In this document: in pieces, positions 1 to 64,000 of the stretch
Layout: each line of letters opens with the position of its first letter
Numbering within the stretch: position 1 is the stretch's first letter
Source of the DNA: Thermococcus barophilus MP
GTDB taxonomy: Archaea > Methanobacteriota_B > Thermococci > Thermococcales > Thermococcaceae
Assembly: GCF_000151105.2 (NCBI RefSeq)
Contig: NC_014804.1
Span: forward strand, 1-64,000
Length of the DNA: 64,000 bases
Direction: 5' to 3'
Made by a program: the position numbers and the translations under genes
The notes under the pieces: generated by a model
Told to the model about the DNA's origin: nothing
What the model saw: only the letters and a program-made list of their open reading frames with translations
Databases searched by the model: none

Positions 1-16
1 CCCTTTCTACAAAGGG
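1..16. repeat. Short perfect hairpin at the window edge
   Basis: CCCTTT (1-6) and AAAGGG (11-16) are perfect inverted arms around a 4-nt loop. It lies upstream of the first promoter and may belong to the end of a gene outside the window. Function unknown. Confidence 0.4.
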
Positions 17-51
17 AGAACCATCTGGGATTTTGATTAAAACAAGCGTTA

Positions 52-62
52 AGGTTTATATT
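52..62 (+). promoter_or_regulatory. TATA-type promoter for the KH/protease pair
   Basis: An A/T-rich archaeal TATA-like box (TTTATATT, 55-62) follows a purine-rich stretch and sits about 32-39 nt before the ATG at 94. GGGGATGA at 83-90 can act as the ribosome binding site. Confidence 0.45.
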
Positions 63-93
63 TGGACACTTTAATGTACTCTGGGGATGAAAA

Positions 94-273
94 ATGATTG
101 AACGCTTAAAGCAGATGCTCCGGGTTGAGGTAATAGATGTTGAATACTCCGGGGACAGGATTATAGTGTATGTCCCGAAGGATCAGGTTAGAATTGCTGT
201 TGGAAGTGGAGGTTCTGCTGTAAAAGCTGCGGAGCTTGTCTTAGGAAAAAAGATTGAAATCAGGGGGAGATAG
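94..273 (+). CDS. Small KH-domain (NusA-like) RNA-binding protein, 59 aa
   Basis: The 59-residue protein starts at an ATG preceded by GGGGATGA. Its second half reads IAVGSGGSAVKAAELVLGKK, which has the VGxGGxxVxxAExxLGxKIEI pattern of the second KH domain of archaeal NusA-like proteins, including the GxGG loop that contacts RNA. Residues 1-30 supply the preceding beta strands, so this is one minimal KH module rather than a complete NusA (about 140 aa). It ends 2 nt before the protease gene, so the two are probably co-transcribed. A specific RNA target cannot be inferred. The KH call is fairly sure, the role is not. Confidence 0.7.
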   Translation: MIERLKQMLRVEVIDVEYSGDRIIVYVPKDQVRIAVGSGGSAVKAAELVLGKKIEIRGR

Positions 274-275
274 TT

Positions 276-860
276 TTGATTAAAGATTTTAAAAGGCAGG
301 AGCTTGAAGACTTAGCGATCTCATATATAGTCCTGCTGATTCTGTTTTCGAACTTCGAGATAAAGAACATGCCATACGTGGCTTTGGCTGTCTTGACAGC
401 TTTTGTTTTCCATGAGCTGGCTCACAGGCAGGTTGCGAAGAAGTATGGGTACATAGCGTTCTACAAGCGGTGGGACACCGGGATTGTAATAGCTCTCCTG
501 CTTGGCATAGCTGGGAAGATAATATTCGGTCATGCGATATTTTTTGCAGCATTGGGAGCTGTTTACATCTATGCCCCTTACCAGTACTGGGAAGATAAGG
601 AAGCAGAAGGGTGGATAAGCCTATCTGGACCATTAACAAACATAATAGTTGGAATAGTTGCTCTAATTCTGCTGAAGACGTTGTCGCTTCCGCTTCATGC
701 ACTGATATCTTTATTCTACACCGCAATAGTGAACTTCTGGATAGCGTTCTTCAACCTTTTGCCGTTTCCACCTCTTGATGGCTACAAAGTTCTCAAGTGG
801 AACGCTGGTTATTGGGCTGTTGCAATTGGGATAGCGTATGTTCTAAGGTCTCTGGTCTGA
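276..860 (+). CDS. M50-family membrane metalloprotease (site-2 protease type)
   Basis: This 194-aa multi-pass membrane protein carries the zinc motif HELAH at residues 46-50 in a hydrophobic segment. Near the C-terminus it has LLPFPPLDGYK, the conserved DG motif whose Asp supplies the third zinc ligand in M50 proteases. Family members cut transmembrane segments of regulatory proteins. It lacks PDZ or CBS domains, so it is a compact S2P. Translation starts at a TTG 2 nt after the KH gene stop; the GGGGGAGA at 263-270 is the ribosome binding site. The substrate is unknown. Confidence 0.85.
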   Translation: MIKDFKRQELEDLAISYIVLLILFSNFEIKNMPYVALAVLTAFVFHELAHRQVAKKYGYIAFYKRWDTGIVIALLLGIAGKIIFGHAIFFAALGAVYIYAPYQYWEDKEAEGWISLSGPLTNIIVGIVALILLKTLSLPLHALISLFYTAIVNFWIAFFNLLPFPPLDGYKVLKWNAGYWAVAIGIAYVLRSLV

Positions 861-866
861 TTCTTT

Positions 867-883
867 TAACACCTTTAGTGATA
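867..883 (+). promoter_or_regulatory. Candidate Thermococcales glycolytic motif (TGM) upstream of pgi
   Basis: TAACAC-CTTTA-GTGATA matches the known TGM consensus TATCAC-N5-GTGATA with one mismatch in the left arm and the exact 5-nt spacer. TGM is the binding site of the TrmB-family regulator Tgr/TrmBL1. The site lies upstream of the probable TATA element (about 897-904). In T. kodakarensis the position of TGM relative to BRE/TATA distinguishes activation from repression. Confidence 0.6.
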
Positions 884-938
884 CACAGGGGAAAAGTTAA
901 AATACTTGCTGCATTAGGCTATATTAGGGGTGATGCTG

Positions 939-2961
<2,023 letters not shown>

Positions 2962-2972
2962 TCTTTTCTCCT

Positions 2973-2991
2973 TTTGATAAATTTTATATAC
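2973..2991 (+). promoter_or_regulatory. mpgS promoter (BRE/TATA)
   Basis: TTTGATAAATTTTATATAC contains a TATA box (TTTATATA). It lies about 100 nt before mpgS, leaving a leader of roughly 75 nt. The same 19 nt occur at 21101-21119 before mpgP. Confidence 0.65.
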
Positions 2992-3092
2992 GCCAATTTA
3001 CTAATAATTCATGGAGTTTCATTTAAGGACTTGATGCTCTTTAGTGATTTTCAAAGGTTTAACCTTCATTCTAATCATCTGGAGGTGATAAT

Positions 3093-4277
3093 ATGCTTTT
3101 AGAGGCTCCCGTTTACAAGGAGATATTTGGAGCTGTTAAGATTTATGAATTGCAAAAGTTACTCAAAATGGACACCGAGACAGAGGAAGTACCTATGTTC
3201 ACAGTCACAAACATCCCAAGGGAGGATATATATCGTACACTGGGAGAAATGGCAGTTGTTGTTCCAATGAAAAACGAAAAGCTGCATTTGGTGGATGGCG
3301 TCCTCAAGGCAATACCCCACAAGTGTCCCATCATAATAGTTTCAAACAGCAAGAGGGAAGGTCCTAATAGATACAGGCAGGAGGTTGACTTGGTTAGGCA
3401 TTTTTACAACCTAACCCATTCAAGGATTATCATGGTTCATCAAAAAGACGCTGGAATAGCTAAGGCATTTGAAAAAGTGGGCTACACTGCAATACTTGAC
3501 GAGAACGGAAATGTTAGAAGCGGTAAAGGTGAAGGTATGGTCATTGGAATTCTGCTTGCAAAGGCTATTGGTGCAAAATATGTAGGATTTGTTGATGCAG
3601 ATAACTACATCCCAGGGGCTGTCAACGAGTACGTTAAAGATTATGCTGCTGGCTTTCTCATGAGCGAGAGCGAATATACGATGGTTCGCCTTCACTGGAG
3701 GCACAAGCCCAAAGTTACAAAAGGTAGCTTGTACTTCAAGAAGTGGGGAAGGGTTAGCGAGATAACAAACCGCTACCTAAATCAGCTCATAAGCGAGCAG
3801 ACTGCATTTGAAACCACAATAATGGTAACTGGAAATGCCGGGGAGCATGCAATGACCATGAAGCTTGCTGAGATAATGCCGTTCTCAACTGGCTACTCAA
3901 TAGAGCCATATGAGATAGTCTATCTTCTTGAGAGGTTTGGCAGATGGGAGGGAGTGGAGGAGTATCAGGATGTCTTTGATCAGGGAATAGAGATATTTCA
4001 GATTGAGACCCTTAATCCGCACTTCCATGAAGACAAGGGGCAGAGGCATGTGAAGGAAATGATTTTGATGTCTTTGGCGACGATTTATCACTCGAGCTTG
4101 GCTTCAGATGGACTCAGGAAAAAGATAATTGAGGACTTAAGGATGCACAATATAATCGGAGAAAATGAAGAACCTCCAGAGCCAATTATAATGCCCCCAA
4201 TTAAAGATGTTGATGACAAAAAATGGATTAAAATTGTCGAGAATCATTCTGAAACACTGCTCAAGCTTGGCTTGTAA
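3093..4277 (+). CDS. mpgS: Mannosyl-3-phosphoglycerate synthase (GT55)
   Basis: The 394-aa enzyme transfers mannose from GDP-mannose to 3-phosphoglycerate, the first step of synthesis of the compatible solute mannosylglycerate. It shows the nucleotide-sugar site [17 protein letters not shown], the loop [10 protein letters not shown], and the metal-binding [11 protein letters not shown]. Length equals that of Pyrococcus MPGS. The start has GGAGGTGAT 8 nt upstream. In Thermococcales it normally heads mpgS-mpgP-manC-manB. Here the partner genes lie 17 kb downstream, and the DNA directly after its stop codon belongs to a truncated ABC ATPase. The coding sequence itself is complete. Confidence 0.96.
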
Positions 4278-4278
4278 G

Positions 4279-4824
4279 ACTTTATCTCCACACCAGCTCA
4301 GTGGTGGTCAGAGGCAGAGGGTTGTTATTGCAAGGGCCATTAGTGTCAATCCAGATGTTATAGTGGCGGATGAACCTATCACAATGATTGACGTATCGCT
4401 GAGAATTGGAATACTGGATCTGCTACTAAAGCTGAAGGAAGAAGTTGGAACATCCTATCTCTTTATAACACATGATTTTGGGGCAGCTCGCTATTTTTCA
4501 GCAAAGGGAGGGGGCTCAATTGCTGTCATGTATCTCGGAAAAATCGTAGAGGTAGCGGCGGCTGAGGAAGTTATTCAGAATCCATTGCATCCATATACCA
4601 AGGCTCTAATATCCTCGGTTCCTGTTGCGGATCCAGAACTCTCAAGAAAAAGGAAGCCATTGAAGCTCAAAAGTCTGGATATCCCAAGCCCATTAAATCC
4701 ACCAAGCGGATGCAAGTTTCATACCAGGTGTCCATATTCAAAAGACATTTGCAGTAAGGTGGAACCAGAATTAAAGGAAGTCAGCCCTGGACACTATGTA
4801 GCATGTCATCTGTATCAGGGGTGA
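4279..4824 (+). pseudogene. 5'-truncated oligopeptide/dipeptide-type ABC transporter ATPase
   Basis: The readable homology starts at the ABC signature (PHQLSGGQRQRVVIARAI). It continues through Walker B (VIVADEP), the H-loop (LFITHDF) and the C-terminal cysteine region CKFHTRCPYSKDIC, which is typical of Opp/Dpp-type ATPases that also import oligosaccharides in thermophiles. The first half, including Walker A and the Q-loop, is absent. The homology begins within a few bases of the mpgS stop codon, so the gene was cut at a recombination junction. An open frame runs back into mpgS but is not homologous there. KGGGS in the post-H-loop region may be a further insertion. Without a P-loop it cannot hydrolyse ATP. 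Confidence 0.85.
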
Positions 4825-4828
4825 TTTC

Positions 4829-5035
4829 ATGCATCCAATGCTATACAGATCCCTCTTAGCTTCTGCACTTTTATTTTTAGTGCTGGGTCTTATTGCAATG
4901 CCTTTCCTTAAACGAGGTGAACCTGCGTTTTATGCCAACATTATAGGGATGTCTCTATTGCTATTGTTCATAATTGGGATATCTGCTCTTCAATACAAAG
5001 ATGCGAGAAATAGAAAAATAAAGAAATATCAATAA
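4829..5035 (+). CDS. Small two-TM membrane protein next to the ABC transporter remnant
   Basis: The 68-aa protein has two hydrophobic segments (residues about 7-25 and 35-55) and a lysine/arginine-rich tail. GGGGTGAT precedes its ATG, and it follows the ATPase remnant by 4 nt. It therefore probably belonged to the same ancestral transporter operon and is left over from it. Its 3' end overlaps the convergent GH130 gene by 7 bp. I do not recognise a named family. Confidence 0.55.
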   Translation: MHPMLYRSLLASALLFLVLGLIAMPFLKRGEPAFYANIIGMSLLLLFIIGISALQYKDARNRKIKKYQ

Positions 5036-6051
5036 ACTCTGTTGGAGTCCAGAATTGACATTATCTCACTGAAGTCTATTTTTCCAATTCCAATGAAGCT
5101 GTCAGCGGCACCGTATGCTATAAGGATTTCGTCATCGAGCCGGGCTATTCCTGTGGGGAAGACAACGTGGGGTCTGTCTCCATATTTTTCATAGATTTCT
5201 CGGGGTTCCATTATATAGTGGGGAGTGACTGCAGTTATCTTTCCGTTGCTGTTCATGAGAACTGCAAATGCCTTATATACAGCATCCATGTCTGCAGCAT
5301 GGAGAATTAAAAGGTATTCATCTTTTCCAACTTTAAGAGGTGGGGTTCCCCAGCCAATTTTGTATTCGAATTTTTCTTTGTCTATTGGAACAATTCCGTT
5401 GTATGTCTCAATCTCCCTTGGTTCAGAAGTCTCAAAAATATCTTCTGGAACTTCACTGATTACGCATAAATCTTTGGTTGTTCCGTTTTCCCTAATTGTT
5501 GGTCTCTGAAACATTTTTAATCCGTTCATTTCGGCAAGAAATGCATCCTTATCCCCAACGACTTTTGCTCCTTTAACTTTGAATGCCCCTATCTTTTTCC
5601 AACTCCCATCTCTATAAACAGCAGCCACTGGGAGATTCCTGAATAGTTCTTCGGTGTAATATCTTTTGGTCAGTCCGCAGTACACAAGAACTTTTTCACC
5701 ATTAACAATTGTAGCCCGTGGGTCTTCTACTCCCCACATGTCGTACTCCGTATCTGGAATGATTATTAACTTGCCTTCGTACCTTTTTCTGGGGACTTCA
5801 TCCAAGTCATCTACAGGTATTTTAAATTCAACAATTGCACTTGAATACGGATGCATGTAATATCCGGTAACCATCCTTGCATATACAGTTAGTGTGTCCC
5901 CTTCAATAAGCAGTCCTGGGTTAAAGATAGCCGCGGGTTTTCCCGGGTAGTTGGTGAGATGTATGTTGTTTGCAGATAGGACTCCAGTTCTTTTTACAAT
6001 ATCTGTGGTTTTGTTCTCCCTTTTAACTTCCGGTATGTCGTATATGAGCAT
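5029..6051 (-). CDS. GH130-family glycoside phosphorylase (beta-mannoside type)
   Basis: The 340-aa protein is a five-bladed propeller of family GH130. Members phosphorolyse beta-1,4- or beta-1,2-mannosides to mannose 1-phosphate or hydrolyse them. Family marks are the N-terminal FNPG, the general-acid region WGVEDPRATI, and the C-terminal FPTG followed by AYGAADS. ATG 6051 has GGAGGG 6 nt upstream; the in-frame extension to 6141 runs across the promoter area and is rejected. No signal peptide is visible, so it acts in the cytosol. It is divergent from manA and one of two GH130-type genes here, consistent with uptake and phosphorolysis of mannosides. Confidence 0.85.
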   Translation of the reverse strand: MLIYDIPEVKRENKTTDIVKRTGVLSANNIHLTNYPGKPAAIFNPGLLIEGDTLTVYARMVTGYYMHPYSSAIVEFKIPVDDLDEVPRKRYEGKLIIIPDTEYDMWGVEDPRATIVNGEKVLVYCGLTKRYYTEELFRNLPVAAVYRDGSWKKIGAFKVKGAKVVGDKDAFLAEMNGLKMFQRPTIRENGTTKDLCVISEVPEDIFETSEPREIETYNGIVPIDKEKFEYKIGWGTPPLKVGKDEYLLILHAADMDAVYKAFAVLMNSNGKITAVTPHYIMEPREIYEKYGDRPHVVFPTGIARLDDEILIAYGAADSFIGIGKIDFSEIMSILDSNRVY

Positions 6052-6120
6052 GGTGCTCCCTCCATAAATGAAATCGAAAGTTATATAAGCTGAATTTTTA
6101 TAAAACTTTTGGTGAAAATC

Positions 6121-6969
6121 ATGTTCGAGTTTATAGAGCACTCTGGAGACGTTATAAAAAAGGTATGGGGTACTGAAACCTGGATTTTTTCAGCACATCC
6201 AGAGAACCCATCGGTTGTTGAGGTGAGAGGTGAGGAGTACAATTTTCTGGATTTATTGAGAAAACATAGAGAGTACATACTTGGAAATATTGAATGCTCC
6301 GATTTCCCAATTCTTGTAAAAATAATAGATCCAAATGAAACTCTAAGCGTTCAGGTTCATCCATCGGAGGAAGACGCTAAAAAGCTTGGAGAAAATGATC
6401 ATGGAAAGGAAGAAGCGTGGGTAGTTCTTTCGGACAGGGGTTTTGTATACTTAGGTTTTGAGGGCGATTTTTCTGAACTGGAAGGGGATGTCATCAAAAA
6501 GATGCACAGGGTGGATGTTAAAAGGCTGGATTCAATAAACATCCCATCCGGAACATTGCATGCATTAGGTGCAGGTACAAAAGTGCTTGAGGTATCTACA
6601 AACTCGAACATCACATACAGGGTATATGACTTTGGCAGGGGAAGGGAGCTGCATCTTGACAAAGCGAAAAAGGTTGTAAAGAAAAGAAGCCTGGATGAAT
6701 TGCTGTTGGGCTCAATAAGGGATAAACCTCTGAATACAGAATTTTTCAGAATTGAGTATCTGCATTTGAGGGGGTCTAAGGAGTTCTTAGTTGATTCATT
6801 TGTAATTATTGTATGCACTGCCGGAAAAGCAAACATTACGGGGAAGCAGGAAAAAACCTACATAGACAGCACAAAGCATGTGCTTGTTCCCGGCTCGATT
6901 GGTAGATTTGTAGTTGAGGGAAATGCTGAGCTTTTCATAATAAGTCCCGGAAAACAGTGTGCAAAATAG
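6121..6969 (+). CDS. manA: Mannose-6-phosphate isomerase, class I (ManA type)
   Basis: This 282-aa metalloenzyme interconverts mannose 6-phosphate and fructose 6-phosphate. It shows the type I cupin pattern: VKIIDPNETLSVQVHPSEE, the metal-site GKEEAWVVL, and IPSGTLHALGAGTKVLEV. ATG 6121 has GGTGA 5 nt upstream and is preferred to the earlier GTG/TTG. The bifunctional ManC farther right carries its own isomerase domain, so this stand-alone enzyme is probably catabolic and feeds released mannose into glycolysis. It lies between two GH130-type genes on the opposite strand. Confidence 0.88.
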   Translation: MFEFIEHSGDVIKKVWGTETWIFSAHPENPSVVEVRGEEYNFLDLLRKHREYILGNIECSDFPILVKIIDPNETLSVQVHPSEEDAKKLGENDHGKEEAWVVLSDRGFVYLGFEGDFSELEGDVIKKMHRVDVKRLDSINIPSGTLHALGAGTKVLEVSTNSNITYRVYDFGRGRELHLDKAKKVVKKRSLDELLLGSIRDKPLNTEFFRIEYLHLRGSKEFLVDSFVIIVCTAGKANITGKQEKTYIDSTKHVLVPGSIGRFVVEGNAELFIISPGKQCAK

Positions 6970-6981
6970 AAAAGGAAGAGA

Positions 6982-8103
6982 TCATTGGAGAATTGTATGC
7001 AACCATTCCTGATCAATAAGCTCGTTATTTATCAGCTTGTCTCTGTTTTCTTTTACGTATTTTTCAATGTTTTCATTTATCTTTTCCTCGGTAATGCCAT
7101 ATTCCTCAATAACTGAAAGTATATAGTCAAGGTCAATTTCAAACTTCATTATCCTTGTGTCTGCAGCTCCATACCACCCTTCAACTTTCCCATCTGCCAA
7201 GGTTACTCCACAAATAAAGCATACCTTTGGAACATCGCCTATTATCTCCCAGGGAGTATCGGGAATGCAGAGAGGTATTGGCAATAACTTTTCAATCTTT
7301 GGCTCATCTTTTACTTTTAAGATACCCACTGTGACCCAATACTGATAGGGGATACTTCTCACGTGGACTGTGAAAAGGTATCTTGAGTTTCCAATGTAAA
7401 TTGGCTGTGCACCAAGTCCAATTTTGTAAACCTCCCATTCATCAAGAGGGGCGAGCAGAATTCTGTTGTTTTTTGGGGGAGTTATCCTTACAAGCCTTTC
7501 ATAAGGTAGTTTATTTTCTTTAGCTTTGGGATAGAGAGCCTGGGCTTGTTTAAACCCCTCGCCAAAATCCCCATACCATATACACGGCGGTTTGCTCCAT
7601 GTTACCGGTCTGTGGATTAGCCAGGGTTTATCTCCAACCAGTGCCGAGTTTTTATCATCTGAGATATCCACTATTCCGACAAAATAAGCTTCATCAGCTT
7701 TTTTTCCAAGGGAAACTCCGATATAATCACTGTAGTTCTTTCTTGATGGAGACTCTGTATCGTTTGCGAGCAATGTTGAATGGGTATGAACCCACCATTC
7801 ATTAATTTTAGAACATCTGTCATCTTCAAATCCGTAGATGTATTCTTCAATGGTGTATGGAGGATATAAGAAAAATTCCTTTGTCTTCCTAAAATTAATG
7901 CCATCCTCTGATTCATAGAGGCGTATCCAGGAAGTGTAATTAACATGGTGGGTTGATGTTCTTGCATACAGATAGTATTTTCCATCTTCCGAGCGGTATA
8001 TTCCTGGATTAAAGACCACCCCTTCTCTTTCATCTAAAATTAGCCTTTTCTGGAGTTTATTGCTAAACAACTTTCTGTGCATTTCTACCAATTTTGGGTC
8101 CAT
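6982..8103 (-). CDS. Divergent GH130-like glycosidase/phosphorylase
   Basis: The 373-aa protein retains the GH130 outline: VVFNPGIYRSEDGKYYLYAR at the N-terminus, IYGFEDDRCSKI where the family has EDPR, and GWYGAADTRIMKFEIDL near the end. It is only distantly similar to the GH130 protein at 5029-6051 and has an about 45-residue charged helical tail. The EDDR substitution keeps the acidic catalytic position but changes the following Pro, so substrate or mechanism may differ. AGGTGGGAAT precedes the ATG. It is probably a cytosolic enzyme of the same mannoside pathway; GH43/GH32-like propellers are the alternative. Confidence 0.7.
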   Translation of the reverse strand: MDPKLVEMHRKLFSNKLQKRLILDEREGVVFNPGIYRSEDGKYYLYARTSTHHVNYTSWIRLYESEDGINFRKTKEFFLYPPYTIEEYIYGFEDDRCSKINEWWVHTHSTLLANDTESPSRKNYSDYIGVSLGKKADEAYFVGIVDISDDKNSALVGDKPWLIHRPVTWSKPPCIWYGDFGEGFKQAQALYPKAKENKLPYERLVRITPPKNNRILLAPLDEWEVYKIGLGAQPIYIGNSRYLFTVHVRSIPYQYWVTVGILKVKDEPKIEKLLPIPLCIPDTPWEIIGDVPKVCFICGVTLADGKVEGWYGAADTRIMKFEIDLDYILSVIEEYGITEEKINENIEKYVKENRDKLINNELIDQEWLHTILQ

Positions 8104-8171
8104 ATTCCCACCTCTCGGAAAATCCTCCTTTGATAGTTCCTATGATGGGCTTTAAACGCCTTTATCATATG

Positions 8172-8549
8172 CTAAGCCCTTTCATTACCTAATAAACCTT
8201 TCTCAACACACATGTGTTTAATTTTTCTGTTGAAATAGTTGATGTATGAAAAGCATGCTCTATATGTGTCCTTGTAGTTTGGATTAGCGTTTAGAAATTC
8301 AGGAAGTGCACACTCAAATGTCTCTTTTATAGGGGTGTGGATACAATTCGGGGGGCGTGAATTTCTTTATTTTGAGAGATATATCAGCACATAAAATTGT
8401 GACGTCTTCAGTATCGTAGCGACTAATAACTTCCCTACATATTCCACAGAGGAGAATTATTTCTTCAGGCCCATCAATAATTAAAAATTATAATTTATGC
8501 CTTCTTCTGTCATCATCGTTCCTGTTGCATTCTCCTCACCATGGATAGA
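8172..8549 (-). pseudogene. Degraded cytidine-deaminase-like gene
   Basis: The 650-bp gap between the GH130-like gene and the alpha-mannosidase contains a decayed reading frame on the minus strand. Reading from 8549 down: SIHGEENATGTMMTEEG (the H-x-E zinc motif of cytidine deaminases), a stop and frameshift near 8480, then LIIDGPEEIILLCGICREVI (the CxxC zinc motif). Another frameshift follows near 8325, then a C-terminus ending at the stop at 8172-8174. An N-terminal part upstream of the His motif is not recognisable. The two zinc motifs in correct order and spacing support the CDA fold. It must be non-functional as sequenced. Confidence 0.6.
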
Positions 8550-8756
8550 CCTTTAAAACTTTATACAAAACTTTATACCATGAGTCTTTCCATTATCAAT
8601 ATCCCAGCTCTCTGTTATGCTAATTGGAGATGTCAAAACTCTTTTAATCGTAGAAAAGCTTTTAAACTGGAGGGACTCTCTGAAAAACATATCGATCGAC
8701 TTGTAAAAGTGAAAATTAAGCATTTGGAAGCCTATAAAGCAAAGGAGATGGTTGTC
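8550..8756 (+). other. Upstream region of the alpha-mannosidase gene
   Basis: This region is in frame with the mannosidase but is not part of the protein: the GH38 N-terminus begins at the ATG at 8757, which has AAAGGAG 9 nt upstream. It contains a tandem AAAACTTTATAC (8556-8567, 8568-8579) with two TATA-like boxes, and an AAAGCTTTTAAACTG segment near 8656 that could be a second TATA element. No gene is supported here. Confidence 0.5.
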
Positions 8757-11414
8757 ATGAAAGAAAAGGTAATTTATTTTCTTCCTCACACACATTGGGA
8801 TAGAGAATGGTATCTGCCTTTTCAGATATTTAGGGCGAGACTCCTTCATGTAATAGACGTGCTTTTAGAGATGCTTGAGAAATTTCCAGAATTCAAGTTT
8901 AACCTGGATGGTCAGGTAATAGCCCTTGAGGACTACTTGGAGATCGAAAAGGATCCTCAGAAAACTGAAACCTTATTTTCAATGATTCGCAATGGAAGGA
9001 TCTCAGTAGGGCCATTTTATGTTCTTCCAGATGAGTTCCTAATTTCTGGGGAAACCTTTATCCGAAACTTCCTCATTGCACAAAGAGTTTTGGAGGAACT
9101 GTCTTTACCTTCAATGAAAGTTGCGTATTTCCCTGATATGTTTGGGCATTCTGCGTATGTGCCGACTTTAATAAGAGGGCTTGGGATGGATTCCGTTCTT
9201 ATATGGCGTGGTGTGGGAGATAAATGTCGTGATACAGAGTTTATATGGAAGGGACCAGATGGAAGCGAGGTTCTTTGCATAAACATAATAAGAGGTTATT
9301 GGAATTTAGGAGTTCCCTCCAGTGATTACCATGAATTTAAGAGAATGGTGGAAAAGGAAGTTGAGTTTCTGTTCAAGCACTCTCCGAGCGGTCACATACT
9401 CTTAATGGCAGGGAACGATCATAGATTCCCCTTTCCCCTGTTACCAGACTTCGTTAGAAAGTTGAATTCAGAGGGCTTAAAGTGTAAAATCGTAACCCTC
9501 GATGAATATGCTCAAATTTTGCAGAGAATGGAACTCAGCTTGAAGAAGATAGAGGGAGAAATGCGTGATTCGAAATATGCCCCAATACTTAAGGATGTTG
9601 CTTCAGCTCGTATCCATCTTGAGCAGAGGAGTCATCTAATAGAAAAAGAACTTGTGAGTATCGTCGAACCACTGAGTGCCATTGCATATGTTTATAGTCT
9701 GCCACTGGGTTCAGTTCTGAACCTATTGTTCTATGCATGGAAGCTCTTTTTGAAAACACTTCCCCATGATGACATATGTGGATGCAGCATTGACCAGGTT
9801 CACAAGGAAATGGAGGTGCTCCAAGATCAGGTTCTTCAGCTCATTAAAGTCATAAAATTAGAGCTCGTGAATAAGATAGCAGAGACATTAGTGAAAAATG
9901 GGACAGAAAATGGAAATCTTCAGCTTTTTGTATTCTCACCCTTTGAAAGGAAAACAAGAACGGTAGTTGAGAAAGAACTCTACATGCCTGAAGAGCTTCC
10001 TGAGAATTTACTTGAACGATTAGTGGTTGTGGAAAAGGGGAAAAAACTGCCGACAGTTGTTGAATACATAAAAGAGAGGGTCTTTGATGGAATACAGGTT
10101 TTGAGTAATACATTTGAGGAAGAGTACATTGCAAGATTTCTCACGGAGGAGGCACCTCCTCAGCTGAAAAAGGGAAAAGTTGTAAAAATCAAATTTGAGG
10201 TGGAGCTTCCGCCAATGGGCTTTAAAATATTTAATATTGAATTTGACAGCGGAATCCTTAGACCAGAGGAGGTATCAAAGAATGTCATAGAAACAGCATT
10301 CCTTAAAGTTAACGTTAATGAAGATGGCACGTTAACAATTGAAGACAGGAGAACAGGTAGGATGTACAGAAACCTCTTCTTCCTTGAAGATGCAGAAGAT
10401 GTAGGCGACGAGTACAACTACTCTCCCTCAAAAAATCCTGAAATAGTAACAACTCTTGGACAGAAGGCTAAAATTAAACGCATAACGGAAGATTCTATTG
10501 GATTTTCCGTGGAGGTTGAACATGAACTTAGACTGCCAGAATCTTTTGACTTTGAGAGGGAAAGAAGATCTGAGGAGAAAGTCTCAATGCCTGTTAATAT
10601 TACATACGTAATTTACAAGAGGAGTCCAAGGGTTGACATTAAAATTGAATTTGAGAATATCGCAAAGGATCACAGACTGAGGGTGCATATTCCACTTCCA
10701 GTGCATGTGGAAACAAATATATCAGATGATTACTTTGGTATAGTGACAAGGCCCAACAAGATTGAGATTTCGGAGGATCTTTCTCAGTATTCTGAAGTCC
10801 CTGAGTCAAGGTACCCAATGCAGAACTTTGTTTACATCGCGGATGATACTGGTGGGGCTGGTATATCTACAAGAGGACTTAAAGAATATGAAACAATACA
10901 GAAAGATGGAGAAGTTGAAGTTGCTCTTACATTACTGAGAAGCGTTGGTATGCTCTCCAGACCAGGACTACTAACTCGGAGTGAGGATGCAGGTCCTTCA
11001 TTTTTAACACCTGAGGCACAATGTCTGGGAAACCATATTGCAGAATTTTCAGTATGGTTTACATATAAGCATGACTTGATTGAAGCTTACAATTTTTCCA
11101 GAAGGTATCAGATTTTTCCTCCGGTATTTTCCATTAGAGGAATAAGGGAAACGGAGATTTCACTTTTAAGTTTAGAGCCAGAATGCCTTATTTTGAGTTC
11201 ATTTAAAGTATCCGAAGATGGAGATGGTACTATAATTCGATTTTATAATGTGAAAGACATGGATGTTAATGCAACTGTAAAACTGGGATGGGCTCCTAAA
11301 GAGGTTTGGCTTGCAAACATGGCAGAGAAACCAATCAAAAAGATCAAAACCAATGGAAATATCATTAAATTAAAAGTCGGAGCGAATGAGGTGATAACTC
11401 TCAAGGTAGTTTAA
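8757..11414 (+). CDS. GH38 alpha-mannosidase
   Basis: This 885-aa cytosolic enzyme removes alpha-linked mannose residues. Zinc and catalytic marks of GH38 are all present: FLPHTHWDREWY at residues 8-19, YFPDMFGHSAYVPTLIRG (catalytic nucleophile Asp), and LPHDDICGCSIDQVH (zinc His). Beta-sandwich domains follow, including GDEYNYSP and the late ISTRGLKEYE. The upstream extension to 8541 lies over a pseudogene and is rejected. The gene stands between GH130/manA and an Lrp regulator, so it belongs to mannoside utilisation. Close relatives include mannosylglycerate hydrolase, so the compatible solute itself is a possible substrate. Confidence 0.93.
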   Translation: MKEKVIYFLPHTHWDREWYLPFQIFRARLLHVIDVLLEMLEKFPEFKFNLDGQVIALEDYLEIEKDPQKTETLFSMIRNGRISVGPFYVLPDEFLISGETFIRNFLIAQRVLEELSLPSMKVAYFPDMFGHSAYVPTLIRGLGMDSVLIWRGVGDKCRDTEFIWKGPDGSEVLCINIIRGYWNLGVPSSDYHEFKRMVEKEVEFLFKHSPSGHILLMAGNDHRFPFPLLPDFVRKLNSEGLKCKIVTLDEYAQILQRMELSLKKIEGEMRDSKYAPILKDVASARIHLEQRSHLIEKELVSIVEPLSAIAYVYSLPLGSVLNLLFYAWKLFLKTLPHDDICGCSIDQVHKEMEVLQDQVLQLIKVIKLELVNKIAETLVKNGTENGNLQLFVFSPFERKTRTVVEKELYMPEELPENLLERLVVVEKGKKLPTVVEYIKERVFDGIQVLSNTFEEEYIARFLTEEAPPQLKKGKVVKIKFEVELPPMGFKIFNIEFDSGILRPEEVSKNVIETAFLKVNVNEDGTLTIEDRRTGRMYRNLFFLEDAEDVGDEYNYSPSKNPEIVTTLGQKAKIKRITEDSIGFSVEVEHELRLPESFDFERERRSEEKVSMPVNITYVIYKRSPRVDIKIEFENIAKDHRLRVHIPLPVHVETNISDDYFGIVTRPNKIEISEDLSQYSEVPESRYPMQNFVYIADDTGGAGISTRGLKEYETIQKDGEVEVALTLLRSVGMLSRPGLLTRSEDAGPSFLTPEAQCLGNHIAEFSVWFTYKHDLIEAYNFSRRYQIFPPVFSIRGIRETEISLLSLEPECLILSSFKVSEDGDGTIIRFYNVKDMDVNATVKLGWAPKEVWLANMAEKPIKKIKTNGNIIKLKVGANEVITLKVV

Positions 11415-11452
11415 AAATTTAAAAATTATTGTATTATTGGGGGTGGAATCGA

Positions 11453-11905
11453 ATGCCAGACCTTGACGAGATAGATAGAGAAATTTTACTTTTATTAAAA
11501 GATAACGCAAGAATGTCACTCACAGATATTGCCAAGAAAGTTGGGCTGAGTGTGATGGGGGTTAAAAACAGGATAAAGAAGCTTGAAGAAAGGGGCATAA
11601 TCGAGGGATATTCGGCAAATATAAGCCTTTCGAGACTTGGGTATGATATCATGGCATTTGTTGAAATAAGTGTGGAAGCAAGAGTGAGAAGAGAGGTTGC
11701 AGAGGCACTGCAAAAGCGTAAGGAAGTTATAGAGCTATATGAGGTCACAGGGACATGTGATTTTATGGCCAAAATAGTTGTCAGAAACATGGAGGAGTTA
11801 AGAGAATTTCTGGCAATCACTTTGGCTAAGATGGAGGGAATTATATCAACTCAGACATTGCTTATAATTAGGAATTACAGAATTAAGTTTGACAAGTTAT
11901 TGTAG
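11453..11905 (+). CDS. Lrp/AsnC-family transcriptional regulator
   Basis: The 150-aa protein has an N-terminal helix-turn-helix (DREILLLLKDNARMSLTDIA, then KVGLSVMGVKNRIKKLEERG, residues about 7-45) and a C-terminal RAM ligand/oligomerisation domain. Size and architecture match full-length Lrp proteins. ATG 11453 follows GGGGGTGG. It sits directly after the alpha-mannosidase and before a stand-alone RAM gene and the eight-gene sugar-acid operon, so it is a good candidate local regulator. A/T-rich repeats of the type GTTTAAA-N-TTTAAA upstream of it (11409-11425) and in the 12.2-12.4 kb gap could be its operators. Confidence 0.92.
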   Translation: MPDLDEIDREILLLLKDNARMSLTDIAKKVGLSVMGVKNRIKKLEERGIIEGYSANISLSRLGYDIMAFVEISVEARVRREVAEALQKRKEVIELYEVTGTCDFMAKIVVRNMEELREFLAITLAKMEGIISTQTLLIIRNYRIKFDKLL

Positions 11906-11921
11906 GTGAGGGGTGATCGGA

Positions 11922-12167
11922 GTGAAGGGGATCATGGCATTTCTTTTTATAAAAACTCAACCTAAGAATCGACAGGTTCCTGTTGAAGATGAAATATCCA
12001 GAATGAAAGGCGTCTTGCATTTATATGAGGTTCTTGGAGAGTACGACATGTGTGTGCATGTTCATGCTGGGACGAGGGAAGAGCTTTCAAATTTGCTTTA
12101 CAATATCTCAACTGTTGAGGGAGTTAAAGAAATTACCACAATAATCATATCTAAGAGGATTAAATGA
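11922..12167 (+). CDS. Stand-alone RAM/AsnC ligand-binding domain protein
   Basis: The 81-aa protein consists only of the C-terminal alpha-beta domain of Lrp proteins: MAFLFIKTQ, then YEVLGEYDMCVHVHA (the G-x-YD motif of the ligand pocket) and GVKEITTIIISKRI. There is no helix-turn-helix. GTG 11922 has GAGGGGTGA 5 nt upstream; an ATG at 11934 is the alternative. It follows the full Lrp by 16 nt and is surely co-transcribed. Single-domain RAM proteins can form mixed oligomers with Lrp proteins or bind effectors, so it may be a co-sensor for the neighbour. That role is inference. Confidence 0.85.
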   Translation: MKGIMAFLFIKTQPKNRQVPVEDEISRMKGVLHLYEVLGEYDMCVHVHAGTREELSNLLYNISTVEGVKEITTIIISKRIK

Positions 12168-12190
12168 AGTCTCAATATTTCTTGGCTTAA

Positions 12191-12209
12191 GTTAAATTTT
12201 AAATTTAAC
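12191..12209. promoter_or_regulatory. A/T palindrome after the regulator genes (candidate operator)
   Basis: GTTAAATTTTAAATTTAAC is a perfect 9+1+9 inverted repeat. A related GTTTAAATTTTAAAG occurs at 12346-12360, directly before the TATA box of the next operon, and AGTTTAAAAATTTAAA at 11409-11424 before the Lrp gene. Lrp-family proteins bind such A/T-rich palindromes. Confidence 0.45.
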
Positions 12210-12220
12210 ATCGAAAACCC

Positions 12221-12244
12221 CAGTAGATTGCATGTTCTCTACTG
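12221..12244. repeat. Inverted repeat CAGTAGA/TCTACTG
   Basis: Seven-base perfect arms (12221-12227 and 12238-12244) surround a 10-nt loop. It is either an operator or a hairpin at the 3' end of the regulator transcript. Confidence 0.4.
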
Positions 12245-12323
12245 AAGATATTTCAAAAACTGGATATTTGATGGACAGAGAGATTCCTTAAAGAATTTTG
12301 ATCTACGTGTATCTACCTTTAAG

Positions 12324-12376
12324 TGCAGGAATGTTCTGCAGTGTAGTTTAAATTTTAAAGAAAATTCTTATATATT
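12324..12376 (+). promoter_or_regulatory. Promoter of the sugar-acid operon with an upstream palindrome
   Basis: The TATA box CTTATATATT (12367-12376) sits about 34 nt before the first gene. Just upstream are GTTTAAATTTTAAAG (12346-12360) and the imperfect 17-bp palindrome TGCAGGAATGTTCTGCA (12324-12340, one mismatched pair). Their positions beside BRE/TATA suit control by the adjacent Lrp protein. Nothing else was seen in the 242-bp gap. Confidence 0.55.
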
Positions 12377-12409
12377 GTTTGTATCTTAAAGCGGCATGAG
12401 GTGTTCACA

Positions 12410-13606
12410 ATGGATGATATGCTGGCTGCTGTTCTATACGCAAAATGGGATCCAAAACCCGAATATAAGCCCACTCCAAAGGACATTGAAGGTAAACTGA
12501 CATACCTTGGAGGGCTTGTGTGGAGGTATCCTGAGCTTAGGGTGGAGCGTAGACCAATTCCAAAGATCAAAGAGGACGAAGTCCTGATAAAAGTTAAAGC
12601 ATGTGGCATATGTGGGTCTGATATACACATGTATGAATCCGACAAGGATGGCTATATTCTTTATCCGGGGCTTACGGCATTTCCGTGTGTTCTCGGACAT
12701 GAATTTTCGGGTGAAATTGTTAAGGTTGGGGAAAAGGCATACAATCAGTGGGGAGAAAAATTTGAGGTTGGAACACCAGTAACGGCTGAGGAAATGGTAT
12801 GGTGTGGCTATTGTAGACACTGTAGGGATGGTTATCCAAATCACTGCATCAATCTCCAAGAAATTGGATTTAGCAGAGATGGTGCTTTCGCTGAATACAT
12901 TGCTGTTCCAGCAAGGGTTGTCTGGGAGATAACAGAAATTGTAGAAAGATACGGGGAGAAAAAAGGTTATGAAGCTGGAGCATTAGTTGAACCAACCTCT
13001 GTTGCGTACAATGGGATCTTTGAAAGGGGAGGAGGTTTCAGACCTGGGGCATACGTGGTTGTATTTGGTGCCGGCCCTATAGGACTGGCTGGAATTGCAC
13101 TATCCAAAGCTGCCGGGGCTGCCAAGGTTATAGCAGTTGAGATCGCAGAAGCAAGGCAAAAGTTAGCAAAGGAAATGGGTGCAGATGTCGTTATTGATCC
13201 AACTAAAATAGATTCAGTTTCCGGGAAAATACTTGAAGTTACACATGGAGAAGGTGCTGATATGTATGTGGAAGCTGCTGGGGCTTTCCCAAAGACATGG
13301 CCAGCAATTGAAGAGACAATATGGAATGGTGAAAAAGTTAACGCAAAAGTTGTTGCCATCGGAAGGGCTGTAACACATGTTCCTCTTCAATTTGAAGTTC
13401 TGCAGGTTAGAAGAGCGCAGGTTTTTGGAGCCCAGGGGCATTCTGGACATGGAATCTTCCCGAGTGTTATTAATCTGATGGCATCCGGAAAAATTGATAT
13501 GACAAAAATAGTGACCCACAGGTTCAAACTTGAAGATGCAGCTGAAGCATTGAAATTTGCGAGTAAGCAGAAAAGCAACATCGGGAAGGTTTTGATAAAG
13601 CCCTAA
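12410..13606 (+). CDS. iolM: Zinc dehydrogenase, IolM-like (scyllo-inosose dehydrogenase)
   Basis: The 398-aa MDR-family zinc dehydrogenase has catalytic zinc residues in ACGICGSDIHM and LGHEFSGEIV, structural zinc cysteines in WCGYCRHCRDGYPNHC, and the NAD site VFGAGPIGLAG. It is longer than usual (about 340-350) because of an N-terminal insertion containing LYAKWDPKPEY and TYLGGLVWRYPELRVE. These segments match my memory of Thermotoga maritima IolM (TM0412), which oxidises scyllo-inosose to a diketo-inositol. The next gene resembles IolN, the partner hydrolase, in the same relation as in Thermotoga. ATG 12410 has GAGGTG 6 nt upstream. Substrate is inferred from this pairing. Confidence 0.72.
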   Translation: MDDMLAAVLYAKWDPKPEYKPTPKDIEGKLTYLGGLVWRYPELRVERRPIPKIKEDEVLIKVKACGICGSDIHMYESDKDGYILYPGLTAFPCVLGHEFSGEIVKVGEKAYNQWGEKFEVGTPVTAEEMVWCGYCRHCRDGYPNHCINLQEIGFSRDGAFAEYIAVPARVVWEITEIVERYGEKKGYEAGALVEPTSVAYNGIFERGGGFRPGAYVVVFGAGPIGLAGIALSKAAGAAKVIAVEIAEARQKLAKEMGADVVIDPTKIDSVSGKILEVTHGEGADMYVEAAGAFPKTWPAIEETIWNGEKVNAKVVAIGRAVTHVPLQFEVLQVRRAQVFGAQGHSGHGIFPSVINLMASGKIDMTKIVTHRFKLEDAAEALKFASKQKSNIGKVLIKP

Positions 13607-13660
13607 CATCACTTTTATTCTTTTTGAGCTTCGGATGTCATGCTAAATGGAGGTGTAAGA

Positions 13661-14755
13661 ATGTCACGTGAAATCCCAAAGGATTTGGTGTTTGAAGACA
13701 CCCCCGTTGGAAGACTGGAAAAATATATATGGACCGCAAGTGAAGAAGAAATAGACAGAATTTTGGAGGAATTTGGAATTCCCAGTCCGCCTGAACTGGC
13801 TAAGCCAGGTGTTTACATTCAAACAACCCCAGGATACAGGGTTTTTGAAGAAGTCAGACAGTGTGATGTTGTGTTGATTCCTATTGGAAGTACGGAATTT
13901 CACGGCAACCACTTACCCTCAGGAACAGACACCCTCTATGTTACCCAGATAAGTGAAGCCGTGAGGAGGTACATGAAGAAAAAGGGAAAACCTGTAGCGA
14001 TAACCTGGCCAATAAACTATGGCTCCCATCCTTGGCACCATTACGGAATGCCTGGAACAGTGATAATTGAGGAAGACCACCTGAAGGATTATATCATTGA
14101 TGTCATGCTGGGACTTTGGAACCTCGGCTATAGAAAGCAGATACTCATAAACAACCACGGTCACTTCTGGGTTCTTGAATCTGCTATTCAGGAATTTATG
14201 AAAAAGTATCAGCTGCCGGGGATATATATTGCTCTTGATTGGCACAGGGCGGCAGGAAAATTCTTCCGAACCAAAGAGAGGGGAGGGGAATTTGAGACAG
14301 ACTTTGTTCATGCAGATGAGGCTGAAACATCAATAGCCCTGCTTCTCTTCCCAAGAGAGATGGTTGATATGGACAAAGCAGTTGATACTACTCCAAGGGC
14401 TTATCTGCCGGATGGTCACTTTGATAAAGCTGTGGATGGTCTGCTGAGACCAATGAGATGGAGCAGTGCTGAGGGTCATATTCCAATTGAGATAGTAAAT
14501 ACTCCTGAAGGAGTTGTTGGAAAAGCCACGCTCGCTGATGCAAAAAAAGCAAAACGAGCTATAGCATTTATACTTAAATACTTGGAGCTATTGATTGACC
14601 AAATCCTTGAGAAATTCCCACCTGGAGAGGTTCCGCCGGTGGAAGAAGTGACCTTTAGAACAAGAGAAGAGATGGAAGATTATCTCAAGCTTCCGGGAGA
14701 TGAAGGATGGAAACCTGTTTATGGACTTGTAAAGAGATTGGGCGGAAAAGGCTGA
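13661..14755 (+). CDS. iolN: Creatininase-family hydrolase, IolN-like
   Basis: The 364-aa metal-dependent amidohydrolase-fold protein belongs to the creatininase family: IPIGSTEFHGNHLPSGTDT, HPWHHYGMPGTV, LINNHGHFW and FVHADEAETSIALLLFP supply the Glu/His/Asp metal ligands. It is over 100 residues longer than creatininase or MftE. The N-terminal LVFEDTPVGRLEKYIW and C-terminal PPVEEVTFRTREE agree with my memory of Thermotoga IolN (TM0413), which opens the ring of a diketo-inositol to 5-dehydro-L-gluconate. GGAGGTG precedes ATG 13661. Together with the IolM-like gene this is the strongest pointer to cyclitol catabolism. Confidence 0.72.
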   Translation: MSREIPKDLVFEDTPVGRLEKYIWTASEEEIDRILEEFGIPSPPELAKPGVYIQTTPGYRVFEEVRQCDVVLIPIGSTEFHGNHLPSGTDTLYVTQISEAVRRYMKKKGKPVAITWPINYGSHPWHHYGMPGTVIIEEDHLKDYIIDVMLGLWNLGYRKQILINNHGHFWVLESAIQEFMKKYQLPGIYIALDWHRAAGKFFRTKERGGEFETDFVHADEAETSIALLLFPREMVDMDKAVDTTPRAYLPDGHFDKAVDGLLRPMRWSSAEGHIPIEIVNTPEGVVGKATLADAKKAKRAIAFILKYLELLIDQILEKFPPGEVPPVEEVTFRTREEMEDYLKLPGDEGWKPVYGLVKRLGGKG

Positions 14756-14791
14756 TCTTCGTTTTTTACTTATATCGTTGGGGGGTCTGAA

Positions 14792-15814
14792 TTGAAGGCT
14801 CTTGTTAAATACGCCAGAGGGCCTTGGAATATTGAGCTTAGAGATGTTCCAGAGCCCAAAAGCCGGGAAGGTTATATAATTGTTGATGTGAAAGCTGCGG
14901 GAATATGTGCCTCTGATCTGCTGATAATCCATGATAAAGGGCATCCTTATGAGCCTCCAGTTATTCTGGGTCACGAGTTCTCGGGAGTTATCGCTGAGGA
15001 CAAGGGGGAGTGGAAAAAGGGTGATAGGGTTACCTCCCAGACGACATTTTCCACTTGTGGAAAGTGTTATCTGTGCAAATCTGGCTATCCCCAACACTGT
15101 CCAGAGAAGAAAGTGATAGGCATAAAAGCGAATGGAGCATTCACTGAAAAAATTTTGGTTCCGGTGAGCGGTTTGCACAGAATACCCAAAAATATGAGCT
15201 TTGAAGAAGCAGCCATTACAGAGATCGGGGCTGACGTTGTTTACGCTTTGAATGAGAGAGCAAATCTGCAACCCGGAGAATTTGTAGTTATTTTTGGCCC
15301 TGGAGCAGTTGGATTATTTGCTGTCCAAGTGGCTAAAGCAACGGGAGCTGAGGTTGCTATAGTTGGCACAAAGATTGAAAGGGATGAATACAGGTTGAAG
15401 CTGGCTGAAAAGCTTGGGGCTGATCATGTATTGTATGCCGAAGAAGATCCTGTTTCAGAAGTAAAGTATTTAACAAATGGTAAAGGGGCTGATATTGCCT
15501 TTGAAGCAAGCGGTGCTGCTCCAGCGGTTCTCCAAGCTTTGCAAATAACAAGAAATCTTGGAAGGATAATAGCCTTTGGAATCCCCAAGGGTAGTGTAAC
15601 TGTTCCGTGGAACATGATTGTTTTTAAAGCAGTGGAAGTGATTTTCCATTTGTCCTCTTCATGGACATCTTGGGAAAAGATCCTTTATCTGATGAGAGAA
15701 GGAAAAGTAAAAACAAAACCATTAATCTCTAAACCTTTTAGGCTTGAAGAATGGGAAAAGGCAATTAAAGAGGCCGAGACCGGGTTCAGTCCAAGGGTTA
15801 TTCTAAAGCCATGA
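14792..15814 (+). CDS. Zinc-dependent sugar (acid) dehydrogenase
   Basis: This 340-aa MDR-family enzyme has the catalytic zinc motifs GICASD and LGHEFSGVI, structural zinc cysteines CGKCYLCKSGYPQHC, and the Rossmann motif GPGAVGLFA. Length fits sorbitol/threonine dehydrogenases and the hexonate oxidoreductases LgoD and RspB. Translation starts at TTG 14792 with GGGGGT upstream. It lies between the ring-opening hydrolase and altronate dehydratase, so it may reduce the keto-acid product to the aldonate used by UxaA, or oxidise the starting polyol. The choice cannot be made from sequence. Confidence 0.8.
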   Translation: MKALVKYARGPWNIELRDVPEPKSREGYIIVDVKAAGICASDLLIIHDKGHPYEPPVILGHEFSGVIAEDKGEWKKGDRVTSQTTFSTCGKCYLCKSGYPQHCPEKKVIGIKANGAFTEKILVPVSGLHRIPKNMSFEEAAITEIGADVVYALNERANLQPGEFVVIFGPGAVGLFAVQVAKATGAEVAIVGTKIERDEYRLKLAEKLGADHVLYAEEDPVSEVKYLTNGKGADIAFEASGAAPAVLQALQITRNLGRIIAFGIPKGSVTVPWNMIVFKAVEVIFHLSSSWTSWEKILYLMREGKVKTKPLISKPFRLEEWEKAIKEAETGFSPRVILKP

Positions 15815-15830
15815 CCAGAGGTAGTATATC

Positions 15831-16100
15831 ATGAAGTTCGTGATAATGAACAGAAAGGATAATGTTGCAACTGCAATAGTGCCACTGAAAAAGGGAGAAA
15901 AAGTTGTGGTTGGAGGCAGAAAAATAATTCTGCTTGAAGACATCCCGCAAGGACACAAATTTGCTATTCGGGACATAAATGCTGGTGATTTCATAATTAA
16001 ATACGGGGAAATTATTGGAATCGCCACGAGGAACATAAAGGCTGGTGAATATGTACACATTCATAATGTCAGGAGCAGGTATCAGGGGGCGATGAAATGA
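15831..16100 (+). CDS. uxaA: Altronate dehydratase small subunit (UxaA N-terminal SAF domain)
   Basis: The 89-residue protein has the SAF-type fold of the UxaA N-terminal domain, with DNVATAIVPLKKGEKV and IPQGHKFAIRDINAGDFIIK, and ends in the typical VHIHNVRS. In bacteria this domain is fused to the catalytic part; in many archaea and here it is a separate gene. Its stop overlaps the start of the large subunit by 4 nt (ATGA), indicating translational coupling. Confidence 0.9.
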   Translation: MKFVIMNRKDNVATAIVPLKKGEKVVVGGRKIILLEDIPQGHKFAIRDINAGDFIIKYGEIIGIATRNIKAGEYVHIHNVRSRYQGAMK

Positions 16101-17281
16101 AATTGGGTGAGATAAAAGGCTGGAGGCGAGAGAATGGGGACTTTGGGATAAGAAACCACATCGTGGTTCTATCCTCGGTGGCATGTGCAAACCATGCAGC
16201 TCTGGAAATTGCGAGGAGAACAGGAGCAATCCCGATAATTCAAGAAGAAGGCGCTTGTGGGATGTTTGGGGAAGATAGGAAGCGGTTTTTGAGGTGTATG
16301 GCTAACGTTGGCTCTCATCCAAACGTTGCATGGACATTAGTAGTAGGTCTCGGGTGTGAAGGCATCGATGCTCATCAACTTGCTGATGAAATATCTAAGA
16401 GGGGTAGAAACGCAGAATCGTTATTGATTCAAGAACTTGGGATGGATAAAACAGTGGAGAAAGGTATTGAACTGGTAAACAGAGCAAAGGAAAATCTAAC
16501 TCCACGGAGAGAGACTGCTGGAGTTGAAGAGCTCGTTATTGGCTTGAAGTGCGGGGCATCTGACTACACTTCTGGCTTAATCTCCAATCCATCTGTTGGA
16601 AAAGCCGTGGACATTCTTATAGAATATGGTGGAACTGCCATAATTACTGAGAGGCTTGAACTTGTTGGAGCCGAGCAAATCTTGGCAAGAAGGGCTAAAA
16701 GCAAAGAGGTTGCTGAAGATTTTCTTAGGAGAATAAAGAAAGCTGTTGAGGATGTTAACAAAAGAGGGGTTGACTGGATAGGATCTCAGCCGTCAATGGG
16801 AAACATAAAGGGGGGTCTAACTACCATAGAGGAAAAATCTCTTGGCGCAGTCAAAAAGGCTGGGAATGCTCAATTGGAGGGGTGTCTCGATTACGGAGAA
16901 AAACCCAAAGGTAGAGGGCTGTACTTTATGGACGGTCCTGGATATGACGTTAAAGCAGTAAGTGGGCTAATGTGTGCCGGGAGTCATATAATACTTTTTA
17001 CAACGGGTTTGGGAACTTATCTTGGTTCTCCAGTTTCACCTGTAATTAAAATAACCGGGAATCCGACTACTGCGAGGAAGCTTCGTGATGCAATAGACGT
17101 TGACCTGAGCATTCTTCTTGAGGAGATAATATCAAGGGATGCTTCTCTCGACGAAATACTTGAAATTGGTGGGAGGATGATACTGGAAGAAATAGTACGT
17201 GTTGCAAATGGGAAGCTGACAAAGGCAGAGAAAAGCCAACATATTGAGTTTTCAATTGAACTAACTGGCATAATAGCTTAG
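16097..17281 (+). CDS. uxaA: Altronate dehydratase large subunit (UxaA catalytic domain)
   Basis: The 394-aa protein is the catalytic part of UxaA/GarD-family aldonate dehydratases, which convert D-altronate (or D-galactarate) to a 2-keto-3-deoxy acid with iron. Marks are GIRNHIVVLSSVACANHAA, QEEGACGMFGED (conserved Cys/His cluster), VVGLGCEG, LKCGASDYTSGLISNPSVG and FMDGPGYDVKAVSGLMCAG. It is followed 11 nt later by the KDG-kinase-like gene. Altronate is the most likely substrate by family; another hexonate formed from the IolN-like product is possible. Confidence 0.9.
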   Translation: MKLGEIKGWRRENGDFGIRNHIVVLSSVACANHAALEIARRTGAIPIIQEEGACGMFGEDRKRFLRCMANVGSHPNVAWTLVVGLGCEGIDAHQLADEISKRGRNAESLLIQELGMDKTVEKGIELVNRAKENLTPRRETAGVEELVIGLKCGASDYTSGLISNPSVGKAVDILIEYGGTAIITERLELVGAEQILARRAKSKEVAEDFLRRIKKAVEDVNKRGVDWIGSQPSMGNIKGGLTTIEEKSLGAVKKAGNAQLEGCLDYGEKPKGRGLYFMDGPGYDVKAVSGLMCAGSHIILFTTGLGTYLGSPVSPVIKITGNPTTARKLRDAIDVDLSILLEEIISRDASLDEILEIGGRMILEEIVRVANGKLTKAEKSQHIEFSIELTGIIA

Positions 17282-17292
17282 GGGTGTCTAAA

Positions 17293-18252
17293 ATGCCTTC
17301 TGCAGTTTCTTTTGGGGAAACGATGATTAGGTTCTCAACGAAGAATTTTGAACGAATTGAACAGGCAAGGGAGTTTGAAGTTAGTATTGGTGGGGCCGAA
17401 TCAAACTTTGCGATAGCCTTTGCCAGGCTTGGTGGAAGATCCGCGTGGATAAGCAAGCTCACCAATAACCCTCTTGGGAGGCTAATAGTTAACCGGATCA
17501 GGGAGCATGGGGTAGACGTATCAAATGTTATATGGACAAAGGAGTACAGGGTTGGATTGTACTTCATAGAATTTGGCAGAAAACCAAGGGGGATTGAGGT
17601 TCTTTATGACAGAAAGAACTCAGCGTTTGCTAATATCCAGCCGCATGAAGTAAACTGGGATGTGCTCGCTGAATACGATGTATTTCACACTACTGGGATA
17701 ACCGTTTCACTGAGCGAAAGTTGCAGAAAGTCTGTGAAAATGGGGATCACAAAAGCAAAAGAATTTGGCACGAAGGTTTCGTTTGATGTTAATTACAGAG
17801 CAAAGTTGTGGTCTCCCGAAGAAGCGTTCAAAGCTCTTGACGCGATTCTCAAAGAGGTGGACATACTCATTGTCACAAAGGAAGATGCAAAGAGTGTTCT
17901 GCTTGCTGAAGGAAGTTATGAGGACATTGCACGGGAGCTGTATCAAAGATATGGCCCTGAGGTTCTTGTGCTCACCCTCGGTTCTGAAGGAGCAATGGCA
18001 ATTAAGGATGGAAGGATTTACAGAGTTAAACCTTATCCAATAGAGGTTGTTGACAGGATAGGAGCTGGAGATGCCTTTGATGCTGGTTTTATATATAGGT
18101 ACTTGGAGAAGCAAGATGTAAAAGAAGCATTAGAATGGGGAATTGCTATGGCAGCATTGGCCCATACAATACCCGGTGATCCAGTGTATATAGTTAGAGA
18201 CGAAGTTAAAAGGCTCATTAAAGGCAGAGAGTATTGCGAAATAATGAGGTGA
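17293..18252 (+). CDS. kdgK: PfkB-family sugar kinase, probable 2-keto-3-deoxygluconate kinase
   Basis: The 319-aa ribokinase-fold enzyme has the N-terminal PfkB motif IGGAESNFAIAFARLGG and the C-terminal anion-hole/catalytic motif DRIGAGDAFDAGFIY. The order FGETMIRFS at the start and VSFDVNYRAKLWS in the middle are typical of KDG kinases. It should phosphorylate the 2-keto-3-deoxy acid made by UxaA. ATG 17293 has GGGGTG 6 nt upstream; a GTG at 17284 is less likely. Its 3' end lies 5 nt before the aldolase gene. Confidence 0.88.
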   Translation: MPSAVSFGETMIRFSTKNFERIEQAREFEVSIGGAESNFAIAFARLGGRSAWISKLTNNPLGRLIVNRIREHGVDVSNVIWTKEYRVGLYFIEFGRKPRGIEVLYDRKNSAFANIQPHEVNWDVLAEYDVFHTTGITVSLSESCRKSVKMGITKAKEFGTKVSFDVNYRAKLWSPEEAFKALDAILKEVDILIVTKEDAKSVLLAEGSYEDIARELYQRYGPEVLVLTLGSEGAMAIKDGRIYRVKPYPIEVVDRIGAGDAFDAGFIYRYLEKQDVKEALEWGIAMAALAHTIPGDPVYIVRDEVKRLIKGREYCEIMR

Positions 18253-18257
18253 TTTTG

Positions 18258-19142
18258 ATGATTGAAGGAATTTTTCCTCCGGTTGTAACACCTTTTAAGG
18301 AAGATGAAAGCATTGATGAGGAAAGATTTGCATCATTTTTGGAGTTTTTGGTTAAGAGAAAAGTTAGCGGACTTTTTCTTCTTGGAACTAATGGGGAAGG
18401 GCTCTCACTTGAAAATGAGGAGAAAATCAGGATCATGGAAATAGCCGTGGAAACCGTGAAGGGAAAAGTCCCTGTTATAGCTGGAACTGGAGCAATAACC
18501 ACAAGGGAAACCATAAAGTTAAGTAAAGAGGCTGAGAGGATCGGAGTTGACGCAATCCATGTGATAGTTCCCTATTATTATCCATTGTCAAGAGAGGGTA
18601 TCTTAAGGCACTATGCTAAAGTTTCTCAAGAAGTTGATCTTCCAATTCTGATCTATTATATTCCCAGCAGAACAGGAAACAAAATTGACGTAAAGATGCT
18701 GTGTGAGCTTGCTAAATTGAGAAACATAATTGGAATTAAAGACAGCTCCAAAGATGTGACATGGTTTTATAATGCTATTATGGCTGTAAAAAAGGAAAAT
18801 CCAGATTTTGTATTTTTGGGTGGCAGTGATGCATTGATATACACCCATTTGATGTTGGGAGGGAATGGTGCAGTTTCAGCGATAGCAAATGCATTTCCCG
18901 AAATAGTGATTGAGCTATACAGGGAGTTTAGGGCAGGAAATTTAGCCAAGGCAAAAGAGATTCAGGATAGAATTCTGATTATAAGACAGATATTGAAGAA
19001 ATACCCATATCTTTCAGGTATCAAAGCAGCTTTAAAACTTAGAGGTATTGATATGGGTGTTTTGAGGAGTCCTTTAGTTTTTTTGAATGAAGATCAATTG
19101 CAATGTTTGAGGGAGGAACTGAAAGCTGTTGGGGTTATATAG
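18258..19142 (+). CDS. kdgA: DHDPS-family aldolase, probable KD(P)G aldolase
   Basis: The 294-aa TIM-barrel lyase belongs to the DapA/KdgA/NanA superfamily. IIGIKDSSKD carries the Schiff-base Lys, LIYYIPSRTGNKI carries the catalytic Tyr, and FLLGTNGEGLSL is the substrate-binding loop. In this operon, after a KDG-type kinase, cleavage of the phosphorylated or free 2-keto-3-deoxy acid to pyruvate and (phospho)glyceraldehyde is the natural role. Lysine biosynthesis is unlikely in this context. ATG 18258 has GAGGTGAT 6 nt upstream and replaces the earlier in-frame TTG. Confidence 0.85.
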   Translation: MIEGIFPPVVTPFKEDESIDEERFASFLEFLVKRKVSGLFLLGTNGEGLSLENEEKIRIMEIAVETVKGKVPVIAGTGAITTRETIKLSKEAERIGVDAIHVIVPYYYPLSREGILRHYAKVSQEVDLPILIYYIPSRTGNKIDVKMLCELAKLRNIIGIKDSSKDVTWFYNAIMAVKKENPDFVFLGGSDALIYTHLMLGGNGAVSAIANAFPEIVIELYREFRAGNLAKAKEIQDRILIIRQILKKYPYLSGIKAALKLRGIDMGVLRSPLVFLNEDQLQCLREELKAVGVI

Positions 19143-19153
19143 GGGGTGTTGTT

Positions 19154-20233
19154 GTGAAAGCTGCAGTATTTAAAGGGGAAGGAAAGCTTGTAATTGAGGA
19201 CGTTCCAAAGCCCGATTTGAGCAAAGACCTAATTATTCCAAAAAAATACAAACCAAATGAATTTGTAAAAGTCAGAAAAGAAGAGCTTGTCCTTTTGAGG
19301 GTTTTAGCAGCGGGAATTTGTGGAACCGACCTGCACATACTAAGCGTCCCCCCAGGACACACTGCTACCCCTGGAGCAATACTTGGACATGAGTTCGTTG
19401 GTGAAGTTGTGGACATAGGGAGTGAAGTTGATAACGTTAATGTGGGAGACCTTGTAGCGGTTGATCCAAATATAAAGTGCGGAAAATGCTGGTTCTGTAG
19501 AAACGGCTATCCAAACATGTGTCCAGAAATGACAACTCTTGGAATATATGGAAATGGCGGATTCGCGGAATATGCAGTTGTCCCTGCTAAGCAGGTGTAT
19601 GTGCTCCCAAGGAACATGGATATTGACAAGGCAGTTTTATTTGAACCTCTGACAACGGCAGTTCACAACTGGGAAAAGGTGAATTTAAAGCCAGGAGAGA
19701 ACATTCTGATATTTGGAGCTGGGCCAATAGGGGCGTTTTTTATTAAACTCGCACAAATTTCGGGGGCCAATGAGATAATAGTTTCCGAACCAAGTTCCTT
19801 GAGAAGAGAAATCGCCAGAAAGCTTGGGGCAACAAAGGTTGTTGATCCCATAAATGAAGACGTTGTTGAAATTGTCCACTCAGTCACCAAATATGGGGTC
19901 GATGTTGCTATAGATGCAAGCGGAGTTCCAGTTGTCATAGAGCAAGCTGTTAGGGCATTAAGACCTGGAGGTAGGTTGTCCCTCTTTGGCCAGCAGAACA
20001 TTCATGCCTTTGCAGATAAAGTTAGTTTTACCCTGATGAATCAGAAGGAACTCCATATATTTGGATCATACGCTGCAGCAAAAAGCTTTGATCAGACGAT
20101 TGAAATACTGAAAAAAAGAGAGACCGATGACCTTAAGAACATAATTACCCATCGGCTTAAGCTTGAAGATATTCACAAAGGACTGGAGCTCATGAGAAAA
20201 AAGGAAGCCCTAAAGATAGTTATTTATCCGTAG
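19154..20233 (+). CDS. Zinc-dependent dehydrogenase, sorbitol/threonine DH type
   Basis: This 359-aa MDR protein is the last gene of the eight-gene operon. Catalytic zinc motifs are AAGICGTDLHIL and LGHEFVGEVV; structural zinc cysteines are CGKCWFCRNGYPNMC; the cofactor site is FGAGPIGAFFIK. An insertion of about 20 residues rich in Lys (PKKYKPNEFVKVRKEE) precedes the first zinc motif. GTG 19154 follows AGGGGGTG directly after the aldolase stop. No Gfo/Idh/MocA inositol dehydrogenase is present in the window, so this enzyme or the one at 14792 may do the first oxidation. Substrate unknown. Confidence 0.8.
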   Translation: MKAAVFKGEGKLVIEDVPKPDLSKDLIIPKKYKPNEFVKVRKEELVLLRVLAAGICGTDLHILSVPPGHTATPGAILGHEFVGEVVDIGSEVDNVNVGDLVAVDPNIKCGKCWFCRNGYPNMCPEMTTLGIYGNGGFAEYAVVPAKQVYVLPRNMDIDKAVLFEPLTTAVHNWEKVNLKPGENILIFGAGPIGAFFIKLAQISGANEIIVSEPSSLRREIARKLGATKVVDPINEDVVEIVHSVTKYGVDVAIDASGVPVVIEQAVRALRPGGRLSLFGQQNIHAFADKVSFTLMNQKELHIFGSYAAAKSFDQTIEILKKRETDDLKNIITHRLKLEDIHKGLELMRKKEALKIVIYP

Positions 20234-20314
20234 ATATGCTGAGGATTACAAAAAAGGATATAATGTTAAAGTGAATTCCAATTTGTGACAAGAGATGGGC
20301 AGGAGGAATTGGGA

Positions 20315-21064
20315 GTGATACTATACTTCATAGGAACCGCAGCTTCTGAAGGGATCCCTAATCCATTATGCAAATGCTCAACTTGCCAAGAGGCAAGAAA
20401 GTTTGCTTTTGCTCAAAGAAAACCGCCCACCCTTGCAGTGATTTTGAAGAAAGGAGGTATAATACTTTTTGATGTTGGTTCTGATATTGGTGAGCATCTG
20501 CCAGGGGTTTCAATTAGAACTGTATTCCTGACACATTGGCACAATGACCATACGTATGGTCTTTACAAGTTGAGATGGGTGGCAAAGAAGCTCTCACTAT
20601 ATGCACCGAGAGAAGGTGCCGATGCCACAATTCTCAATGAACCAAGAAACCTTGAAATTCAGTTCATCAAAGCAGGGGACACAATAAAGCTTCCTCCTCT
20701 AAAGATAACTGCATTAAAGCTGAATCACTTCCCAGAAACCCTCGGGTATCTTTTGGAGAGCAAAAAGAAAAAAGTTGCTATCCTGTATGATACTAAGGGA
20801 CTTCCTGAAGAAACATATGAGCTTCTTAAAAAGAAGAAGCCTAAAGTTGCTCTTGTTGATGCCACATATCCTCCAGGCGTTGAGATGCCGACCCACAACA
20901 ACGTTGATGAAGCCGCAGTCCTTGGCTTGAGTGTCGCTGAAAAAGTTTATCTAACCCATATTGCGCATCACAATCTGCCATTCACGAAGCTGCTTGAATA
21001 CGTGATTGAAAAGTATGGGGAGAAAGTTAACGTTGCATACGATGGCATGGTGGTGTATGTGTAA
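20315..21064 (+). CDS. MBL-fold phosphodiesterase, PhnP-like
   Basis: The 249-aa metallo-beta-lactamase-fold hydrolase has the metal motif LTHWHNDHTYG and later HNNVDEA and LTHIAHHNLP. Near the N-terminus IPNPLCKCSTCQEARK gives the three-cysteine zinc site typical of PhnP (phosphoribosyl 1,2-cyclic phosphate phosphodiesterase) and its relatives. GTG 20315 has AGGAGGAA 6 nt upstream; the upstream in-frame codons are not conserved-looking. It is the last gene before the mpgP promoter and may be either part of the accessory block or a native neighbour. Substrate is uncertain. Confidence 0.8.
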   Translation: MILYFIGTAASEGIPNPLCKCSTCQEARKFAFAQRKPPTLAVILKKGGIILFDVGSDIGEHLPGVSIRTVFLTHWHNDHTYGLYKLRWVAKKLSLYAPREGADATILNEPRNLEIQFIKAGDTIKLPPLKITALKLNHFPETLGYLLESKKKKVAILYDTKGLPEETYELLKKKKPKVALVDATYPPGVEMPTHNNVDEAAVLGLSVAEKVYLTHIAHHNLPFTKLLEYVIEKYGEKVNVAYDGMVVYV

Positions 21065-21100
21065 TTATTGATATTTTTGTTTTCATCTTGTTTTTACTCC

Positions 21101-21119
21101 TTTGATAAATTTTATATAC
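21101..21119 (+). promoter_or_regulatory. mpgP-manC-manB promoter
   Basis: TTTGATAAATTTTATATAC is identical over 19 nt to the mpgS promoter at 2973-2991, with the CTCC preceding it also shared apart from one T. It gives mpgP its own TATA box and a leader of about 60 nt. Confidence 0.65.
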
Positions 21120-21203
21120 CTGCATTAACTAAACACCAATCCGGAGCATGGGAGTCTTTTGTTCTTAATATGCCGCATCTATATAACTTTATCAGGTGAT
21201 AGA

Positions 21204-21941
21204 ATGAGAGTGATATTCCTTGACCTTGATAAAACTTTAATTGGAGATGATTACTCTCCAGAACCAGCAAAACAAATAATTGACGAGCTAAAAAGAAGAG
21301 GGTTTAGGATAATTTTTAATTCATCAAAAACAAGGGCAGAGCAGGAGTATTACAGAAAAGCTTTGAATGTTGAGGATCCATTTATAGTGGAGACAGGAAG
21401 CGCAATATACATCCCAAAGAACATATTCCCATTCAAATTTAATTTCACAAGGGAAACTCAAAAATACTTCATCATAGAGCTTGGTGAAAGCTATAGGAAA
21501 ATTCAAAATGTTCTTAGTGAAATCAGCTGGGTATTTGGACTTAAATACTATGGAAATTCGACAATCGAGGAGATAATGAAATTTACGGGTTTGCCAAAGC
21601 ATCTTGCTGAGCTTGCAGCAAGGAGAGAATACTCAGAAACGATCTTCCGGTGGAGGAATGAAAAATTTGTGGATATAATTAAATCGAAAGGGCTTACAGT
21701 GTCAAAGGGAAGCAGATTCTATAATGTTCATGGAAATACAAACAAAGGAAAAGCTGCTCATGTGCTTTTGCTTTTATATTCTAAATTATTTGGAGATGTA
21801 GAAAGCTATGCTGTTGGAGACAGCTTTAATGACTTCCCCCTATTTGAAGTTGTTGATAAGGCGTTTATAGTCGGGAACTTAAAACATCCAGAGGCTGTGA
21901 ATATCAGTTCAATAAAAGAAGTGCTGGAGGTGATAGAATGA
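21204..21941 (+). CDS. mpgP: Mannosyl-3-phosphoglycerate phosphatase
   Basis: This 245-aa HAD-superfamily phosphatase removes phosphate from mannosyl-3-phosphoglycerate to give mannosylglycerate. Motif I is [12 protein letters not shown] (Asp7 nucleophile, Asp9 acid/base), motif [15 protein letters not shown], and the metal motif [11 protein letters not shown]. The Cof-type cap contains the conserved [13 protein letters not shown] 21204 has AGGTGAT upstream. It overlaps manC by 4 nt. It normally follows mpgS directly; here 17 kb separate them and it has its own promoter. Confidence 0.95.
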
Positions 21942-23320
21942 AGACTCTAATCTTGGCTGGAGGAAAAGGAACTCGTCTGTGGCCGCTGAGTAGAGAGTTA
22001 ATGCCAAAGCAGTTCATAAGGATATTTGATGATACCTCTCTTTTCCAAAAAACTGTGGAAAGAGCGCTGCTCTTCTCAAAACCGAAGGAGATTTTCATAG
22101 TAACCAACAAGGAATACCACTTCAGGGTTTTTGATGAGCTCAGAGACATGGGGATTGATATCCCAGAGGAAAACGTTCTCCTTGAGCCGGTTGGAAAAAA
22201 CACTCTTCCAGCTATTTACTGGGGGATAAGAACGATTAATGAGAATTTTGGTAAGTCCAAAGTTGCTGTTTTGCCCTCGGATCATTTAGTTGAGGTCAAT
22301 GAAAAATACACCGATGCATTTAAAAAAGCAGAAAAGCTTGCCGAGGCTTATTTCGTAACATTTGGAGTCAAGCCCACAAAGCCCCATACCGGTTACGGAT
22401 ACATAAAGCCTGGAGAGAAACTGGAGGTTGGTTATAAAGTCGCTGAATTTAAAGAAAAACCAGACTTAGAGACAGCGAAAAAATATGTCGAGGAAGGCTA
22501 CTACTGGAACAGCGGAATGTTCATGTTTGATACAGAGCTTTTCATTGAGGAGGTCAAAAAATTAACTCCCGATGTTTACAAGGCGTTTGAAGAGGCTAAG
22601 AGCATTGAAGAAGCCTATGAAATGGTTCCAGACATATCTGTCGATTATGGAATTATGGAAAAGACTGACAAAGCTGCAGTTGTGCCCTTGAACGTTTACT
22701 GGAATGACCTTGGAAGCTTTGATTCCATCTACGAAGCATTCAAAAAAGATCAAAACGGCAACGCAGTTAGGATAAGAGGATTAAAAGCCGAGTACATAGG
22801 AATTGACTCAAACAACAACTTGATTATAACAGAGCGTTTAACGGCGACGGTTGGTGTGAGAGATCTTATAATAATTGATACGGGAGATGCTCTACTTGTT
22901 GCATCAAGAGGGGAAGGTCAGAAAGTTAAGCTGGTTTATGAGAAGCTCAAAGAAAAAAATGATGAAAGAGCTATTGTCCACAGAACGGCTTACAGACCAT
23001 GGGGTTCTTATACCCTTCTCGAAGAGGGAGACCGCTATAAAATCAAGAGATTAACGGTATTGCCTGGAAAAAGACTTTCACTTCAAATGCACTATCACAG
23101 GTCGGAGCACTGGGTCGTTGTTAGAGGAACGGCAAAGGTTGTTGTTGAGGACAAAGAAATGCTCTTAAGACCAGGGGAAAGTGTTTTCATACCAGCTGGA
23201 GTTAAGCATAGATTAGAAAACCCAGGAAAAGTTGTTTTGGAAGTCATTGAGACCCAGATAGGCGAGTACCTCGGAGAAGATGATATAGTGAGGTTTCAAG
23301 ATGACTTCGGAAGAAGTTAA
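21938..23320 (+). CDS. manC: Bifunctional mannose-1-phosphate guanylyltransferase / mannose-6-phosphate isomerase
   Basis: The 460-aa protein makes GDP-mannose, the donor for MpgS, and isomerises fructose 6-phosphate to mannose 6-phosphate. The N-terminal nucleotidyltransferase begins [23 protein letters not shown] (the GGxGTR...K nucleotide motif), with [14 protein letters not shown] and FKEKPD further on. The C-terminal cupin isomerase has [27 protein letters not shown] and [12 protein letters not shown]. It is coupled to mpgP by an ATGA overlap and followed by manB. Confidence 0.95.
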
Positions 23321-23347
23321 ATGTCAAAAACAAAAAAGGTGATGAAA

Positions 23348-24721
23348 ATGGGAAAGCTGTTTGGAACATTTGGAGTAAGGGGAATTGCGAATGAAAAGAT
23401 AACCCCAGAATTTGCCCTTAAGATAGGGATGGCATTTGGAACTTTGCTGAAAAGAGAGCAGCCGGACAAAGAACTTTGGGTTGTCGTGGGAAGGGACACA
23501 AGAGTAAGCGGTGAAATGCTAAAAAATGCATTAATTTCTGGACTTCTAAGTGTCGGAGTGAACGTTATTGATGTGGACATTGCTCCAACCCCTGCAATTC
23601 AGTTTGCATGCAGATACTTTGGAGTTGACGGCGGGGCAGTAATTACTGCATCCCACAACCCTCCAGAATACAATGGAATTAAGCTTTTGGAACCAAATGG
23701 GTTGGGCTTAAAGAAGGAGAGGGAGGCTGTTGTGGAGGAGTTATTCTTCAAAGAAGAATTCGACATGGCAAAGTGGCATGAAATTGGCAGTTTAGAAAAG
23801 AGAGACATAATAAGACCTTACATCAATGCAATAAAGTCTAAGGTTGATGTTGAAGCAATAAAGAGGAGAAAGCCCTTTGTGGTGGTCGACACTTCAAACG
23901 GTGCAGGCTCGTTGGTTCTGCCCTACCTACTCAGGGAGCTTGGATGCAAAGTGGTCAGCGTGAATGCTCATCCAGATGGACACTTCCCGGCAAGAAATCC
24001 AGAGCCAAATGAAGAGAATCTGCAGGGATTCATGAAGATTGTCAAATCGTTGGGGGCAGATTTTGGTGTTGCTCAAGACGGGGATGCAGACCGTTCAGTG
24101 TTCATTGATGAGAATGGAAACTTCATTCAGGGAGATAAAACGTTTGCCCTCATTGTTAAGGCAATGCTTCAAGAACATGGCGGGGGCTTGGTTGTTACAA
24201 CAATAGCAACCTCACACATAATTGATGAGCTCGCAAAGCAGTATGGAGGAAAAGTACTCAAGACGAAGGTTGGAGATTTGATAGTTTCAAGAGCTTTGCT
24301 TGAGCACAACGGACTGGTTGGAGGAGAGGAGAACGGTGGTGTAATCTTTCCGGATCATGTCTTGGGCAGAGATGGAGCAATGACCGTGGCAAAGATAGTT
24401 GAGATATTTGCAAGGAGCGGAAAGAAGTTCAGCGAGCTCATTAACGAGCTTCCCAAGTTCTATCAGGTGAAGACAAAGAGGCATATTGAGGGAGATAGGC
24501 ATGTGATAGTTGAAAAAGTCGCCAAAATTGCGGAGCAGAAGGGCTTTAAGATCGACACAACAGATGGAACAAAGATCCTCTTTGACGATGGCTGGGTTTT
24601 GGTTAGAGCAAGCGGAACAGAGCCAATAATAAGGATTTTCGCAGAGGCGAGGAGCGAAGAGAAGGCTAAAGAATATCTTGATTTGGGACTGGGTCTTTTG
24701 GATGAGGCTTTGAATACCTGA
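23348..24721 (+). CDS. manB: Phosphomannomutase/phosphoglucomutase
   Basis: The 457-aa alpha-D-phosphohexomutase converts mannose 6-phosphate to mannose 1-phosphate for GDP-mannose synthesis. It has the phosphoserine loop VITASHNPPEYNGIK, the Mg site DGDADRSVF, the sugar loop GGEENGGVIFP and the phosphate-binding loop RASGTEPIIRIFAEA. ATG 23348 has AAAGGTGAT upstream; the frame is open from 23321. It is the third gene of the mpgP-manC-manB unit. Confidence 0.93.
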   Translation: MGKLFGTFGVRGIANEKITPEFALKIGMAFGTLLKREQPDKELWVVVGRDTRVSGEMLKNALISGLLSVGVNVIDVDIAPTPAIQFACRYFGVDGGAVITASHNPPEYNGIKLLEPNGLGLKKEREAVVEELFFKEEFDMAKWHEIGSLEKRDIIRPYINAIKSKVDVEAIKRRKPFVVVDTSNGAGSLVLPYLLRELGCKVVSVNAHPDGHFPARNPEPNEENLQGFMKIVKSLGADFGVAQDGDADRSVFIDENGNFIQGDKTFALIVKAMLQEHGGGLVVTTIATSHIIDELAKQYGGKVLKTKVGDLIVSRALLEHNGLVGGEENGGVIFPDHVLGRDGAMTVAKIVEIFARSGKKFSELINELPKFYQVKTKRHIEGDRHVIVEKVAKIAEQKGFKIDTTDGTKILFDDGWVLVRASGTEPIIRIFAEARSEEKAKEYLDLGLGLLDEALNT

Positions 24722-24767
24722 TTTTTAATTTTTATTTCGCAAAAATAGCTGCCATCTCGGTGAGATT

Positions 24768-25378
24768 ATGAAGAAGGGCTTTTCCCTTTTGTTAGTTGCA
24801 TTTGTCGTGATAACCATCTTTTTATCCAATACAAAGGAAAAAGCATCAAAGCTTCTTTGGAGACTTCGGACACTGGGGAAATAAAAGTTCTGAACATTAC
24901 AATAGCCAAATGGAGTCCTGATAGAGACAGTTATATTAGTGGAAATGCTGTTTATCTCTACGGTGGATTTCTCGGCTACTGCTCGGATGCTTTTACGTAC
25001 AATATTAGCGGCTTCACAATTGATATTTACATTTTGGAGGATTGGACAGTTGATGTTCTTTTCAACAGAACCCCAAGGAGAGTTAAAACAGTGGCTGGAG
25101 AAACAGTAACGCTTGTATGCCCTCTGGTATTGCTTGGAGGGAGGCTGGTTATTGAACTTGAGGACATGCCAGAGAATTTGACAATAAATGTCTGGCTTGA
25201 CGACTATCGGGATAGGAAAGTGGAGCTTAGACTATATGAAAGATGGCATCTCAAAAATGGAAGTGTACAGAGAGGTGCATATCCGCCACTAAAGGGCATT
25301 AGAACTCTATCTATTGAGCAAGTTAGAAACATTATCGAGAAGCATGGTCTGTTTAATATCGAGGATCAGAAAAGATAA
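24768..25378 (+). pseudogene. Exported protein gene with a frameshift after the signal peptide
   Basis: ATG 24768, preceded by GGTGAG, encodes MKKGFSLLLVAFVVITIFLS, a clean signal peptide or membrane anchor, but that frame stops within 40 codons. The following 170 codons are open in another frame from 24842 onward (NITIAKWSPDRDSY ... VRNIIEKHGLFN). They have no start with a ribosome binding site of their own. The switch falls in GGAAAAAGCATCAAAG, so a 1-nt change in the A-run is the likely cause: real mutation, sequencing error or programmed slippage. The mature domain is mostly beta-strand and is not recognised. Confidence 0.6.
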
Positions 25379-25410
25379 AGAATCGCAGAGGAAGAAAATT
25401 TTTCCTTTTA

Positions 25411-25881
25411 TCAGCCAAAGAAAGCGCCCATCATGTCCATCTGCTCTTCGCTGAAGCTTTTAACCTTAAACTCTGGCATTTCTGGGATTAATCTCTCATA
25501 ATCAGCTGGGCTTATCTTTTCAGCTTTACCTTCTTTGACTTTGAAGTACAATCCGAGACCTTCGCTCTTGTATGCAACTAAGAACTCTTCGCTTTCAATG
25601 TCGCTCATCTTAACGAAGATTGCGTTTCCGCCTGTATATGGTTTTTTACACTTGAATGGAAAGCTTGCTGAATTTAACATAGCGTCTCCAAGTGCCATGT
25701 TTGCTTTTTTACCGTTGATTTCTGTCCAGAACTTGACCCCTTCAAAATCTCCCTCAACAACAAGGAGAAAATTTTCCCCATCAAGTTCTATTACTGGTGC
25801 TCCCTTTTTCTCTAAAATTTCAAAGAGCTGAGCTATTGTTTCCGCATTTTTCAAGCTTGCAACGAATCCTTCAACTTTCAT
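25411..25881 (-). CDS. Conserved-looking hypothetical protein, 156 aa
   Basis: A soluble, acidic 156-residue protein with alternating alpha and beta segments and two internal lysine-rich stretches. ATG 25881 has AGGAGGCAT 6 nt upstream. The C-terminal SFSEEQMDMMGAFFG is a short methionine-rich helix. It stands alone between two unrelated genes and I do not recognise the family. Confidence 0.7.
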   Translation of the reverse strand: MKVEGFVASLKNAETIAQLFEILEKKGAPVIELDGENFLLVVEGDFEGVKFWTEINGKKANMALGDAMLNSASFPFKCKKPYTGGNAIFVKMSDIESEEFLVAYKSEGLGLYFKVKEGKAEKISPADYERLIPEMPEFKVKSFSEEQMDMMGAFFG

Positions 25882-25917
25882 TTTGATGCCTCCTATTTGT
25901 TCACTCCAAGCTTTAGC

Positions 25918-26817
25918 TTAAAAACCTTCTGTGTTAAGAAATGCTTCAAGACCCACGTACTCCTTTGGGATTCTCACCCTGATAGTCTTTGCTGGGTCAA
26001 CTATCTGGCTTATCTGGACATCCATCACGAGGCTTGCCAGCATATATGCCTCATCCCATTCAAGCTTGTTGGCCTTGGCAAGTGCTTCAACTCCCAGTTT
26101 AACTCCTTCCTGAATAGCGTCGTTTATATCTTCTTTGGATACAAGGAGGTAATAAGCGTCGGCTGTTTCAAGGAGGGGCCATTCAAGCTTTCCGTCCAGC
26201 ACATCAACTTCAACTTTCACGCTTCCAGAGACTTCACAGGCAGAGACACATACTTCACCATCCGCCATGACAGCATGCAGGTCGCCTATTGCCAAAAGAG
26301 CTCCCTTCCTGAAGATCGGCAGGTACAATGTTGTACCTTTCGCTATCAGGTTGGTATCCATATTACCTCCATGTTTCCCAGGTGTTCCTGTTGGGACTTC
26401 TTCGTCATATGCCACGCCAATGACCCCTATCATGGGCTTTGCCGGTATCTTGATGTTTCCAAAGTGAACGATGCCATGCTTTATTCTGCATATCCTTGTT
26501 TTTGGTGCTTTAACGATATTTCCAAGCACCCCTGCATTTGGGGCGGTGACTATTACACCTTTCTCCTCCACTTTGATATCAAGAATCTTAACTGCCAGAA
26601 CTTTGTTCCGTTCGGCACCCTCAACATAGAGAGGCCCTGTAGCGGGATTTACGCGGGAGAAGTCAATCTGAGCTATCGTATCTTTTTCAGACTGTATCTG
26701 ACCTCCCAAAGCGTCTATCGTTTCAAAGACAACAATATCGCCGGGCTTTGCTTTAGCTGCTGGCTTCATACTTGGACCAAAAGAGTACACATGCTTATCT
26801 TTTGGTATCAGAATCAT
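25918..26817 (-). CDS. Acetamidase/formamidase family protein
   Basis: The 299-aa protein belongs to the FmdA_AmdA family, which hydrolyses short amides to ammonia and acid. Family marks are KPGDIVVFETIDALGGQI, DFSRVNPATGPLYVEGA, the PTGTPGKHGGNMDTN loop and GDLHAVMADGEVCVSA. It also has VIGVAYDEE between them. ATG 26817 is chosen over the TTG at 26829; the GGGGGTT upstream is close to either. The physiological amide in Thermococcales is not known. Confidence 0.88.
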   Translation of the reverse strand: MILIPKDKHVYSFGPSMKPAAKAKPGDIVVFETIDALGGQIQSEKDTIAQIDFSRVNPATGPLYVEGAERNKVLAVKILDIKVEEKGVIVTAPNAGVLGNIVKAPKTRICRIKHGIVHFGNIKIPAKPMIGVIGVAYDEEVPTGTPGKHGGNMDTNLIAKGTTLYLPIFRKGALLAIGDLHAVMADGEVCVSACEVSGSVKVEVDVLDGKLEWPLLETADAYYLLVSKEDINDAIQEGVKLGVEALAKANKLEWDEAYMLASLVMDVQISQIVDPAKTIRVRIPKEYVGLEAFLNTEGF

Positions 26818-26853
26818 GACAACCCCCAAGTTTTTATTTTATGGCTGTGGTAT

Positions 26854-27645
26854 TTAACCCTTATTTCTAAGCCTGAGCATCTCTATAGCATCTTCGAGGT
26901 TTTTTGGCATCCCTAAGCCTAAGCTGAGAAACAGCTCAATGAGAGGCGGAACCTCTAAGTTGTGAGCTTTCAAGAGTTCAACATCTCCCAAAATGTCCTC
27001 CGGAGTGCCAACCTTGATTATCTGTCCCTTATCAATCAATGCGATTCTATCGCAGAGTGTTAAATACTCGGCTTCATGGGAAGCCAAGATTATTGTCTTT
27101 TCCCCTCTAAACTGCTCGATCAGTGTTCTAACTTGTTCTTTTCCTCTAAAATCAAGGTTTGCAAAAGGTTCATCAAAGACCAGAATTTCTGGATCCATTG
27201 CCAAAACAGTGGCTATTGCAATTCTCTTCTTCTCCCCAAAGCTCAAATGCTTTATCTCTCTATCAGCGTAGCTTTCCATCCCAACAACTTTCAACGCTTC
27301 ATAAACTTTCTCTTCGAGTTCCTTGCCTCTCAATCCCAGGTTGTATGGTCCGAAGGCGACGTCTTCAAAAACCGTCGGCGAGAAAAGCTGGTCATTTGGG
27401 TCCTGAAAAACTATTCCCACTTTTTTCCTAACTTCCCGTGGATTTTCAACTGGATTCAATCCATCAACCAGAATTTCTCCCTTTTTGGGCTTTAATATGC
27501 CATTCAAATGCAGAATGAGGGTCGATTTTCCGGCTCCATTGGGGCCTAATAATCCAAAGATTTCTCCCTTCTTGATTTCTAAATTTATGTCTCTGAGTAT
27601 TTCCCTTTCACCATAGGAAAAATGCAGGCTTTTTATTTCTATCAT
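26854..27645 (-). CDS. cbiO: ECF transporter ATPase CbiO (cobalt/nickel)
   Basis: The 263-aa ATPase energises the metal ECF transporter encoded upstream. Walker A is GPNGAGKST (residues 34-42), the Q-loop is VFQDPNDQLFSPTV as usual in CbiO/EcfA, the signature is the variant LSFGEKKR, and Walker B is ILVFDEPFANLD. The ATG overlaps the cbiQ stop by 4 nt. It is the last gene of cbiMNQO, so it should form a homodimer under CbiQ. Confidence 0.93.
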   Translation of the reverse strand: MIEIKSLHFSYGEREILRDINLEIKKGEIFGLLGPNGAGKSTLILHLNGILKPKKGEILVDGLNPVENPREVRKKVGIVFQDPNDQLFSPTVFEDVAFGPYNLGLRGKELEEKVYEALKVVGMESYADREIKHLSFGEKKRIAIATVLAMDPEILVFDEPFANLDFRGKEQVRTLIEQFRGEKTIILASHEAEYLTLCDRIALIDKGQIIKVGTPEDILGDVELLKAHNLEVPPLIELFLSLGLGMPKNLEDAIEMLRLRNKG

Positions 27646-28298
27646 ATCAAGACACCTGCCAGCGCAATTACGCTGAGGATTAATGGCACGAGGCTTTTAT
27701 TTCTTTCGAATTTTGGAAATTCGCCAAAGCATCTTGAGAGCATTGCCTTGTAAATCTTGTCATTTCTGATGTAAGCCCTCACGAAGATCTCACTTATGAG
27801 CATTCCCAGCTTTCTGTAGTATTCCTTTTTTCCTATTCCGAAAGCTCTTGAATCTAAGGCTCGTTTCATTCTCAGTGCTTCCTCTTTGAACAGGTCAAGG
27901 TAGCGGTAAGTGAATGCGAGCGTTAAAATTAGTATCCTTGGAAATCTGAGCTCTTCCATTTCAGCCAAAAGTCTTGAGAAACCTAAGGAGTTAGACGTCA
28001 CAACGACAGCTGAAGAAGACAAGAAAGCCTTTCCTAAAAGCAAGAAGAAGGAATGTAGTCCCTCTTTTGTTATGGCCCCAATTGGCGTACTTACTAAAGG
28101 TTCGCCGGGATTAAAAAGTGCGAGAATGAACAATAAGCCCTCAAACCCAAGTAAAAATCCCAAGTGTTTGAAAATGCTCTTTTTCGGTCTTAAAAGGATA
28201 ATCAACCCAATAAGAATTATTCCAAAATATGCCAGCTCACTCAAACTTTTTCTTGTAACAACTGCAAGAGCATAAATTAAAAGAAAAGGCAGATACAA
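27642..28298 (-). CDS. cbiQ: ECF transporter transmembrane protein CbiQ
   Basis: The 218-aa membrane protein is the T-component of the metal ECF transporter, coupling CbiO to the substrate-binding CbiM. It has four to five hydrophobic segments and the cytoplasmic coupling helices with the Arg-containing motifs MKRALDSRAFG and AMLSRCFG, which correspond to the conserved A-R-G signatures of EcfT proteins. Translation starts at TTG 28298 with AAAGGAGG 7 nt upstream. It overlaps cbiO by 4 nt. Confidence 0.9.
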   Translation of the reverse strand: MYLPFLLIYALAVVTRKSLSELAYFGIILIGLIILLRPKKSIFKHLGFLLGFEGLLFILALFNPGEPLVSTPIGAITKEGLHSFFLLLGKAFLSSSAVVVTSNSLGFSRLLAEMEELRFPRILILTLAFTYRYLDLFKEEALRMKRALDSRAFGIGKKEYYRKLGMLISEIFVRAYIRNDKIYKAMLSRCFGEFPKFERNKSLVPLILSVIALAGVLI

Positions 28299-28300
28299 GT

Positions 28301-28549
28301 TTAGGCCTCCTTTATCAATTTAGCAAGCCCATAGCTAACTCCAAACACTAAAATTATTCCGATAAGTCCCATGACAATACTTTGTCCCCATGTTTCTCCG
28401 TAGTCGAGCGGTGCTTCATAAACTGGATGTTCCTCGAGTCCAACTTTTTCCATGGTTGCCTCCAATCCATCTGGATTATTTGAAGCGAATGGCAAAGCTA
28501 TTGCAAGCAGGATAATAATGATAATTAATCCCTTAATCACTGTTCTCAT
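28301..28549 (-). CDS. Small PDGLE/CbiN-type subunit
   Basis: The 82-residue protein has two membrane helices flanking an extracytoplasmic loop with NNPDGLEATMEKVG, the PDGLE motif found in CbiN/NikN-type or CbiM-fused partners of cobalt and nickel ECF transporters. The ATG overlaps the cbiM stop (ATGA), so M and N subunits are coupled. Cobalt versus nickel cannot be told from the sequence. Confidence 0.88.
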   Translation of the reverse strand: MRTVIKGLIIIIILLAIALPFASNNPDGLEATMEKVGLEEHPVYEAPLDYGETWGQSIVMGLIGIILVFGVSYGLAKLIKEA

Positions 28550-29160
28550 GCAGGAACACCCCCTATCTCTGGAAGTTTGGCCCTAACTGCTTGGACGATT
28601 ATTATGGTTAATATAGCTTCGCCTATTCCAATTACTGCATGATAGCCTGCCATGAGCGTTAAAACCTTTCCAAAGGGTAAGCTTTTACTTATCCCGATTT
28701 CGATTGCTGCCAGAACTGCTGCAAGGAACACTGAAAGCCACGAGGCTATTCCGATTGCTGCAATTTCATTTATGTTCCTTAGCTTGGTGTAAACTGTATA
28801 CCCCAAAAAAGCGCCGAGTATTCCCATGTTAAGTATGTTAGCTCCAAGCGCTGTGATGCCTCCATCTCCAAAGAGTAATGTTTGGATTATCAGAACTGCC
28901 GTCATCACAAGCACAGCAGCATAGGGGCCGAGTAATATTGCCACAAGGGTTGCTCCCAGCAAGTGACCGCTGACTCCCCCAATTATTGGGAAGTTTACCA
29001 TTTGAGCCGCAAAGATTCCAGCAGCAAAAAGCCCGAGAAGGGGAATCTTGTTCTCTGGGAAATCTTTAAGCTTTTTTGCTGAATATGCAACTGTTGCTAC
29101 CATTATGATATAAGTGATAACTATTACTGGCATGCTCAAAAGTCCATCTGGGATGTGCAA
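28546..29160 (-). CDS. cbiM: Metal-binding ECF component CbiM, TTG start
   Basis: The 204-aa S-component binds Co2+ or Ni2+. Family members begin Met-His-Ile-Pro-Asp-Gly, and the N-terminal amine and His2 coordinate the metal. The open frame here runs 10 codons farther upstream (to 29190), but TTG 29160 is followed by HIPDGLL and preceded by GGAGGTGG at correct distance. Starting there restores Met-His. The upstream TATA (29212-29222, minus strand) would place transcription start near 29187, also against the longer form. Other marks are GVSGHLLGATLVAILLGP and ALGANILNMGILGA. Confidence 0.92.
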   Translation of the reverse strand: MHIPDGLLSMPVIVITYIIMVATVAYSAKKLKDFPENKIPLLGLFAAGIFAAQMVNFPIIGGVSGHLLGATLVAILLGPYAAVLVMTAVLIIQTLLFGDGGITALGANILNMGILGAFLGYTVYTKLRNINEIAAIGIASWLSVFLAAVLAAIEIGISKSLPFGKVLTLMAGYHAVIGIGEAILTIIIVQAVRAKLPEIGGVPA

Positions 29161-29211
29161 TATTCCCACCTCCGTGCCAAATTGTGTCATTCAAAAACTA
29201 AGACGTAGCAC

Positions 29212-29222
29212 ATTATAAAAAT
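29212..29222 (-). promoter_or_regulatory. TATA box of the cbiMNQO operon
   Basis: On the minus strand GATTTTTATAATG gives a TATA element about 50 nt upstream of the TTG start of cbiM. I saw no riboswitch-like leader or NikR-type palindrome in the gap to the divergent gene at 29348. Confidence 0.55.
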
Positions 29223-29347
29223 CTTTTTGGAACTTCTTCTTAGCAACCAAAGGTTTGATTAATGTTGTGGCAAGCAATATAAAAATACCAGCAGGCACAG
29301 CTGGAAAAAACTAAATAAAGATACAAGACAATCTTTCTTTTTGGTGG

Positions 29348-29962
29348 TTGAAAATTACAAGGGAGAGGTTTGTAATAAACCTATGCAGATTAGTTGTTTT
29401 TGTGGGACTCCTAAGCGGTCTTATGTATATGCGCACTGACCACATTTATAGGAGTGGTGTTGCACTTATAGGACTTTTCATTCCGGATGTTTTTCAAAGA
29501 AAGCTGAATCCTCCAGAAAAATTAATGCCCTTTTTGAGCCCGCTTTATAATGATAGGATAATTGCCATTCTGGCGGTTTTTATCGCTGTTCATGTCTCTC
29601 TTGTAAATGTTCCGTTTACCACGATAGATCTCTTTCACAAAGAGTGGAGAGATGCTGATATGATAAGCCACTTTTTGGGTGGGTTGACTGTTTGGATTAT
29701 TGTTGCCGGTATTTTAAATGAGCTTTCAAGAAAAAACTCAATAGATCAAAAAAAGCTCGTTATTTACTCCTTTTTGATCCTGCTTGGGATAAGTATAGGG
29801 TGGGAAATAGCTGAAAAGCTCAGCGAAAGTGAGATTTCCTTTATCCATGAGACACTTTCAAATAAGTTTAGAGATATACTCATGAACACACTGGGTGCTT
29901 TAAGTGGGCTGTATCTTGTTAAAACAAGAAGATATCCATTTGAACTCCCAAATCTTAATTAA
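29348..29962 (+). CDS. Polytopic membrane protein, DUF2238/YjdF-like
   Basis: The 204-aa protein has about six hydrophobic helices. The arrangement DMISHFLGGLTVWI, then IGWEIAEKLSES and a final FRDILMNTLGALSG resembles the YjdF/DUF2238 family, where acidic and His residues in membrane helices (D...H..GG, WE..E, D) are conserved. Translation starts at a TTG with GGTGG immediately before it, an unusually short spacing; a TATA (CAATATAAAAATA, near 29275) supports transcription from this side. It is followed 2 nt later by the CLC channel gene. Biochemical role unknown. Confidence 0.6.
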   Translation: MKITRERFVINLCRLVVFVGLLSGLMYMRTDHIYRSGVALIGLFIPDVFQRKLNPPEKLMPFLSPLYNDRIIAILAVFIAVHVSLVNVPFTTIDLFHKEWRDADMISHFLGGLTVWIIVAGILNELSRKNSIDQKKLVIYSFLILLGISIGWEIAEKLSESEISFIHETLSNKFRDILMNTLGALSGLYLVKTRRYPFELPNLN

Positions 29963-29964
29963 GT

Positions 29965-31695
29965 ATGGATGCAATAATATCCCTGATGGAATGGCGGACG
30001 AGAAGATATGCAAAAAGATGGGCAGTTATTCTGATCTTTTCATTTGTGGCGGGGTTAGTTGGGGGATTTGGGGCTGTAGTATTTAGAATTCTCATTAAAG
30101 TGTTCCACTGGATTTTTTTCTCTTTTCTTCTGCCATACTTCAGCATTTATATTGGAAGGTTTAATCTTGGGTATATCCTTCTCCCCGTACTTGGTGGTAT
30201 TTTGATTGCTCCGCTAATTTCTCGTGCTCCGAACATCCGAGGAAATGGTGTGCCTGAAGTTATTGAGGCGTTCATATTTAAAGAGGGTACAATAGCATGG
30301 AAGTTTGCAGTCATGAAAACATTGGCTACCTCGGTAGCTATTGGATCAGGTGCAAGTCTTGGGAGAGAAGGTCCTATAGGGTTTATAGGGGCATCCCTTT
30401 CGTCCATAATCAGCCAGATTTTTGGTCTTCATAGGGATATGAAGAGGCTTTTGACAGCTTGTGGGTTGGCTGCTGGAATTGCTGGGACATTTAATGCACC
30501 ATTTGCTGGGGCACTCTTTGCCCTTGAGGTTTTATATATGGGGGCTTTCTCCATCAATTTGGTGCCGATTTTCATAGCATCCATCACTGGAAATGCTGTA
30601 ACTCTTGCAGTTCTGGGGTCCGCCTCGGGCATTAAGATACCTTCGCCCCTGAGTTATACTGTCACAGAGTTGCCTTTCTTCTTCTTAATGGGGGTGTTTT
30701 CCGGCGTGCTGGCAGCGTTTTTTGTAAAACTCTTGTATTTTGTAGGAGATAGATTTGAAAGCTCTGGTTTTTCGCCTAAATTGAGGCTTCTTATAGGCGG
30801 AGCTGCTGTTGGAATCTTGGGGATGCTGTTTCCTGAATACGGTGTCCTTGGCATTGGTTACGAGGGCATGAGGCTGGCTATGTTTGGGATTTTGCCTATC
30901 TACCTCCTTGTACTTTTAATATTCTTGAAAGCTACTGCAACAATTTTTTCTATAGCTTCAGGGTACAGTGGGGGAATCTTTGCTCCAAGCTTGTACATTG
31001 GAACAGCATTCGGTGCTGTTTTTGGTATGGTCCTGCGCTTTTTCCTGCCATGGGTGAATCCCTCTTCCTATGCTCTGGCTGGAATGGCAGCATTCTTCAG
31101 CGGAGTTGCCCAGGCTCCCATAAACCAGATTCTTATGGTGGCTGAACTGACCAAAGATTACACAATGCTTCCCCCAGCTATGCTCTCCTCTGTTGCCGGT
31201 TTTTTGAGTGCAAGAGTTCTTTTAAAAGGATCCTCAGTTTACACATTGAAGCTTGAACGCAGGGGAATTAAAATTAAAACAGGAAAACCCCTTATCCTTG
31301 AAACCATCTCCGTTGGGGATATAATGACAAGGGAACCGGTTTTTGTGTACTCATCAGATCCCCTGTTTCGAGTTGAAAAATTGATTTCAGAAACGGGACA
31401 TGACTGTTTTCCGGTAGTTGATGAAAAAATGGGGGTTGTTGGGATAGTGGGAGTGAGGGATCTAATAAGCTGTCCCGATAAGAGCATGAGTGTTGAGAAA
31501 CTTTTACAAAGACCCTATGCTGTTGCATACCCAACAGAAACTGCTCAACAGGCACTTGAGAAGCTTATAACTTTTAATCAGAACCTCCTCCCTGTTGTTG
31601 AGAGCCCAAAGAGAAATAAGCTTATAGGGGTCGTAACCAAAAGAGACATATATAGGGCATACTATAAAGGTTTAGAGAAAATGTACATTGAATGA
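29965..31695 (+). CDS. CLC-family chloride channel/transporter with CBS pair
   Basis: The 576-aa protein has the full set of CLC signatures: GSGASLGREGPIGF (anion pore and gating Glu), GTFNAPFAGALFALE, and later GYSGGIFAPSLYIG. It then carries two CBS domains from residue about 450 (VGDIMTREPVFVYSSD and LLQRPYAVAYPTETAQ), which usually bind adenine nucleotides and regulate gating. The gating glutamate in GREGP is retained, so it may be an H+/Cl- exchanger. It is closely spaced with the membrane gene before and the antiporter after, together suggesting an ion and pH homeostasis unit. Confidence 0.94.
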   Translation: MDAIISLMEWRTRRYAKRWAVILIFSFVAGLVGGFGAVVFRILIKVFHWIFFSFLLPYFSIYIGRFNLGYILLPVLGGILIAPLISRAPNIRGNGVPEVIEAFIFKEGTIAWKFAVMKTLATSVAIGSGASLGREGPIGFIGASLSSIISQIFGLHRDMKRLLTACGLAAGIAGTFNAPFAGALFALEVLYMGAFSINLVPIFIASITGNAVTLAVLGSASGIKIPSPLSYTVTELPFFFLMGVFSGVLAAFFVKLLYFVGDRFESSGFSPKLRLLIGGAAVGILGMLFPEYGVLGIGYEGMRLAMFGILPIYLLVLLIFLKATATIFSIASGYSGGIFAPSLYIGTAFGAVFGMVLRFFLPWVNPSSYALAGMAAFFSGVAQAPINQILMVAELTKDYTMLPPAMLSSVAGFLSARVLLKGSSVYTLKLERRGIKIKTGKPLILETISVGDIMTREPVFVYSSDPLFRVEKLISETGHDCFPVVDEKMGVVGIVGVRDLISCPDKSMSVEKLLQRPYAVAYPTETAQQALEKLITFNQNLLPVVESPKRNKLIGVVTKRDIYRAYYKGLEKMYIE

Positions 31696-31712
31696 CAAAT
31701 TTGGTGGTTTAA

Positions 31713-33053
31713 ATGACGTCAAATGTCTTGGTCCCGGATGTTGATACCATTGCGTACATACTCTTTATGGTGCTTGCAGTTGGAATGATATCGCTTTTGA
31801 TAAGCAGAAGGTTCAACGTCTCTTATGTCCCATTGTTCGTGTTTTTTGGGATTTTGGCTGGTCCAGTCCTCGGTTTAATAAATAGAAGCCTTGCACATGA
31901 GCTTTTCAGTTATGTAAGGGTCTTTGGTCTTGTCATGATACTCTTTGCTGAGGGACACACATTAAGCTGGAAAATGCTGAAAAGGAACATGGGAACTATC
32001 GCTGTTCTTGATACTGTTGGTCTTCTCATAACTGCAGTCATAGCTGGCATTGCATTTTCTGTGCTGTTCCATACTCCCTTTATTGTCGGCTTTCTATTTG
32101 GTGCTATAATAGGAGCAACTGATCCAGCAACCTTAATTCCATTATTTAGGCAGTATAAAGTTAAAGAGGATATAGAAACGGTAATTGTAACTGAGTCTAT
32201 TTTCAATGATCCCCTTGGCATTGTCTTAACATCTGTTGCAATTGCTCTGCTGTTGCCCCAAGCTCCAAGTGCTGCAGTTCTTGAATCAATTGCAAGATAC
32301 ATCTCTATCTATCCCGCTGCAGTTGTCTTTTTCTTGTATGAACTCGGGATGTCCATTGGAATAGGGGTTCTTTTGGGAGTTTTTGGCTACTATTTTATAA
32401 AGAAGACCGGAATCAAGGGATTTCCAGAGATAGAAGTCTTTGCTCTGATGCTTGCTTTTGGCGGTTTTTTACTGGGAGAATATGTAAAAGCCTCTGGATA
32501 TCTTGTTGCTACGGTTACGGGAATTGTGCTTGGAAATCATAAGGTTTTCTTCAGGGATAATCCGAGAACTGTAAAGAGGATCATGAGGGCTATAGAAAAG
32601 GAGGTCCACTTCAATGAAAGCCTGGCAACTTTAGCTACAATATTTATATTTGCATTGCTTGGTGCCAGCCTTGACATGAGTGTTATAACCTCAAATCTTC
32701 TTCCCGGCATGATTCTGGCATTTGTCGTGATACTGATAGCAAGACCTATCGCAGTGTTGCCGATTCTACCTTGGTGGAAGCCCAAGGAATATCTTTTTAT
32801 AGCCCTTGAAGGTCCAAGAGGGGTTGTGCCTTCAGCATTGGCGAGTCTTCCTTTGACACTTGGCTTGGTATACCATGATCAGCAGATGATTCAGTGGGGT
32901 GAAATAATCTTGGGTGCAACCGTGATAACGGTTCTGGTCTCTGTAATAGTGGAAACACTTTGGGTTCCATTGTTAAGAGAGAGGCTTCTTGAGGTTGAGA
33001 GCATAAGAAAGAGGATGATACGGAGCGGATACAAACCAAAATCATCTCGATAG
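31713..33053 (+). CDS. Na+/H+ (cation/proton) antiporter, CPA1 family
   Basis: The 446-aa protein has 12-13 predicted membrane helices and the NhaP/CPA1 motifs FGAIIGATDPATLIP and TESIFNDPLGIVLTSVAIALL, the latter holding the ND pair of the ion-binding site. EGPRGVVPSALASLPL in the second half is also typical. It lies 17 nt after the CLC gene, so chloride movement and cation/proton exchange may be co-regulated. The 3' end overlaps the convergent agmatinase gene by 12 bp. Confidence 0.93.
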   Translation: MTSNVLVPDVDTIAYILFMVLAVGMISLLISRRFNVSYVPLFVFFGILAGPVLGLINRSLAHELFSYVRVFGLVMILFAEGHTLSWKMLKRNMGTIAVLDTVGLLITAVIAGIAFSVLFHTPFIVGFLFGAIIGATDPATLIPLFRQYKVKEDIETVIVTESIFNDPLGIVLTSVAIALLLPQAPSAAVLESIARYISIYPAAVVFFLYELGMSIGIGVLLGVFGYYFIKKTGIKGFPEIEVFALMLAFGGFLLGEYVKASGYLVATVTGIVLGNHKVFFRDNPRTVKRIMRAIEKEVHFNESLATLATIFIFALLGASLDMSVITSNLLPGMILAFVVILIARPIAVLPILPWWKPKEYLFIALEGPRGVVPSALASLPLTLGLVYHDQQMIQWGEIILGATVITVLVSVIVETLWVPLLRERLLEVESIRKRMIRSGYKPKSSR

Positions 33054-33899
33054 CATTCCAATGAGATAGAACATAAGCTTTGCCCCTGTAAGTGCTGTTA
33101 TATCTCCCAATTCGGTTCCAGCAACTTCCATTATGTCAAAACCCACGATCTTCTTTTTTTCAGTAAGCCACTCCAGTGCTTCTATAACCTCCCAGAATTC
33201 TAAGCCCCCTGCTTCCGGAGTTCCAGTGGATGGAACCATTGACAGATCAAACACATCGATGTCAACCGATACATAAACTGGTTCTGGCAGGTTTTTTACA
33301 ATCCCTTTAAACTCCTCAACGCTGTACTGTCTTGCGTGTATCCATTTTATATTTCTCTCTTTGGCATATTCGACCTCTTCTCTTATGCCGCTCCTTATTC
33401 CAAATTCAGCCATGCTTATTCCAAGCTCTGAAATCCTTCTCGCTACACATGCATGGTTCCAAGGGTTGCCCTCATATTCATCCCTCAGATCTAAATGAGC
33501 ATCGAAAACAATGTAGCTTTTTGGTCTTAGAGCTCTTACCAGAGCATACGTCATTGAATGCTCCCCGCCCAGCATTATGGGCATGGCTTTCGGATTTGAT
33601 TCTTTGAGCTCCCTTACTGTTTCTATTATTCTTTTTATTGTCCCAAGGGGATTTCCAGCCACAATTTCTATATCTCCGATATCTGCAATTCTGAGCTCTG
33701 ATAGATCAACATCATAATCCAGAATGTAGCTCTCAAGATTTATCGTAGCCTGTCTTATTAACGTTGGCCCAAATCTTGCTCCGGGCTTATATGAGGTAGT
33801 TGAATCAAAAGGCACGCCAAATATTACAAAATCAGCCTTTTCAGTATCAACTAACGGTAAAGCGGTTTTTATGGTTTCATAAGTGTAAAAGAATTCCAT
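33042..33899 (-). CDS. speB: Agmatinase family ureohydrolase (aminopropylagmatinase type)
   Basis: The 285-aa binuclear manganese enzyme has the ureohydrolase metal motifs IMLGGEHSMTYAL, VFDAHLDLRDEYEGNPWNHA and VYVSVDIDVFDLSMVP. In Thermococcales the corresponding enzyme acts on N1-aminopropylagmatine to form spermidine, bypassing putrescine. ATG 33899 has GGTGAT upstream. The next gene on the same strand is aIF5A, whose hypusine is made from spermidine, an apt functional neighbour. Confidence 0.93.
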   Translation of the reverse strand: MEFFYTYETIKTALPLVDTEKADFVIFGVPFDSTTSYKPGARFGPTLIRQATINLESYILDYDVDLSELRIADIGDIEIVAGNPLGTIKRIIETVRELKESNPKAMPIMLGGEHSMTYALVRALRPKSYIVFDAHLDLRDEYEGNPWNHACVARRISELGISMAEFGIRSGIREEVEYAKERNIKWIHARQYSVEEFKGIVKNLPEPVYVSVDIDVFDLSMVPSTGTPEAGGLEFWEVIEALEWLTEKKKIVGFDIMEVAGTELGDITALTGAKLMFYLIGMLSR

Positions 33900-33979
33900 T
33901 CTTATCACCAAAGAAGAAGTCGAGAATTTTAATTATAAGATTTAGGGTTTGCAAAAATTCAGAAAGGAAAGAGATTAAG

Positions 33980-34390
33980 TCACTCTCCCTTGATTTTCAT
34001 AATCTTGACCCTTCCAAGGGTTTCCCAATACTCAACATTGATGCCCTCTTTAAGCTGGTCTTTGATCTCATCGTTAACTCCTGTCTCTATGGGAACATCA
34101 AACAGTTCATAAGTCTCCATGTCCATGAGCTGAACTGTATCTGGAGTTATTGCAATTATCTGTCCGGTTCTTTTGTCGATTATTGGGACATCAACCTCAG
34201 CGCTTGTCGGCTTGACTATGCTCCTAACTTTCCCATCGAATACACCAACTGCCTCAATTCTTGCCTTCGCTGATCCGTGTTTTCCTGGTGAGGAAACTGT
34301 GATGTTCACAATTCTGCATGGTTCTCCGTCAATTATTATATATCTCCCAGGTTTGAGCTTGCTGACCTGAACTTTAGTTTTGTCTCCCAT
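33980..34390 (-). CDS. eif5a: Translation factor aIF5A
   Basis: The 136-aa protein is the archaeal homolog of eIF5A/EF-P, which helps ribosomes through stalling motifs. The modification loop [10 protein letters not shown] presents Lys37, the site of (deoxy)hypusine formation. The C-terminal OB domain runs from about residue 75 ([20 protein letters not shown]). GGAGGTTT precedes the ATG, and a TATA (AAATATAAAT on the minus strand, near 34425) lies upstream. The gene is followed by agmatinase. Confidence 0.97.
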
Positions 34391-34455
34391 TTTTCAAACC
34401 TCCAATAAGCGTTCTAACTGGATTTATATTTGGCTGTTTAAAAAATTTTTGAAAA

Positions 34456-35772
34456 TTAGGGCTTCGTTTTGAGTAGCACACTGTTCAGGAGAAGTGGCAC
34501 TAACAGTACAACCCCTGCTACAATGCCCAGTTTTTCCCATGCTCCCAATGATAGTGTTCTCACCGTTATGCTGATTCCCACTAAAAGTCCACATATCCCT
34601 ACAACACTGCTGTAGAGTTTAGCTCGTTTGGAAAGTATATTTCCACTCAGTATTAAGGGCAGAGTCTCAACTGCCACCATTATTCCCAGGAAAGAGAAAA
34701 ACAATGCTAAGAACAGGGTTCTTAAGTAGCGAGATGTTAATATAAGTGAAACTGCAAAAACACCAGTCAATGCAACAGAGATTGCCCTGTTTCTTGAGCT
34801 CTGCATGGACTCACTTATTATGTGCCCTGCAGTTTCAATTAGAGGTATAAATGTCGTCATCCCAGCTAAATACACTGATATCATCAAAAGATATAGAACT
34901 GTTTTTGCTTGCATGGACTTGATCTCAGTTAGCGCTGCTGCGATTTTTACTATGTATCCTGTTGCTTTATTTATGGTTGCATGACCGTAGAGTATCGCTG
35001 TCCCTGGAAAGCTAACTGCAAGAGAATACACTACTATGTATGTAGCCAGCACCCCTATCAGAAGTTGGAGTACGTAGCCAGCGCCGATAAGTGCTCTTGA
35101 GTCCGTTTCCTCTGGCAAAAATGTCCCAAAGACTATGTAGAACCCAAAGCCTAAACCCAAGCCCAAAAACGCCAGTAAAATTATCTTTATCACCAGAGGA
35201 AATGTTATAGAGAGATGAGTTGACTTTATATTCCCTGTTAATGTTTCAAGTGCAAACTGAACTGGAACTGCTTTTTCTGCAACTGATAGAGCAAAGTTCC
35301 TGATTATGTACCACGAAATTAATGTAAAAATCAGGAACAAAATTGCAAACCATCCCATTAAAACCACGCTTTTCTCTTTTGCTCGGAAGAGGATCAAAGA
35401 CGATAGAAGCAGGGAAAGAACAACTGCAAGTGCGACATAAAGTGTATTACCTTTTCCAACAATTGATGTTATACCCAGTGAGGAGTAGTAGAGTATGAGG
35501 GATGCCCCAATGATAATGAACATCAGAAGACTTATTCCAATACCGGGTGTCTTGGAAACTTTAGTTAGATATTCAAAAAAGAAGTATCTGCTTCTTTTTG
35601 TTGCTTCCAGACTATAATATGGGACAGCTGCGAGCACTGCTGATATTGCTATGTACAACATGAGAGCTTTCATCCCCCCGACTATAAGTATCTGAGGAAA
35701 CAGCAAAAATGTCCAAATCCCCACCATATATCCTACTATTAGGAGGATTATTAAAATCGTCAACTTTCTCAA
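34456..35772 (-). CDS. Polytopic membrane transporter, neurotransmitter:sodium-symporter-like
   Basis: The 438-aa protein has about 11 hydrophobic helices. The central GLGLGFGFYIVFGTFLPEETDS resembles the TM6-region motif of NSS transporters, and MTTFIPLIETAG the TM8 region. The TM1 motif (GNxWRFP) is not evident, so it is either a distant NSS member or a related LeuT-fold transporter. Translation starts at TTG with GGGGATGA 5 nt upstream. It stands alone; substrate unknown, amino acids being likely for this fold. Confidence 0.55.
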   Translation of the reverse strand: MRKLTILIILLIVGYMVGIWTFLLFPQILIVGGMKALMLYIAISAVLAAVPYYSLEATKRSRYFFFEYLTKVSKTPGIGISLLMFIIIGASLILYYSSLGITSIVGKGNTLYVALAVVLSLLLSSLILFRAKEKSVVLMGWFAILFLIFTLISWYIIRNFALSVAEKAVPVQFALETLTGNIKSTHLSITFPLVIKIILLAFLGLGLGFGFYIVFGTFLPEETDSRALIGAGYVLQLLIGVLATYIVVYSLAVSFPGTAILYGHATINKATGYIVKIAAALTEIKSMQAKTVLYLLMISVYLAGMTTFIPLIETAGHIISESMQSSRNRAISVALTGVFAVSLILTSRYLRTLFLALFFSFLGIMVAVETLPLILSGNILSKRAKLYSSVVGICGLLVGISITVRTLSLGAWEKLGIVAGVVLLVPLLLNSVLLKTKP

Positions 35773-35834
35773 ATTTCATCCCCCCATGGGCATTCTATAC
35801 ACTTCTTTTGTGGCTCAGGATATTAAAATGTTAT

Positions 35835-37561
<1,727 letters not shown>

Positions 37562-37624
37562 TTTCCCCACCCATTTACTTTTGAGCCAATAGGTATATAT
37601 AATGCTCCCTTGAAGTTTGAAGAG

Positions 37625-38215
37625 ATGAGACTCAATTTACCCAACTTTCTGAGAAGGCAAAAAATCCCAGATATCCTGCTTAGAAGGGATGAGAAGAAGA
37701 TCATGCATATAAGTGATACTCCAGACAACATCTATGTGTTTCTTCTCAATCTTATTGAAAAGACGAAGCCGGATTACATAATACATACTGGTGATTTAGT
37801 TGACAACATAAAGCTTGAAAGAAGGCCAGAGCTCAGGGAGCGGTACGAGAAATCTCTAATTGAACTCCTTCACATACTTGAAAATTCAAAAGCTGAGGTT
37901 TACATTGTGCCTGGAAACGAAGATGATGTATCCATACTAAGGAGACATATTACTCTCTCTAAAATAGTTCCACCGGGGACCATTATTGAGATAGAGGGAG
38001 TAAAGCTTGCAGTTGGCCACAGGTACGGTGATGTTGCTGAAATTAACAACGTGGATTTTAAGCTCTATGGACATAATTTTCGGCTGATCCCCAAAGGTAT
38101 AAATGGGGTTCTCAGAATAAATTTCATCTTGCTACCCAGCAAAAGGGTAGTAGGAGTTAAATATCCAGATGGCACAAATTTTGAGAGAGGATATAGGTTA
38201 ATGAGGGGAATGTAA
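37625..38215 (+). CDS. Calcineurin-like metallophosphoesterase
   Basis: The 196-aa protein shows the phosphoesterase motif series KIMHISDTPDN (D-x-H usually; here the H precedes the D), IIHTGDLVDNI (GDxxD), VPGNEDDVS (GNxD variant), AVGHRYGD (GHxxG) and LYGHNF (GH). The first motif lacks the DxH spacing, so metal binding may be altered. It is closest to the small YfcE/MJ0936-type phosphodiesterases. The frame is open upstream over the divergent gene; ATG 37625 is chosen, with a weak GAAGAG before it. Stop and next start overlap (TAATG). Confidence 0.75.
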   Translation: MRLNLPNFLRRQKIPDILLRRDEKKIMHISDTPDNIYVFLLNLIEKTKPDYIIHTGDLVDNIKLERRPELRERYEKSLIELLHILENSKAEVYIVPGNEDDVSILRRHITLSKIVPPGTIIEIEGVKLAVGHRYGDVAEINNVDFKLYGHNFRLIPKGINGVLRINFILLPSKRVVGVKYPDGTNFERGYRLMRGM

Positions 38216-39213
38216 TGAGGTTGCTTAGATTTGGACCGTCCCTTGCGTTTGTAAGGAGCTCCAAACTGGATGAGCTGGAGCTTTTTATTGAGAACTTTTT
38301 TGATGCAGAGCGAATGTCGGTAAATGAGGCACTTAAGGAAAGCTGGGAGTTTGAAACAATAATAGTGCCAACGCTGAGCGAGGAGTGGAAGACATACATA
38401 GAGAACCCAAACCAAGAAGCATTCTTGGTAAGAATGAGATGTGACAGCGTTTTAAAAGAGCTTTTTAACTCAAAGGCACCTGTGGAGAGGATAAATCTCG
38501 GTCCGCATATAATTCTGTTCAGAGTGCCAAAAGGGGCCGAAAATGCCGAAACTCTTCTCGCAAGCCGCTATAATGGGGAGCTTGTAACATTAATTGAGGG
38601 CATAGAGAAGGGCGAGGAAAGAGACACCCTGCTGGTGCTTACAGAGAAAAAGCTGAACACCTCTATAGGACTTGAGGACATTAAAGCTTCTTTGCTATTC
38701 AGGAAAGACTTTGTAGCGTTCTATAAGATGCTCAGCATTGATCTTCCAATTATAATGCATAAGGTTCTTCCGGAAGGCTGGAATGAAATAACGATTCGCC
38801 TTTATGACAACATGAAGAGGTACGAGGAAAACATTGAAAGGCTTCTCCTTGTTCTTGAGGACTTGGATTTGGGATATGCTGTAAGTGAAGGATGGGACTG
38901 GGACTACCCAAGGCCGTTCATGCGTATAAGAGTGTATAAGATCAAGCTGATAACATGGGAGGATCCTTTGAGAATTAAATTCCTTTTGAAGGGGCTTGAA
39001 TATAGGGGCTATAAACGTCTTGCTGATATTGATGTCTTCGTTGAGGGTAAAAAGCTTCACTGGGTTGATGTAGCAAAGCGGCATGACTCTAAGCTTGAAC
39101 TCGCTAAAGCGGCAAGGGAGGAGCTTGAGAGATTGCTGAGTGAGGATGTGAAAAAGAAGTTGCACAAAATTGAAGCTAAGCTTTTACAAGAGGGAGCTCA
39201 TCAGCAGAAATGA
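38215..39213 (+). CDS. Hypothetical protein, 332 aa, coupled to the phosphoesterase
   Basis: A soluble, charged protein without membrane helices. It contains a central predicted alpha-helical part and a lysine-rich C-terminal helix (KAAREELERLLSEDVKKKLH). PEGWNEITIRLYDNMKRYEEN and VSEGWDWDYPRPFMRIRVY are the most distinctive stretches. The ATG overlaps the phosphoesterase stop by one base (TAATG), indicating translational coupling and possibly a joint role. Its 3' end overlaps the convergent DUF257 gene by 38 bp. Family not recognised. Confidence 0.75.
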   Translation: MRLLRFGPSLAFVRSSKLDELELFIENFFDAERMSVNEALKESWEFETIIVPTLSEEWKTYIENPNQEAFLVRMRCDSVLKELFNSKAPVERINLGPHIILFRVPKGAENAETLLASRYNGELVTLIEGIEKGEERDTLLVLTEKKLNTSIGLEDIKASLLFRKDFVAFYKMLSIDLPIIMHKVLPEGWNEITIRLYDNMKRYEENIERLLLVLEDLDLGYAVSEGWDWDYPRPFMRIRVYKIKLITWEDPLRIKFLLKGLEYRGYKRLADIDVFVEGKKLHWVDVAKRHDSKLELAKAAREELERLLSEDVKKKLHKIEAKLLQEGAHQQK

Positions 39214-39853
39214 CGAACTCCTTTTCGTGATCTTCTATGTTGGGGGACTTTTTGACCTTTATTACAAATTTCATTTTTCCTTTAAGGGTGATCTCAAAGA
39301 CTCTCGTTACAATCTCTTCCCATTCATAAAGGGTCTCTTTAGGCACAAGTGCCATGTTTGCAAAATAAAGTGATAATCTTGACCTCTCTCCCAAGAACTT
39401 TTTCATAACTCCTGCTATATGGATCTCAAAGGATGTCACTTCATTTGTATACAACCTGATGAGCTTGTCTATTCCAAGGGCTATGAGAACAGTTGGTCTA
39501 TGGGTTGCGTAGTATTCCCTCATAAACTCAGCGAATTCCAGTGTGTAAACTGCTGGATCTTTGGATATATCAATTCTCTTTACAATATTCCCGGTGTTTA
39601 TTATCCCTCCTGCTTTAACAACATCTATCTTGTCCAGTTTTTCTGCATCCCACCCCATGATCTTCAGTGGTTCTTTAATCATGTGAAGTGTATCAAAGAT
39701 GTCAAGTATCAGAACGTTGTACTTTTTAAGTAGAAATTCAATAGTTTCTCTGAATATTATGGGGATTGGAGCTTCAGGGGAGTACTCCACAAGCACAGAT
39801 TCCCCAAATTTTATCGAACCGAGGTACTCAATGAGTGCTCTTCCATCTGTCAC
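39176..39853 (-). CDS. DUF257-family protein (paralog A)
   Basis: The 225-aa protein belongs to a Thermococcales family with four copies in this window. Shared blocks are GESVLVEYS after an about 16-residue helix, VLILDIFDTLHMIKEPLKI, VDVVKAGGIINTGNIVKRI and LIALGIDKLIRLY. The order resembles a RecA/KaiC core in which the P-loop has lost its GKT. GTG 39853 has GGAGGTGAT 3 nt before and overlaps the stop of paralog B by 4 nt, so A and B form an operon. Function unknown. Confidence 0.8.
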   Translation of the reverse strand: MTDGRALIEYLGSIKFGESVLVEYSPEAPIPIIFRETIEFLLKKYNVLILDIFDTLHMIKEPLKIMGWDAEKLDKIDVVKAGGIINTGNIVKRIDISKDPAVYTLEFAEFMREYYATHRPTVLIALGIDKLIRLYTNEVTSFEIHIAGVMKKFLGERSRLSLYFANMALVPKETLYEWEEIVTRVFEITLKGKMKFVIKVKKSPNIEDHEKEFVISADELPLVKA

Positions 39854-40497
39854 GATATCACCTCCAGCTCCTCCATTAATTCGCTCAGGTATGGGGACTT
39901 CTTTATCACGACTTTTCTCCCATACTCTTTGAGCTCAAGGATTCTGGTGGGTGCTTCCTCAAGTTCAACCTTCACATCATGACGCAGAAGATGGGGGTTC
40001 CCGAACAGATACGTTATCCTGTTTGTGTTCCCAAGGCACTTCCTTGTGACAACCTCGAAGAAATATTCAAGAACTCTTGGCTGGTGCTCATATCGCTTAA
40101 GGTGCTTCCCCGCCCCTAATACTATTATGATTATGGGTCTTTTTTCAATTTTTGTGAACAGCTCTCTCAAGATCTCGTGGAGATTTCTGGTGTAAACCAC
40201 AATATCATCACTCAGCTTCACTTTTCTGATTATCTTCCCTAATTGAATCATCCCACCTGATTTGATTACATATACATCTTTGAGAAATTCAACATCGTAT
40301 CCATTCAGTTTCAAGTGCTCAACAAAAATATGGAATGTGTCTAAAACATCGTGGATTACAATTGGCAGACCATTTTCCTCTGCCCACTTGGTGATTGAGT
40401 AGAATACAATTTCTGGATGATCAATCGAGGAATATTCAATTAGTATTGTTTCACCTGGTTGGACTTTTTCTAAGAATTCCTTTATACTCTTTTGCAT
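39850..40497 (-). CDS. DUF257-family protein (paralog B)
   Basis: The 215-aa protein carries GETILIEYSS, PIVIHDVLDTFHIFVEHL, VYVIKSGGMIQLGKIIRKV and IIVLGAGKHLKRYE, the same four blocks as the neighbouring paralog. GGAGGGGAA precedes its ATG. Upstream is a 184-bp gap with A/T-rich promoter-like sequence (ATTTATAGTTTTC near 40577, ACATAAATATG near 40667) shared with the divergently spaced m5C methyltransferase. As in the other copies the Walker A lysine is missing. Function unknown. Confidence 0.8.
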   Translation of the reverse strand: MQKSIKEFLEKVQPGETILIEYSSIDHPEIVFYSITKWAEENGLPIVIHDVLDTFHIFVEHLKLNGYDVEFLKDVYVIKSGGMIQLGKIIRKVKLSDDIVVYTRNLHEILRELFTKIEKRPIIIIVLGAGKHLKRYEHQPRVLEYFFEVVTRKCLGNTNRITYLFGNPHLLRHDVKVELEEAPTRILELKEYGRKVVIKKSPYLSELMEELEVIS

Positions 40498-40681
40498 ATA
40501 CTTCCCCTCCGTACTGATGTTTACTTTTTGTAAATTTATGTAGATAACGGGAATATTTCAGATCTATAACCGGTCATATTTATAGTTTTCTACTTACCTC
40601 TGGGGATCAGATTAGTCATTTTTGCGTCTAATTTGTAATGTTATGTAGCATCATGTTATACGGAAACATAAATATGTTATC

Positions 40682-41614
40682 TTATTCAATCTTCCTAATC
40701 TTTGCAACAAAAAATCCGCTTGTACCGTGCTTATCTGGATAAAATCGTCTTGCTTTTTTAAGTTCTTCGCTTAGTTCAATTCCAAAGGGTTTAACTAAAG
40801 CTGGCTCACCATAGCGAAGGGGCAGCAGTTCAACTTCAAAGTTATCCAACACCCACTGAACTACAAATTCGTTTTCTTCTGGCTCAAGGGAGCATGTGGA
40901 ATAAACCAGAACTCCCCCTTTTTTCAGATTCTCCAGTGCAACCTTAATCATCTTCATCTGCAGATTCTGGCAAAACTTGATATCGTCCAGCGTTCTGTTT
41001 GATTTACGCTCAGGATTTTTGTGAATTGTTCCGCTTCCAGTGCATGGAGCATCAAGAAGAATTTTGTCAAATTCAATTCCAAGTTCGCCCATGTATAGGG
41101 AAGATTTGTGAAACACCACTACGTTGGTGACTCCCAGACGAGACAAGTTGAGGCGCATCTCCTTCAGCCTTTCTTCTCCAACATCAAAGGCATAAATTAT
41201 TCCCCCGTTTTTCATAAGCTGTGCCATATAAGAGGTTTTTCCACCCGGAGCTGCTGCCATATCCGCAACTACTTCGCCGGGCTTTGGCTCAAGAGCAATG
41301 GGTGGATACATGGAAGATGCCTCTTGAATGTAAAGAAGACCGCTTAAGTATTCAGGTGTTGAGGTTATTGAAAAGGGCTCCCTTGTAAGGCAGAACCCCT
41401 CTTTTGCCCAGGGAACTCTTTTAAATTGAAAGCCTTTTTTGTTCAGCAATTTGGTAAGCTTTGGAATTTCAGTCCTGAGAGTGTTCACCCTAAAGCATCT
41501 TGGCAGGGGTTTCTCCATGGCTTCGGCTATTCTTATTGCTCTTTCTCCCCACAGCTGGTAATATCGTTCAGCAAAGGTCTTTGAATATCCAAGGCTGAAT
41601 AGTCTTTCGAGCAT
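40682..41614 (-). CDS. NOL1/NOP2/Sun-family RNA m5C methyltransferase
   Basis: The 310-aa SAM-dependent enzyme methylates cytosine C5 in tRNA or rRNA. The family signatures are VADMAAAPGGKTSYMAQL (SAM-binding and active-site PGGK), DKILLDAPCTGSG with the release Cys, and VLVYSTCSLEPEENEF with the nucleophile Cys. The N-terminal CFRVNTLRTE is the RRM-like/N1 part. Length fits the archaeal Trm4/NSUN6 group. Its exact RNA target cannot be assigned. Confidence 0.9.
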   Translation of the reverse strand: MLERLFSLGYSKTFAERYYQLWGERAIRIAEAMEKPLPRCFRVNTLRTEIPKLTKLLNKKGFQFKRVPWAKEGFCLTREPFSITSTPEYLSGLLYIQEASSMYPPIALEPKPGEVVADMAAAPGGKTSYMAQLMKNGGIIYAFDVGEERLKEMRLNLSRLGVTNVVVFHKSSLYMGELGIEFDKILLDAPCTGSGTIHKNPERKSNRTLDDIKFCQNLQMKMIKVALENLKKGGVLVYSTCSLEPEENEFVVQWVLDNFEVELLPLRYGEPALVKPFGIELSEELKKARRFYPDKHGTSGFFVAKIRKIE

Positions 41615-41670
41615 GATTAGGTAACCTCAGTCGCTATTTATAGAAGTTTTGGAAAAAGAAAGGAGATAAA

Positions 41671-42618
41671 TCAAATCTTAATGCCGCCCATAACCAATGC
41701 CAAGGCTGCTTTTTGAGCGTGCAGCCTGTTTTCAGCCTGATCCCAGACAACGCTGTTTGGTGAGTCGATTACATCGTCTGTAACTTCCTCGCCCCTGTGT
41801 GCCGGAAGGCAGTGCATGAAGATATAATCTGGCTTTGCGTGCTTGACAAGCTCCTTGTTGACTTGGAACGGCTTGAATATCTTCCTTCTCATCTCAGCCT
41901 CAGCTTCCTGTCCCATTGAAGCCCAAACGTCGGTGTAAATTACATCCGCATCTTTCACAGCGTTAACTGGGTCATGCAGGAGCTCAAAGCTCCCGCCGCT
42001 CTCGGCTGCATTCTTTTCAGCCCACTTGATAACCTTCTCATTTGGTTCGTATCCTTCTGGTGTGGCAACCACAACATCTGCACCAAGCTTCGTTCCGGCA
42101 ATCATGAGGGAGTGGGCAACGTTGTTTCCATCTCCTACATAAACAACCTTAATCCCTTGTATTCTTCCTTTCTTTTCCCAAATTGTCATGTAGTCTGCCA
42201 GAGCCTGACATGGATGTGAGAAATCGCTCAAACCGTTGATTACAGGAACACTTGCGTACTTTGCCAGATCCTCAACGTCCTTGTGGGCGTAGACTCTTGC
42301 CATAATTCCATCAACATACCTGCTCAGTACACGGGCAGTGTCTGCTATTGTTTCTCCCCTCCTCAGCTGAAGATCCTGGGCATTCAGGTAGAGGGCGTAT
42401 CCTCCAAGCTGGTACATTCCAACTTCAAAGCTTATTCTTGTTCTTGTTGAGGGCTTCTGGAAAATCATTGCCAAAGTTTTGCCTTCCAAAACGCGATGTG
42501 GTTTTCCTATCTTGTTCCATATCTTCATCATCTTTGCTGTTTCAAGAATTGTTTCAATTTCTTCTCTGGTAAAATCCTGTAAGCAGAGAATATCTCTTCC
42601 AGCCAAGCTAACTACCAT
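41671..42618 (-). CDS. argF: Ornithine carbamoyltransferase
   Basis: The 315-aa enzyme makes citrulline from ornithine and carbamoyl phosphate. It has the carbamoyl-phosphate loop QKPSTRTRISFE, SDFSHPCQALADYMT, TDVWASMGQEAE and the ornithine/catalytic HCLPAHRGEE. ATG 42618 has GGTGAT 5 nt upstream and gives the family N-terminus MVVSLAGRD; the frame is open four codons farther. It stands alone, with 195 bp of apparently non-coding sequence before thyX on the opposite strand. Confidence 0.96.
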   Translation of the reverse strand: MVVSLAGRDILCLQDFTREEIETILETAKMMKIWNKIGKPHRVLEGKTLAMIFQKPSTRTRISFEVGMYQLGGYALYLNAQDLQLRRGETIADTARVLSRYVDGIMARVYAHKDVEDLAKYASVPVINGLSDFSHPCQALADYMTIWEKKGRIQGIKVVYVGDGNNVAHSLMIAGTKLGADVVVATPEGYEPNEKVIKWAEKNAAESGGSFELLHDPVNAVKDADVIYTDVWASMGQEAEAEMRRKIFKPFQVNKELVKHAKPDYIFMHCLPAHRGEEVTDDVIDSPNSVVWDQAENRLHAQKAALALVMGGIKI

Positions 42619-42813
42619 CGGCATCACCATATAAAGCTGATTCTTTTGTTTTAATAACTATTTCGTCGCTAAAAAGTGCTATTTAACGAAAGTTTTGGGG
42701 ACATATTGACGGTATTATTGACAAACATAAACAGAAATTCTCGTCTCTTTTTCAGAAGTGTTCTGGCAAGACTAATAAGGGCGCAGTGTATCTATAGTTC
42801 GGAGGGTTCTCCC

Positions 42814-43548
42814 GTGGATAGGATAAAGGTTAGGCTCATTAACTATACCCCAAAACCTTTGGAAACCGTAACATGGGCTGCACTGATTTCTTACTGGGAG
42901 GAATGGGAAAGTGAAGCATTCGAAAGGACAACAATGGCTGATGTAAGGAGACACTTACCAAAGGTCCTCTCATATGGGCATGAGAGCATCTTGGAGCATG
43001 CAGTTTTCACATTTGCGATTGAGGGATGTTCCCGTGTATGTACTCATCAACTAATTCGACACAGAATAGCAAGTTATACACAGCAATCTCATAGGTATAT
43101 AAAGCTAAATCCACAAGATGTCGAGGAGACATTTTTAATTCCAGAGAGCATTAAAGAGAAGCCTGAACTTTATGAGAAGTGGAAGCAACTCATGGAAGGA
43201 GCAATAAGGCTATACAAAGAGGCTTATGAAAATGGTGTTCACCAAGAAGATGCCCGCTATATCCTTCCTCAAGCTGTTAGAACCAAGATTGTTGTAACCA
43301 TGAATCTTAGGGAACTTAAGCACTTCTTTGGTCTCAGAACATGTGAAAGGGCTCAGTGGGAGATAAATTATGTTGCGTGGAAAATGCTGGAGGAGATTTC
43401 AAAAGTTGAAGAGCTAAATCCGATAATCAAATGGGCAAAGTTAGGTCCGAGGTGCATTCAGCTTGGATACTGTCCAGAGCGGGAGCTGATGCCGGAAGGC
43501 TGTCTTAAGAGAACAAGAGAGAAGTGGATGGAAATAGCGGAGGGCTGA
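42814..43548 (+). CDS. thyX: Flavin-dependent thymidylate synthase ThyX, GTG start
   Basis: The 244-aa FAD enzyme makes dTMP from dUMP. The ThyX signature RHRIASYTQQSHRY contains RHRxxS, followed by YILPQAVRTKIVVTMNLREL and LRTCERAQWEI. GTG 42814 with GGAGGGT 7 nt upstream is chosen; 46 earlier in-frame codons lie in the intergenic region with no conserved features. Downstream at 43605-43632 there is a perfect hairpin followed by T-runs. Confidence 0.95.
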   Translation: MDRIKVRLINYTPKPLETVTWAALISYWEEWESEAFERTTMADVRRHLPKVLSYGHESILEHAVFTFAIEGCSRVCTHQLIRHRIASYTQQSHRYIKLNPQDVEETFLIPESIKEKPELYEKWKQLMEGAIRLYKEAYENGVHQEDARYILPQAVRTKIVVTMNLRELKHFFGLRTCERAQWEINYVAWKMLEEISKVEELNPIIKWAKLGPRCIQLGYCPERELMPEGCLKRTREKWMEIAEG

Positions 43549-43604
43549 TGGGAGTTTTGAGTTCATGAGGGTGAGATCATTATAGAGCAAGGGACGGTAA
43601 AGTA

Positions 43605-43660
43605 AAAATCCTCCTCTGATTGGCAGGATTTTCATATTAATTTTGATTTTTTGTCTTTTT
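43605..43660 (+). terminator. Candidate thyX terminator: hairpin and T-rich run
   Basis: AAAATCCT (43605-43612) and AGGATTTT (43625-43632) are perfect 8-bp arms around a 12-nt loop. They are followed by TTTTGATTTTTTGTCTTTTTT (about 43640-43660). T-runs are the known archaeal termination signal; the hairpin is an extra. Confidence 0.5.
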
Positions 43661-43676
43661 TAGAAAAATTCTTGGG

Positions 43677-43689
43677 AAAATTATATAAA
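43677..43689 (+). promoter_or_regulatory. TATA box of DUF257 paralog C
   Basis: AAAATTATATAAA sits about 35-45 nt before TTG 43723. Transcription should begin near 43710, downstream of the GTG at 43702. That argues for the TTG start. Confidence 0.6.
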
Positions 43690-43722
43690 CGTCAATACTG
43701 AGTGCAGTATGGTGAACATAAA

Positions 43723-44370
43723 TTGAAATTAGAAAAATTTTTTGAGAGCCTCAAAGCTGGCGAGACCGTTCTTATTGAGCATGATTCCAAATCTGTTCCA
43801 GTTCATTCATTTTACTCACTGACCAAATGCGCGGGGAACATGAGGGTTCTTGTTGACGACTTCTTGGACACGCTGTATATCTATAAGGTGCATCTTGAGC
43901 TTTCTGGAACTGATACCTCGAAATTTGAGGATCTGCAGGTTATTAAAATTGGGGGAGTGAAAAGTGTTGGAAAGATCGTGGGAAAAATTAGCTCCCGCGG
44001 AGGTGTTATACTGAGGAGAGAATACCAAATGATCTACGAGAATGCCATTGATGATGGCTCTCTGGTCATAAATCCAGTTTTAGGAATAGAAAAGCTCCTC
44101 ATCTTGGGATCCTCAAGACTTGAGGTCTTAGAAACTTTGGCAGAGATTTCCTCCAGGCTTGGAGACAAAAGGAGAATCGCCGTGTATTTCGTTGACAAAT
44201 CTGTTTTGAAAACCGGAGAGTTCAACCCACTCCCGATTATGGAATTCCTTTCAACAACAGTCGTTAATGTGGAAAAGAGAGGAAGGGTATACACTTTTGA
44301 GGTCTTGAAGTCAATAAACCCCGAGTTGGACGGGAAGACCTACAGCTATGATCTTGATGTTGTAGAATGA
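43723..44370 (+). CDS. DUF257-family protein (paralog C), TTG start
   Basis: The 215-aa protein has the family blocks LKAGETVLIEHDS, RVLVDDFLDTLYIYKVHLE, LQVIKIGGVKSVGKIVGKI and PVLGIEKLLILGS. TTG 43723 has GGTGA 7 nt upstream, and the TATA at 43677 excludes the earlier GTG at 43702. With this start the N-terminus aligns with the other copies. It overlaps the convergent HIT gene by 25 bp. Function unknown. Confidence 0.78.
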   Translation: MKLEKFFESLKAGETVLIEHDSKSVPVHSFYSLTKCAGNMRVLVDDFLDTLYIYKVHLELSGTDTSKFEDLQVIKIGGVKSVGKIVGKISSRGGVILRREYQMIYENAIDDGSLVINPVLGIEKLLILGSSRLEVLETLAEISSRLGDKRRIAVYFVDKSVLKTGEFNPLPIMEFLSTTVVNVEKRGRVYTFEVLKSINPELDGKTYSYDLDVVE

Positions 44371-44864
44371 TGCTCCTCACTTAAAACTTCTTCAAGAGCC
44401 CTCTTCAGCTCTTTGTAGCTCTCTTCCATTGCCTGTGGAATCACTTTTACATCGGCTAAAACCGGCATGAAGTTCGTATCCCCATTCCATCTTGGAACGA
44501 TGTGAAGATGAACATGGTCATCTATACCAGCTCCAGCAACTCTGCCTAAGTTAACACCCATGTTAAACCCATCGGGATTCATCGCCCTCTTTAGGGCTTT
44601 TATCATCAGTTGAGAAAGCTTCATTATCTCCAAAAGCTCATCATCGGTTAAATCCTCCCACTTTCCAACATGTCTATAGGGGGCAATCATGACATGACCC
44701 GGATTGTACGGATAATTGTTCATGATTATAAATGCATATTTTCCTCTGTACAGAATTAATCTTTCCTCATCCCTGTTCTCCTTTGGAAAGTCACAGAAAA
44801 TACATCCATTGTGTTTTGGAGACCTTATGTATCTAATTCTCCATGGTGCCCATATGATTTTCAA
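44346..44864 (-). CDS. HIT-family nucleotide hydrolase
   Basis: The 172-aa protein has the histidine triad DHVHLHIVPRW and an N-terminal CIFCDFP zinc-type pair, the layout of archaeal HIT proteins acting on dinucleoside polyphosphates or adenylylated products. The N-terminal WAPWRIRYI is also typical of the Ap4A phosphorylase-like branch. TTG 44864 is the start, with GGAGGTGAG upstream. It is divergent from apgM, and the two share a promoter region of about 100 bp. Confidence 0.9.
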   Translation of the reverse strand: MKIIWAPWRIRYIRSPKHNGCIFCDFPKENRDEERLILYRGKYAFIIMNNYPYNPGHVMIAPYRHVGKWEDLTDDELLEIMKLSQLMIKALKRAMNPDGFNMGVNLGRVAGAGIDDHVHLHIVPRWNGDTNFMPVLADVKVIPQAMEESYKELKRALEEVLSEEHHSTTSRS

Positions 44865-44966
44865 CCTCTCACCTCCATGAGAGGCAACGCTGATAAATTA
44901 AAAAGCTTTTCCCAGAAATCTTTAAGAAATCTCATTCTAAACTTGGAGCAAAGTGAGGTGGTTGGA

Positions 44967-46199
44967 ATGAAGAGAAAGGGAATCTTGATTATCATAGATG
45001 GTCTTGGAGACAGACCCATAAAGGAATTTGGCGGAAAAACGCCATTGGAATATGCAAACACACCAAACCTTGATAAGCTTGCTAAAATAGGGATCCTTGG
45101 ACTGCAGGATCCGATAAAACCCGGACAGCCGGCAGGAAGCGACACAGCTCATCTCTCAATCTTTGGATACAATCCCTATAAAACCTACAGGGGAAGAGGG
45201 TTTTTTGAGGCATTAGGCGTTGGTTTGGACTTGGATAAAGATGATTTAGCTTTCAGGGTGAACTTTGCAACCATTAAAAACGGAATAATTGTTGACAGAA
45301 GAGCGGGGAGGATTTCAACTGAGGAAGCTCACGAGCTGGCAAAAGCGATTCAAGAAAACGTTAAGCTTCCAGTTGAGTTCATATTCAAGGGTGCAACTGG
45401 GCACAGGGCAGTCTTGGTGCTTAAGGGGATGGCTAAGGGTTACAAAGTCGGTGAGAATGATCCACATGAGGCAGGTAAACCACCGCACAAATTCACATAT
45501 GGGGATGAAGAGAGCAGGAAAGTTGCTGAGATTCTTGAGGAGTTTGTTCAAAAAGCTCATGAGGTTCTTGAAAACCATCCAGTCAACGAGAAGAGAAGAA
45601 AAGAAGGCAAGCCCGTTGCCAACTATCTTCTCATTAGAGGGGCTGGAACCTATCCAGATATTCCCATGAAGTTCACTGAACAATGGGGGGTGAAAGCTGC
45701 TGCTGTCCTTGCCACTGCTCTGGTTAAAGGTGTTGCAAGGGCTATTGGCTTTGACGTGTTCACACCGGAAGGAGCTACTGGTGAGTATAACACTGACGAA
45801 ATGGCAAAGGCTAAAGCGGCTGTTGAACTGTTGAAGGATTATGATTTTGTATTTGTTCATTTCAAACCCACAGATGCTGCAGGGCACGACAACAAGCCAA
45901 AGCTCAAGGCAGAGATGGTTGAGAAAGCCGACAGAATGATCGGCTACATCATCGAGAACATTGACCTGGAAAAGACGGTTATAGCTGTGACCGGTGACCA
46001 CTCAACTCCATGTGAGGTCATGAACCACAGCGGTGATCCGGTACCTCTCTTAATAGCCGGGGGAGGAGTTAGAACTGACTATGCAGAGAGCTTTGGAGAA
46101 AGGGAGTGCATGCGCGGCGGCATTGGAAGGGTCAAAGGACATGACATAGTCCCAATGATGATGGATCTGATGGGAAGAACAGAGAAGTTTGGAGCTTGA
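44967..46199 (+). CDS. apgM: Cofactor-independent phosphoglycerate mutase, archaeal type
   Basis: The 410-aa enzyme of the alkaline-phosphatase superfamily interconverts 3- and 2-phosphoglycerate in glycolysis and gluconeogenesis. ILIIIDGLGDRPI carries the first metal Asp, PAGSDTAHLSIFGY the Ser nucleophile, and VTGDHSTPCEVMNHSGDPVPLLIAG metal His and Asp residues near the C-terminus. Length equals that of Pyrococcus ApgM. ATG 44967 has GAGGTGG upstream; an open extension reaching 44811 overlaps the HIT gene and is rejected. Confidence 0.96.
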   Translation: MKRKGILIIIDGLGDRPIKEFGGKTPLEYANTPNLDKLAKIGILGLQDPIKPGQPAGSDTAHLSIFGYNPYKTYRGRGFFEALGVGLDLDKDDLAFRVNFATIKNGIIVDRRAGRISTEEAHELAKAIQENVKLPVEFIFKGATGHRAVLVLKGMAKGYKVGENDPHEAGKPPHKFTYGDEESRKVAEILEEFVQKAHEVLENHPVNEKRRKEGKPVANYLLIRGAGTYPDIPMKFTEQWGVKAAAVLATALVKGVARAIGFDVFTPEGATGEYNTDEMAKAKAAVELLKDYDFVFVHFKPTDAAGHDNKPKLKAEMVEKADRMIGYIIENIDLEKTVIAVTGDHSTPCEVMNHSGDPVPLLIAGGGVRTDYAESFGERECMRGGIGRVKGHDIVPMMMDLMGRTEKFGA

Positions 46200-46337
46200 T
46201 TCGATTTCTTTGCTTCCCTTATATTTTAATCTCACTTGAGCTTTTCGATCCTCTTCAGAGTTCTGTTATAAAGTGGACATAATATTTGGAAAGGTAGCTT
46301 GCTCTAAGAACTAACATAAGGGAGAAAAGAAAAGGGG

Positions 46338-46880
46338 TCACATGGTTGAGAGTATCTTTGTCGTGATATCGTTACCCTGCTTATCGTAAATTCTGTAGTA
46401 GCACTTGCACGGGAACTTCATTGCTGCTCTCCTCATTGCCTCAAGGGCAAACTTGAGGTGCTGCCTGTTAACCCTAACTGTAACTATCTTCTGGTCTCTC
46501 TTAAGCCTGGCGGCAAGTCCAATTGGCTTTCCAAATGGTCTCCTCATACCGTTTCCATAACGGTCTGCCTTTCTTCCGGTAGCCATTGGGTTTTCTCTGA
46601 GGACTTGGAACGGATAAACCCTGATCTTGAAGTGGTAGTTGCTCCTACCGACATTTTTCTGGAGGTATCTGTTCACCTGAATTCTCACTGCTTCAAGGGC
46701 GTTCTGTCTTATCTGGACAGGCTCAGCTGTGTGCAAACTAACCTCGAACTCAAAATCTCCAGCAGGATTTCCCATGTCAAAGATTGTGATCTTTGGACCG
46801 GGGGCACCTCTTATGTACTCTCTCCTTGTGTAAGCCGGTTTGTCAACGTATCTGTCAATCTTGGCTGGTCTCAAAGCCAT
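46338..46880 (-). CDS. rpl10e: Large-subunit ribosomal protein L10e (uL16)
   Basis: The 180-aa ribosomal protein starts [21 protein letters not shown] and contains the L10e segment [20 protein letters not shown] near the peptidyl-transferase and tRNA-binding region. Highly basic, full length. GGAGGTGA precedes the ATG. No other ribosomal protein gene adjoins it. The 138-bp gap on its 3' side shows only A/T-rich sequence. Confidence 0.97.
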
Positions 46881-47001
46881 TCAACTCACCTCCATAATGA
46901 GCGTAACCTAAACTTAGGAAATCTACTCAGCTTATAAAAGTTTTGGAGTGCAGAGTTTTCAGGCTGCTCAATCTATATAAATTTTTTGCAATCGAAACAT
47001 G

Positions 47002-48165
47002 CTACCTCTTGCCATTTAGCATCACGGCAATCCCGAACAGCAGAAGTGACACCGGAGCAAATATCAGCAGTGCAGCTTTTAAAACAATCCCTAATATTGC
47101 AACTTCACCTAAGGAATAGGCAAGTCCAAAGACCAACTGCCCAGCAGTTGTGGATATATTCCTAACAGCGTTTATCCCTCCAATAGTAGCTGAGGCTCTC
47201 TTTGCTGACGCTAATAAACTTCTTGAGATTGGTCTGAAGGTTTGAGCGGCAAATATTGCCATTAAAATACCGAGGAATACAGTAATCGGATTTTTGATCG
47301 CTGCTAAAATTGGTGACACTCCAGCCAGAATTGATACAGTTATAAGGACTTTTCTCTCATTGCCCAAATCAGCGAACTTTGAAGGAATGTATGCCAAAAG
47401 TGTCGCTATGAAACCTATGAGTCCAATTAGCGTTGTTGCAGTTCCTCTATCCAAATTTAGCGTTTCGGCAACATAGACATAGGTTATCTCACCAGAGGTG
47501 AACGCTGCGAGGAATGAAATCAAAGCAGATAGGATTAAAATTTTCTTTGCATCAACTGGAGCTTCGCCTTCTTTTGTGTCTTTTTCTCTTTTGGGGACTA
47601 TCTTTTCGTAGAGAAGCCAGTATGAAAGCAACATACAGAGAGCCGTCAGGAAAAAGAAAAGAGATGCAAGGTACATCTGTCCTTTTAGTCCGAACTCTTG
47701 AGTTAGAGCGTAAGTGTAGTTGCCCAAAAGCCCGGCGAAGTTTCCGAAGATAAAGTACAAAGCTGTGACCCTGCTTCTGATCTCTTTGGGAGATGAAACA
47801 GCAATAACAAACTGGGCAATCGGCCACGCAATACCGTTCAGAAAGCCGTTCATGAGCTTGATTCCAACAACATGGATCCATGAAGAGGTGAATGGATACA
47901 GATTGACAGCTAGGGCATTGCCAGTCATTGCAAGGGCACCAAGATAGACTAAGCCTTTCCTTTTCTCTAAGAGTAAACCGCTAAAAAGCGCAGAGAGGGA
48001 TCGGGCTAAAATAAAAGAAGCTGAAATTACAGAGATGTTCACCATTGAGGCTTTAAGAATATCCCTGGTATAGAATGCAACGGCAGGGACGGCTAATCTA
48101 AAAGCCAGAGTTCCGGTAAAAGCCGATGCAATGAGAAGTGCTATTCCAAGACCCTGCTTTTTCAT
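47002..48165 (-). CDS. Major facilitator superfamily transporter
   Basis: The 387-aa protein has 12 hydrophobic helices with a central charged loop (KIVPKREKDTKEGEAPVDAKK), the MFS layout. The cytoplasmic loop LFSGLLLEKRKGLVYLG resembles MFS motif A (GxLxDRxGRK). It is divergent from the aminotransferase, with an intervening TATA (TTTTTATACA, near 48250) serving the latter. Substrate unknown; a drug or small-organic efflux role is possible but not shown. Confidence 0.88.
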   Translation of the reverse strand: MKKQGLGIALLIASAFTGTLAFRLAVPAVAFYTRDILKASMVNISVISASFILARSLSALFSGLLLEKRKGLVYLGALAMTGNALAVNLYPFTSSWIHVVGIKLMNGFLNGIAWPIAQFVIAVSSPKEIRSRVTALYFIFGNFAGLLGNYTYALTQEFGLKGQMYLASLFFFLTALCMLLSYWLLYEKIVPKREKDTKEGEAPVDAKKILILSALISFLAAFTSGEITYVYVAETLNLDRGTATTLIGLIGFIATLLAYIPSKFADLGNERKVLITVSILAGVSPILAAIKNPITVFLGILMAIFAAQTFRPISRSLLASAKRASATIGGINAVRNISTTAGQLVFGLAYSLGEVAILGIVLKAALLIFAPVSLLLFGIAVMLNGKR

Positions 48166-48291
48166 GGCACTCAGAATGGATGTGCAATGGGAATATTAAA
48201 ACTTATCTCTTTGCGTGATGATGAAGGTATAAACACATCTAAGAATACCTTTTTATACAATCTTTCCGCACTATTGAGTGAGGTGGTGTTT

Positions 48292-49443
48292 ATGCAGATG
48301 CAGTTTGAAGATGCTTACAAGGAAGTTTATGAGATCGTTAAGCCGAGATACAAGCTCTTCACAGCTGGTCCAGTTGCATGTTTCCCCGAGGTTCTTGAGA
48401 TAATGAAAGTTCAGATGTTCAGCCACAGAGCAAAGGAATACAAGGTAATCCACATGGACACCCTTGAAAGGCTTAAAAAATTCTTAGAAGCTGAAAACGG
48501 AGAGATAATTCTCTTCCCGAGTTCTGGAACTGGGTTTATGGAAGCAGCTGTTAGGAACACAGTTCCAAGGGGAGGAAAAGTTTTGGTTACCATAATTGGT
48601 GCATTTGGAAAGCGCTTTAAGGAAGTTGTTGAGTCGAATGGGAGAAAAGCCGTAACGCTTGAGTACGAACCCGGAAAGGCTGTGAAGCCAGAGGATCTCG
48701 ATGATGCATTAAGAAAAAACCCTGATGTTCATGCAGTAACTATAACATATAATGAAACTTCAACAGGCGTTCTCAATCCCCTTCCAGAGTTAGCCAAAGT
48801 TGTAAACGAACATGACAAGCTTCTCTTTGTGGATGCGGTTAGTGCAATGGGAGGGGCTGACATAAAATTTGACAAATGGGGAATCGACATAATTTTTGGA
48901 AGTTCACAGAAAGCTTTTGGTGTTCCACCTGGTCTGGCAATCGCTGCCATTAGCCAGAGGGTCTTTGAAATCGCCGAAAAGATGCCGGAGAGGGGCTGGT
49001 ACTTTGATCTGCCTCTCTATAAGAAGTTCAACTACAAGAAGCAGGGGACGCCTTCAACCCCACCGATGCCTCAGGTCTTTGGTCTCAACGTTGTGTTGAG
49101 AATCATAGAGAAGATGGGCGGCAAGGAAGAGTGGCTCAAGATGTATCAGAAGAGGGCGGAGATGATAAGGAACGGGGTTAGGGAGATAGGTCTTGAGATC
49201 TTAGCAGAGCCCGGTTATGAAAGCCCAACAATAACTGCTGTCCTAACGCCAGAGGGCATAAAGGGCGAGGAAGTTTACAATGCAATGCGTGAAAGGGGCT
49301 TTGAACTGGCAAAGGGTTACGGTGAGGGAATTAAAGAAAAGACATTTAGGATTGGCCACATGGGATACATGACATTTGAAGACATTGAGGAGATGCTCCA
49401 AAACTTAAAAGAAGTTATAGAAGAACTGAAGAAGAAAGCTTAG
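48292..49443 (+). CDS. Class V aminotransferase, alanine-glyoxylate/serine-pyruvate type
   Basis: The 383-aa PLP enzyme has FTAGPVACFPEVLEIM (substrate N-terminal motif), SSGTGFMEAAVRN (cofactor phosphate), VDAVSAMGGADI (PLP Asp) and the Schiff-base region FGSSQKAFGVPPG. It probably transfers amino groups between alanine or serine and glyoxylate or pyruvate; family members in Thermococcales also use tryptophan or aspartate analogues. ATG 48292 follows GAGGTGG. The TATA lies near 48250. Its 3' end overlaps the convergent NTPase gene by 4 bp. Confidence 0.9.
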   Translation: MQMQFEDAYKEVYEIVKPRYKLFTAGPVACFPEVLEIMKVQMFSHRAKEYKVIHMDTLERLKKFLEAENGEIILFPSSGTGFMEAAVRNTVPRGGKVLVTIIGAFGKRFKEVVESNGRKAVTLEYEPGKAVKPEDLDDALRKNPDVHAVTITYNETSTGVLNPLPELAKVVNEHDKLLFVDAVSAMGGADIKFDKWGIDIIFGSSQKAFGVPPGLAIAAISQRVFEIAEKMPERGWYFDLPLYKKFNYKKQGTPSTPPMPQVFGLNVVLRIIEKMGGKEEWLKMYQKRAEMIRNGVREIGLEILAEPGYESPTITAVLTPEGIKGEEVYNAMRERGFELAKGYGEGIKEKTFRIGHMGYMTFEDIEEMLQNLKEVIEELKKKA

Positions 49444-50033
49444 CATATCTTTTCAAGCTTTATCTTTTTTCCTTCTTCAACAACTTTATAGATTGCATTA
49501 ACTTTTCTGGCTCCCTCTTTTATATCGCGGTAGAGCTCAATTACAAGTTCAAACCTTTTTAGAGTCTCATCATCTATCTTAAGCCAGTGTTTAACTTCAC
49601 TCACTACGTCCCTTGAAAGTATGAGAGAGGATATTATGAATGCATAGTCATCTATAAGCTCTCCCAGAATCAGGGGCACGTTAATTGTGTGGAGAGTGTC
49701 TATAACAACGTAATCGGGATTGAGTTTTTTGATTTCCCCAATCACTTCCTTCGTTCTTGTTCTAACGCTCTTTTTGTCGAATTCAGTGTTTATAATCTCA
49801 ATGTTTTCTTTGAAGGGTTTGAACTCATTATAAGCCGTTACAACTGCTATTTTCCACTCATCGGGAATTAAATGAACCATAGCCTCAATCAGCTTTGTTT
49901 TACCTGCTCTGCTTGCTCCTACAACTAAAATGTCGCTTTTTCTGAGAAGGGCATTTTTAATAGTCTCAAGCTGTTCATTGGTTATGTTACCATAGCGGAG
50001 CAAATCTTCTGGAGTAAAGATGTAAACTCCCAT
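49440..50033 (-). CDS. Small P-loop NTPase (VirB11/PilT-like core)
   Basis: The 197-aa protein has a Walker A motif DILVVGASRAGKTKLIEAM (residues about 33-51), a Walker B DYVVIDTLHTI, and a helical N-terminus EDLLRYGNITNEQLETI. The layout, without N-terminal domain, resembles the core of type II/IV secretion ATPases, in which a short helix precedes GxxxxGKT. No pilus or secretion genes adjoin it. ATG 50033 follows GGTGAC. It lies between the aminotransferase and the exported-protein cluster, divergent from the latter. Function unassigned. Confidence 0.65.
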   Translation of the reverse strand: MGVYIFTPEDLLRYGNITNEQLETIKNALLRKSDILVVGASRAGKTKLIEAMVHLIPDEWKIAVVTAYNEFKPFKENIEIINTEFDKKSVRTRTKEVIGEIKKLNPDYVVIDTLHTINVPLILGELIDDYAFIISSLILSRDVVSEVKHWLKIDDETLKRFELVIELYRDIKEGARKVNAIYKVVEEGKKIKLEKIC

Positions 50034-50199
50034 TTTTGTCACCGTAGAATAGTTGATTGGGGGGGTTATAATGGTATCGATGTGGGATGTTTGATTTTTG
50101 GAGTTGAGTAATTTTCTTTTACTTTGTTGTTTTGGGATGTTTATGTTCGGGTTTTTGGTGGTTGTATTTTGTTTTTTGCTTTGCTTCGTAATTGGAAAA

Positions 50200-50209
50200 G
50201 TATTTATAG
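50200..50209 (+). promoter_or_regulatory. TATA box of the exported-protein cluster
   Basis: GTATTTATAG lies about 50 nt before ATG 50256. The 222-bp gap is T/G-rich on the plus strand, unlike neighbouring gaps, and contains no other gene that I can support. Confidence 0.55.
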
Positions 50210-50255
50210 TACTTTTGGCTATGGTATTAGTGATGAGCTTGTTTGGGGGGGGCGA

Positions 50256-51674
50256 ATGCGGAAGTGGGTAGTTTTGGGCGTTGTTGTGCTGTTAGTGTTT
50301 AGCAGTTTTGGTTTTGTGTTTGCTGAACAGTTTCAAGAAGTAAAGGATTTGCAAGTTAAGACTGAGAAGTGTGAAGGCTGTTCTTGCCAGGATTTCGATG
50401 TTGATAAGGCTTTGAGTGAAGTGAATGCAAAGATAGAGAATTTAACCAAAGTGATTAACCAAGAAGAAGCAGAGTTGCAGAAGCTTTACGCTGAACTCAA
50501 CAGGACTAAGAGCATTGAAACTCTTGAGAAGATTGTTAAGCTTGAGGATAAGGTTCAGAATATAAAACATGATTTGAAAGCCTTTGAGCGTCAAAAGCTT
50601 AGTTTGGAGTTGGTTAAAAAGTATACTCGTAAGACTCCTTATGGGCTTCAGGTTCTTTATTATAAGCTTCCTAGGGAGGATGTGTTGGTCAAGCAATACA
50701 TAGAGAAAGTTCATCCTGTTAGGGAGGATGTTGATTTAGATTGGTTTATTGCTTTTTACAGGCAGGCTGGTGAGTTGACTTTTGATGAGTATATTGAGAC
50801 CGACATGAAGCTTAGGGAGACTCTTAAAGCAGTGAAAGCTGGTAATGCTACAATTGAGGATGCTTTAAAGCTTATTCAGCAAAGGAAGGAAATCTGGGAC
50901 AGAATTTATGGATACTTAGAAGAGAAGACCAAACTTGAAACAATCAAAAGACTTAAAGAACTCGGAAAACAACAAACAATCATGAAAACGATAGGAATAC
51001 AACCACTAGGAATTGACAATATAATTTACTATAGCGAACTTGGAACACGATATGTATGTTCTCAAGTCTCTATTGGTGGTGTTTTGTATTGTGGCGGGGA
51101 CAATCCCTTAAAAGATACATTGCCTCCTTACTATATAAGTCCAGTAGAATACAGGGATTTAGAGCCTATTGCTGTGTGGGTTGGAGTGTATGCTTCAGAT
51201 ACTCCAAATTCGGACTATTATTTGGGCCAATTTTGTGTATACACTTTCAAAAAAGAAAGCGAATTACACTACTATTGGGAAAGGGCAAGAAACTATGATG
51301 TGCGAGCTAAGTCCATTCAAATAAAATACTTCTATGATGGCATAGCTTACAATCCAAAAACCTCCGAAGAACAAGTAGCCAATCTCATCTGGCAATTTGA
51401 ATGTAATGCTAACGGATGTTGGCTTACAAGTTATAGACCACATCTACCCAATCCAGATAATCCATATTATATTCCAAATGACAATTATAGGCTGTACGTC
51501 TACTGGAGAGTATTAAGCTCAAATTGTTGCAAAAGTGGTAGCAGTCATGACAATCCCTATGGATGTCTTTGGGCTAATGGTCACTGTGGTGGTTGTTTCG
51601 CCCCAGATGATTCAGCATCTCAGTATTTCCCCCATGTAGATAGGCCATATCAGGTGGATATCCCCCAAAGCTAA
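50256..51674 (+). CDS. Exported cysteine-rich protein with coiled coil
   Basis: The 472-aa protein begins with a signal peptide (MRKWVVLGVVVLLVFSSFGF, then VFAEQ). Next come a cysteine motif CEGCSCQDF, a coiled coil of about 70 residues (VNAKIENLTKVINQEEAELQ onward), a helical middle part with a second coiled stretch, and a C-terminal beta-rich domain. That domain contains cysteines in pairs and triplets: VCSQVS, LYCGGD, FECNANGCW, SSNCCKSG, YGCLWANGHCGGCFAPDD. GGGGGGCGA precedes the ATG. A decayed copy of the last motif lies at 53242-53364, so the family duplicated here. No family recognised. Confidence 0.8.
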   Translation: MRKWVVLGVVVLLVFSSFGFVFAEQFQEVKDLQVKTEKCEGCSCQDFDVDKALSEVNAKIENLTKVINQEEAELQKLYAELNRTKSIETLEKIVKLEDKVQNIKHDLKAFERQKLSLELVKKYTRKTPYGLQVLYYKLPREDVLVKQYIEKVHPVREDVDLDWFIAFYRQAGELTFDEYIETDMKLRETLKAVKAGNATIEDALKLIQQRKEIWDRIYGYLEEKTKLETIKRLKELGKQQTIMKTIGIQPLGIDNIIYYSELGTRYVCSQVSIGGVLYCGGDNPLKDTLPPYYISPVEYRDLEPIAVWVGVYASDTPNSDYYLGQFCVYTFKKESELHYYWERARNYDVRAKSIQIKYFYDGIAYNPKTSEEQVANLIWQFECNANGCWLTSYRPHLPNPDNPYYIPNDNYRLYVYWRVLSSNCCKSGSSHDNPYGCLWANGHCGGCFAPDDSASQYFPHVDRPYQVDIPQS

Positions 51675-51687
51675 AGGAGGGTGCACA

Positions 51688-53164
51688 TTGAAAAGAATGC
51701 TATTTTTCTTTCTTTTCATTTTATTATTTCAAGAAAGTTTTGTATACAGTTGGATTACCCTCGTTCCCGTGTCACCACTTTCACAAAGCATTTATTATGC
51801 TCCTCGTGATGTTACAATTTTTTCAGTGTCAAATGATAGCAGACATGTAGCAGTGGGTTTCAATGCTATCTGCATTTACATCAATAATCCAGAGGGAGGA
51901 ACGTATGAGCGTTGTGACGGAAGTGCCTCAATATATCTCCTCAAAGATGGAGAACTCCTTTGGAAAAAGGAAAACATTGGAGATTTCATTGTGAGCCTTT
52001 CACTCTCTTCTAACTATGTTGCTGTTGCAGTTCAAAAGGCTCAAAAAATAGGAGTAGGGTTTATTTACCTCTTCGATCGGAAAGGGAATTTAATTTGGAG
52101 AAAGGAAACTGAATGGCCCCAAAGAATTATCATCACAACCAAAAATAATATAATACTTGGAACTCAAGATGACTATGTTTATGCATTTGACAAGGAAGGG
52201 AACTTGCTGTGGAAGAAAAGGGCGGGAGGAATACTTGACATATCCGTAGATGGGAACTATATAGTTGCGGGCTCCACTAACACTAAAACAATCTATCTGC
52301 TCGACAGAAACGGAACAATACTCTGGAGGCGTGAAGTTGGCTTACTTGGCAATGCTGCAATATCAGAAAAAGGAGAGTATGTAGCAACAATTGTTTTTGA
52401 TAATTACAACGATTACTACAATTCCAAAAACGGCAAAGTACTGATTTTTAACAAAGCTGGAAAGCTTTTGCATGAATATAAAAATGTTTCCACGTTTTCA
52501 CTTTCAAAAGAAGGGAAGTACTTAGCACTAGCTTTTAGAGACAACATAGTCCTCTTGGACATTGAAGGGGGTATAATGTGGGAGAGAAGTATTAAAAATG
52601 GAATGCTAATTTCCCTCAATAATGACCTTATGCAATTGGTACCACCAATGGTAAATTATATATCTCACAACTGAAGGCAAAATTTTAGATGAACACTGGT
52701 TGGGGGTAAAGATAAAGGAATTAAAAATTAAAAAAGATAGAATAATGGCTGGCTCTGGAAGGAGACTCTACATCTTTAGGGTTCTTCATTTAAGCTGTTT
52801 GTTTGGGCCTTTTAGTGAGCCGCTCCAAGTTTCAAACGCTGCGGTTGTTAAGGGGAATACAACGTACATAATCTCAACAGACGGGATAATACTACTCAAT
52901 AACGAAGGTTTTTTAAAAGCTATACAACTCCAGATTCCACCAACTAAGGTTTATGCTGATGCGAACTGGAGGTATTTGGCTTTAGCTTGGAACAAAACAA
53001 TCTGTGTTTTTAACAGTGATTTAAATCCAATTTATGAGTGTAAAAGCTTCAAGAACGAAATTACAGGCGTAAGACTCTGTGGCTCATATCTAACAGTTTG
53101 TTTCAAGGAAAGAATTGTAAAATTTAAAATAAATCAAAAAATAGGTAAGTTTGTCTGGATTTAA
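51688..53164 (+). pseudogene. Exported beta-propeller protein interrupted by two frameshifts
   Basis: A TTG start with AAAGGAGG 7 nt upstream opens a 328-codon frame with a signal peptide (KRMLFFFLFILLFQESFVYS). It then shows PQQ/WD-like repeats of the form hhhhxxGxxhWxK: LLKDGELLWKKEN, LFDRKGNLIWRKE, AFDKEGNLLWKKR, LLDRNGTILWRRE, LLDIEGGIMWERS. The frame leaves the expected sequence near 52631, is restored to IGTTNGKLY in another frame, then shifts again near 52660. From there YLTTEGKILDEHW continues into a frame open to 53164. Both changes look like loss of one T. The joined product would be about 490 aa with two or more further blades. Sequencing error is the alternative. Confidence 0.75.
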
Positions 53165-53241
53165 ACTTAATATTTGGATAAAAGAAGAAGCTAACTGAAA
53201 ATGCTCACATCAAAGCTGAAACATAAAGAAGGAGGGAATAA

Positions 53242-53364
53242 TATGGTTTTTCATACTATAAGAAAAAGGATTTCGGAAGTTCGTGTAAGTGGGCTAATAG
53301 GCATTGTTCGAGCTGTTTTGCTCCGGATGAATCGAAATCGCAGAACTTTCCTTATGAAGGGTGA
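53242..53364 (+). pseudogene. Decayed C-terminal fragment of the cysteine-rich exported protein
   Basis: In this frame the segment reads KWANRHCSSCFAPDESKSQN and stops soon after. It matches WANGHCGGCFAPDDSASQYF near the end of the protein at 50256-51674. The preceding frame is closed by a stop at 53239. A good ribosome binding site (AAGGAGGGA, about 53229-53237) and ATG 53243 exist in a different frame and could make an unrelated 49-aa basic peptide ending at 53392; that is probably accidental. I read it as the remnant of a second cysteine-rich gene. Confidence 0.7.
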
Positions 53365-53378
53365 AGAGGTGTGGAAAA

Positions 53379-54581
53379 GTGAAGCTCTTTAAACTTTTTT
53401 TATTATTTTTGCTTTTTATTTTGGTCTCTGTGGTTATAATCAACCAAAATACTCAAGAACAGAAAAATAAAAATGAGTTTTCTAATGTTACTTCTAATGA
53501 CATTTTCATACACTCCTTTGAGCATTTAGAAAATAAAACACCACTTGAAGGAGAATTTAAACCGATTTTAACTCTCCCTGCTTGGGATTTTCAGGGTTTC
53601 GAGGATAGGCTTTTTGTTTATTATAATGGAACACTTAAGGTCTACAATGTAAAAAGTGGAAAGCTTCTTTTGAACGTGACTCCTGTTTACGATTATTACT
53701 TTTCAAACCGTTATGCTTATATAAAAACCGACAATGGAAGTTTTGTTCTGGATTATGAAACTTTAAGACTAGCACCAATAGACACAGACAAAAATGTTGA
53801 ATATGCTTTTAACCTCGGTAATTGCAGGATTACAGCAAGAGAAAAAAGCATATTAGTGAACTCCCAAGTATTTACATTTAACTCAACGCCAAAAGTCGCG
53901 TTCTTTCCTAACGGATTTGTAGTTTATGGATTATACAAAGATAGAGAGACAAGAGTAATATTTTTTGACGAGAGGTGCAATATTCTAAATGATACAATAA
54001 TTTCGAACTATCCTCTTGTATGTAAGGTAGTGGATCACAAAATTTTCTTTATTCGGCGTGGTTTATTTGCAGTGAATCAATCTAAGTTTCCAAAGCTCAA
54101 AGGTGAGCAGGTTTTGCATGAATATTTGTCAATGAGTAGTGTTTATCTTTTTAATTCAAAAGGACAAGAAATAGCAAGTTTAGGAATGGGTGGTATAATT
54201 GGGTTTTACAACAATACACTTTATTCTTTTAAGGTAAACCCAGACTATTGTGATGAGCTGATAAAGTTTTATTTATCAAACAAGTCCCTCAAGAAACAAT
54301 GTTTTAGAGTCTCTCATTATAGTGGATGGTTTGTATCTCAGGGAACATTTGGAGATTTTGGGGATGGATTTATGGCATTCGCTTACTGGGGGTTCTCGGG
54401 AGAAAGTGGAACTGCTTACAATTACCTCTGCGTGTATGTTTATGATAAACGTCTCAACTGCATTCCCTATTACTCAGGAACTAAAAGGGTAAGCCCAATT
54501 GATGAAATAAAAGCCTGGGATAGATATTTTGCAATTGTACCAAGAGGTTCTGAAGAGGTTGTTGTTTATGAGGTTGAATAA
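53379..54581 (+). CDS. Membrane-anchored beta-propeller-like protein
   Basis: The 400-aa protein has an N-terminal signal anchor (LFKLFLLFLLFILVSVVIIN) followed by an Asn/Thr-rich linker (NVTSNDIF...) and then about 300 residues of beta-strand repeats ending in short turns such as YYNGTLKVYNVKSGKLLLN and LFNSKGQEIASLG. Several N-x-S/T sites occur, as is common for exported archaeal proteins. GTG 53379 with GAGGTG upstream is preferred to GTG 53361. It probably lies on the outer cell surface. It shares layout, but little sequence, with the propellers on either side. Confidence 0.72.
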   Translation: MKLFKLFLLFLLFILVSVVIINQNTQEQKNKNEFSNVTSNDIFIHSFEHLENKTPLEGEFKPILTLPAWDFQGFEDRLFVYYNGTLKVYNVKSGKLLLNVTPVYDYYFSNRYAYIKTDNGSFVLDYETLRLAPIDTDKNVEYAFNLGNCRITAREKSILVNSQVFTFNSTPKVAFFPNGFVVYGLYKDRETRVIFFDERCNILNDTIISNYPLVCKVVDHKIFFIRRGLFAVNQSKFPKLKGEQVLHEYLSMSSVYLFNSKGQEIASLGMGGIIGFYNNTLYSFKVNPDYCDELIKFYLSNKSLKKQCFRVSHYSGWFVSQGTFGDFGDGFMAFAYWGFSGESGTAYNYLCVYVYDKRLNCIPYYSGTKRVSPIDEIKAWDRYFAIVPRGSEEVVVYEVE

Positions 54582-54620
54582 TATTACGCATTGATTGAAC
54601 ACTTGAATGAGGTGTTAAAA

Positions 54621-55532
54621 ATGAGGAAAATATTTACTTTCCTTTTTCTTTTTATAGTTTTGTTATTAACCTTTTATGGAGGCTATAGGTTTCTTTTTGA
54701 AAATAGGGGAATAGCCGTTATTCCTACATCTATAACTAACGTTAGTTGCACCATTGAGAAGTTTTCTCCGCCAGTTAAGATCGAGATTGAGGAAGTTAAG
54801 ATTCCGGTTGATGGTGGATATAAGCCCTTATACACACTATTTAAGTTTTATGACAGAAACGGAACTCTTGTAGGTTACTGGAACACTACGAGGAACTTTA
54901 AAAAAGGATATTTTTACTTCAGAGATGGTTTTGTGGTTTGGAGTTATGATGGGGTTGTTGAAATGGTTTATTTTGACTACAACCTCACAGAAAGATGGTG
55001 GAGAGAGATATACAAAAGTGTTGGGGGCTATGTAGACTTTGTACTGTATGCCTTGTATGCTGATGAGAGTCATATTTTCCTACTTACGGCAAACAGACAT
55101 TTTGCGACAGCAAAAGTTCAAAACTACTGCTTTTACTGGGGTAGTGTTGAAGAAGGCGATATTATTGAACGATTTTGCTCTGATAAAGAGTTATCTCAAA
55201 GTTCATTACTTGGAGGAAAAGTAGTTGGGAATAAAGTCTACATAATCACAGACAATGGGCTCTATCTCTTTACCTATAAGGGGGAGCTCATAAAAAAGAA
55301 AAAGATTGAGCTTTCAAAGATTGAGAGCTTTGACGTGAATGAGAAATATCTTGCCTTTGTTTATCCCAGCGGTGATAAAACATCAAAGCTGTGTGTTATG
55401 ACCTCTAACTTAAAGTCCCAAAGGTGTATTGATGTGAAAGGGAAAGTGGAACAACTAAGGCTATGTGAAAACTACCTCCTCCTGAAAATAGGGAATAAAG
55501 TTAGAGTATTGGAAATTGAAGAGAATTCCTAA
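54621..55532 (+). CDS. Membrane-anchored beta-propeller-like protein
   Basis: The 303-aa protein starts with a signal anchor (MRKIFTFLFLFIVLLLTFYG) and continues with strand-turn repeats: LFKFYDRNGTLVGYW, VYIITDNGLYLFTYKGELIK, then KVEQLRLCENYLLLKIGNKV. The latter resembles the final blade of the broken propeller (ITGVRLCGSYLTVCFKERIV), so the two are related. ATG 54621 has GAGGTG upstream. It is the last gene of the AT-rich cluster, and promoter-like sequence follows at 55533-55675. Cell-surface location is inferred; function unknown. Confidence 0.72.
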   Translation: MRKIFTFLFLFIVLLLTFYGGYRFLFENRGIAVIPTSITNVSCTIEKFSPPVKIEIEEVKIPVDGGYKPLYTLFKFYDRNGTLVGYWNTTRNFKKGYFYFRDGFVVWSYDGVVEMVYFDYNLTERWWREIYKSVGGYVDFVLYALYADESHIFLLTANRHFATAKVQNYCFYWGSVEEGDIIERFCSDKELSQSSLLGGKVVGNKVYIITDNGLYLFTYKGELIKKKKIELSKIESFDVNEKYLAFVYPSGDKTSKLCVMTSNLKSQRCIDVKGKVEQLRLCENYLLLKIGNKVRVLEIEENS

Positions 55533-55675
55533 ATCAAAAATGTCAACTTTAACCATTTTTCTTGTCAATTGTCCAAAAATTATCATATATGAATGCCAAA
55601 ATTTGTTCAAATTCCAAAGTTTTTTGCATAAAAGACATAAACCATGAATGCAGTGTCAAAAAATAGGTGATAAAC

Positions 55676-56590
55676 ATGAATGCTGTTCAATTAGTTAAAA
55701 GAGAAATTGCCCCAGCTATGGAAGTTCAGACCAAGATTATTGAATATATGACAAGGTTTTTTGTCGGCAAAGGGTTTAAGTGGTTGCTTCCAGTGATGCT
55801 CAGCTCGATAACTGATCCTCTCTGGCCAGATCCAGCGGCAAGTGAAGCCTTAAAGCCCCCAGAGATAGAGGCATATGGTGGAAAGCTTAGATTAATGCAT
55901 AGTATGATTTTGCACAAGCAATTGGCAGTTGCTATGGGAATAGACAAGTTGTTCATACTTTCTCCAAACATAAGACTCGAAGGAAGAGAAGCTGACGATG
56001 GAAGACATGCATATGAGTTCACCCAGCTCGACTTTGAAATAGCATATGCAACCATGGACGACGTCATGAGCTTAATCGAAGAGGCGATCTCTGGGCTTTT
56101 CAAAGAGGCAAGAAAGTGGGAGATCCTTGAAGAACTTGGCAGAGAAGTTCCAAAGGCTAAGCCACCGTTTAAGCGCTTTACTCTGGAGGAAATCAAAGCA
56201 GAATTTGGTGATGAAGATAAGGCGAGTGAAGCAATGGATGAACCATTCTGGATTACTGATATTGAGAGAGAATTCTACGATAGAGAAGATCCAGAGAGGC
56301 CAGGACACTTCAGAAACTATGACTTGTACTTACCATGGGGTTACGGTGAGGTCTCAAGCGGCGGCGAGAGAGAGTGGGAGTACGATATAATCGTCAGGAA
56401 GATGAAAAAAGCTGGGATAAGCCTTGAGGCATTCAAACCATACTTAGAGGTTGCCAAAGCTGGTTTACTAAAGCCTACAGCGGGGGCTGGCATAGGCATG
56501 GAGAGATTAGTGAGGTTCATTGTCGGAGCAAAGCACATAGCAGAAGTTCAGCCATTCCCGAGAATTCCAGGTATTCCGGCGATTATTTGA
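55676..56590 (+). CDS. Archaeal asparagine synthetase (AsnRS paralog, AS-AR)
   Basis: The 304-aa protein is the class II synthetase catalytic core without an anticodon-binding domain. It has the motif 2 region HAYEFTQLDFEIAYAT and the motif 3 PTAGAGIGMERLVRFIVG. This size and lack of a tRNA-binding domain are those of the Pyrococcus AsnRS-related asparagine synthetase, which amidates aspartate via an aspartyl-adenylate and ammonia. ATG 55676 follows AGGTGAT. It stands alone between the exported cluster and a nitroreductase. Confidence 0.88.
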   Translation: MNAVQLVKREIAPAMEVQTKIIEYMTRFFVGKGFKWLLPVMLSSITDPLWPDPAASEALKPPEIEAYGGKLRLMHSMILHKQLAVAMGIDKLFILSPNIRLEGREADDGRHAYEFTQLDFEIAYATMDDVMSLIEEAISGLFKEARKWEILEELGREVPKAKPPFKRFTLEEIKAEFGDEDKASEAMDEPFWITDIEREFYDREDPERPGHFRNYDLYLPWGYGEVSSGGEREWEYDIIVRKMKKAGISLEAFKPYLEVAKAGLLKPTAGAGIGMERLVRFIVGAKHIAEVQPFPRIPGIPAII

Positions 56591-56715
56591 GGGTCGGCTC
56601 TGAATTCTTCTTTTTCTTATAATCCCTAAAGCTCCTTTGTTTAATTTGCTCTCATTAACCACTGCTCAATGTTCTATATTAACCTCTCAATGATGGAAGG
56701 GAGAAATCCCTTTAT

Positions 56716-56752
56716 ACTTGCACCCCTGCAAGTAACTATTGGGGGTGCAAGT
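56716..56752. repeat. Perfect 11-bp inverted repeat with nested arm
   Basis: ACTTGCACCCC (56716-56726) pairs exactly with GGGGTGCAAGT (56742-56752) over a 15-nt spacer. Inside, CTTGCA-CCCC-TGCAAG (56717-56732) is a second perfect palindrome, so TGCAAG/CTTGCA appears three times in 37 bp. It lies between two convergent genes, preceded by TTTATA. It could be an operator for an unseen small gene, an RNA hairpin or a mobile-element scar. Confidence 0.6.
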
Positions 56753-56768
56753 TTTCGGTTCACAAACA

Positions 56769-57329
56769 TTATCCTCCTAAAAGGTCGCGCCCTTCCTGTT
56801 CAACTCTGTTCCCAAATTTATTTAGATGCACCCTCTCCCACATTATTTCATCTTTTCTGTGCTCTGGTTTTTCTTCAGCTGGATACCCAATCCCAATAAT
56901 GCAGAGAATCCTTATATGCTTGGGAATTCCCAAGAGCTCTCTGACGTAATCCTCGGCTGTCTTCTCATCATCGTGCATCCTTTCATGTATATGACCCCAG
57001 CAGGCACCCAAGCCCAAGGCAGTTGCTGCCAGCTGAATGTGCTCAGCAGCTATTGAGCAGTCGTAAACCCATGCATTGCTTATCCTCTCATCCCCACAGA
57101 CAACTATCGCTAAAGGTGCTGTTTCAAGGAACCTTACAGCCGGTCTCGTTTCGGCAAGCTTCTTTATTAATCCCCTATCCTTCACCACCACAAAGTGCCA
57201 CGGTCTTCTGTTCTTTGAGCTTGGAGAATAGAAGGCAGCTTCGAGGATCTTCTCAATAAGCTCCTCTGGAACTTCTTTATTTTGAAATCTCCTGATGCTT
57301 CTTCTCCTTATAACTTCAAAGAACTCCAT
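56769..57329 (-). CDS. Nitroreductase-family flavoprotein
   Basis: The 186-aa FMN protein starts with the family motif MEFFEVIRRRSIRRF and has APLAIVVCGDER and the loop ALGLGACWGHIHERM. Members reduce nitro compounds, flavins or quinones with NAD(P)H. ATG 57329 with GGTGAG upstream is preferred to the longer form. It is 40 bp downstream of sudA on the same strand, so it may be the last gene of that redox operon. Confidence 0.88.
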   Translation of the reverse strand: MEFFEVIRRRSIRRFQNKEVPEELIEKILEAAFYSPSSKNRRPWHFVVVKDRGLIKKLAETRPAVRFLETAPLAIVVCGDERISNAWVYDCSIAAEHIQLAATALGLGACWGHIHERMHDDEKTAEDYVRELLGIPKHIRILCIIGIGYPAEEKPEHRKDEIMWERVHLNKFGNRVEQEGRDLLGG

Positions 57330-57369
57330 ATCGCTCACCAAAATTATTAGAAAAGAGGGAAATTTAAAG

Positions 57370-58782
<1,413 letters not shown>

Positions 58783-59619
58783 TTAAACCATCCCCCTCTC
58801 GCGCTTCCACTTCTCAAAAGAAATCTTCTCCAAATCCTTGTAATAGTCCAGACGCTTCATCAGCTCATCCCAGTTCACTTGATGTGCATCGAACTCTGGT
58901 CCATCAACGCAGGCAAATTTTATCTCTCCTCCAACTGTGACTCTGCACGCTCCGCACATTCCAGTTCCATCAACCATGATTGGATTTAAGCTGGCAACTG
59001 TCTTTATGCCATATGGCTTCGTGAGCTCTGCAACAAACTTCATCATAATTGTTGGCCCAACAGCATGGACAAGATCGATTTTTCTCCCTTCATCTATGAG
59101 CTTTTGAAGTGCATGAGTTGTGAATCCTTTCATTCCATAACTTCCATCATTTGTAGTTACTATGACTTCATCACTAACTTGTTTCAGCTTATCCTCCCAG
59201 AACACAAGCTCTTTTGTTCTGAACCCAAGAATTGATATGACATAATTGCCAGCCTCTTTCATGGCTTTTGCGACTGGGTAGATCTCTGCAACACCAACTC
59301 CGCCACCTATCATCACAACCGTTCCAAACCTGTCTATGTGGCTTGGCTTCCCTAAAGGACCAAGGAAGTCGAGGATGAAGTCCCCAACGTTGTATGTTCC
59401 AAGTTCGTGTGTTGTTTTTCCGACTTCCTGTGCAACTATTGTTACAGTACCCTTCTCTGGATTGGTATCGGCTATTGTTAGGGGTATTCTTTCTCCCCTT
59501 TCGTGGAGTCTTAGTATAACAAACTGACCCGGCTTAGCTTTTTTTGCAATCCTTTCGGCTTTAATTTCGAAGAGATTAATCCCTGGAGCTAATTTTTCTT
59601 TACGCAAAATTTCAAACAT
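58783..59619 (-). CDS. sudB: NADPH-ferredoxin oxidoreductase small subunit, SudB/NfnA type
   Basis: The 278-aa flavoprotein binds FAD and NAD(H) (FVILRLHERGERIPLT, VVMIGGGVGVAEIYPVA) and one 2Fe-2S cluster through MCGACRVTVGGEIKFACVDG. It is the partner of sudA. The gene is divergent from the hydrogenase operon across a 140-bp gap holding a SurR-type site, so reductase and hydrogenase are likely controlled together by sulfur/redox state. Confidence 0.92.
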   Translation of the reverse strand: MFEILRKEKLAPGINLFEIKAERIAKKAKPGQFVILRLHERGERIPLTIADTNPEKGTVTIVAQEVGKTTHELGTYNVGDFILDFLGPLGKPSHIDRFGTVVMIGGGVGVAEIYPVAKAMKEAGNYVISILGFRTKELVFWEDKLKQVSDEVIVTTNDGSYGMKGFTTHALQKLIDEGRKIDLVHAVGPTIMMKFVAELTKPYGIKTVASLNPIMVDGTGMCGACRVTVGGEIKFACVDGPEFDAHQVNWDELMKRLDYYKDLEKISFEKWKRERGMV

Positions 59620-59649
59620 TTAAGCCCCACCATTTTTTAATATCTGTTT

Positions 59650-59664
59650 TGCGAATATAAAATT
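59650..59664 (-). promoter_or_regulatory. TATA element of sudBA
   Basis: On the minus strand AATTTTATATTCG supplies a TATA box about 30-45 nt before the sudB ATG. The SurR-type site lies just upstream of it. Confidence 0.5.
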
Positions 59665-59677
59665 CTTTTCACTATTA

Positions 59678-59694
59678 GTTGATAACTAACCGTT
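59678..59694. promoter_or_regulatory. SurR-type operator between sudBA and hydrogenase
   Basis: GTTGATAACTAACCGTT fits the known SurR consensus GTT-N3-AAC-N5-GTT without mismatch. SurR is the redox-switch regulator of hydrogen and sulfur metabolism in Thermococcales. The site is upstream of both divergent TATA boxes (hydrogenase TATA AAATATAAAC, 59723-59732), the position from which SurR activates hydrogenase genes. Confidence 0.8.
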
Positions 59695-59760
59695 GCAAAA
59701 ATCCTTAAATCAGGTATTTGACAAATATAAACAAGAGAAGCAATCTTTCGGGTGATGATC

Positions 59761-60765
59761 TTGAGATATGTAAAGCTTCCCTCTGAGAATTTTGAGGAGT
59801 TTTTCAATTCTCTCAAAAACTGGGGAACCGTTTATGCTCCAGTGAAACAGGGGAACATTTATTCTTTTAAGCAAGTTGGTACTTTAGAAGAAGTTTCATT
59901 AAATTACACTCGAACCATGCTTCCCCCGAAGAAATTCTTTGTAAAGCCACGGGAGATACTTTTAAAGTTGAAAAATGGAAAATGGGAAGAAAACAGAAAA
60001 GCTGAAAAAATAGTTCTCTTTGGAGTTCACTCATGCGACGTTCATGGACTTCAAATTCTTGATAAGGTATATCTTGAAGAACCCGCGGATCCCTACTACA
60101 AAGAAAGGCGGGAAAACACCATTATCATAGGGATAAGTTGCATGCCAGATGAGTACTGTTTCTGCAAGAGCTTAGGAACGCACTTTGCAATGCATGGGTT
60201 TGATCTCTTCCTGCATGAGCTTCCAGATGGCTGGCTTGTGAGAGTGGGAAGTGTAAAAGGTCATGAAATCGCATGGGCAAATGAAAGCCTTTTTGAGGAT
60301 ATTGACGAGGAAGATCTGAAGCACTTCAAAGAATTTGAAGAAAAGCGTTCTGCATCATTTAAAAAGCATCTGAACAAGGAAGGGTTGGCGGACTTGCTTG
60401 ATCTTGCATTTGATAGTCCAGTGTGGAAAAAGTATGAACGCATTTGTCTCGGCTGTGGAAACTGCAACATGGTGTGTCCAACATGCAGATGTTATGAAGT
60501 CTGTGACTACTGGGTCAACGCATATGAGGCGGTGAGGGTCAGGAGATATGATTCTTGTTTCATGGAAAGCCATGGGCTTGTTGCGGGTGGTCACAACTTT
60601 AGACCAACGCGTTTGGATCGTTTCAGACATCGATACTACTGTAAAAGCTATTTTGATCCATCTGCGGGTTTCAACTGTGTTGGATGCGGCAGGTGTGATG
60701 AGTTCTGTCCAGCTAAGATAGAACACGTTAAGGTTCTTGATGAGATTAGGGAGGCGTTGAAATGA
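59761..60765 (+). CDS. Cytosolic NiFe sulfhydrogenase beta subunit (Fe-S), TTG start
   Basis: The 334-aa iron-sulfur subunit carries two ferredoxin-like cluster sites near the C-terminus (CLGCGNCNMVCPTCRCYEVC and CVGCGRCDEFCPAKI) plus ISCMPDEYCFC earlier. It passes electrons between the flavin subunit and the hydrogenase. TTG 59761 gives MRYVKLPSENF, the family N-terminus, with GGTGAT 4 nt upstream; GTG 59752 would precede the predicted transcription start. It ends right after the second cluster, lacking the C-terminal extension of sulfhydrogenase I beta, which favours type II. Confidence 0.9.
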   Translation: MRYVKLPSENFEEFFNSLKNWGTVYAPVKQGNIYSFKQVGTLEEVSLNYTRTMLPPKKFFVKPREILLKLKNGKWEENRKAEKIVLFGVHSCDVHGLQILDKVYLEEPADPYYKERRENTIIIGISCMPDEYCFCKSLGTHFAMHGFDLFLHELPDGWLVRVGSVKGHEIAWANESLFEDIDEEDLKHFKEFEEKRSASFKKHLNKEGLADLLDLAFDSPVWKKYERICLGCGNCNMVCPTCRCYEVCDYWVNAYEAVRVRRYDSCFMESHGLVAGGHNFRPTRLDRFRHRYYCKSYFDPSAGFNCVGCGRCDEFCPAKIEHVKVLDEIREALK

Positions 60766-61631
60766 ACCCCTTTCAAACCTATGATGCGAGAATTTTGGAA
60801 GTAAAGGAGCTTACTCCGAGGGAAAAGCTTTTCACTCTTAGGTTTGTAGACCCAGAAATTAACAGGGAATTTACCTACCGGCCAGGTCAGTTTGTTATAG
60901 TTGACATCCGGGGTTTTGGTGAATTCCCAATAAGTCTATGTTCCTCCCCAACGAGGACGGGGTACTTCCAGCTGTGTATAAGAAGGGTAGGAAGGATGAC
61001 AAAATATATTCACAAACTTAAAGAGGGAGATATTGTGGGCATTCGGGGACCTTATGGCAATGGCTTCCCTATGGAGGCTATGGAAGGCTCTAATCTGCTC
61101 TTGGTTGCTGGGGGTCTTGGGATGGCTCCGTTGAGAAGTGTTCTGTGGTATGCCATTGACAGCGGAAAGTACGAGCAGATATACCTGTTTTATGGAACCA
61201 AAAGCTATGAAGATATTCTCTTCAGAGATGAGATAATTCACCTTCTTAAACATGGAGAGGCTATGAACTGCAGGGTAAAGCTTGCCTATGAGGTTGAGAG
61301 CCCTTCCTGCATATACCTCGAGAAGGGCTTTGCTCCCAAGGTCTGCAAAGGGGTTGTGACAGATTTGTTCAGAGGGGAGGAGTTTGATGTGGACAATACA
61401 TATGCCTTAATATGCGGACCTCCGGTAATGTACAGATTTGTGATAAGGGAGCTCTTGGACAGAAAGCTTGCCCCTGGCAGGATTTACATGACGCTTGAGA
61501 GAAGAATGAGATGCGGGATAGGGAAGTGTGGGCACTGCATTGTAGGAACCAGCACGTCAATAAAATACATCTGCAAAGATGGACCCGTCTTCACTTACTG
61601 GGAAGCTCTCTCCACAAGGGGGTTGATCTAA
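60762..61631 (+). CDS. Sulfhydrogenase gamma subunit (FAD/NAD(P)H)
   Basis: The 289-aa flavoprotein has FAD binding (YRPGQFVIVDIRGFGEFPIS), NAD(P) binding (LLVAGGLGMAPLRSVLWYAI) and a 2Fe-2S site MRCGIGKCGHCIVGT. It takes electrons from NAD(P)H or delivers them to it. Its ATG overlaps the beta gene stop by 4 nt. It is related in fold to SudB across the divergent promoter. Confidence 0.93.
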   Translation: MNPFQTYDARILEVKELTPREKLFTLRFVDPEINREFTYRPGQFVIVDIRGFGEFPISLCSSPTRTGYFQLCIRRVGRMTKYIHKLKEGDIVGIRGPYGNGFPMEAMEGSNLLLVAGGLGMAPLRSVLWYAIDSGKYEQIYLFYGTKSYEDILFRDEIIHLLKHGEAMNCRVKLAYEVESPSCIYLEKGFAPKVCKGVVTDLFRGEEFDVDNTYALICGPPVMYRFVIRELLDRKLAPGRIYMTLERRMRCGIGKCGHCIVGTSTSIKYICKDGPVFTYWEALSTRGLI

Positions 61632-62369
61632 ATGCTGAAGCTGGGAGTTTTTGAGCTTACCGACTGTGGAGGCTGTGCTCTAAACATCCTGTTTCTCTAC
61701 GAGAAGCTGTTTGATCTGCTGGAGTTTTATGACATAAAAGAATTTCACATGGCATCAAGCTTTAAGGAGCATGATCACCTTGACGTTGCGATTGTTACGG
61801 GAACGGTATCATGCCAGAGGGATCTGGAAGTTTTAAGGCATGCTCGCAATTATTCCAATTACCTGATCGCATTGGGGACTTGTGCAACTCATGGCTCTGT
61901 TCAGGGAGCTGTTGAAGGAAAGCTCAGGGATAAGCTTGAAAAGGTGTATGGGACAAGGGCGAACACCATGAAAGCCCTTGATCCGAAGCCGGTAGTGGAA
62001 TACGTGGCCGTTGACTTCGCTCTCCCCGGATGCCCTTATGATAAGATGGAGATTTATCAGCTTCTCCTCGATCTTGCAAAGGGTGTGGAGCCAATAAAGA
62101 AAGACTATCCAGTGTGTATTGAATGCAAGCTCAATGAATACGAATGTGTCTTGGTAAAAAAGGGACTCCCATGCTTGGGTCCAATCACAGTGGGTGGATG
62201 CAATGCTATATGTGTTAAATCGAAACTCGGATGCATAGGGTGCAGGGGGCCTTTGCCAAAGGAAGCAAATCCTGCTGGAGAGTTTGAGATACTGAAGAAT
62301 CTTGGCTATGATGAAGAGTATCTGCGCAGGAAGTTCAAGACATTTGCAAGGGGTGAGCTGAGATGGTGA
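61632..62369 (+). CDS. Sulfhydrogenase delta (small hydrogenase) subunit
   Basis: The 245-aa NiFe small subunit binds three Fe-S clusters. The proximal cluster begins TDCGGCALNILFL with further ligands in VTGTVSCQRD, LGTCATHGSV and LPGCPYDKMEIYQL. The distal clusters use CIECKLNEYECVLVKKGLPC and CNAICVKSKLGCIGCRGP. The ATG follows the gamma stop with no gap. It has no signal peptide, in agreement with a cytosolic enzyme. Confidence 0.93.
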   Translation: MLKLGVFELTDCGGCALNILFLYEKLFDLLEFYDIKEFHMASSFKEHDHLDVAIVTGTVSCQRDLEVLRHARNYSNYLIALGTCATHGSVQGAVEGKLRDKLEKVYGTRANTMKALDPKPVVEYVAVDFALPGCPYDKMEIYQLLLDLAKGVEPIKKDYPVCIECKLNEYECVLVKKGLPCLGPITVGGCNAICVKSKLGCIGCRGPLPKEANPAGEFEILKNLGYDEEYLRRKFKTFARGELRW

Positions 62370-63613
62370 TCCTTGAACTTGGGGAATTCACGAGGGTTGA
62401 GGGAAACGGAAAGGCGGAAGTTATCATTGAAAACGGGGAAGTCAAAGAAGCGAGGGTGAAAATAGTTGAGGGTCCAAGATTCTTTGAATTGCTGACACTC
62501 GGCAGGTATTATTGGGATGTTCCAGATTTGGAAGCAAGAATTTGTGCAATCTGCTATCTGGCGCATTCGTTTGCCTCGGTGCTTGGGATAGAGAATGCCT
62601 TCGGAGTTAAAGTCCCGGAGGAGATTCAGCTTTTGAGGGAGCTTGGTTTGATTGGAGAAATTCTTGAGAGCCACAGCCTTCATCTCTATCTTCTGGTCGC
62701 CCCCGATTTGTTCGGCTATCCAGATGCTATCAGAATGGCAAGCAAACATGGGGAGATAGTGAGAGAGGGACTCGCACTCAAGGCATTTGGTAACTACATC
62801 AGGGAAGTGATAGGGGGAAGAGAAATTCATGGAATAAATGTTAAGCCCGGAGGATTCGGGAGGTATCCTACAGAGGATGAGCTTGAAAAAATTGATAAAA
62901 GCTGTGATGCACTTTTAAGGTTTGCAAAAAGGGCAGTTAACATCTTTGCAACTCAAGAAGTTTTTGGGGCGGTTCCTGAATACCATGTTGCTACGGATGG
63001 TTACCTCTACGGAGAAAAGCTGATTGCATCTGATGGAGAAAGGTTCGATTATTTCGAGCATATCGAAGAAAAATCTCTGCCCTACAGCTTTGCAAAGCAG
63101 AGCCATTATAAGGGAAGTGTCTTCATGACTGGAGCCCTCTCAAGGTTAATGGTTAAATCTGACAGGCTAACACCGATTGCAAAGGAGCTGTTTGAACAGC
63201 ATAAGGAAAAGTTATCTCGGGGGTATGTTAGCCTAAACAACTTAGCACAGGCAATTGAGCTTGTATATTCACTTGAGAGAGCTAAGGAGATTGTGAGTAC
63301 TCTCTTGGATCATGGGATCAAAGGGGAAAATGTTCCAATAGAGCCTAAAGAGGGGGAGGGAATAGGATACGTTGAGGCTCCCAGAGGGGTTCTCATTCAT
63401 CACTACAGAATTGACGAAAATGGAAACATCACTTATTCGAACATAATAACCCCCACTGCATTAAACCATGCATTGATGGAGCTGAGCCTTTATGAGGAAG
63501 CAAGAAAACAGTATGGCACTGTAGATGAAAACTTTCTGAAGCACAAGCTTGAAGAAACTGTCAGAGCCTTTGACCCATGTATCTCCTGTTCGGTACATTT
63601 TGTTAGGCTTTAG
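62363..63613 (+). CDS. Sulfhydrogenase alpha (NiFe large) subunit
   Basis: The 416-aa catalytic subunit holds the NiFe centre through ARICAICYLAHS (L1, CxxC with Ala in place of the usual Gly) and AFDPCISCSVH (L2). Only four residues (FVRL) follow the L2 His, the tail normally removed by the maturation protease. ATG 62363 overlaps delta by 7 bp with GGGGTGAG upstream. The enzyme exchanges electrons between H2 and NAD(P)H and can reduce sulfur. Subunit sizes (334/289/245/416) suit sulfhydrogenase II better than I (367/292/261/428). Confidence 0.93.
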   Translation: MVILELGEFTRVEGNGKAEVIIENGEVKEARVKIVEGPRFFELLTLGRYYWDVPDLEARICAICYLAHSFASVLGIENAFGVKVPEEIQLLRELGLIGEILESHSLHLYLLVAPDLFGYPDAIRMASKHGEIVREGLALKAFGNYIREVIGGREIHGINVKPGGFGRYPTEDELEKIDKSCDALLRFAKRAVNIFATQEVFGAVPEYHVATDGYLYGEKLIASDGERFDYFEHIEEKSLPYSFAKQSHYKGSVFMTGALSRLMVKSDRLTPIAKELFEQHKEKLSRGYVSLNNLAQAIELVYSLERAKEIVSTLLDHGIKGENVPIEPKEGEGIGYVEAPRGVLIHHYRIDENGNITYSNIITPTALNHALMELSLYEEARKQYGTVDENFLKHKLEETVRAFDPCISCSVHFVRL

Positions 63614-63655
63614 CCGTCTATTCAAAATTTCTCTATCTATTTTTGTTAAATCAAA

Positions 63656-63669
63656 ATCATTATAAAATT
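63656..63669 (+). promoter_or_regulatory. TATA box of DUF257 paralog D
   Basis: ATCATTATAAAATT lies about 35 nt before ATG 63700, leaving a very short leader. Confidence 0.5.
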
Positions 63670-63699
63670 TAAGGGATTTGATATAATTGGGGACACATT

Positions 63700-64000
63700 A
63701 TGAGAAGAGCATTTGAAGCTGTAACCCGAATTATGGACTCCCTGAAAATGGGTGAGACTGTACTGTTAATATATGATGAATCATTAATTCCCGAATTTTC
63801 ATTTTTGTTTTTTGTTGAGTATGCATCTCAGAAGGGTGTTCCAGTTATTGTAGATGATATTCTCGACTCACTTTATGTTATTAAACAGCACTTGGAGTTC
63901 ATTGGGATAGATACTAAGTTTTTTGAAAACATCACCGTTATCAAAGTTGGAGGCACAAACATAGTTGGAAACGTTCGCCAGCACATACCATTGGAAGGTG
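63700..64000 (+). CDS. DUF257-family protein (paralog D), cut by the window end
   Basis: The first 100 codons are present and open to the last base. It has the same blocks as the other copies: MGETVLLIYDES, PVIVDDILDSLYVIKQHLE and ITVIKVGGTNIVGNV. ATG 63700 has only a weak GGGG upstream. It is the nearest gene downstream of the hydrogenase operon but has its own TATA box. Function unknown. Confidence 0.75.
   Translation, partial: MRRAFEAVTRIMDSLKMGETVLLIYDESLIPEFSFLFFVEYASQKGVPVIVDDILDSLYVIKQHLEFIGIDTKFFENITVIKVGGTNIVGNVRQHIPLEG

Follow-up and report, generated by a model that had tools for sequence, protein, structure and literature searches.

The analysed window, a stretch of 64,000 nucleotides from Thermococcus barophilus MP (NC_014804.1), carries on its forward strand eight intact and closely packed genes (positions 12410-20233), which form an operon. 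As claimed in an earlier note on this DNA, all genes were found as placed, intact and in the families described; in order, they encode IolM, IolN, a zinc dehydrogenase (ADH3), a UxaA-type dehydratase divided between two genes, a PfkB kinase, an aldolase and a second zinc dehydrogenase (ADH8). The iolM gene starts with an ATG at position 12410, preceded by the ribosome-binding site GAGGTG, and genes 4 and 5 share a 4-base overlap; no transporter gene lies within the operon, and an Rfam scan of positions 11000-21000 returned no match. The gene order is repeated in a second Thermococcaceae genus (locus L018), with protein identities of 65-90%, the best-conserved genes being those of IolM and IolN (89-90%). 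Between the two loci, synonymous sites are nearly saturated (pS 0.73-0.86), but pN amounts to 0.06-0.22, so that the operon genes are under strong purifying selection. Presence of the operon is all-or-none, the tested genes occurring in the identical four of the 115 genomes of the phylum. The neighbouring mannoside genes were rejected as operon members, as they are not kept beside the operon in the second genus.

Two upstream genes (11429-12167), absent from the earlier note, travel with the operon: a gene for an Lrp/AsnC-family transcriptional regulator (11429..11905, + strand), with Pfam HTH and AsnC ligand-binding domains, and one for a stand-alone Lrp/AsnC ligand-binding domain protein (11913..12167, + strand; PF01037, 47 bits). 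The latter adjoins the Lrp gene in every operon-bearing locus, and in L018 the Lrp gene also lies 5' of the operon, although the genes farther upstream differ there. The Lrp/AsnC-family protein is probably the regulator of the operon. A first candidate operator, AGTTAAATTTTAAA (12190..12203, + strand), matches the pattern AGTTWAAWTTTWAA, which occurs twice in the 64-kb window against 0.03 expected, both times upstream of iolM, and which was picked post hoc, once the alignment had been seen. A second candidate, AGTTTAAATTTTAA (12345..12358, + strand), lies directly upstream of a TATA-like CTTATAT; L018 contains two exact copies, at 10712 and 10877, both upstream of iolM, and four matches with at most one mismatch, against 0.09 expected.

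The IolM protein, a scyllo-inosose 3-dehydrogenase of the zinc MDR type (12410..13606, + strand), scores 561.6 bits with NF041097, above the NCBIfam equivalog cut-off of 450, is 57% identical to PDB 3ip1, which we take to be T. maritima TM0412, and groups with IolM encoded beside bacterial IolN in an 11-row IolM clade (support 100/99). IolN, a 3-dehydro-scyllo-inosose hydrolase of the creatininase fold (13658..14755, + strand), reaches 348 bits with NF041098 (equivalog cut-off 245) and retains the E/H/D and H motif residues. The IolM-like and IolN-like identity given to these genes in the earlier note is thus borne out by curated cut-offs, identity and trees, and the phylogeny, which had been named there as a possible refutation, does not place them away from IolM/IolN. 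The window IolN belongs to a second branch, separate from the sampled Thermotogaceae IolN (support 100/100, branch length 1.04), and shows 44-48% identity to most Thermotogae IolN versus 51-65% to most others. We know of no assayed member of this branch. Outside Thermococcales, IolN lies no more than three genes from IolM in 43 of 58 loci. These assignments bear on the alternative that the operon serves hexuronates or another sugar acid, homologs of IolM and IolN having been recruited to a different substrate. Such a reading draws on the branch just described, on a lower half common to hexuronate pathways and on related Thermoproteota operons with IolM and split UxaA that adjoin glycosidase genes; however, Pfam domains revealed no uronate isomerase (UxaC) within the operon, and its best-conserved genes are precisely the two matching cyclitol-specific equivalogs, which makes a sugar-acid operon highly improbable. 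A cyclitol operon ending in pyruvate is very likely.

For the first step of such a cyclitol pathway, the operon offers ADH8 (gene 8; 19148..20233, + strand), a proposed inositol dehydrogenase with 39.5-44.5% identity to IolM-adjacent bacterial zinc dehydrogenases. No gene for the Gfo/Idh/MocA inositol dehydrogenase IolG is present in the operon; the best match in the genome has 174 bits versus a cut-off of 355, the TIGR04380 cut-off not being decisive here, as an IolM-adjacent Gfo/Idh gene of a Thermotogaceae genome itself scores 173 bits. Gfo/Idh homologs occur in 69 of the 115 genomes of the phylum, with or without the operon, and none is specific to operon carriers; three such proteins (L001-L003) were rejected as IolG, being phylum-wide and encoded beside sugar-nucleotide or glycosyltransferase genes. 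The earlier remark that no such dehydrogenase is seen is supported in that the genome, although it has Gfo/Idh homologs, has no operon-linked or carrier-restricted one. Elsewhere, ADH8-like genes adjoin IolM in six bacterial loci and two Thermoproteota genomes, with IolG missing locally; the two Thermoproteota loci (L168, L169) hold the gene set IolN-IolM-ADH8-like-IolO. Candidatus Hakubella is one example of an IolG-lacking bacterium with an ADH8-like enzyme. A local Gfo/Idh gene beside IolM was found in none of the six loci with an ADH8-like gene versus 32 of 52 others (Fisher p = 0.006), an exclusion that is local only, given that a Gfo/Idh protein scoring 306 bits is encoded away from the locus in the Aerophobetes genome G121. 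In the tree, ADH8 clusters with those bacterial zinc dehydrogenases and two Thermoproteota proteins, with support short of full (90/92). Identification of gene 8 as a plain threonine dehydrogenase was rejected, as the genome's own Tdh (L114) sits in a different clade. Gene neighbourhood and clustering make it likely that ADH8 replaces IolG.

The roles of the two zinc dehydrogenases could also be swapped, ADH3 acting as cyclitol dehydrogenase and ADH8 as keto-acid reductase. No substrate-specific model covers either of these zinc MDR proteins, and the ADH3 gene lies directly 3' of IolN; the relatives found beside IolM at locally IolG-less loci nevertheless belong to ADH8, not ADH3, and none of the bacterial IolM loci holds an ADH3-like gene, so that this exchange is distinctly improbable. 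With ADH8 kept at the first step, the earlier suggestion that the two extra zinc dehydrogenases replace IolG and IolO would survive for gene 8, whose role looks IolG-like, and not for the epimerase, for which a dehydrogenase is no simple substitute.

The IolO epimerase, not seen in the earlier note, was confirmed as absent by genome search: even at E 1e-5, its profile matched nothing in G000, G112, G113 or G106, the four genomes with the operon. The PF01261 proteins of the genome were rejected as a hidden IolO: the IolO model matched none of them, and the intact ones resemble endonuclease IV and a hydroxypyruvate-isomerase-like protein. Without IolO, KDPG, previously named as an intermediate, is no longer the expected one, and the consistent route leads through D-idonate, 2-keto-3-deoxy-D-galactonate (KDGal) and KDPGal. 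D-altronate and D-idonate differ solely at C4, and without IolO the stereochemistry closes if ADH3 reduces 5-keto-L-gluconate straight to D-idonate. ADH3 (14792..15814, + strand; PF08240 and PF00107), whose strong matches are confined to the four of 115 genomes that carry the operon, is proposed as this reductase by elimination. It is followed by the N-terminal SAF-domain subunit (15831..16100, + strand; PF08666, 52.6 bits) and the catalytic subunit (16097..17281, + strand; PF04295 and PF20629) of a UxaA/GarD-type hexonate dehydratase, the proposed D-idonate dehydratase; its domain set (SAF, GD_AH second and C-terminal) is complete, divided between the two genes, and the catalytic subunit, too, is confined to these four of the 115 genomes. 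The PfkB kinase (17284..18252, + strand), a putative KDGal (and KDG) kinase, has the bifunctional KDG/KDGal kinase model NF041332 as its top NCBIfam match (352.8 bits, below the equivalog cut-off of 440). The DHDPS-family aldolase (18258..19142, + strand; PF00701, 262.8 bits), a putative KDPGal/KDPG aldolase, scores 169.9 bits with NF040954 (archaeal KDG/KDPG aldolase; below the equivalog cut-off of 390), passes only the generic dapA model and keeps a DapA-like SRTG arginine motif, and its PDB matches include DHDPS and YagE, the latter a probable 2-keto-3-deoxygalactonate aldolase. Gene 7 is probably not a true DHDPS, despite the dapA cut-off passed, as it sits in a catabolic operon conserved with the other enzymes. 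The split UxaA and the KDG-type kinase described earlier are thus present, while the aldolase is of DHDPS type and not a classical KHG/KDPG aldolase.

Candidates for reductase, dehydratase, KDGal kinase and KDPGal aldolase are all present without a C4 epimerase, a gene content of the 43P type. In the lower L-glucose pathway of Paracoccus laeviglucosivorans 43P (LgnI, LgnE, LgnF, LgnG), the established route runs from 5-keto-L-gluconate through D-idonate, KDGal and KDPGal to pyruvate and GAP (PMC12632266); the intermediates proposed here are alike when compared by reactions, whereas entry is from L-glucose via L-gluconate in strain 43P and would be from ring-opened inositol in Thermococcus. On this analysis, the case for a D-idonate/KDGal ending is evenly balanced. 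A Thermotoga-type route with a non-homologous epimerase would instead proceed from 5-keto-L-gluconate to D-tagaturonate, D-altronate (by ADH3) and KDG (by UxaA), with KDPG cleavage at the end. UxaA-type dehydratases are classically altronate dehydratases, and IolO is kept both in the Thermoproteota with ADH8-like genes (L168, L169) and in the archaea whose IolN is nearest (G209, G318). The L-glucose/L-galactose (Lgu) pathway of Luteolibacter LG18, which resembles the proposed one in 5-keto-L-gluconate and in its reductase, dehydratase, kinase and aldolase ending, takes the 4R route with analogous enzymes; it differs in its C4 epimerase LguG and 4R-specific enzymes, the dehydratase LguB accepting D-altronate and not D-idonate (PMC12632266). 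Nevertheless, the lack of any IolO match at E 1e-5 in the operon genomes and an operon that otherwise supplies one gene per needed step render the epimerase route unlikely.

The T. maritima inositol pathway is reportedly encoded by the operon TM0411-TM0416, with IolG, IolM, IolN and IolO (Rodionova 2013, as cited in later papers). In both systems the IolM and IolN families are followed by a UxaA-type dehydratase and by a kinase of the KDG type, and the predicted end products are the same. The Thermococcus operon differs in being without IolG, IolO and transporter genes, in its split UxaA, DHDPS-type aldolase and other-branch IolN, and in its Lrp regulator pair, where Thermotoga has the ROK-family inositol regulator IolR (PMC3750489). 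Thermoproteota clusters (L022, L166-L169, L171, L172) also pair IolM with an IolN or IolN-like gene, accompanied by an ADH8-like gene in L168 and L169 and by split UxaA next to IolM in L171 and L172, but in none of them are ADH8, ADH3, the split UxaA, the kinase and the aldolase united in a single IolO-less operon.

In the preferred D-idonate route, ADH8 would oxidize the cyclitol to scyllo-inosose, after which IolM and IolN, whose family assignments were tested, would form 3-dehydro-scyllo-inosose and open its ring to 5-keto-L-gluconate. ADH3 would then reduce C5 to yield D-idonate, the split UxaA would dehydrate it to KDGal, the PfkB kinase would phosphorylate KDGal, and the aldolase would cleave KDPGal to pyruvate and D-glyceraldehyde 3-phosphate; overall, a Thermotoga upper pathway would be joined to a Paracoccus-type lower pathway. 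The earlier proposal of inositol conversion to these two products fits the IolM/IolN families and ADH8, though not with intermediates via KDPG. The operon of these few Thermococcus-type archaea probably converts inositol to pyruvate. The best explanation of the locus as a whole, held with about even confidence, is an Lrp-controlled operon for catabolism of inositol or a close cyclitol without IolG or IolO. More tentatively, at somewhat less than even confidence, it may represent a complete epimerase-free archaeal inositol pathway via D-idonate and KDPGal, with a zinc MDR inositol dehydrogenase having displaced IolG in Bacteria and Archaea.

Inositol is a component of heat-stress solutes made by such organisms, and the accessible literature yielded no account of how Thermococcales or other hyperthermophilic archaea break it down. 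The ring-opening enzymes are already known from Thermotoga; here the first enzyme of that route is apparently replaced and the epimerase skipped. An epimerase-free exit via D-idonate, as predicted here, is to our knowledge known only in L-glucose catabolism. The operon offers a defined set of eight enzymes, open to testing. Its predicted zinc-dependent inositol dehydrogenase would belong to an unrecognised class, extending across several phyla in which IolG is missing beside IolM.

The window opens a 2.06-Mb genome (99.8% complete) and carries, on the forward strand, eight head-to-tail genes (12410-20233) encoding, in order, IolM, IolN, a zinc dehydrogenase (ADH3), UxaA-N (SAF) and UxaA-C, whose genes overlap by four bases, a PfkB kinase, a DHDPS-family aldolase and a second zinc dehydrogenase (ADH8); gene content, coordinates and families agree with the eight-gene operon described in the earlier note. 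The encoded pathway is probably a variant of the IolM/IolN inositol route in which entry enzyme and exit are both probably new, each of its steps being putative. The pathway proposed previously was partly right, in that IolM and IolN are assigned by family and that both a linked IolG and IolO are missing. Separate searches of 115 genomes of the phylum for IolN above the cut-off, for UxaA-C and for strong matches to ADH3 all pointed to the same four: the window genome itself, two congeneric genomes and one from another genus. In a same-genus metagenome-assembled genome labelled Thermococcus sp., the operon is 95-100% identical to that of the window. In the other genus, ten genes including the regulators retain an unchanged order, though genes further upstream differ. 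In a comparison of the two genera, all eight proteins proved intact, synonymous differences approached saturation and amino-acid changes were few, with the highest conservation (84-90%) in IolM, IolN, ADH8 and ADH3.

The operon contains no transporter gene and is preceded by genes for an Lrp regulator and a stand-alone Lrp/AsnC ligand-binding domain, which suggests regulation by Lrp. A 14-base AT-rich motif is present in two copies upstream of iolM in each of both genera, one window copy being located immediately ahead of a TATA-like box. A degenerate form has no other occurrence in the 64-kb window (0.03 expected), but the pattern was picked after the alignment had been seen, and the regulatory reading is therefore a lead only. 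The operon and adjacent mannoside genes are flanked by mannosyl-3-phosphoglycerate synthase and phosphatase genes (3093-4277 and 21159-24721), the mannosylglycerate synthesis cluster thereby being split in the window; the operon of the other genus (L018) also abuts that cluster, in a different orientation. Directly upstream (5029-11414) are two GH130 mannoside phosphorylase-like genes, a ManA-like isomerase gene and a GH38 mannosylglycerate-hydrolase-like gene. A GH130-type gene is also found near the IolM/UxaA cluster of a Thermoproteota locus (L171), and a distant GH38 gene (28%) near IolM in locus L024; mannosylated inositol solutes as the link between mannoside genes and IolM clusters are speculative. 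The close relative G113 (L016, 969-6973) encodes a complete SBP/permease/ATPase transporter where the window retains just the remnant of an OppF-like ATPase (4207-4824), suggesting that the window genome has lost ~6 kb by deletion.

Model scores bore out the assignment of the first two genes to IolM and IolN: gene 1 reached 561.6 bits with the scyllo-inosose 3-dehydrogenase model, whose cut-off is 450, and gene 2 reached 348 bits with the model for 3-dehydro-scyllo-inosose hydrolase (cut-off 245). Gene 1 is also 57% identical to PDB 3ip1, which we take to be T. maritima TM0412; both key enzymes are already recognised by NCBIfam. Scanning 84,980 species genomes identified 72 loci that encode IolM relatives, with IolN three or fewer genes from IolM in 43 of the 58 non-Thermococcales loci having a clear IolM. 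The IolN proteins of L024-L090 and L166-L175 divide into two widely separated branches, and members of both are encoded beside IolM. The window branch, the commoner of the two beside IolM, is divided by a long internal edge from that of the sampled Thermotogaceae, rarer among these loci. To our knowledge, no member of the window branch has been assayed. IolN-family proteins above the cut-off were detected in 21 of 398 sampled Thermoproteota genomes, some adjoining IolM, indicating that clusters of IolM and IolN may be reasonably common among archaea. The window genome also encodes, at L013 (G000:C1:1162024-1162596), a second and shorter creatininase-family protein that scores below the IolN cut-off and that G112 and G113 have as well. 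Another lower branch is suggested by a conserved set that bacterial IolM loci (L026, L028, L029, L031, L032, L087; clusters c7, c8, c10, c11) often harbor, in which a 498-aa protein without NCBIfam hit is accompanied by a mannonate-oxidoreductase-like SDR, a 6-phosphogluconate dehydrogenase and a Lar_N protein.

As observed earlier for Gfo/Idh/MocA inositol dehydrogenases, no Gfo/Idh gene is present in the operon, and the three Gfo/Idh proteins of the window genome have relatives in 69 of the 115 genomes of the phylum, whether or not these carry the operon. Exclusion of these three cannot be based on the IolG model score alone, given that in a Thermotogaceae genome a Gfo/Idh gene adjacent to IolM reaches only 173 bits. 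Six bacterial loci (Thermotogae, two Aerophobetes, Bacillota, Planctomycetota and Candidatus Hakubella) encode, three or fewer genes from IolM, a zinc dehydrogenase that shares 39.5-44.5% identity with ADH8. ADH8-like genes locally exclude Gfo/Idh genes, which are found near IolM in none of these six loci versus 32 of the 52 others (Fisher p = 0.006), some loci being cut by contig ends; restriction to those 34 loci outside Thermococcales that extend three genes to either side leaves 0/2 versus 23/32, too few for significance. The exclusion is local only: elsewhere in one Aerophobetes genome a stronger Gfo/Idh protein is encoded. Candidatus Hakubella gave no IolG match at E 1e-50 and no IolO match at 1e-10. 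Two Thermoproteota genomes carry an IolN-IolM-ADH8-like-IolO arrangement. In the tree, ADH8 clusters with seven ADH8-like proteins apart from threonine dehydrogenases (90/92 support), and an earlier tree had placed the eighth, a fragmentary protein from L084, there as well. ADH8 would accordingly be a non-homologous replacement of IolG, and it is for this enzyme, with its relatives beside IolM, that the suggestion in the earlier note of extra zinc dehydrogenases replacing missing pathway enzymes is retained, with respect to IolG.

The IolO model had no match in any of the four operon genomes, confirming the absence of this epimerase; archaea with the nearest IolN relatives (G209, G318) carry IolO above the cut-off. 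IolO converts 5-keto-L-gluconate to D-tagaturonate by C4 inversion, and C4 is the sole difference between D-idonate and D-altronate. With IolO absent, C5 reduction of 5-keto-L-gluconate would give D-idonate. ADH3, the split UxaA, the kinase and the aldolase provide one candidate per step of the D-idonate route, with ADH3 as the putative reductase and the intermediates predicted to belong to the 4S series (D-idonate, KDGal, KDPGal). The top model for the kinase is a bifunctional KDG/KDGal kinase, at a score below the curated cut-off, and the aldolase matched DHDPS proteins about as well as it did YagE, which is described as a probable 2-keto-3-deoxygalactonate aldolase. In two other Thermoproteota genomes, both without IolO above the cut-off, IolM (496-499 bits, above cut-off) directly adjoins split UxaA genes, providing independent support for the IolM-UxaA link. 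The proposed exit would resemble the D-idonate route established in Paracoccus 43P and differ from the tagaturonate route established in Luteolibacter LG18 (PMC12632266).

The turnover of di-myo-inositol phosphate is a possible source of the cyclitol, and the pathway, with its predicted substrates and products, merits biochemical testing.

What the first reader, a model, noticed from the sequence alone, without database searches (positions are those of the whole stretch)
50256..55532. Possible new surface module: cysteine-rich coiled-coil protein paired with beta-propellers
Five consecutive units all encode exported or anchored proteins: Cys-rich coiled-coil, propeller, Cys-rich remnant, propeller, propeller. 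The repeated order Cys-rich then propeller indicates duplication of a two-gene module. The DNA is visibly more A/T-rich than its surroundings, and genes are decaying, as in fast-evolving or transferred surface loci. Disulfide-rich exteriors are plausible at high temperature. I cannot tie it to any described system.
Basis: partly seen in the sequence, partly recalled or inferred. Interest (0 to 1): 0.75.

Follow-up and report, generated by a model that had tools for sequence, protein, structure and literature searches.

The report
Mix-and-match secreted protein–propeller module
Heat-loving archaea carry a swappable two-gene kit, a cysteine-rich secreted protein plus a matching membrane-anchored propeller protein, which is reshuffled between species the way bacterial toxin and immunity pairs are, although what it does has not been tested.

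Summary
The window carries a 5.48-kb module (50056-55539), absent from this site in four same-genus genomes. Gene A (50256-51674) encodes a secreted coiled-coil protein with a conserved cysteine-rich C-terminus, unlike any characterised family. A-like sequence, including remnants, occurs in 37 of 115 genomes of the phylum. An intact A is followed almost without gap by a propeller-family gene, drawn from at least four divergent groups. A is a mosaic: its first ~115 residues follow the genome, while its body follows the adjacent propeller (trees conflict, AU p<1e-40). The "Cys-rich remnant" is not a duplicate of A. It is 29/29 identical to the tail of another genome's A whose partner is a D-type propeller, and it sits just before D. 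It is therefore a displaced orphan of a different pair, as in CDI/Rhs loci. Elsewhere A is often broken while the propeller stays intact (13 against 2). I favour a polymorphic secreted effector with its cognate membrane-anchored propeller as immunity or recognition partner. Toxicity, binding and expression are untested. Thermococcales VARTIG modules are the nearest published analogue, built from unrelated proteins.

The parts
50056..55539 (+). Whole inserted module; flanks are joined by 80-107 bp of unrelated intergenic DNA in four genomes of the same genus
   Evidence: flanks 83-96% identical up to window 50055 (50051 in one) and from 55537-55558 in G087, G089, G090, G092
50196..50255 (+). 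Leader of A: TATA-like box (about 50203-50210) and a run of eight G (50245-50252) at the ribosome-binding position
   Evidence: similar leader in most A loci; all 11 runs of 8 or more G in 721 kb of neighbourhood DNA precede an A start
50256..51674 (+). Gene A: signal peptide (~1-23), N-terminal Cys motif, coiled coil (~48-245), Cys-rich C-terminal domain with motif CLWANGHCGGCFAPD
   Evidence: nine invariant or nearly invariant Cys between residues 268 and 447 in 24 full-length homologues; no Pfam or PDB family
51688..53164 (+). Gene B: PQQ/BamB-type propeller cognate to A, exported, broken by about two frameshifts near 52640
   Evidence: same group (P3) follows the closest A bodies in L055 and L057
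53275..53364 (+). Remnant of the 3' end of a second, D-type A gene (GSSCKWANRHCSSCFAPDESKSQNFPYEG, stop)
   Evidence: 29/29 residues identical to the C-terminus of A1 in L074 (G091), whose next gene is a D-like propeller (55% identical to D)
53379..54581 (+). Gene D: membrane-anchored, propeller-family orphan partner of the displaced D-type A
   Evidence: homologues follow A in G091 and G092; 77% identical copy at a contig end in G093
54621..55532 (+). Gene E: membrane-anchored propeller, group P0, without an A remnant of its own
   Evidence: relatives follow A or an A remnant in G076, G085, G093, G053, G064

Best explanation
A polymorphic secreted two-component module. A is exported (signal peptide) and carries a head of about 115 residues that follows the genome and an allele-specific body (coiled coil plus disulfide-rich C-terminal domain). 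The gene behind it encodes a propeller-fold protein, exported or membrane-anchored on the outside, that is specific for that body. Bodies and their propellers travel together, while the head is exchanged or homogenised by homologous recombination between loci. When a new pair arrives, older pairs end up downstream as a 3' scrap of A with a complete propeller gene. Most likely function: A acts on or marks other archaeal cells and the propeller protects the producer by binding its cognate A (effector and immunity), with orphan propellers kept as extra immunities. Shown: conserved pairing, mosaic structure, body-partner correlation, orphan-remnant cognacy, decay bias, horizontal insertion. Inferred: export of both proteins, physical A-propeller binding, any toxicity, protective role.
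For: Pairing: every full-length A locus has a same-strand propeller-family gene starting within about 55 bp of, or overlapping, its end; in distant families of the class one A-like gene is followed directly by a PQQ_2 propeller (L107, Pfam 1.6e-20). Body follows partner: body vs propeller similarity partial rho 0.52 controlling for the head (p 0.0005); head given body 0.19. Mosaic: L061/L073 in one genome are 92-100% identical in DNA from -60 to +300, then about 45%; L073's body instead groups with L070 of another genus, as does its propeller; AU tests reject a common tree for head and body. The window A is itself mosaic: head with L056 (P0 partner, 93/82), body with L055/L057 (P3 partner, 97/97*). 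Orphan remnants match the A type cognate to the propeller behind them in 6 of 6 informative cases. Decay bias: A broken/propeller intact 13 loci, reverse 2 (p 0.004; 0.017 allowing for gene length; classification by hand). dN/dS of orphan propellers 0.09-0.37.
Against: No toxic domain is recognisable in A and the body is homologous throughout (conserved Cys frame), unlike polymorphic toxins whose C-terminal domains are unrelated. No activity, binding or expression data. AlphaFold of A is unreliable (mean pLDDT 44 with three sequences). I know of no propeller that is a proven immunity protein. Some propellers decay too (window B, L059, L048). Purifying selection on orphans is not clean evidence of use without A, because alleles recombine (L044 shares an A deletion with L046 but a 98% identical propeller with intact L063). 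Loci counted are not all independent, and the mosaic pairs tested were picked after seeing the alignment.
Confidence: 0.42

Rival explanations
1. Variable surface recognition complex (VARTIG-like): A is a disulfide-locked coiled-coil stalk with a recognition head, docked on a membrane-anchored propeller; allele pairs define self/non-self, adhesion partners or virus susceptibility, and downstream orphans are a reservoir for antigenic switching.
For: Conserved fold with divergent alleles in both partners and matched swapping; no toxin domain; precedent of VARTIG in the same order (PMC8416519).
Against: The bias to lose A but keep propellers and arrays of propellers with no A (L110, L118) are less expected if the propeller is only a docking base.
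Confidence: 0.35
2. Secreted enzyme or binding protein with a propeller chaperone/assembly factor (BamB-like housekeeping), diversified by frequent transfer rather than by conflict.
For: The P3 group, including B, is related to BamB/PQQ propellers; purifying selection in A (dN/dS 0.09-0.26 over the longer comparisons).
Against: Patchy distribution, remnants of other types, pair-specific co-swapping and orphan arrays are not typical of housekeeping.
Confidence: 0.13
3. Tandem duplication and decay of one two-gene surface operon.
For: Repeated order Cys-rich then propeller in the window.
Against: The remnant is identical to a different genome's A type and unlike the local A tail; propellers B, D, E belong to different groups.
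Confidence: 0.03

Closest known systems
VARTIG (VARiable Thermococcales IG) modules, Makarova et al. 2021, PMC8416519
   Same: Restricted mainly to Thermococcales; a longer secreted protein at the 5' end, variable downstream membrane proteins, recombination between a conserved and a variable part, shorter homologues of the C-terminal part, patchy islands.
   Different: VARTIG proteins (arCOG07710, Ig domains) are unrelated; here the partners are propellers, A's tail motif is its most conserved part, and pairs co-swap. The paper's main text never mentions propellers or coiled coils.
CDI / Rhs polymorphic toxin-immunity loci, Poole et al. 2011, PMC3150448
   Same: Constant front with exchangeable rear plus cognate downstream gene; downstream arrays of orphan 3' toxin fragments lacking start codons, each followed by its own intact immunity gene.
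   Different: No CdiA/Rhs homology found; body alleles here are homologous to each other, not unrelated toxin domains; partners are extracellular propellers; no activity shown.
BamB / PQQ-type beta-propellers (PF13360)
   Same: B and the P3 group match by sequence (Pfam 6.5e-17; PDB BamB chains from about 1e-11); E's model matches propellers by fold.
   Different: Groups P0, P5 and D are linked to them only by profile comparison; archaeal, no outer membrane or BAM complex.

Membership tests
Polymorphic toxin systems (CDI/Rhs-like) | Conserved N-terminal part with exchangeable C-terminal part | tested here: met
   Head/body trees conflict; DNA identity drops from about 95% to 45% at about +300 bp
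Polymorphic toxin systems (CDI/Rhs-like) | Cognate gene directly downstream that co-transfers with the variable part | tested here: met
Polymorphic toxin systems (CDI/Rhs-like) | Orphan 3' fragments followed by their own cognate gene | tested here: met
   6 of 6 informative remnants
Polymorphic toxin systems (CDI/Rhs-like) | Recognisable or demonstrated toxin domain in the variable part, unrelated between alleles | tested here: not met
   No Pfam, NCBIfam or PADLOC toxin match; bodies all homologous
Polymorphic toxin systems (CDI/Rhs-like) | Growth inhibition neutralised by the cognate downstream protein | not testable with these tools
   Needs bench work
VARTIG | Large arCOG07710 Ig-domain protein first in the operon | tested here: not met
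   A has no Ig-domain match in Pfam and no PDB relative; architecture is coiled coil plus Cys-rich domain
PQQ/BamB beta-propeller (B) | PF13360 above its curated cut-off | tested here: met
   62.4 bits against 27.6
Beta-propeller fold (E) | Fold match to propeller structures | tested here: met
   Top PDB matches are propellers, probability 1.00, though TM only about 0.3 because residues 44-139 are poorly modelled
Beta-propeller fold (D) | Fold or sequence match to propellers | tested here: inconclusive
   Only transitive: D profile to P5 2.2e-15, P5 to P0 5e-8, P0 to P3 4.8e-5 at 68% probability; direct D to P0 and D to P3 matches are weak

The most novel reading that the evidence does not exclude
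A previously undescribed polymorphic effector/immunity (or self/non-self recognition) system of hyperthermophilic archaea, in which beta-propellers are the allele-specific immunity or receptor proteins and disulfide-rich coiled-coil proteins are the secreted weapon or badge.
Probability: 0.5. Interest if true: 0.8.

Novelty: new variant of a known kind. Interest (0 to 1): 0.62.

Why it matters
Conflict and recognition systems of archaea are poorly known; in hyperthermophiles VARTIG is the one published polymorphic surface module I found, and its function is unknown. This gives a second, unrelated module in the same order with clearer genetics: matched pairs, a defined recombination boundary, orphan partners and empty sites. 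Two A-bearing genomes have sizes that match, from memory, the genetically tractable Thermococcus kodakarensis KOD1 (G024, 2088737 bp) and T. onnurineus NA1 (G026, 1847607 bp), so the effector/immunity question can be tested directly.

Tried and rejected
Polymorphic A tail (toxin domain at the extreme C-terminus): rejected, the last motif is the most conserved part. Virus or plasmid origin: no A relative in IMG/VR, phages or plasmids, no integrase ORF in the insert. Known defence system: no meaningful PADLOC hit. Foreign compositional origin: GC low but codon usage normal. Contig-end propellers (L112-L115) are uninformative about loss of A. G-tract leader as a feature unique to A: rejected genome-wide, other secreted proteins carry it too. 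Literature search for locus tags or a description found none.

Full report
WHAT IS IN THE WINDOW. Between a reverse-strand P-loop ATPase-like gene (49440-50042) and an asparagine-tRNA-synthetase-like gene (55667-56590; name inferred from its sequence, not searched) lies a 5.48-kb block, 50056-55539. In four other genomes of the genus (G087, G089, G090, G092) the two flanks are 83-96% identical to the window and are joined by only 80-107 bp. The block is therefore an insertion or the survivor of repeated loss; no integrase or transposase is in it. Its genes are AT-rich (GC 0.34-0.39 against 0.422 +/- 0.025) but use codons like their neighbours, which fits exchange among Thermococcales rather than import from afar.

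GENE A. A (472 aa) has a signal peptide, an N-terminal Cys cluster, a long coiled coil and a C-terminal domain in which, over 24 full-length homologues, nine cysteines (C268, C279, C327, C383, C388, C424, C437, C444, C447) are invariant or nearly so, together with W439, N441, H443, F448, D451, Q456 and F458. No Pfam, NCBIfam or PDB family fits beyond chance coiled-coil scores. With one query 31 of 94 family genomes, and with the profile 37 of 115 phylum genomes, hold A-like sequence, with up to five matches per genome. Four genomes of other families of the class carry the C-terminal domain (L104-L108); there L107 has the A-like gene followed at once by a PQQ_2 propeller gene, which suggests the pairing is old, although other distant copies (L104, L106, L108) lack a recognisable propeller next door.

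PARTNERS. In every full-length A locus the next gene on the same strand starts within about 55 bp of, or overlaps, the end of A and encodes a protein of one of four mutually divergent groups: P3 (B-like, PQQ/BamB propellers), P0 (E-like), P5, and D-like. Profile comparison links D to P5 (2.2e-15), P5 to P0 (5e-8) and P0 weakly to P3 (4.8e-5). P3 matches designed PQQ propellers and BamB in the PDB. The AlphaFold model of E (mean pLDDT 65, residues 200-300 near 88) matches propellers. Partners begin with a signal or membrane-anchor segment (sequence inspection), so both proteins should act outside the membrane.

MOSAIC STRUCTURE. Two A genes of genome G076, about 0.8 Mb apart (L061, L073), are 92-100% identical in DNA from 60 bp upstream to about 300 bp into the gene, then fall to about 45%; L067/L070 of G092 behave alike. 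Beyond that boundary L073 is instead close to L070 of another genus (62%, 80% and 93% identity in successive segments), and their propellers are close too (normalised similarity 0.71). Trees of head (1-115) and body (125-460) conflict: L061+L073 and L067+L070 have starred support in the head tree and are rejected in the body tree (AU p 2e-41 and 6e-102), and the reverse holds for L070+L073 (p 2e-97). These pairs were picked after seeing the alignment, so the p-values are descriptive. The body tree largely sorts by propeller type. The window A has a head near L056 (P0 partner, 93/82) and a body with L055/L057 (P3 partner, 97/97*). Mantel tests agree: body against partner, controlling for the head, partial rho 0.52 (p 0.0005); head against partner, controlling for the body, 0.19.

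REMNANTS AND ORPHANS. The 29-residue remnant before D is 29/29 identical to the end of a frameshifted A gene in G091 (L074) whose next gene is a D-like propeller, 55% identical to D; the local A tail ranks 15th of 25. Thus the window holds the current pair A+B (B now broken), a displaced pair of which only the 3' scrap of A and an intact D survive, and another propeller, E. The same rule, remnant type equals cognate type of the propeller behind it, holds in all six informative cases (window, L058, L049, L109, L044, L046; about four independent types); L042 and L039 had no close propeller for comparison. This is the arrangement described for orphan cdiA-CT/cdiI and rhs modules (PMC3150448). Counting loci by hand: A broken or lost with an intact propeller 13 (L039-L044, L046, L047, L049, L072, L074, L110, L118), A intact with a broken propeller 2 (window, L059), both broken 3 (L045/L069, L048, L109); 13 against 2 gives p 0.004, or 0.017 allowing for A being longer. 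Orphan propellers show dN/dS of 0.09-0.37, but recombination between loci blurs this.

HOW IT PROBABLY WORKS. The pattern (recombining front, matched rear plus partner, orphan partners kept after the first gene is lost, patchy insertion) is that of polymorphic conflict or recognition systems. I favour a secreted effector (A) with a membrane-anchored cognate propeller as immunity (0.42), followed by a VARTIG-like surface recognition complex (0.35). The genetics are shown; binding, toxicity and immunity are inferred. It cannot be filed as a polymorphic toxin: no toxin domain is found and the alleles are homologous throughout. It cannot be filed as VARTIG: no Ig domains.

Right on the module, AT bias, decay and lack of a described system; wrong on duplication; unaware of the mosaic and of the cognacy of the remnant, which are the informative parts.

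Noticed in passing
window 50245-50252; L055, L056, L057, L058, L064, L065, L066, L067, L070 and others: A run of eight G lies 3-5 bp before the A start codon in many genomes; all 11 runs of 8 or more G in 721 kb of neighbourhood DNA are there, with lengths 7-8 varying between loci. Genome-wide, G-runs before ATG are enriched over a reversed-pattern control and also precede other, unrelated secreted proteins, some with A-like signal peptides. A possible slippage-prone ribosome-binding site of secreted proteins.
   Followed up: partly
L133, L140, L143, L152, L154: Small exported proteins of about 126-137 aa (MPRKVLALFLLGVLFF...LYCWISGYASQSQPG) with the G-run leader, present in several Thermococcus-family genomes; identity unknown.
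   Followed up: no
L116 6240-7475 (own genome C1:1712239-1713474) and L117: A distant D-like propeller at the same chromosomal place in two genomes, with no A beside it; possibly a resident ancestor or a settled orphan.
   Followed up: partly
L044, L046, L048: Three genomes share one identical internal deletion of A (signal-peptide region joined to the 3' end, same breakpoint) in front of a propeller gene that is intact in two of them.
   Followed up: partly
L049 7675-8607 versus L050 2339-3283: Orphan propeller in G085 is 96% identical (dS 0.05) to the paired propeller of another genus, G093 (Thermococcus sp. JdFR-02 by contig match): recent inter-genus transfer.
   Followed up: partly
window 49440-50042 (-): P-loop protein with weak VirB11/TadA-type ATPase similarity (NCBIfam 4.5e-8) borders the insertion; DNA covering it is present in the four empty-site genomes, so it belongs to the site, not to the module.
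   Followed up: partly
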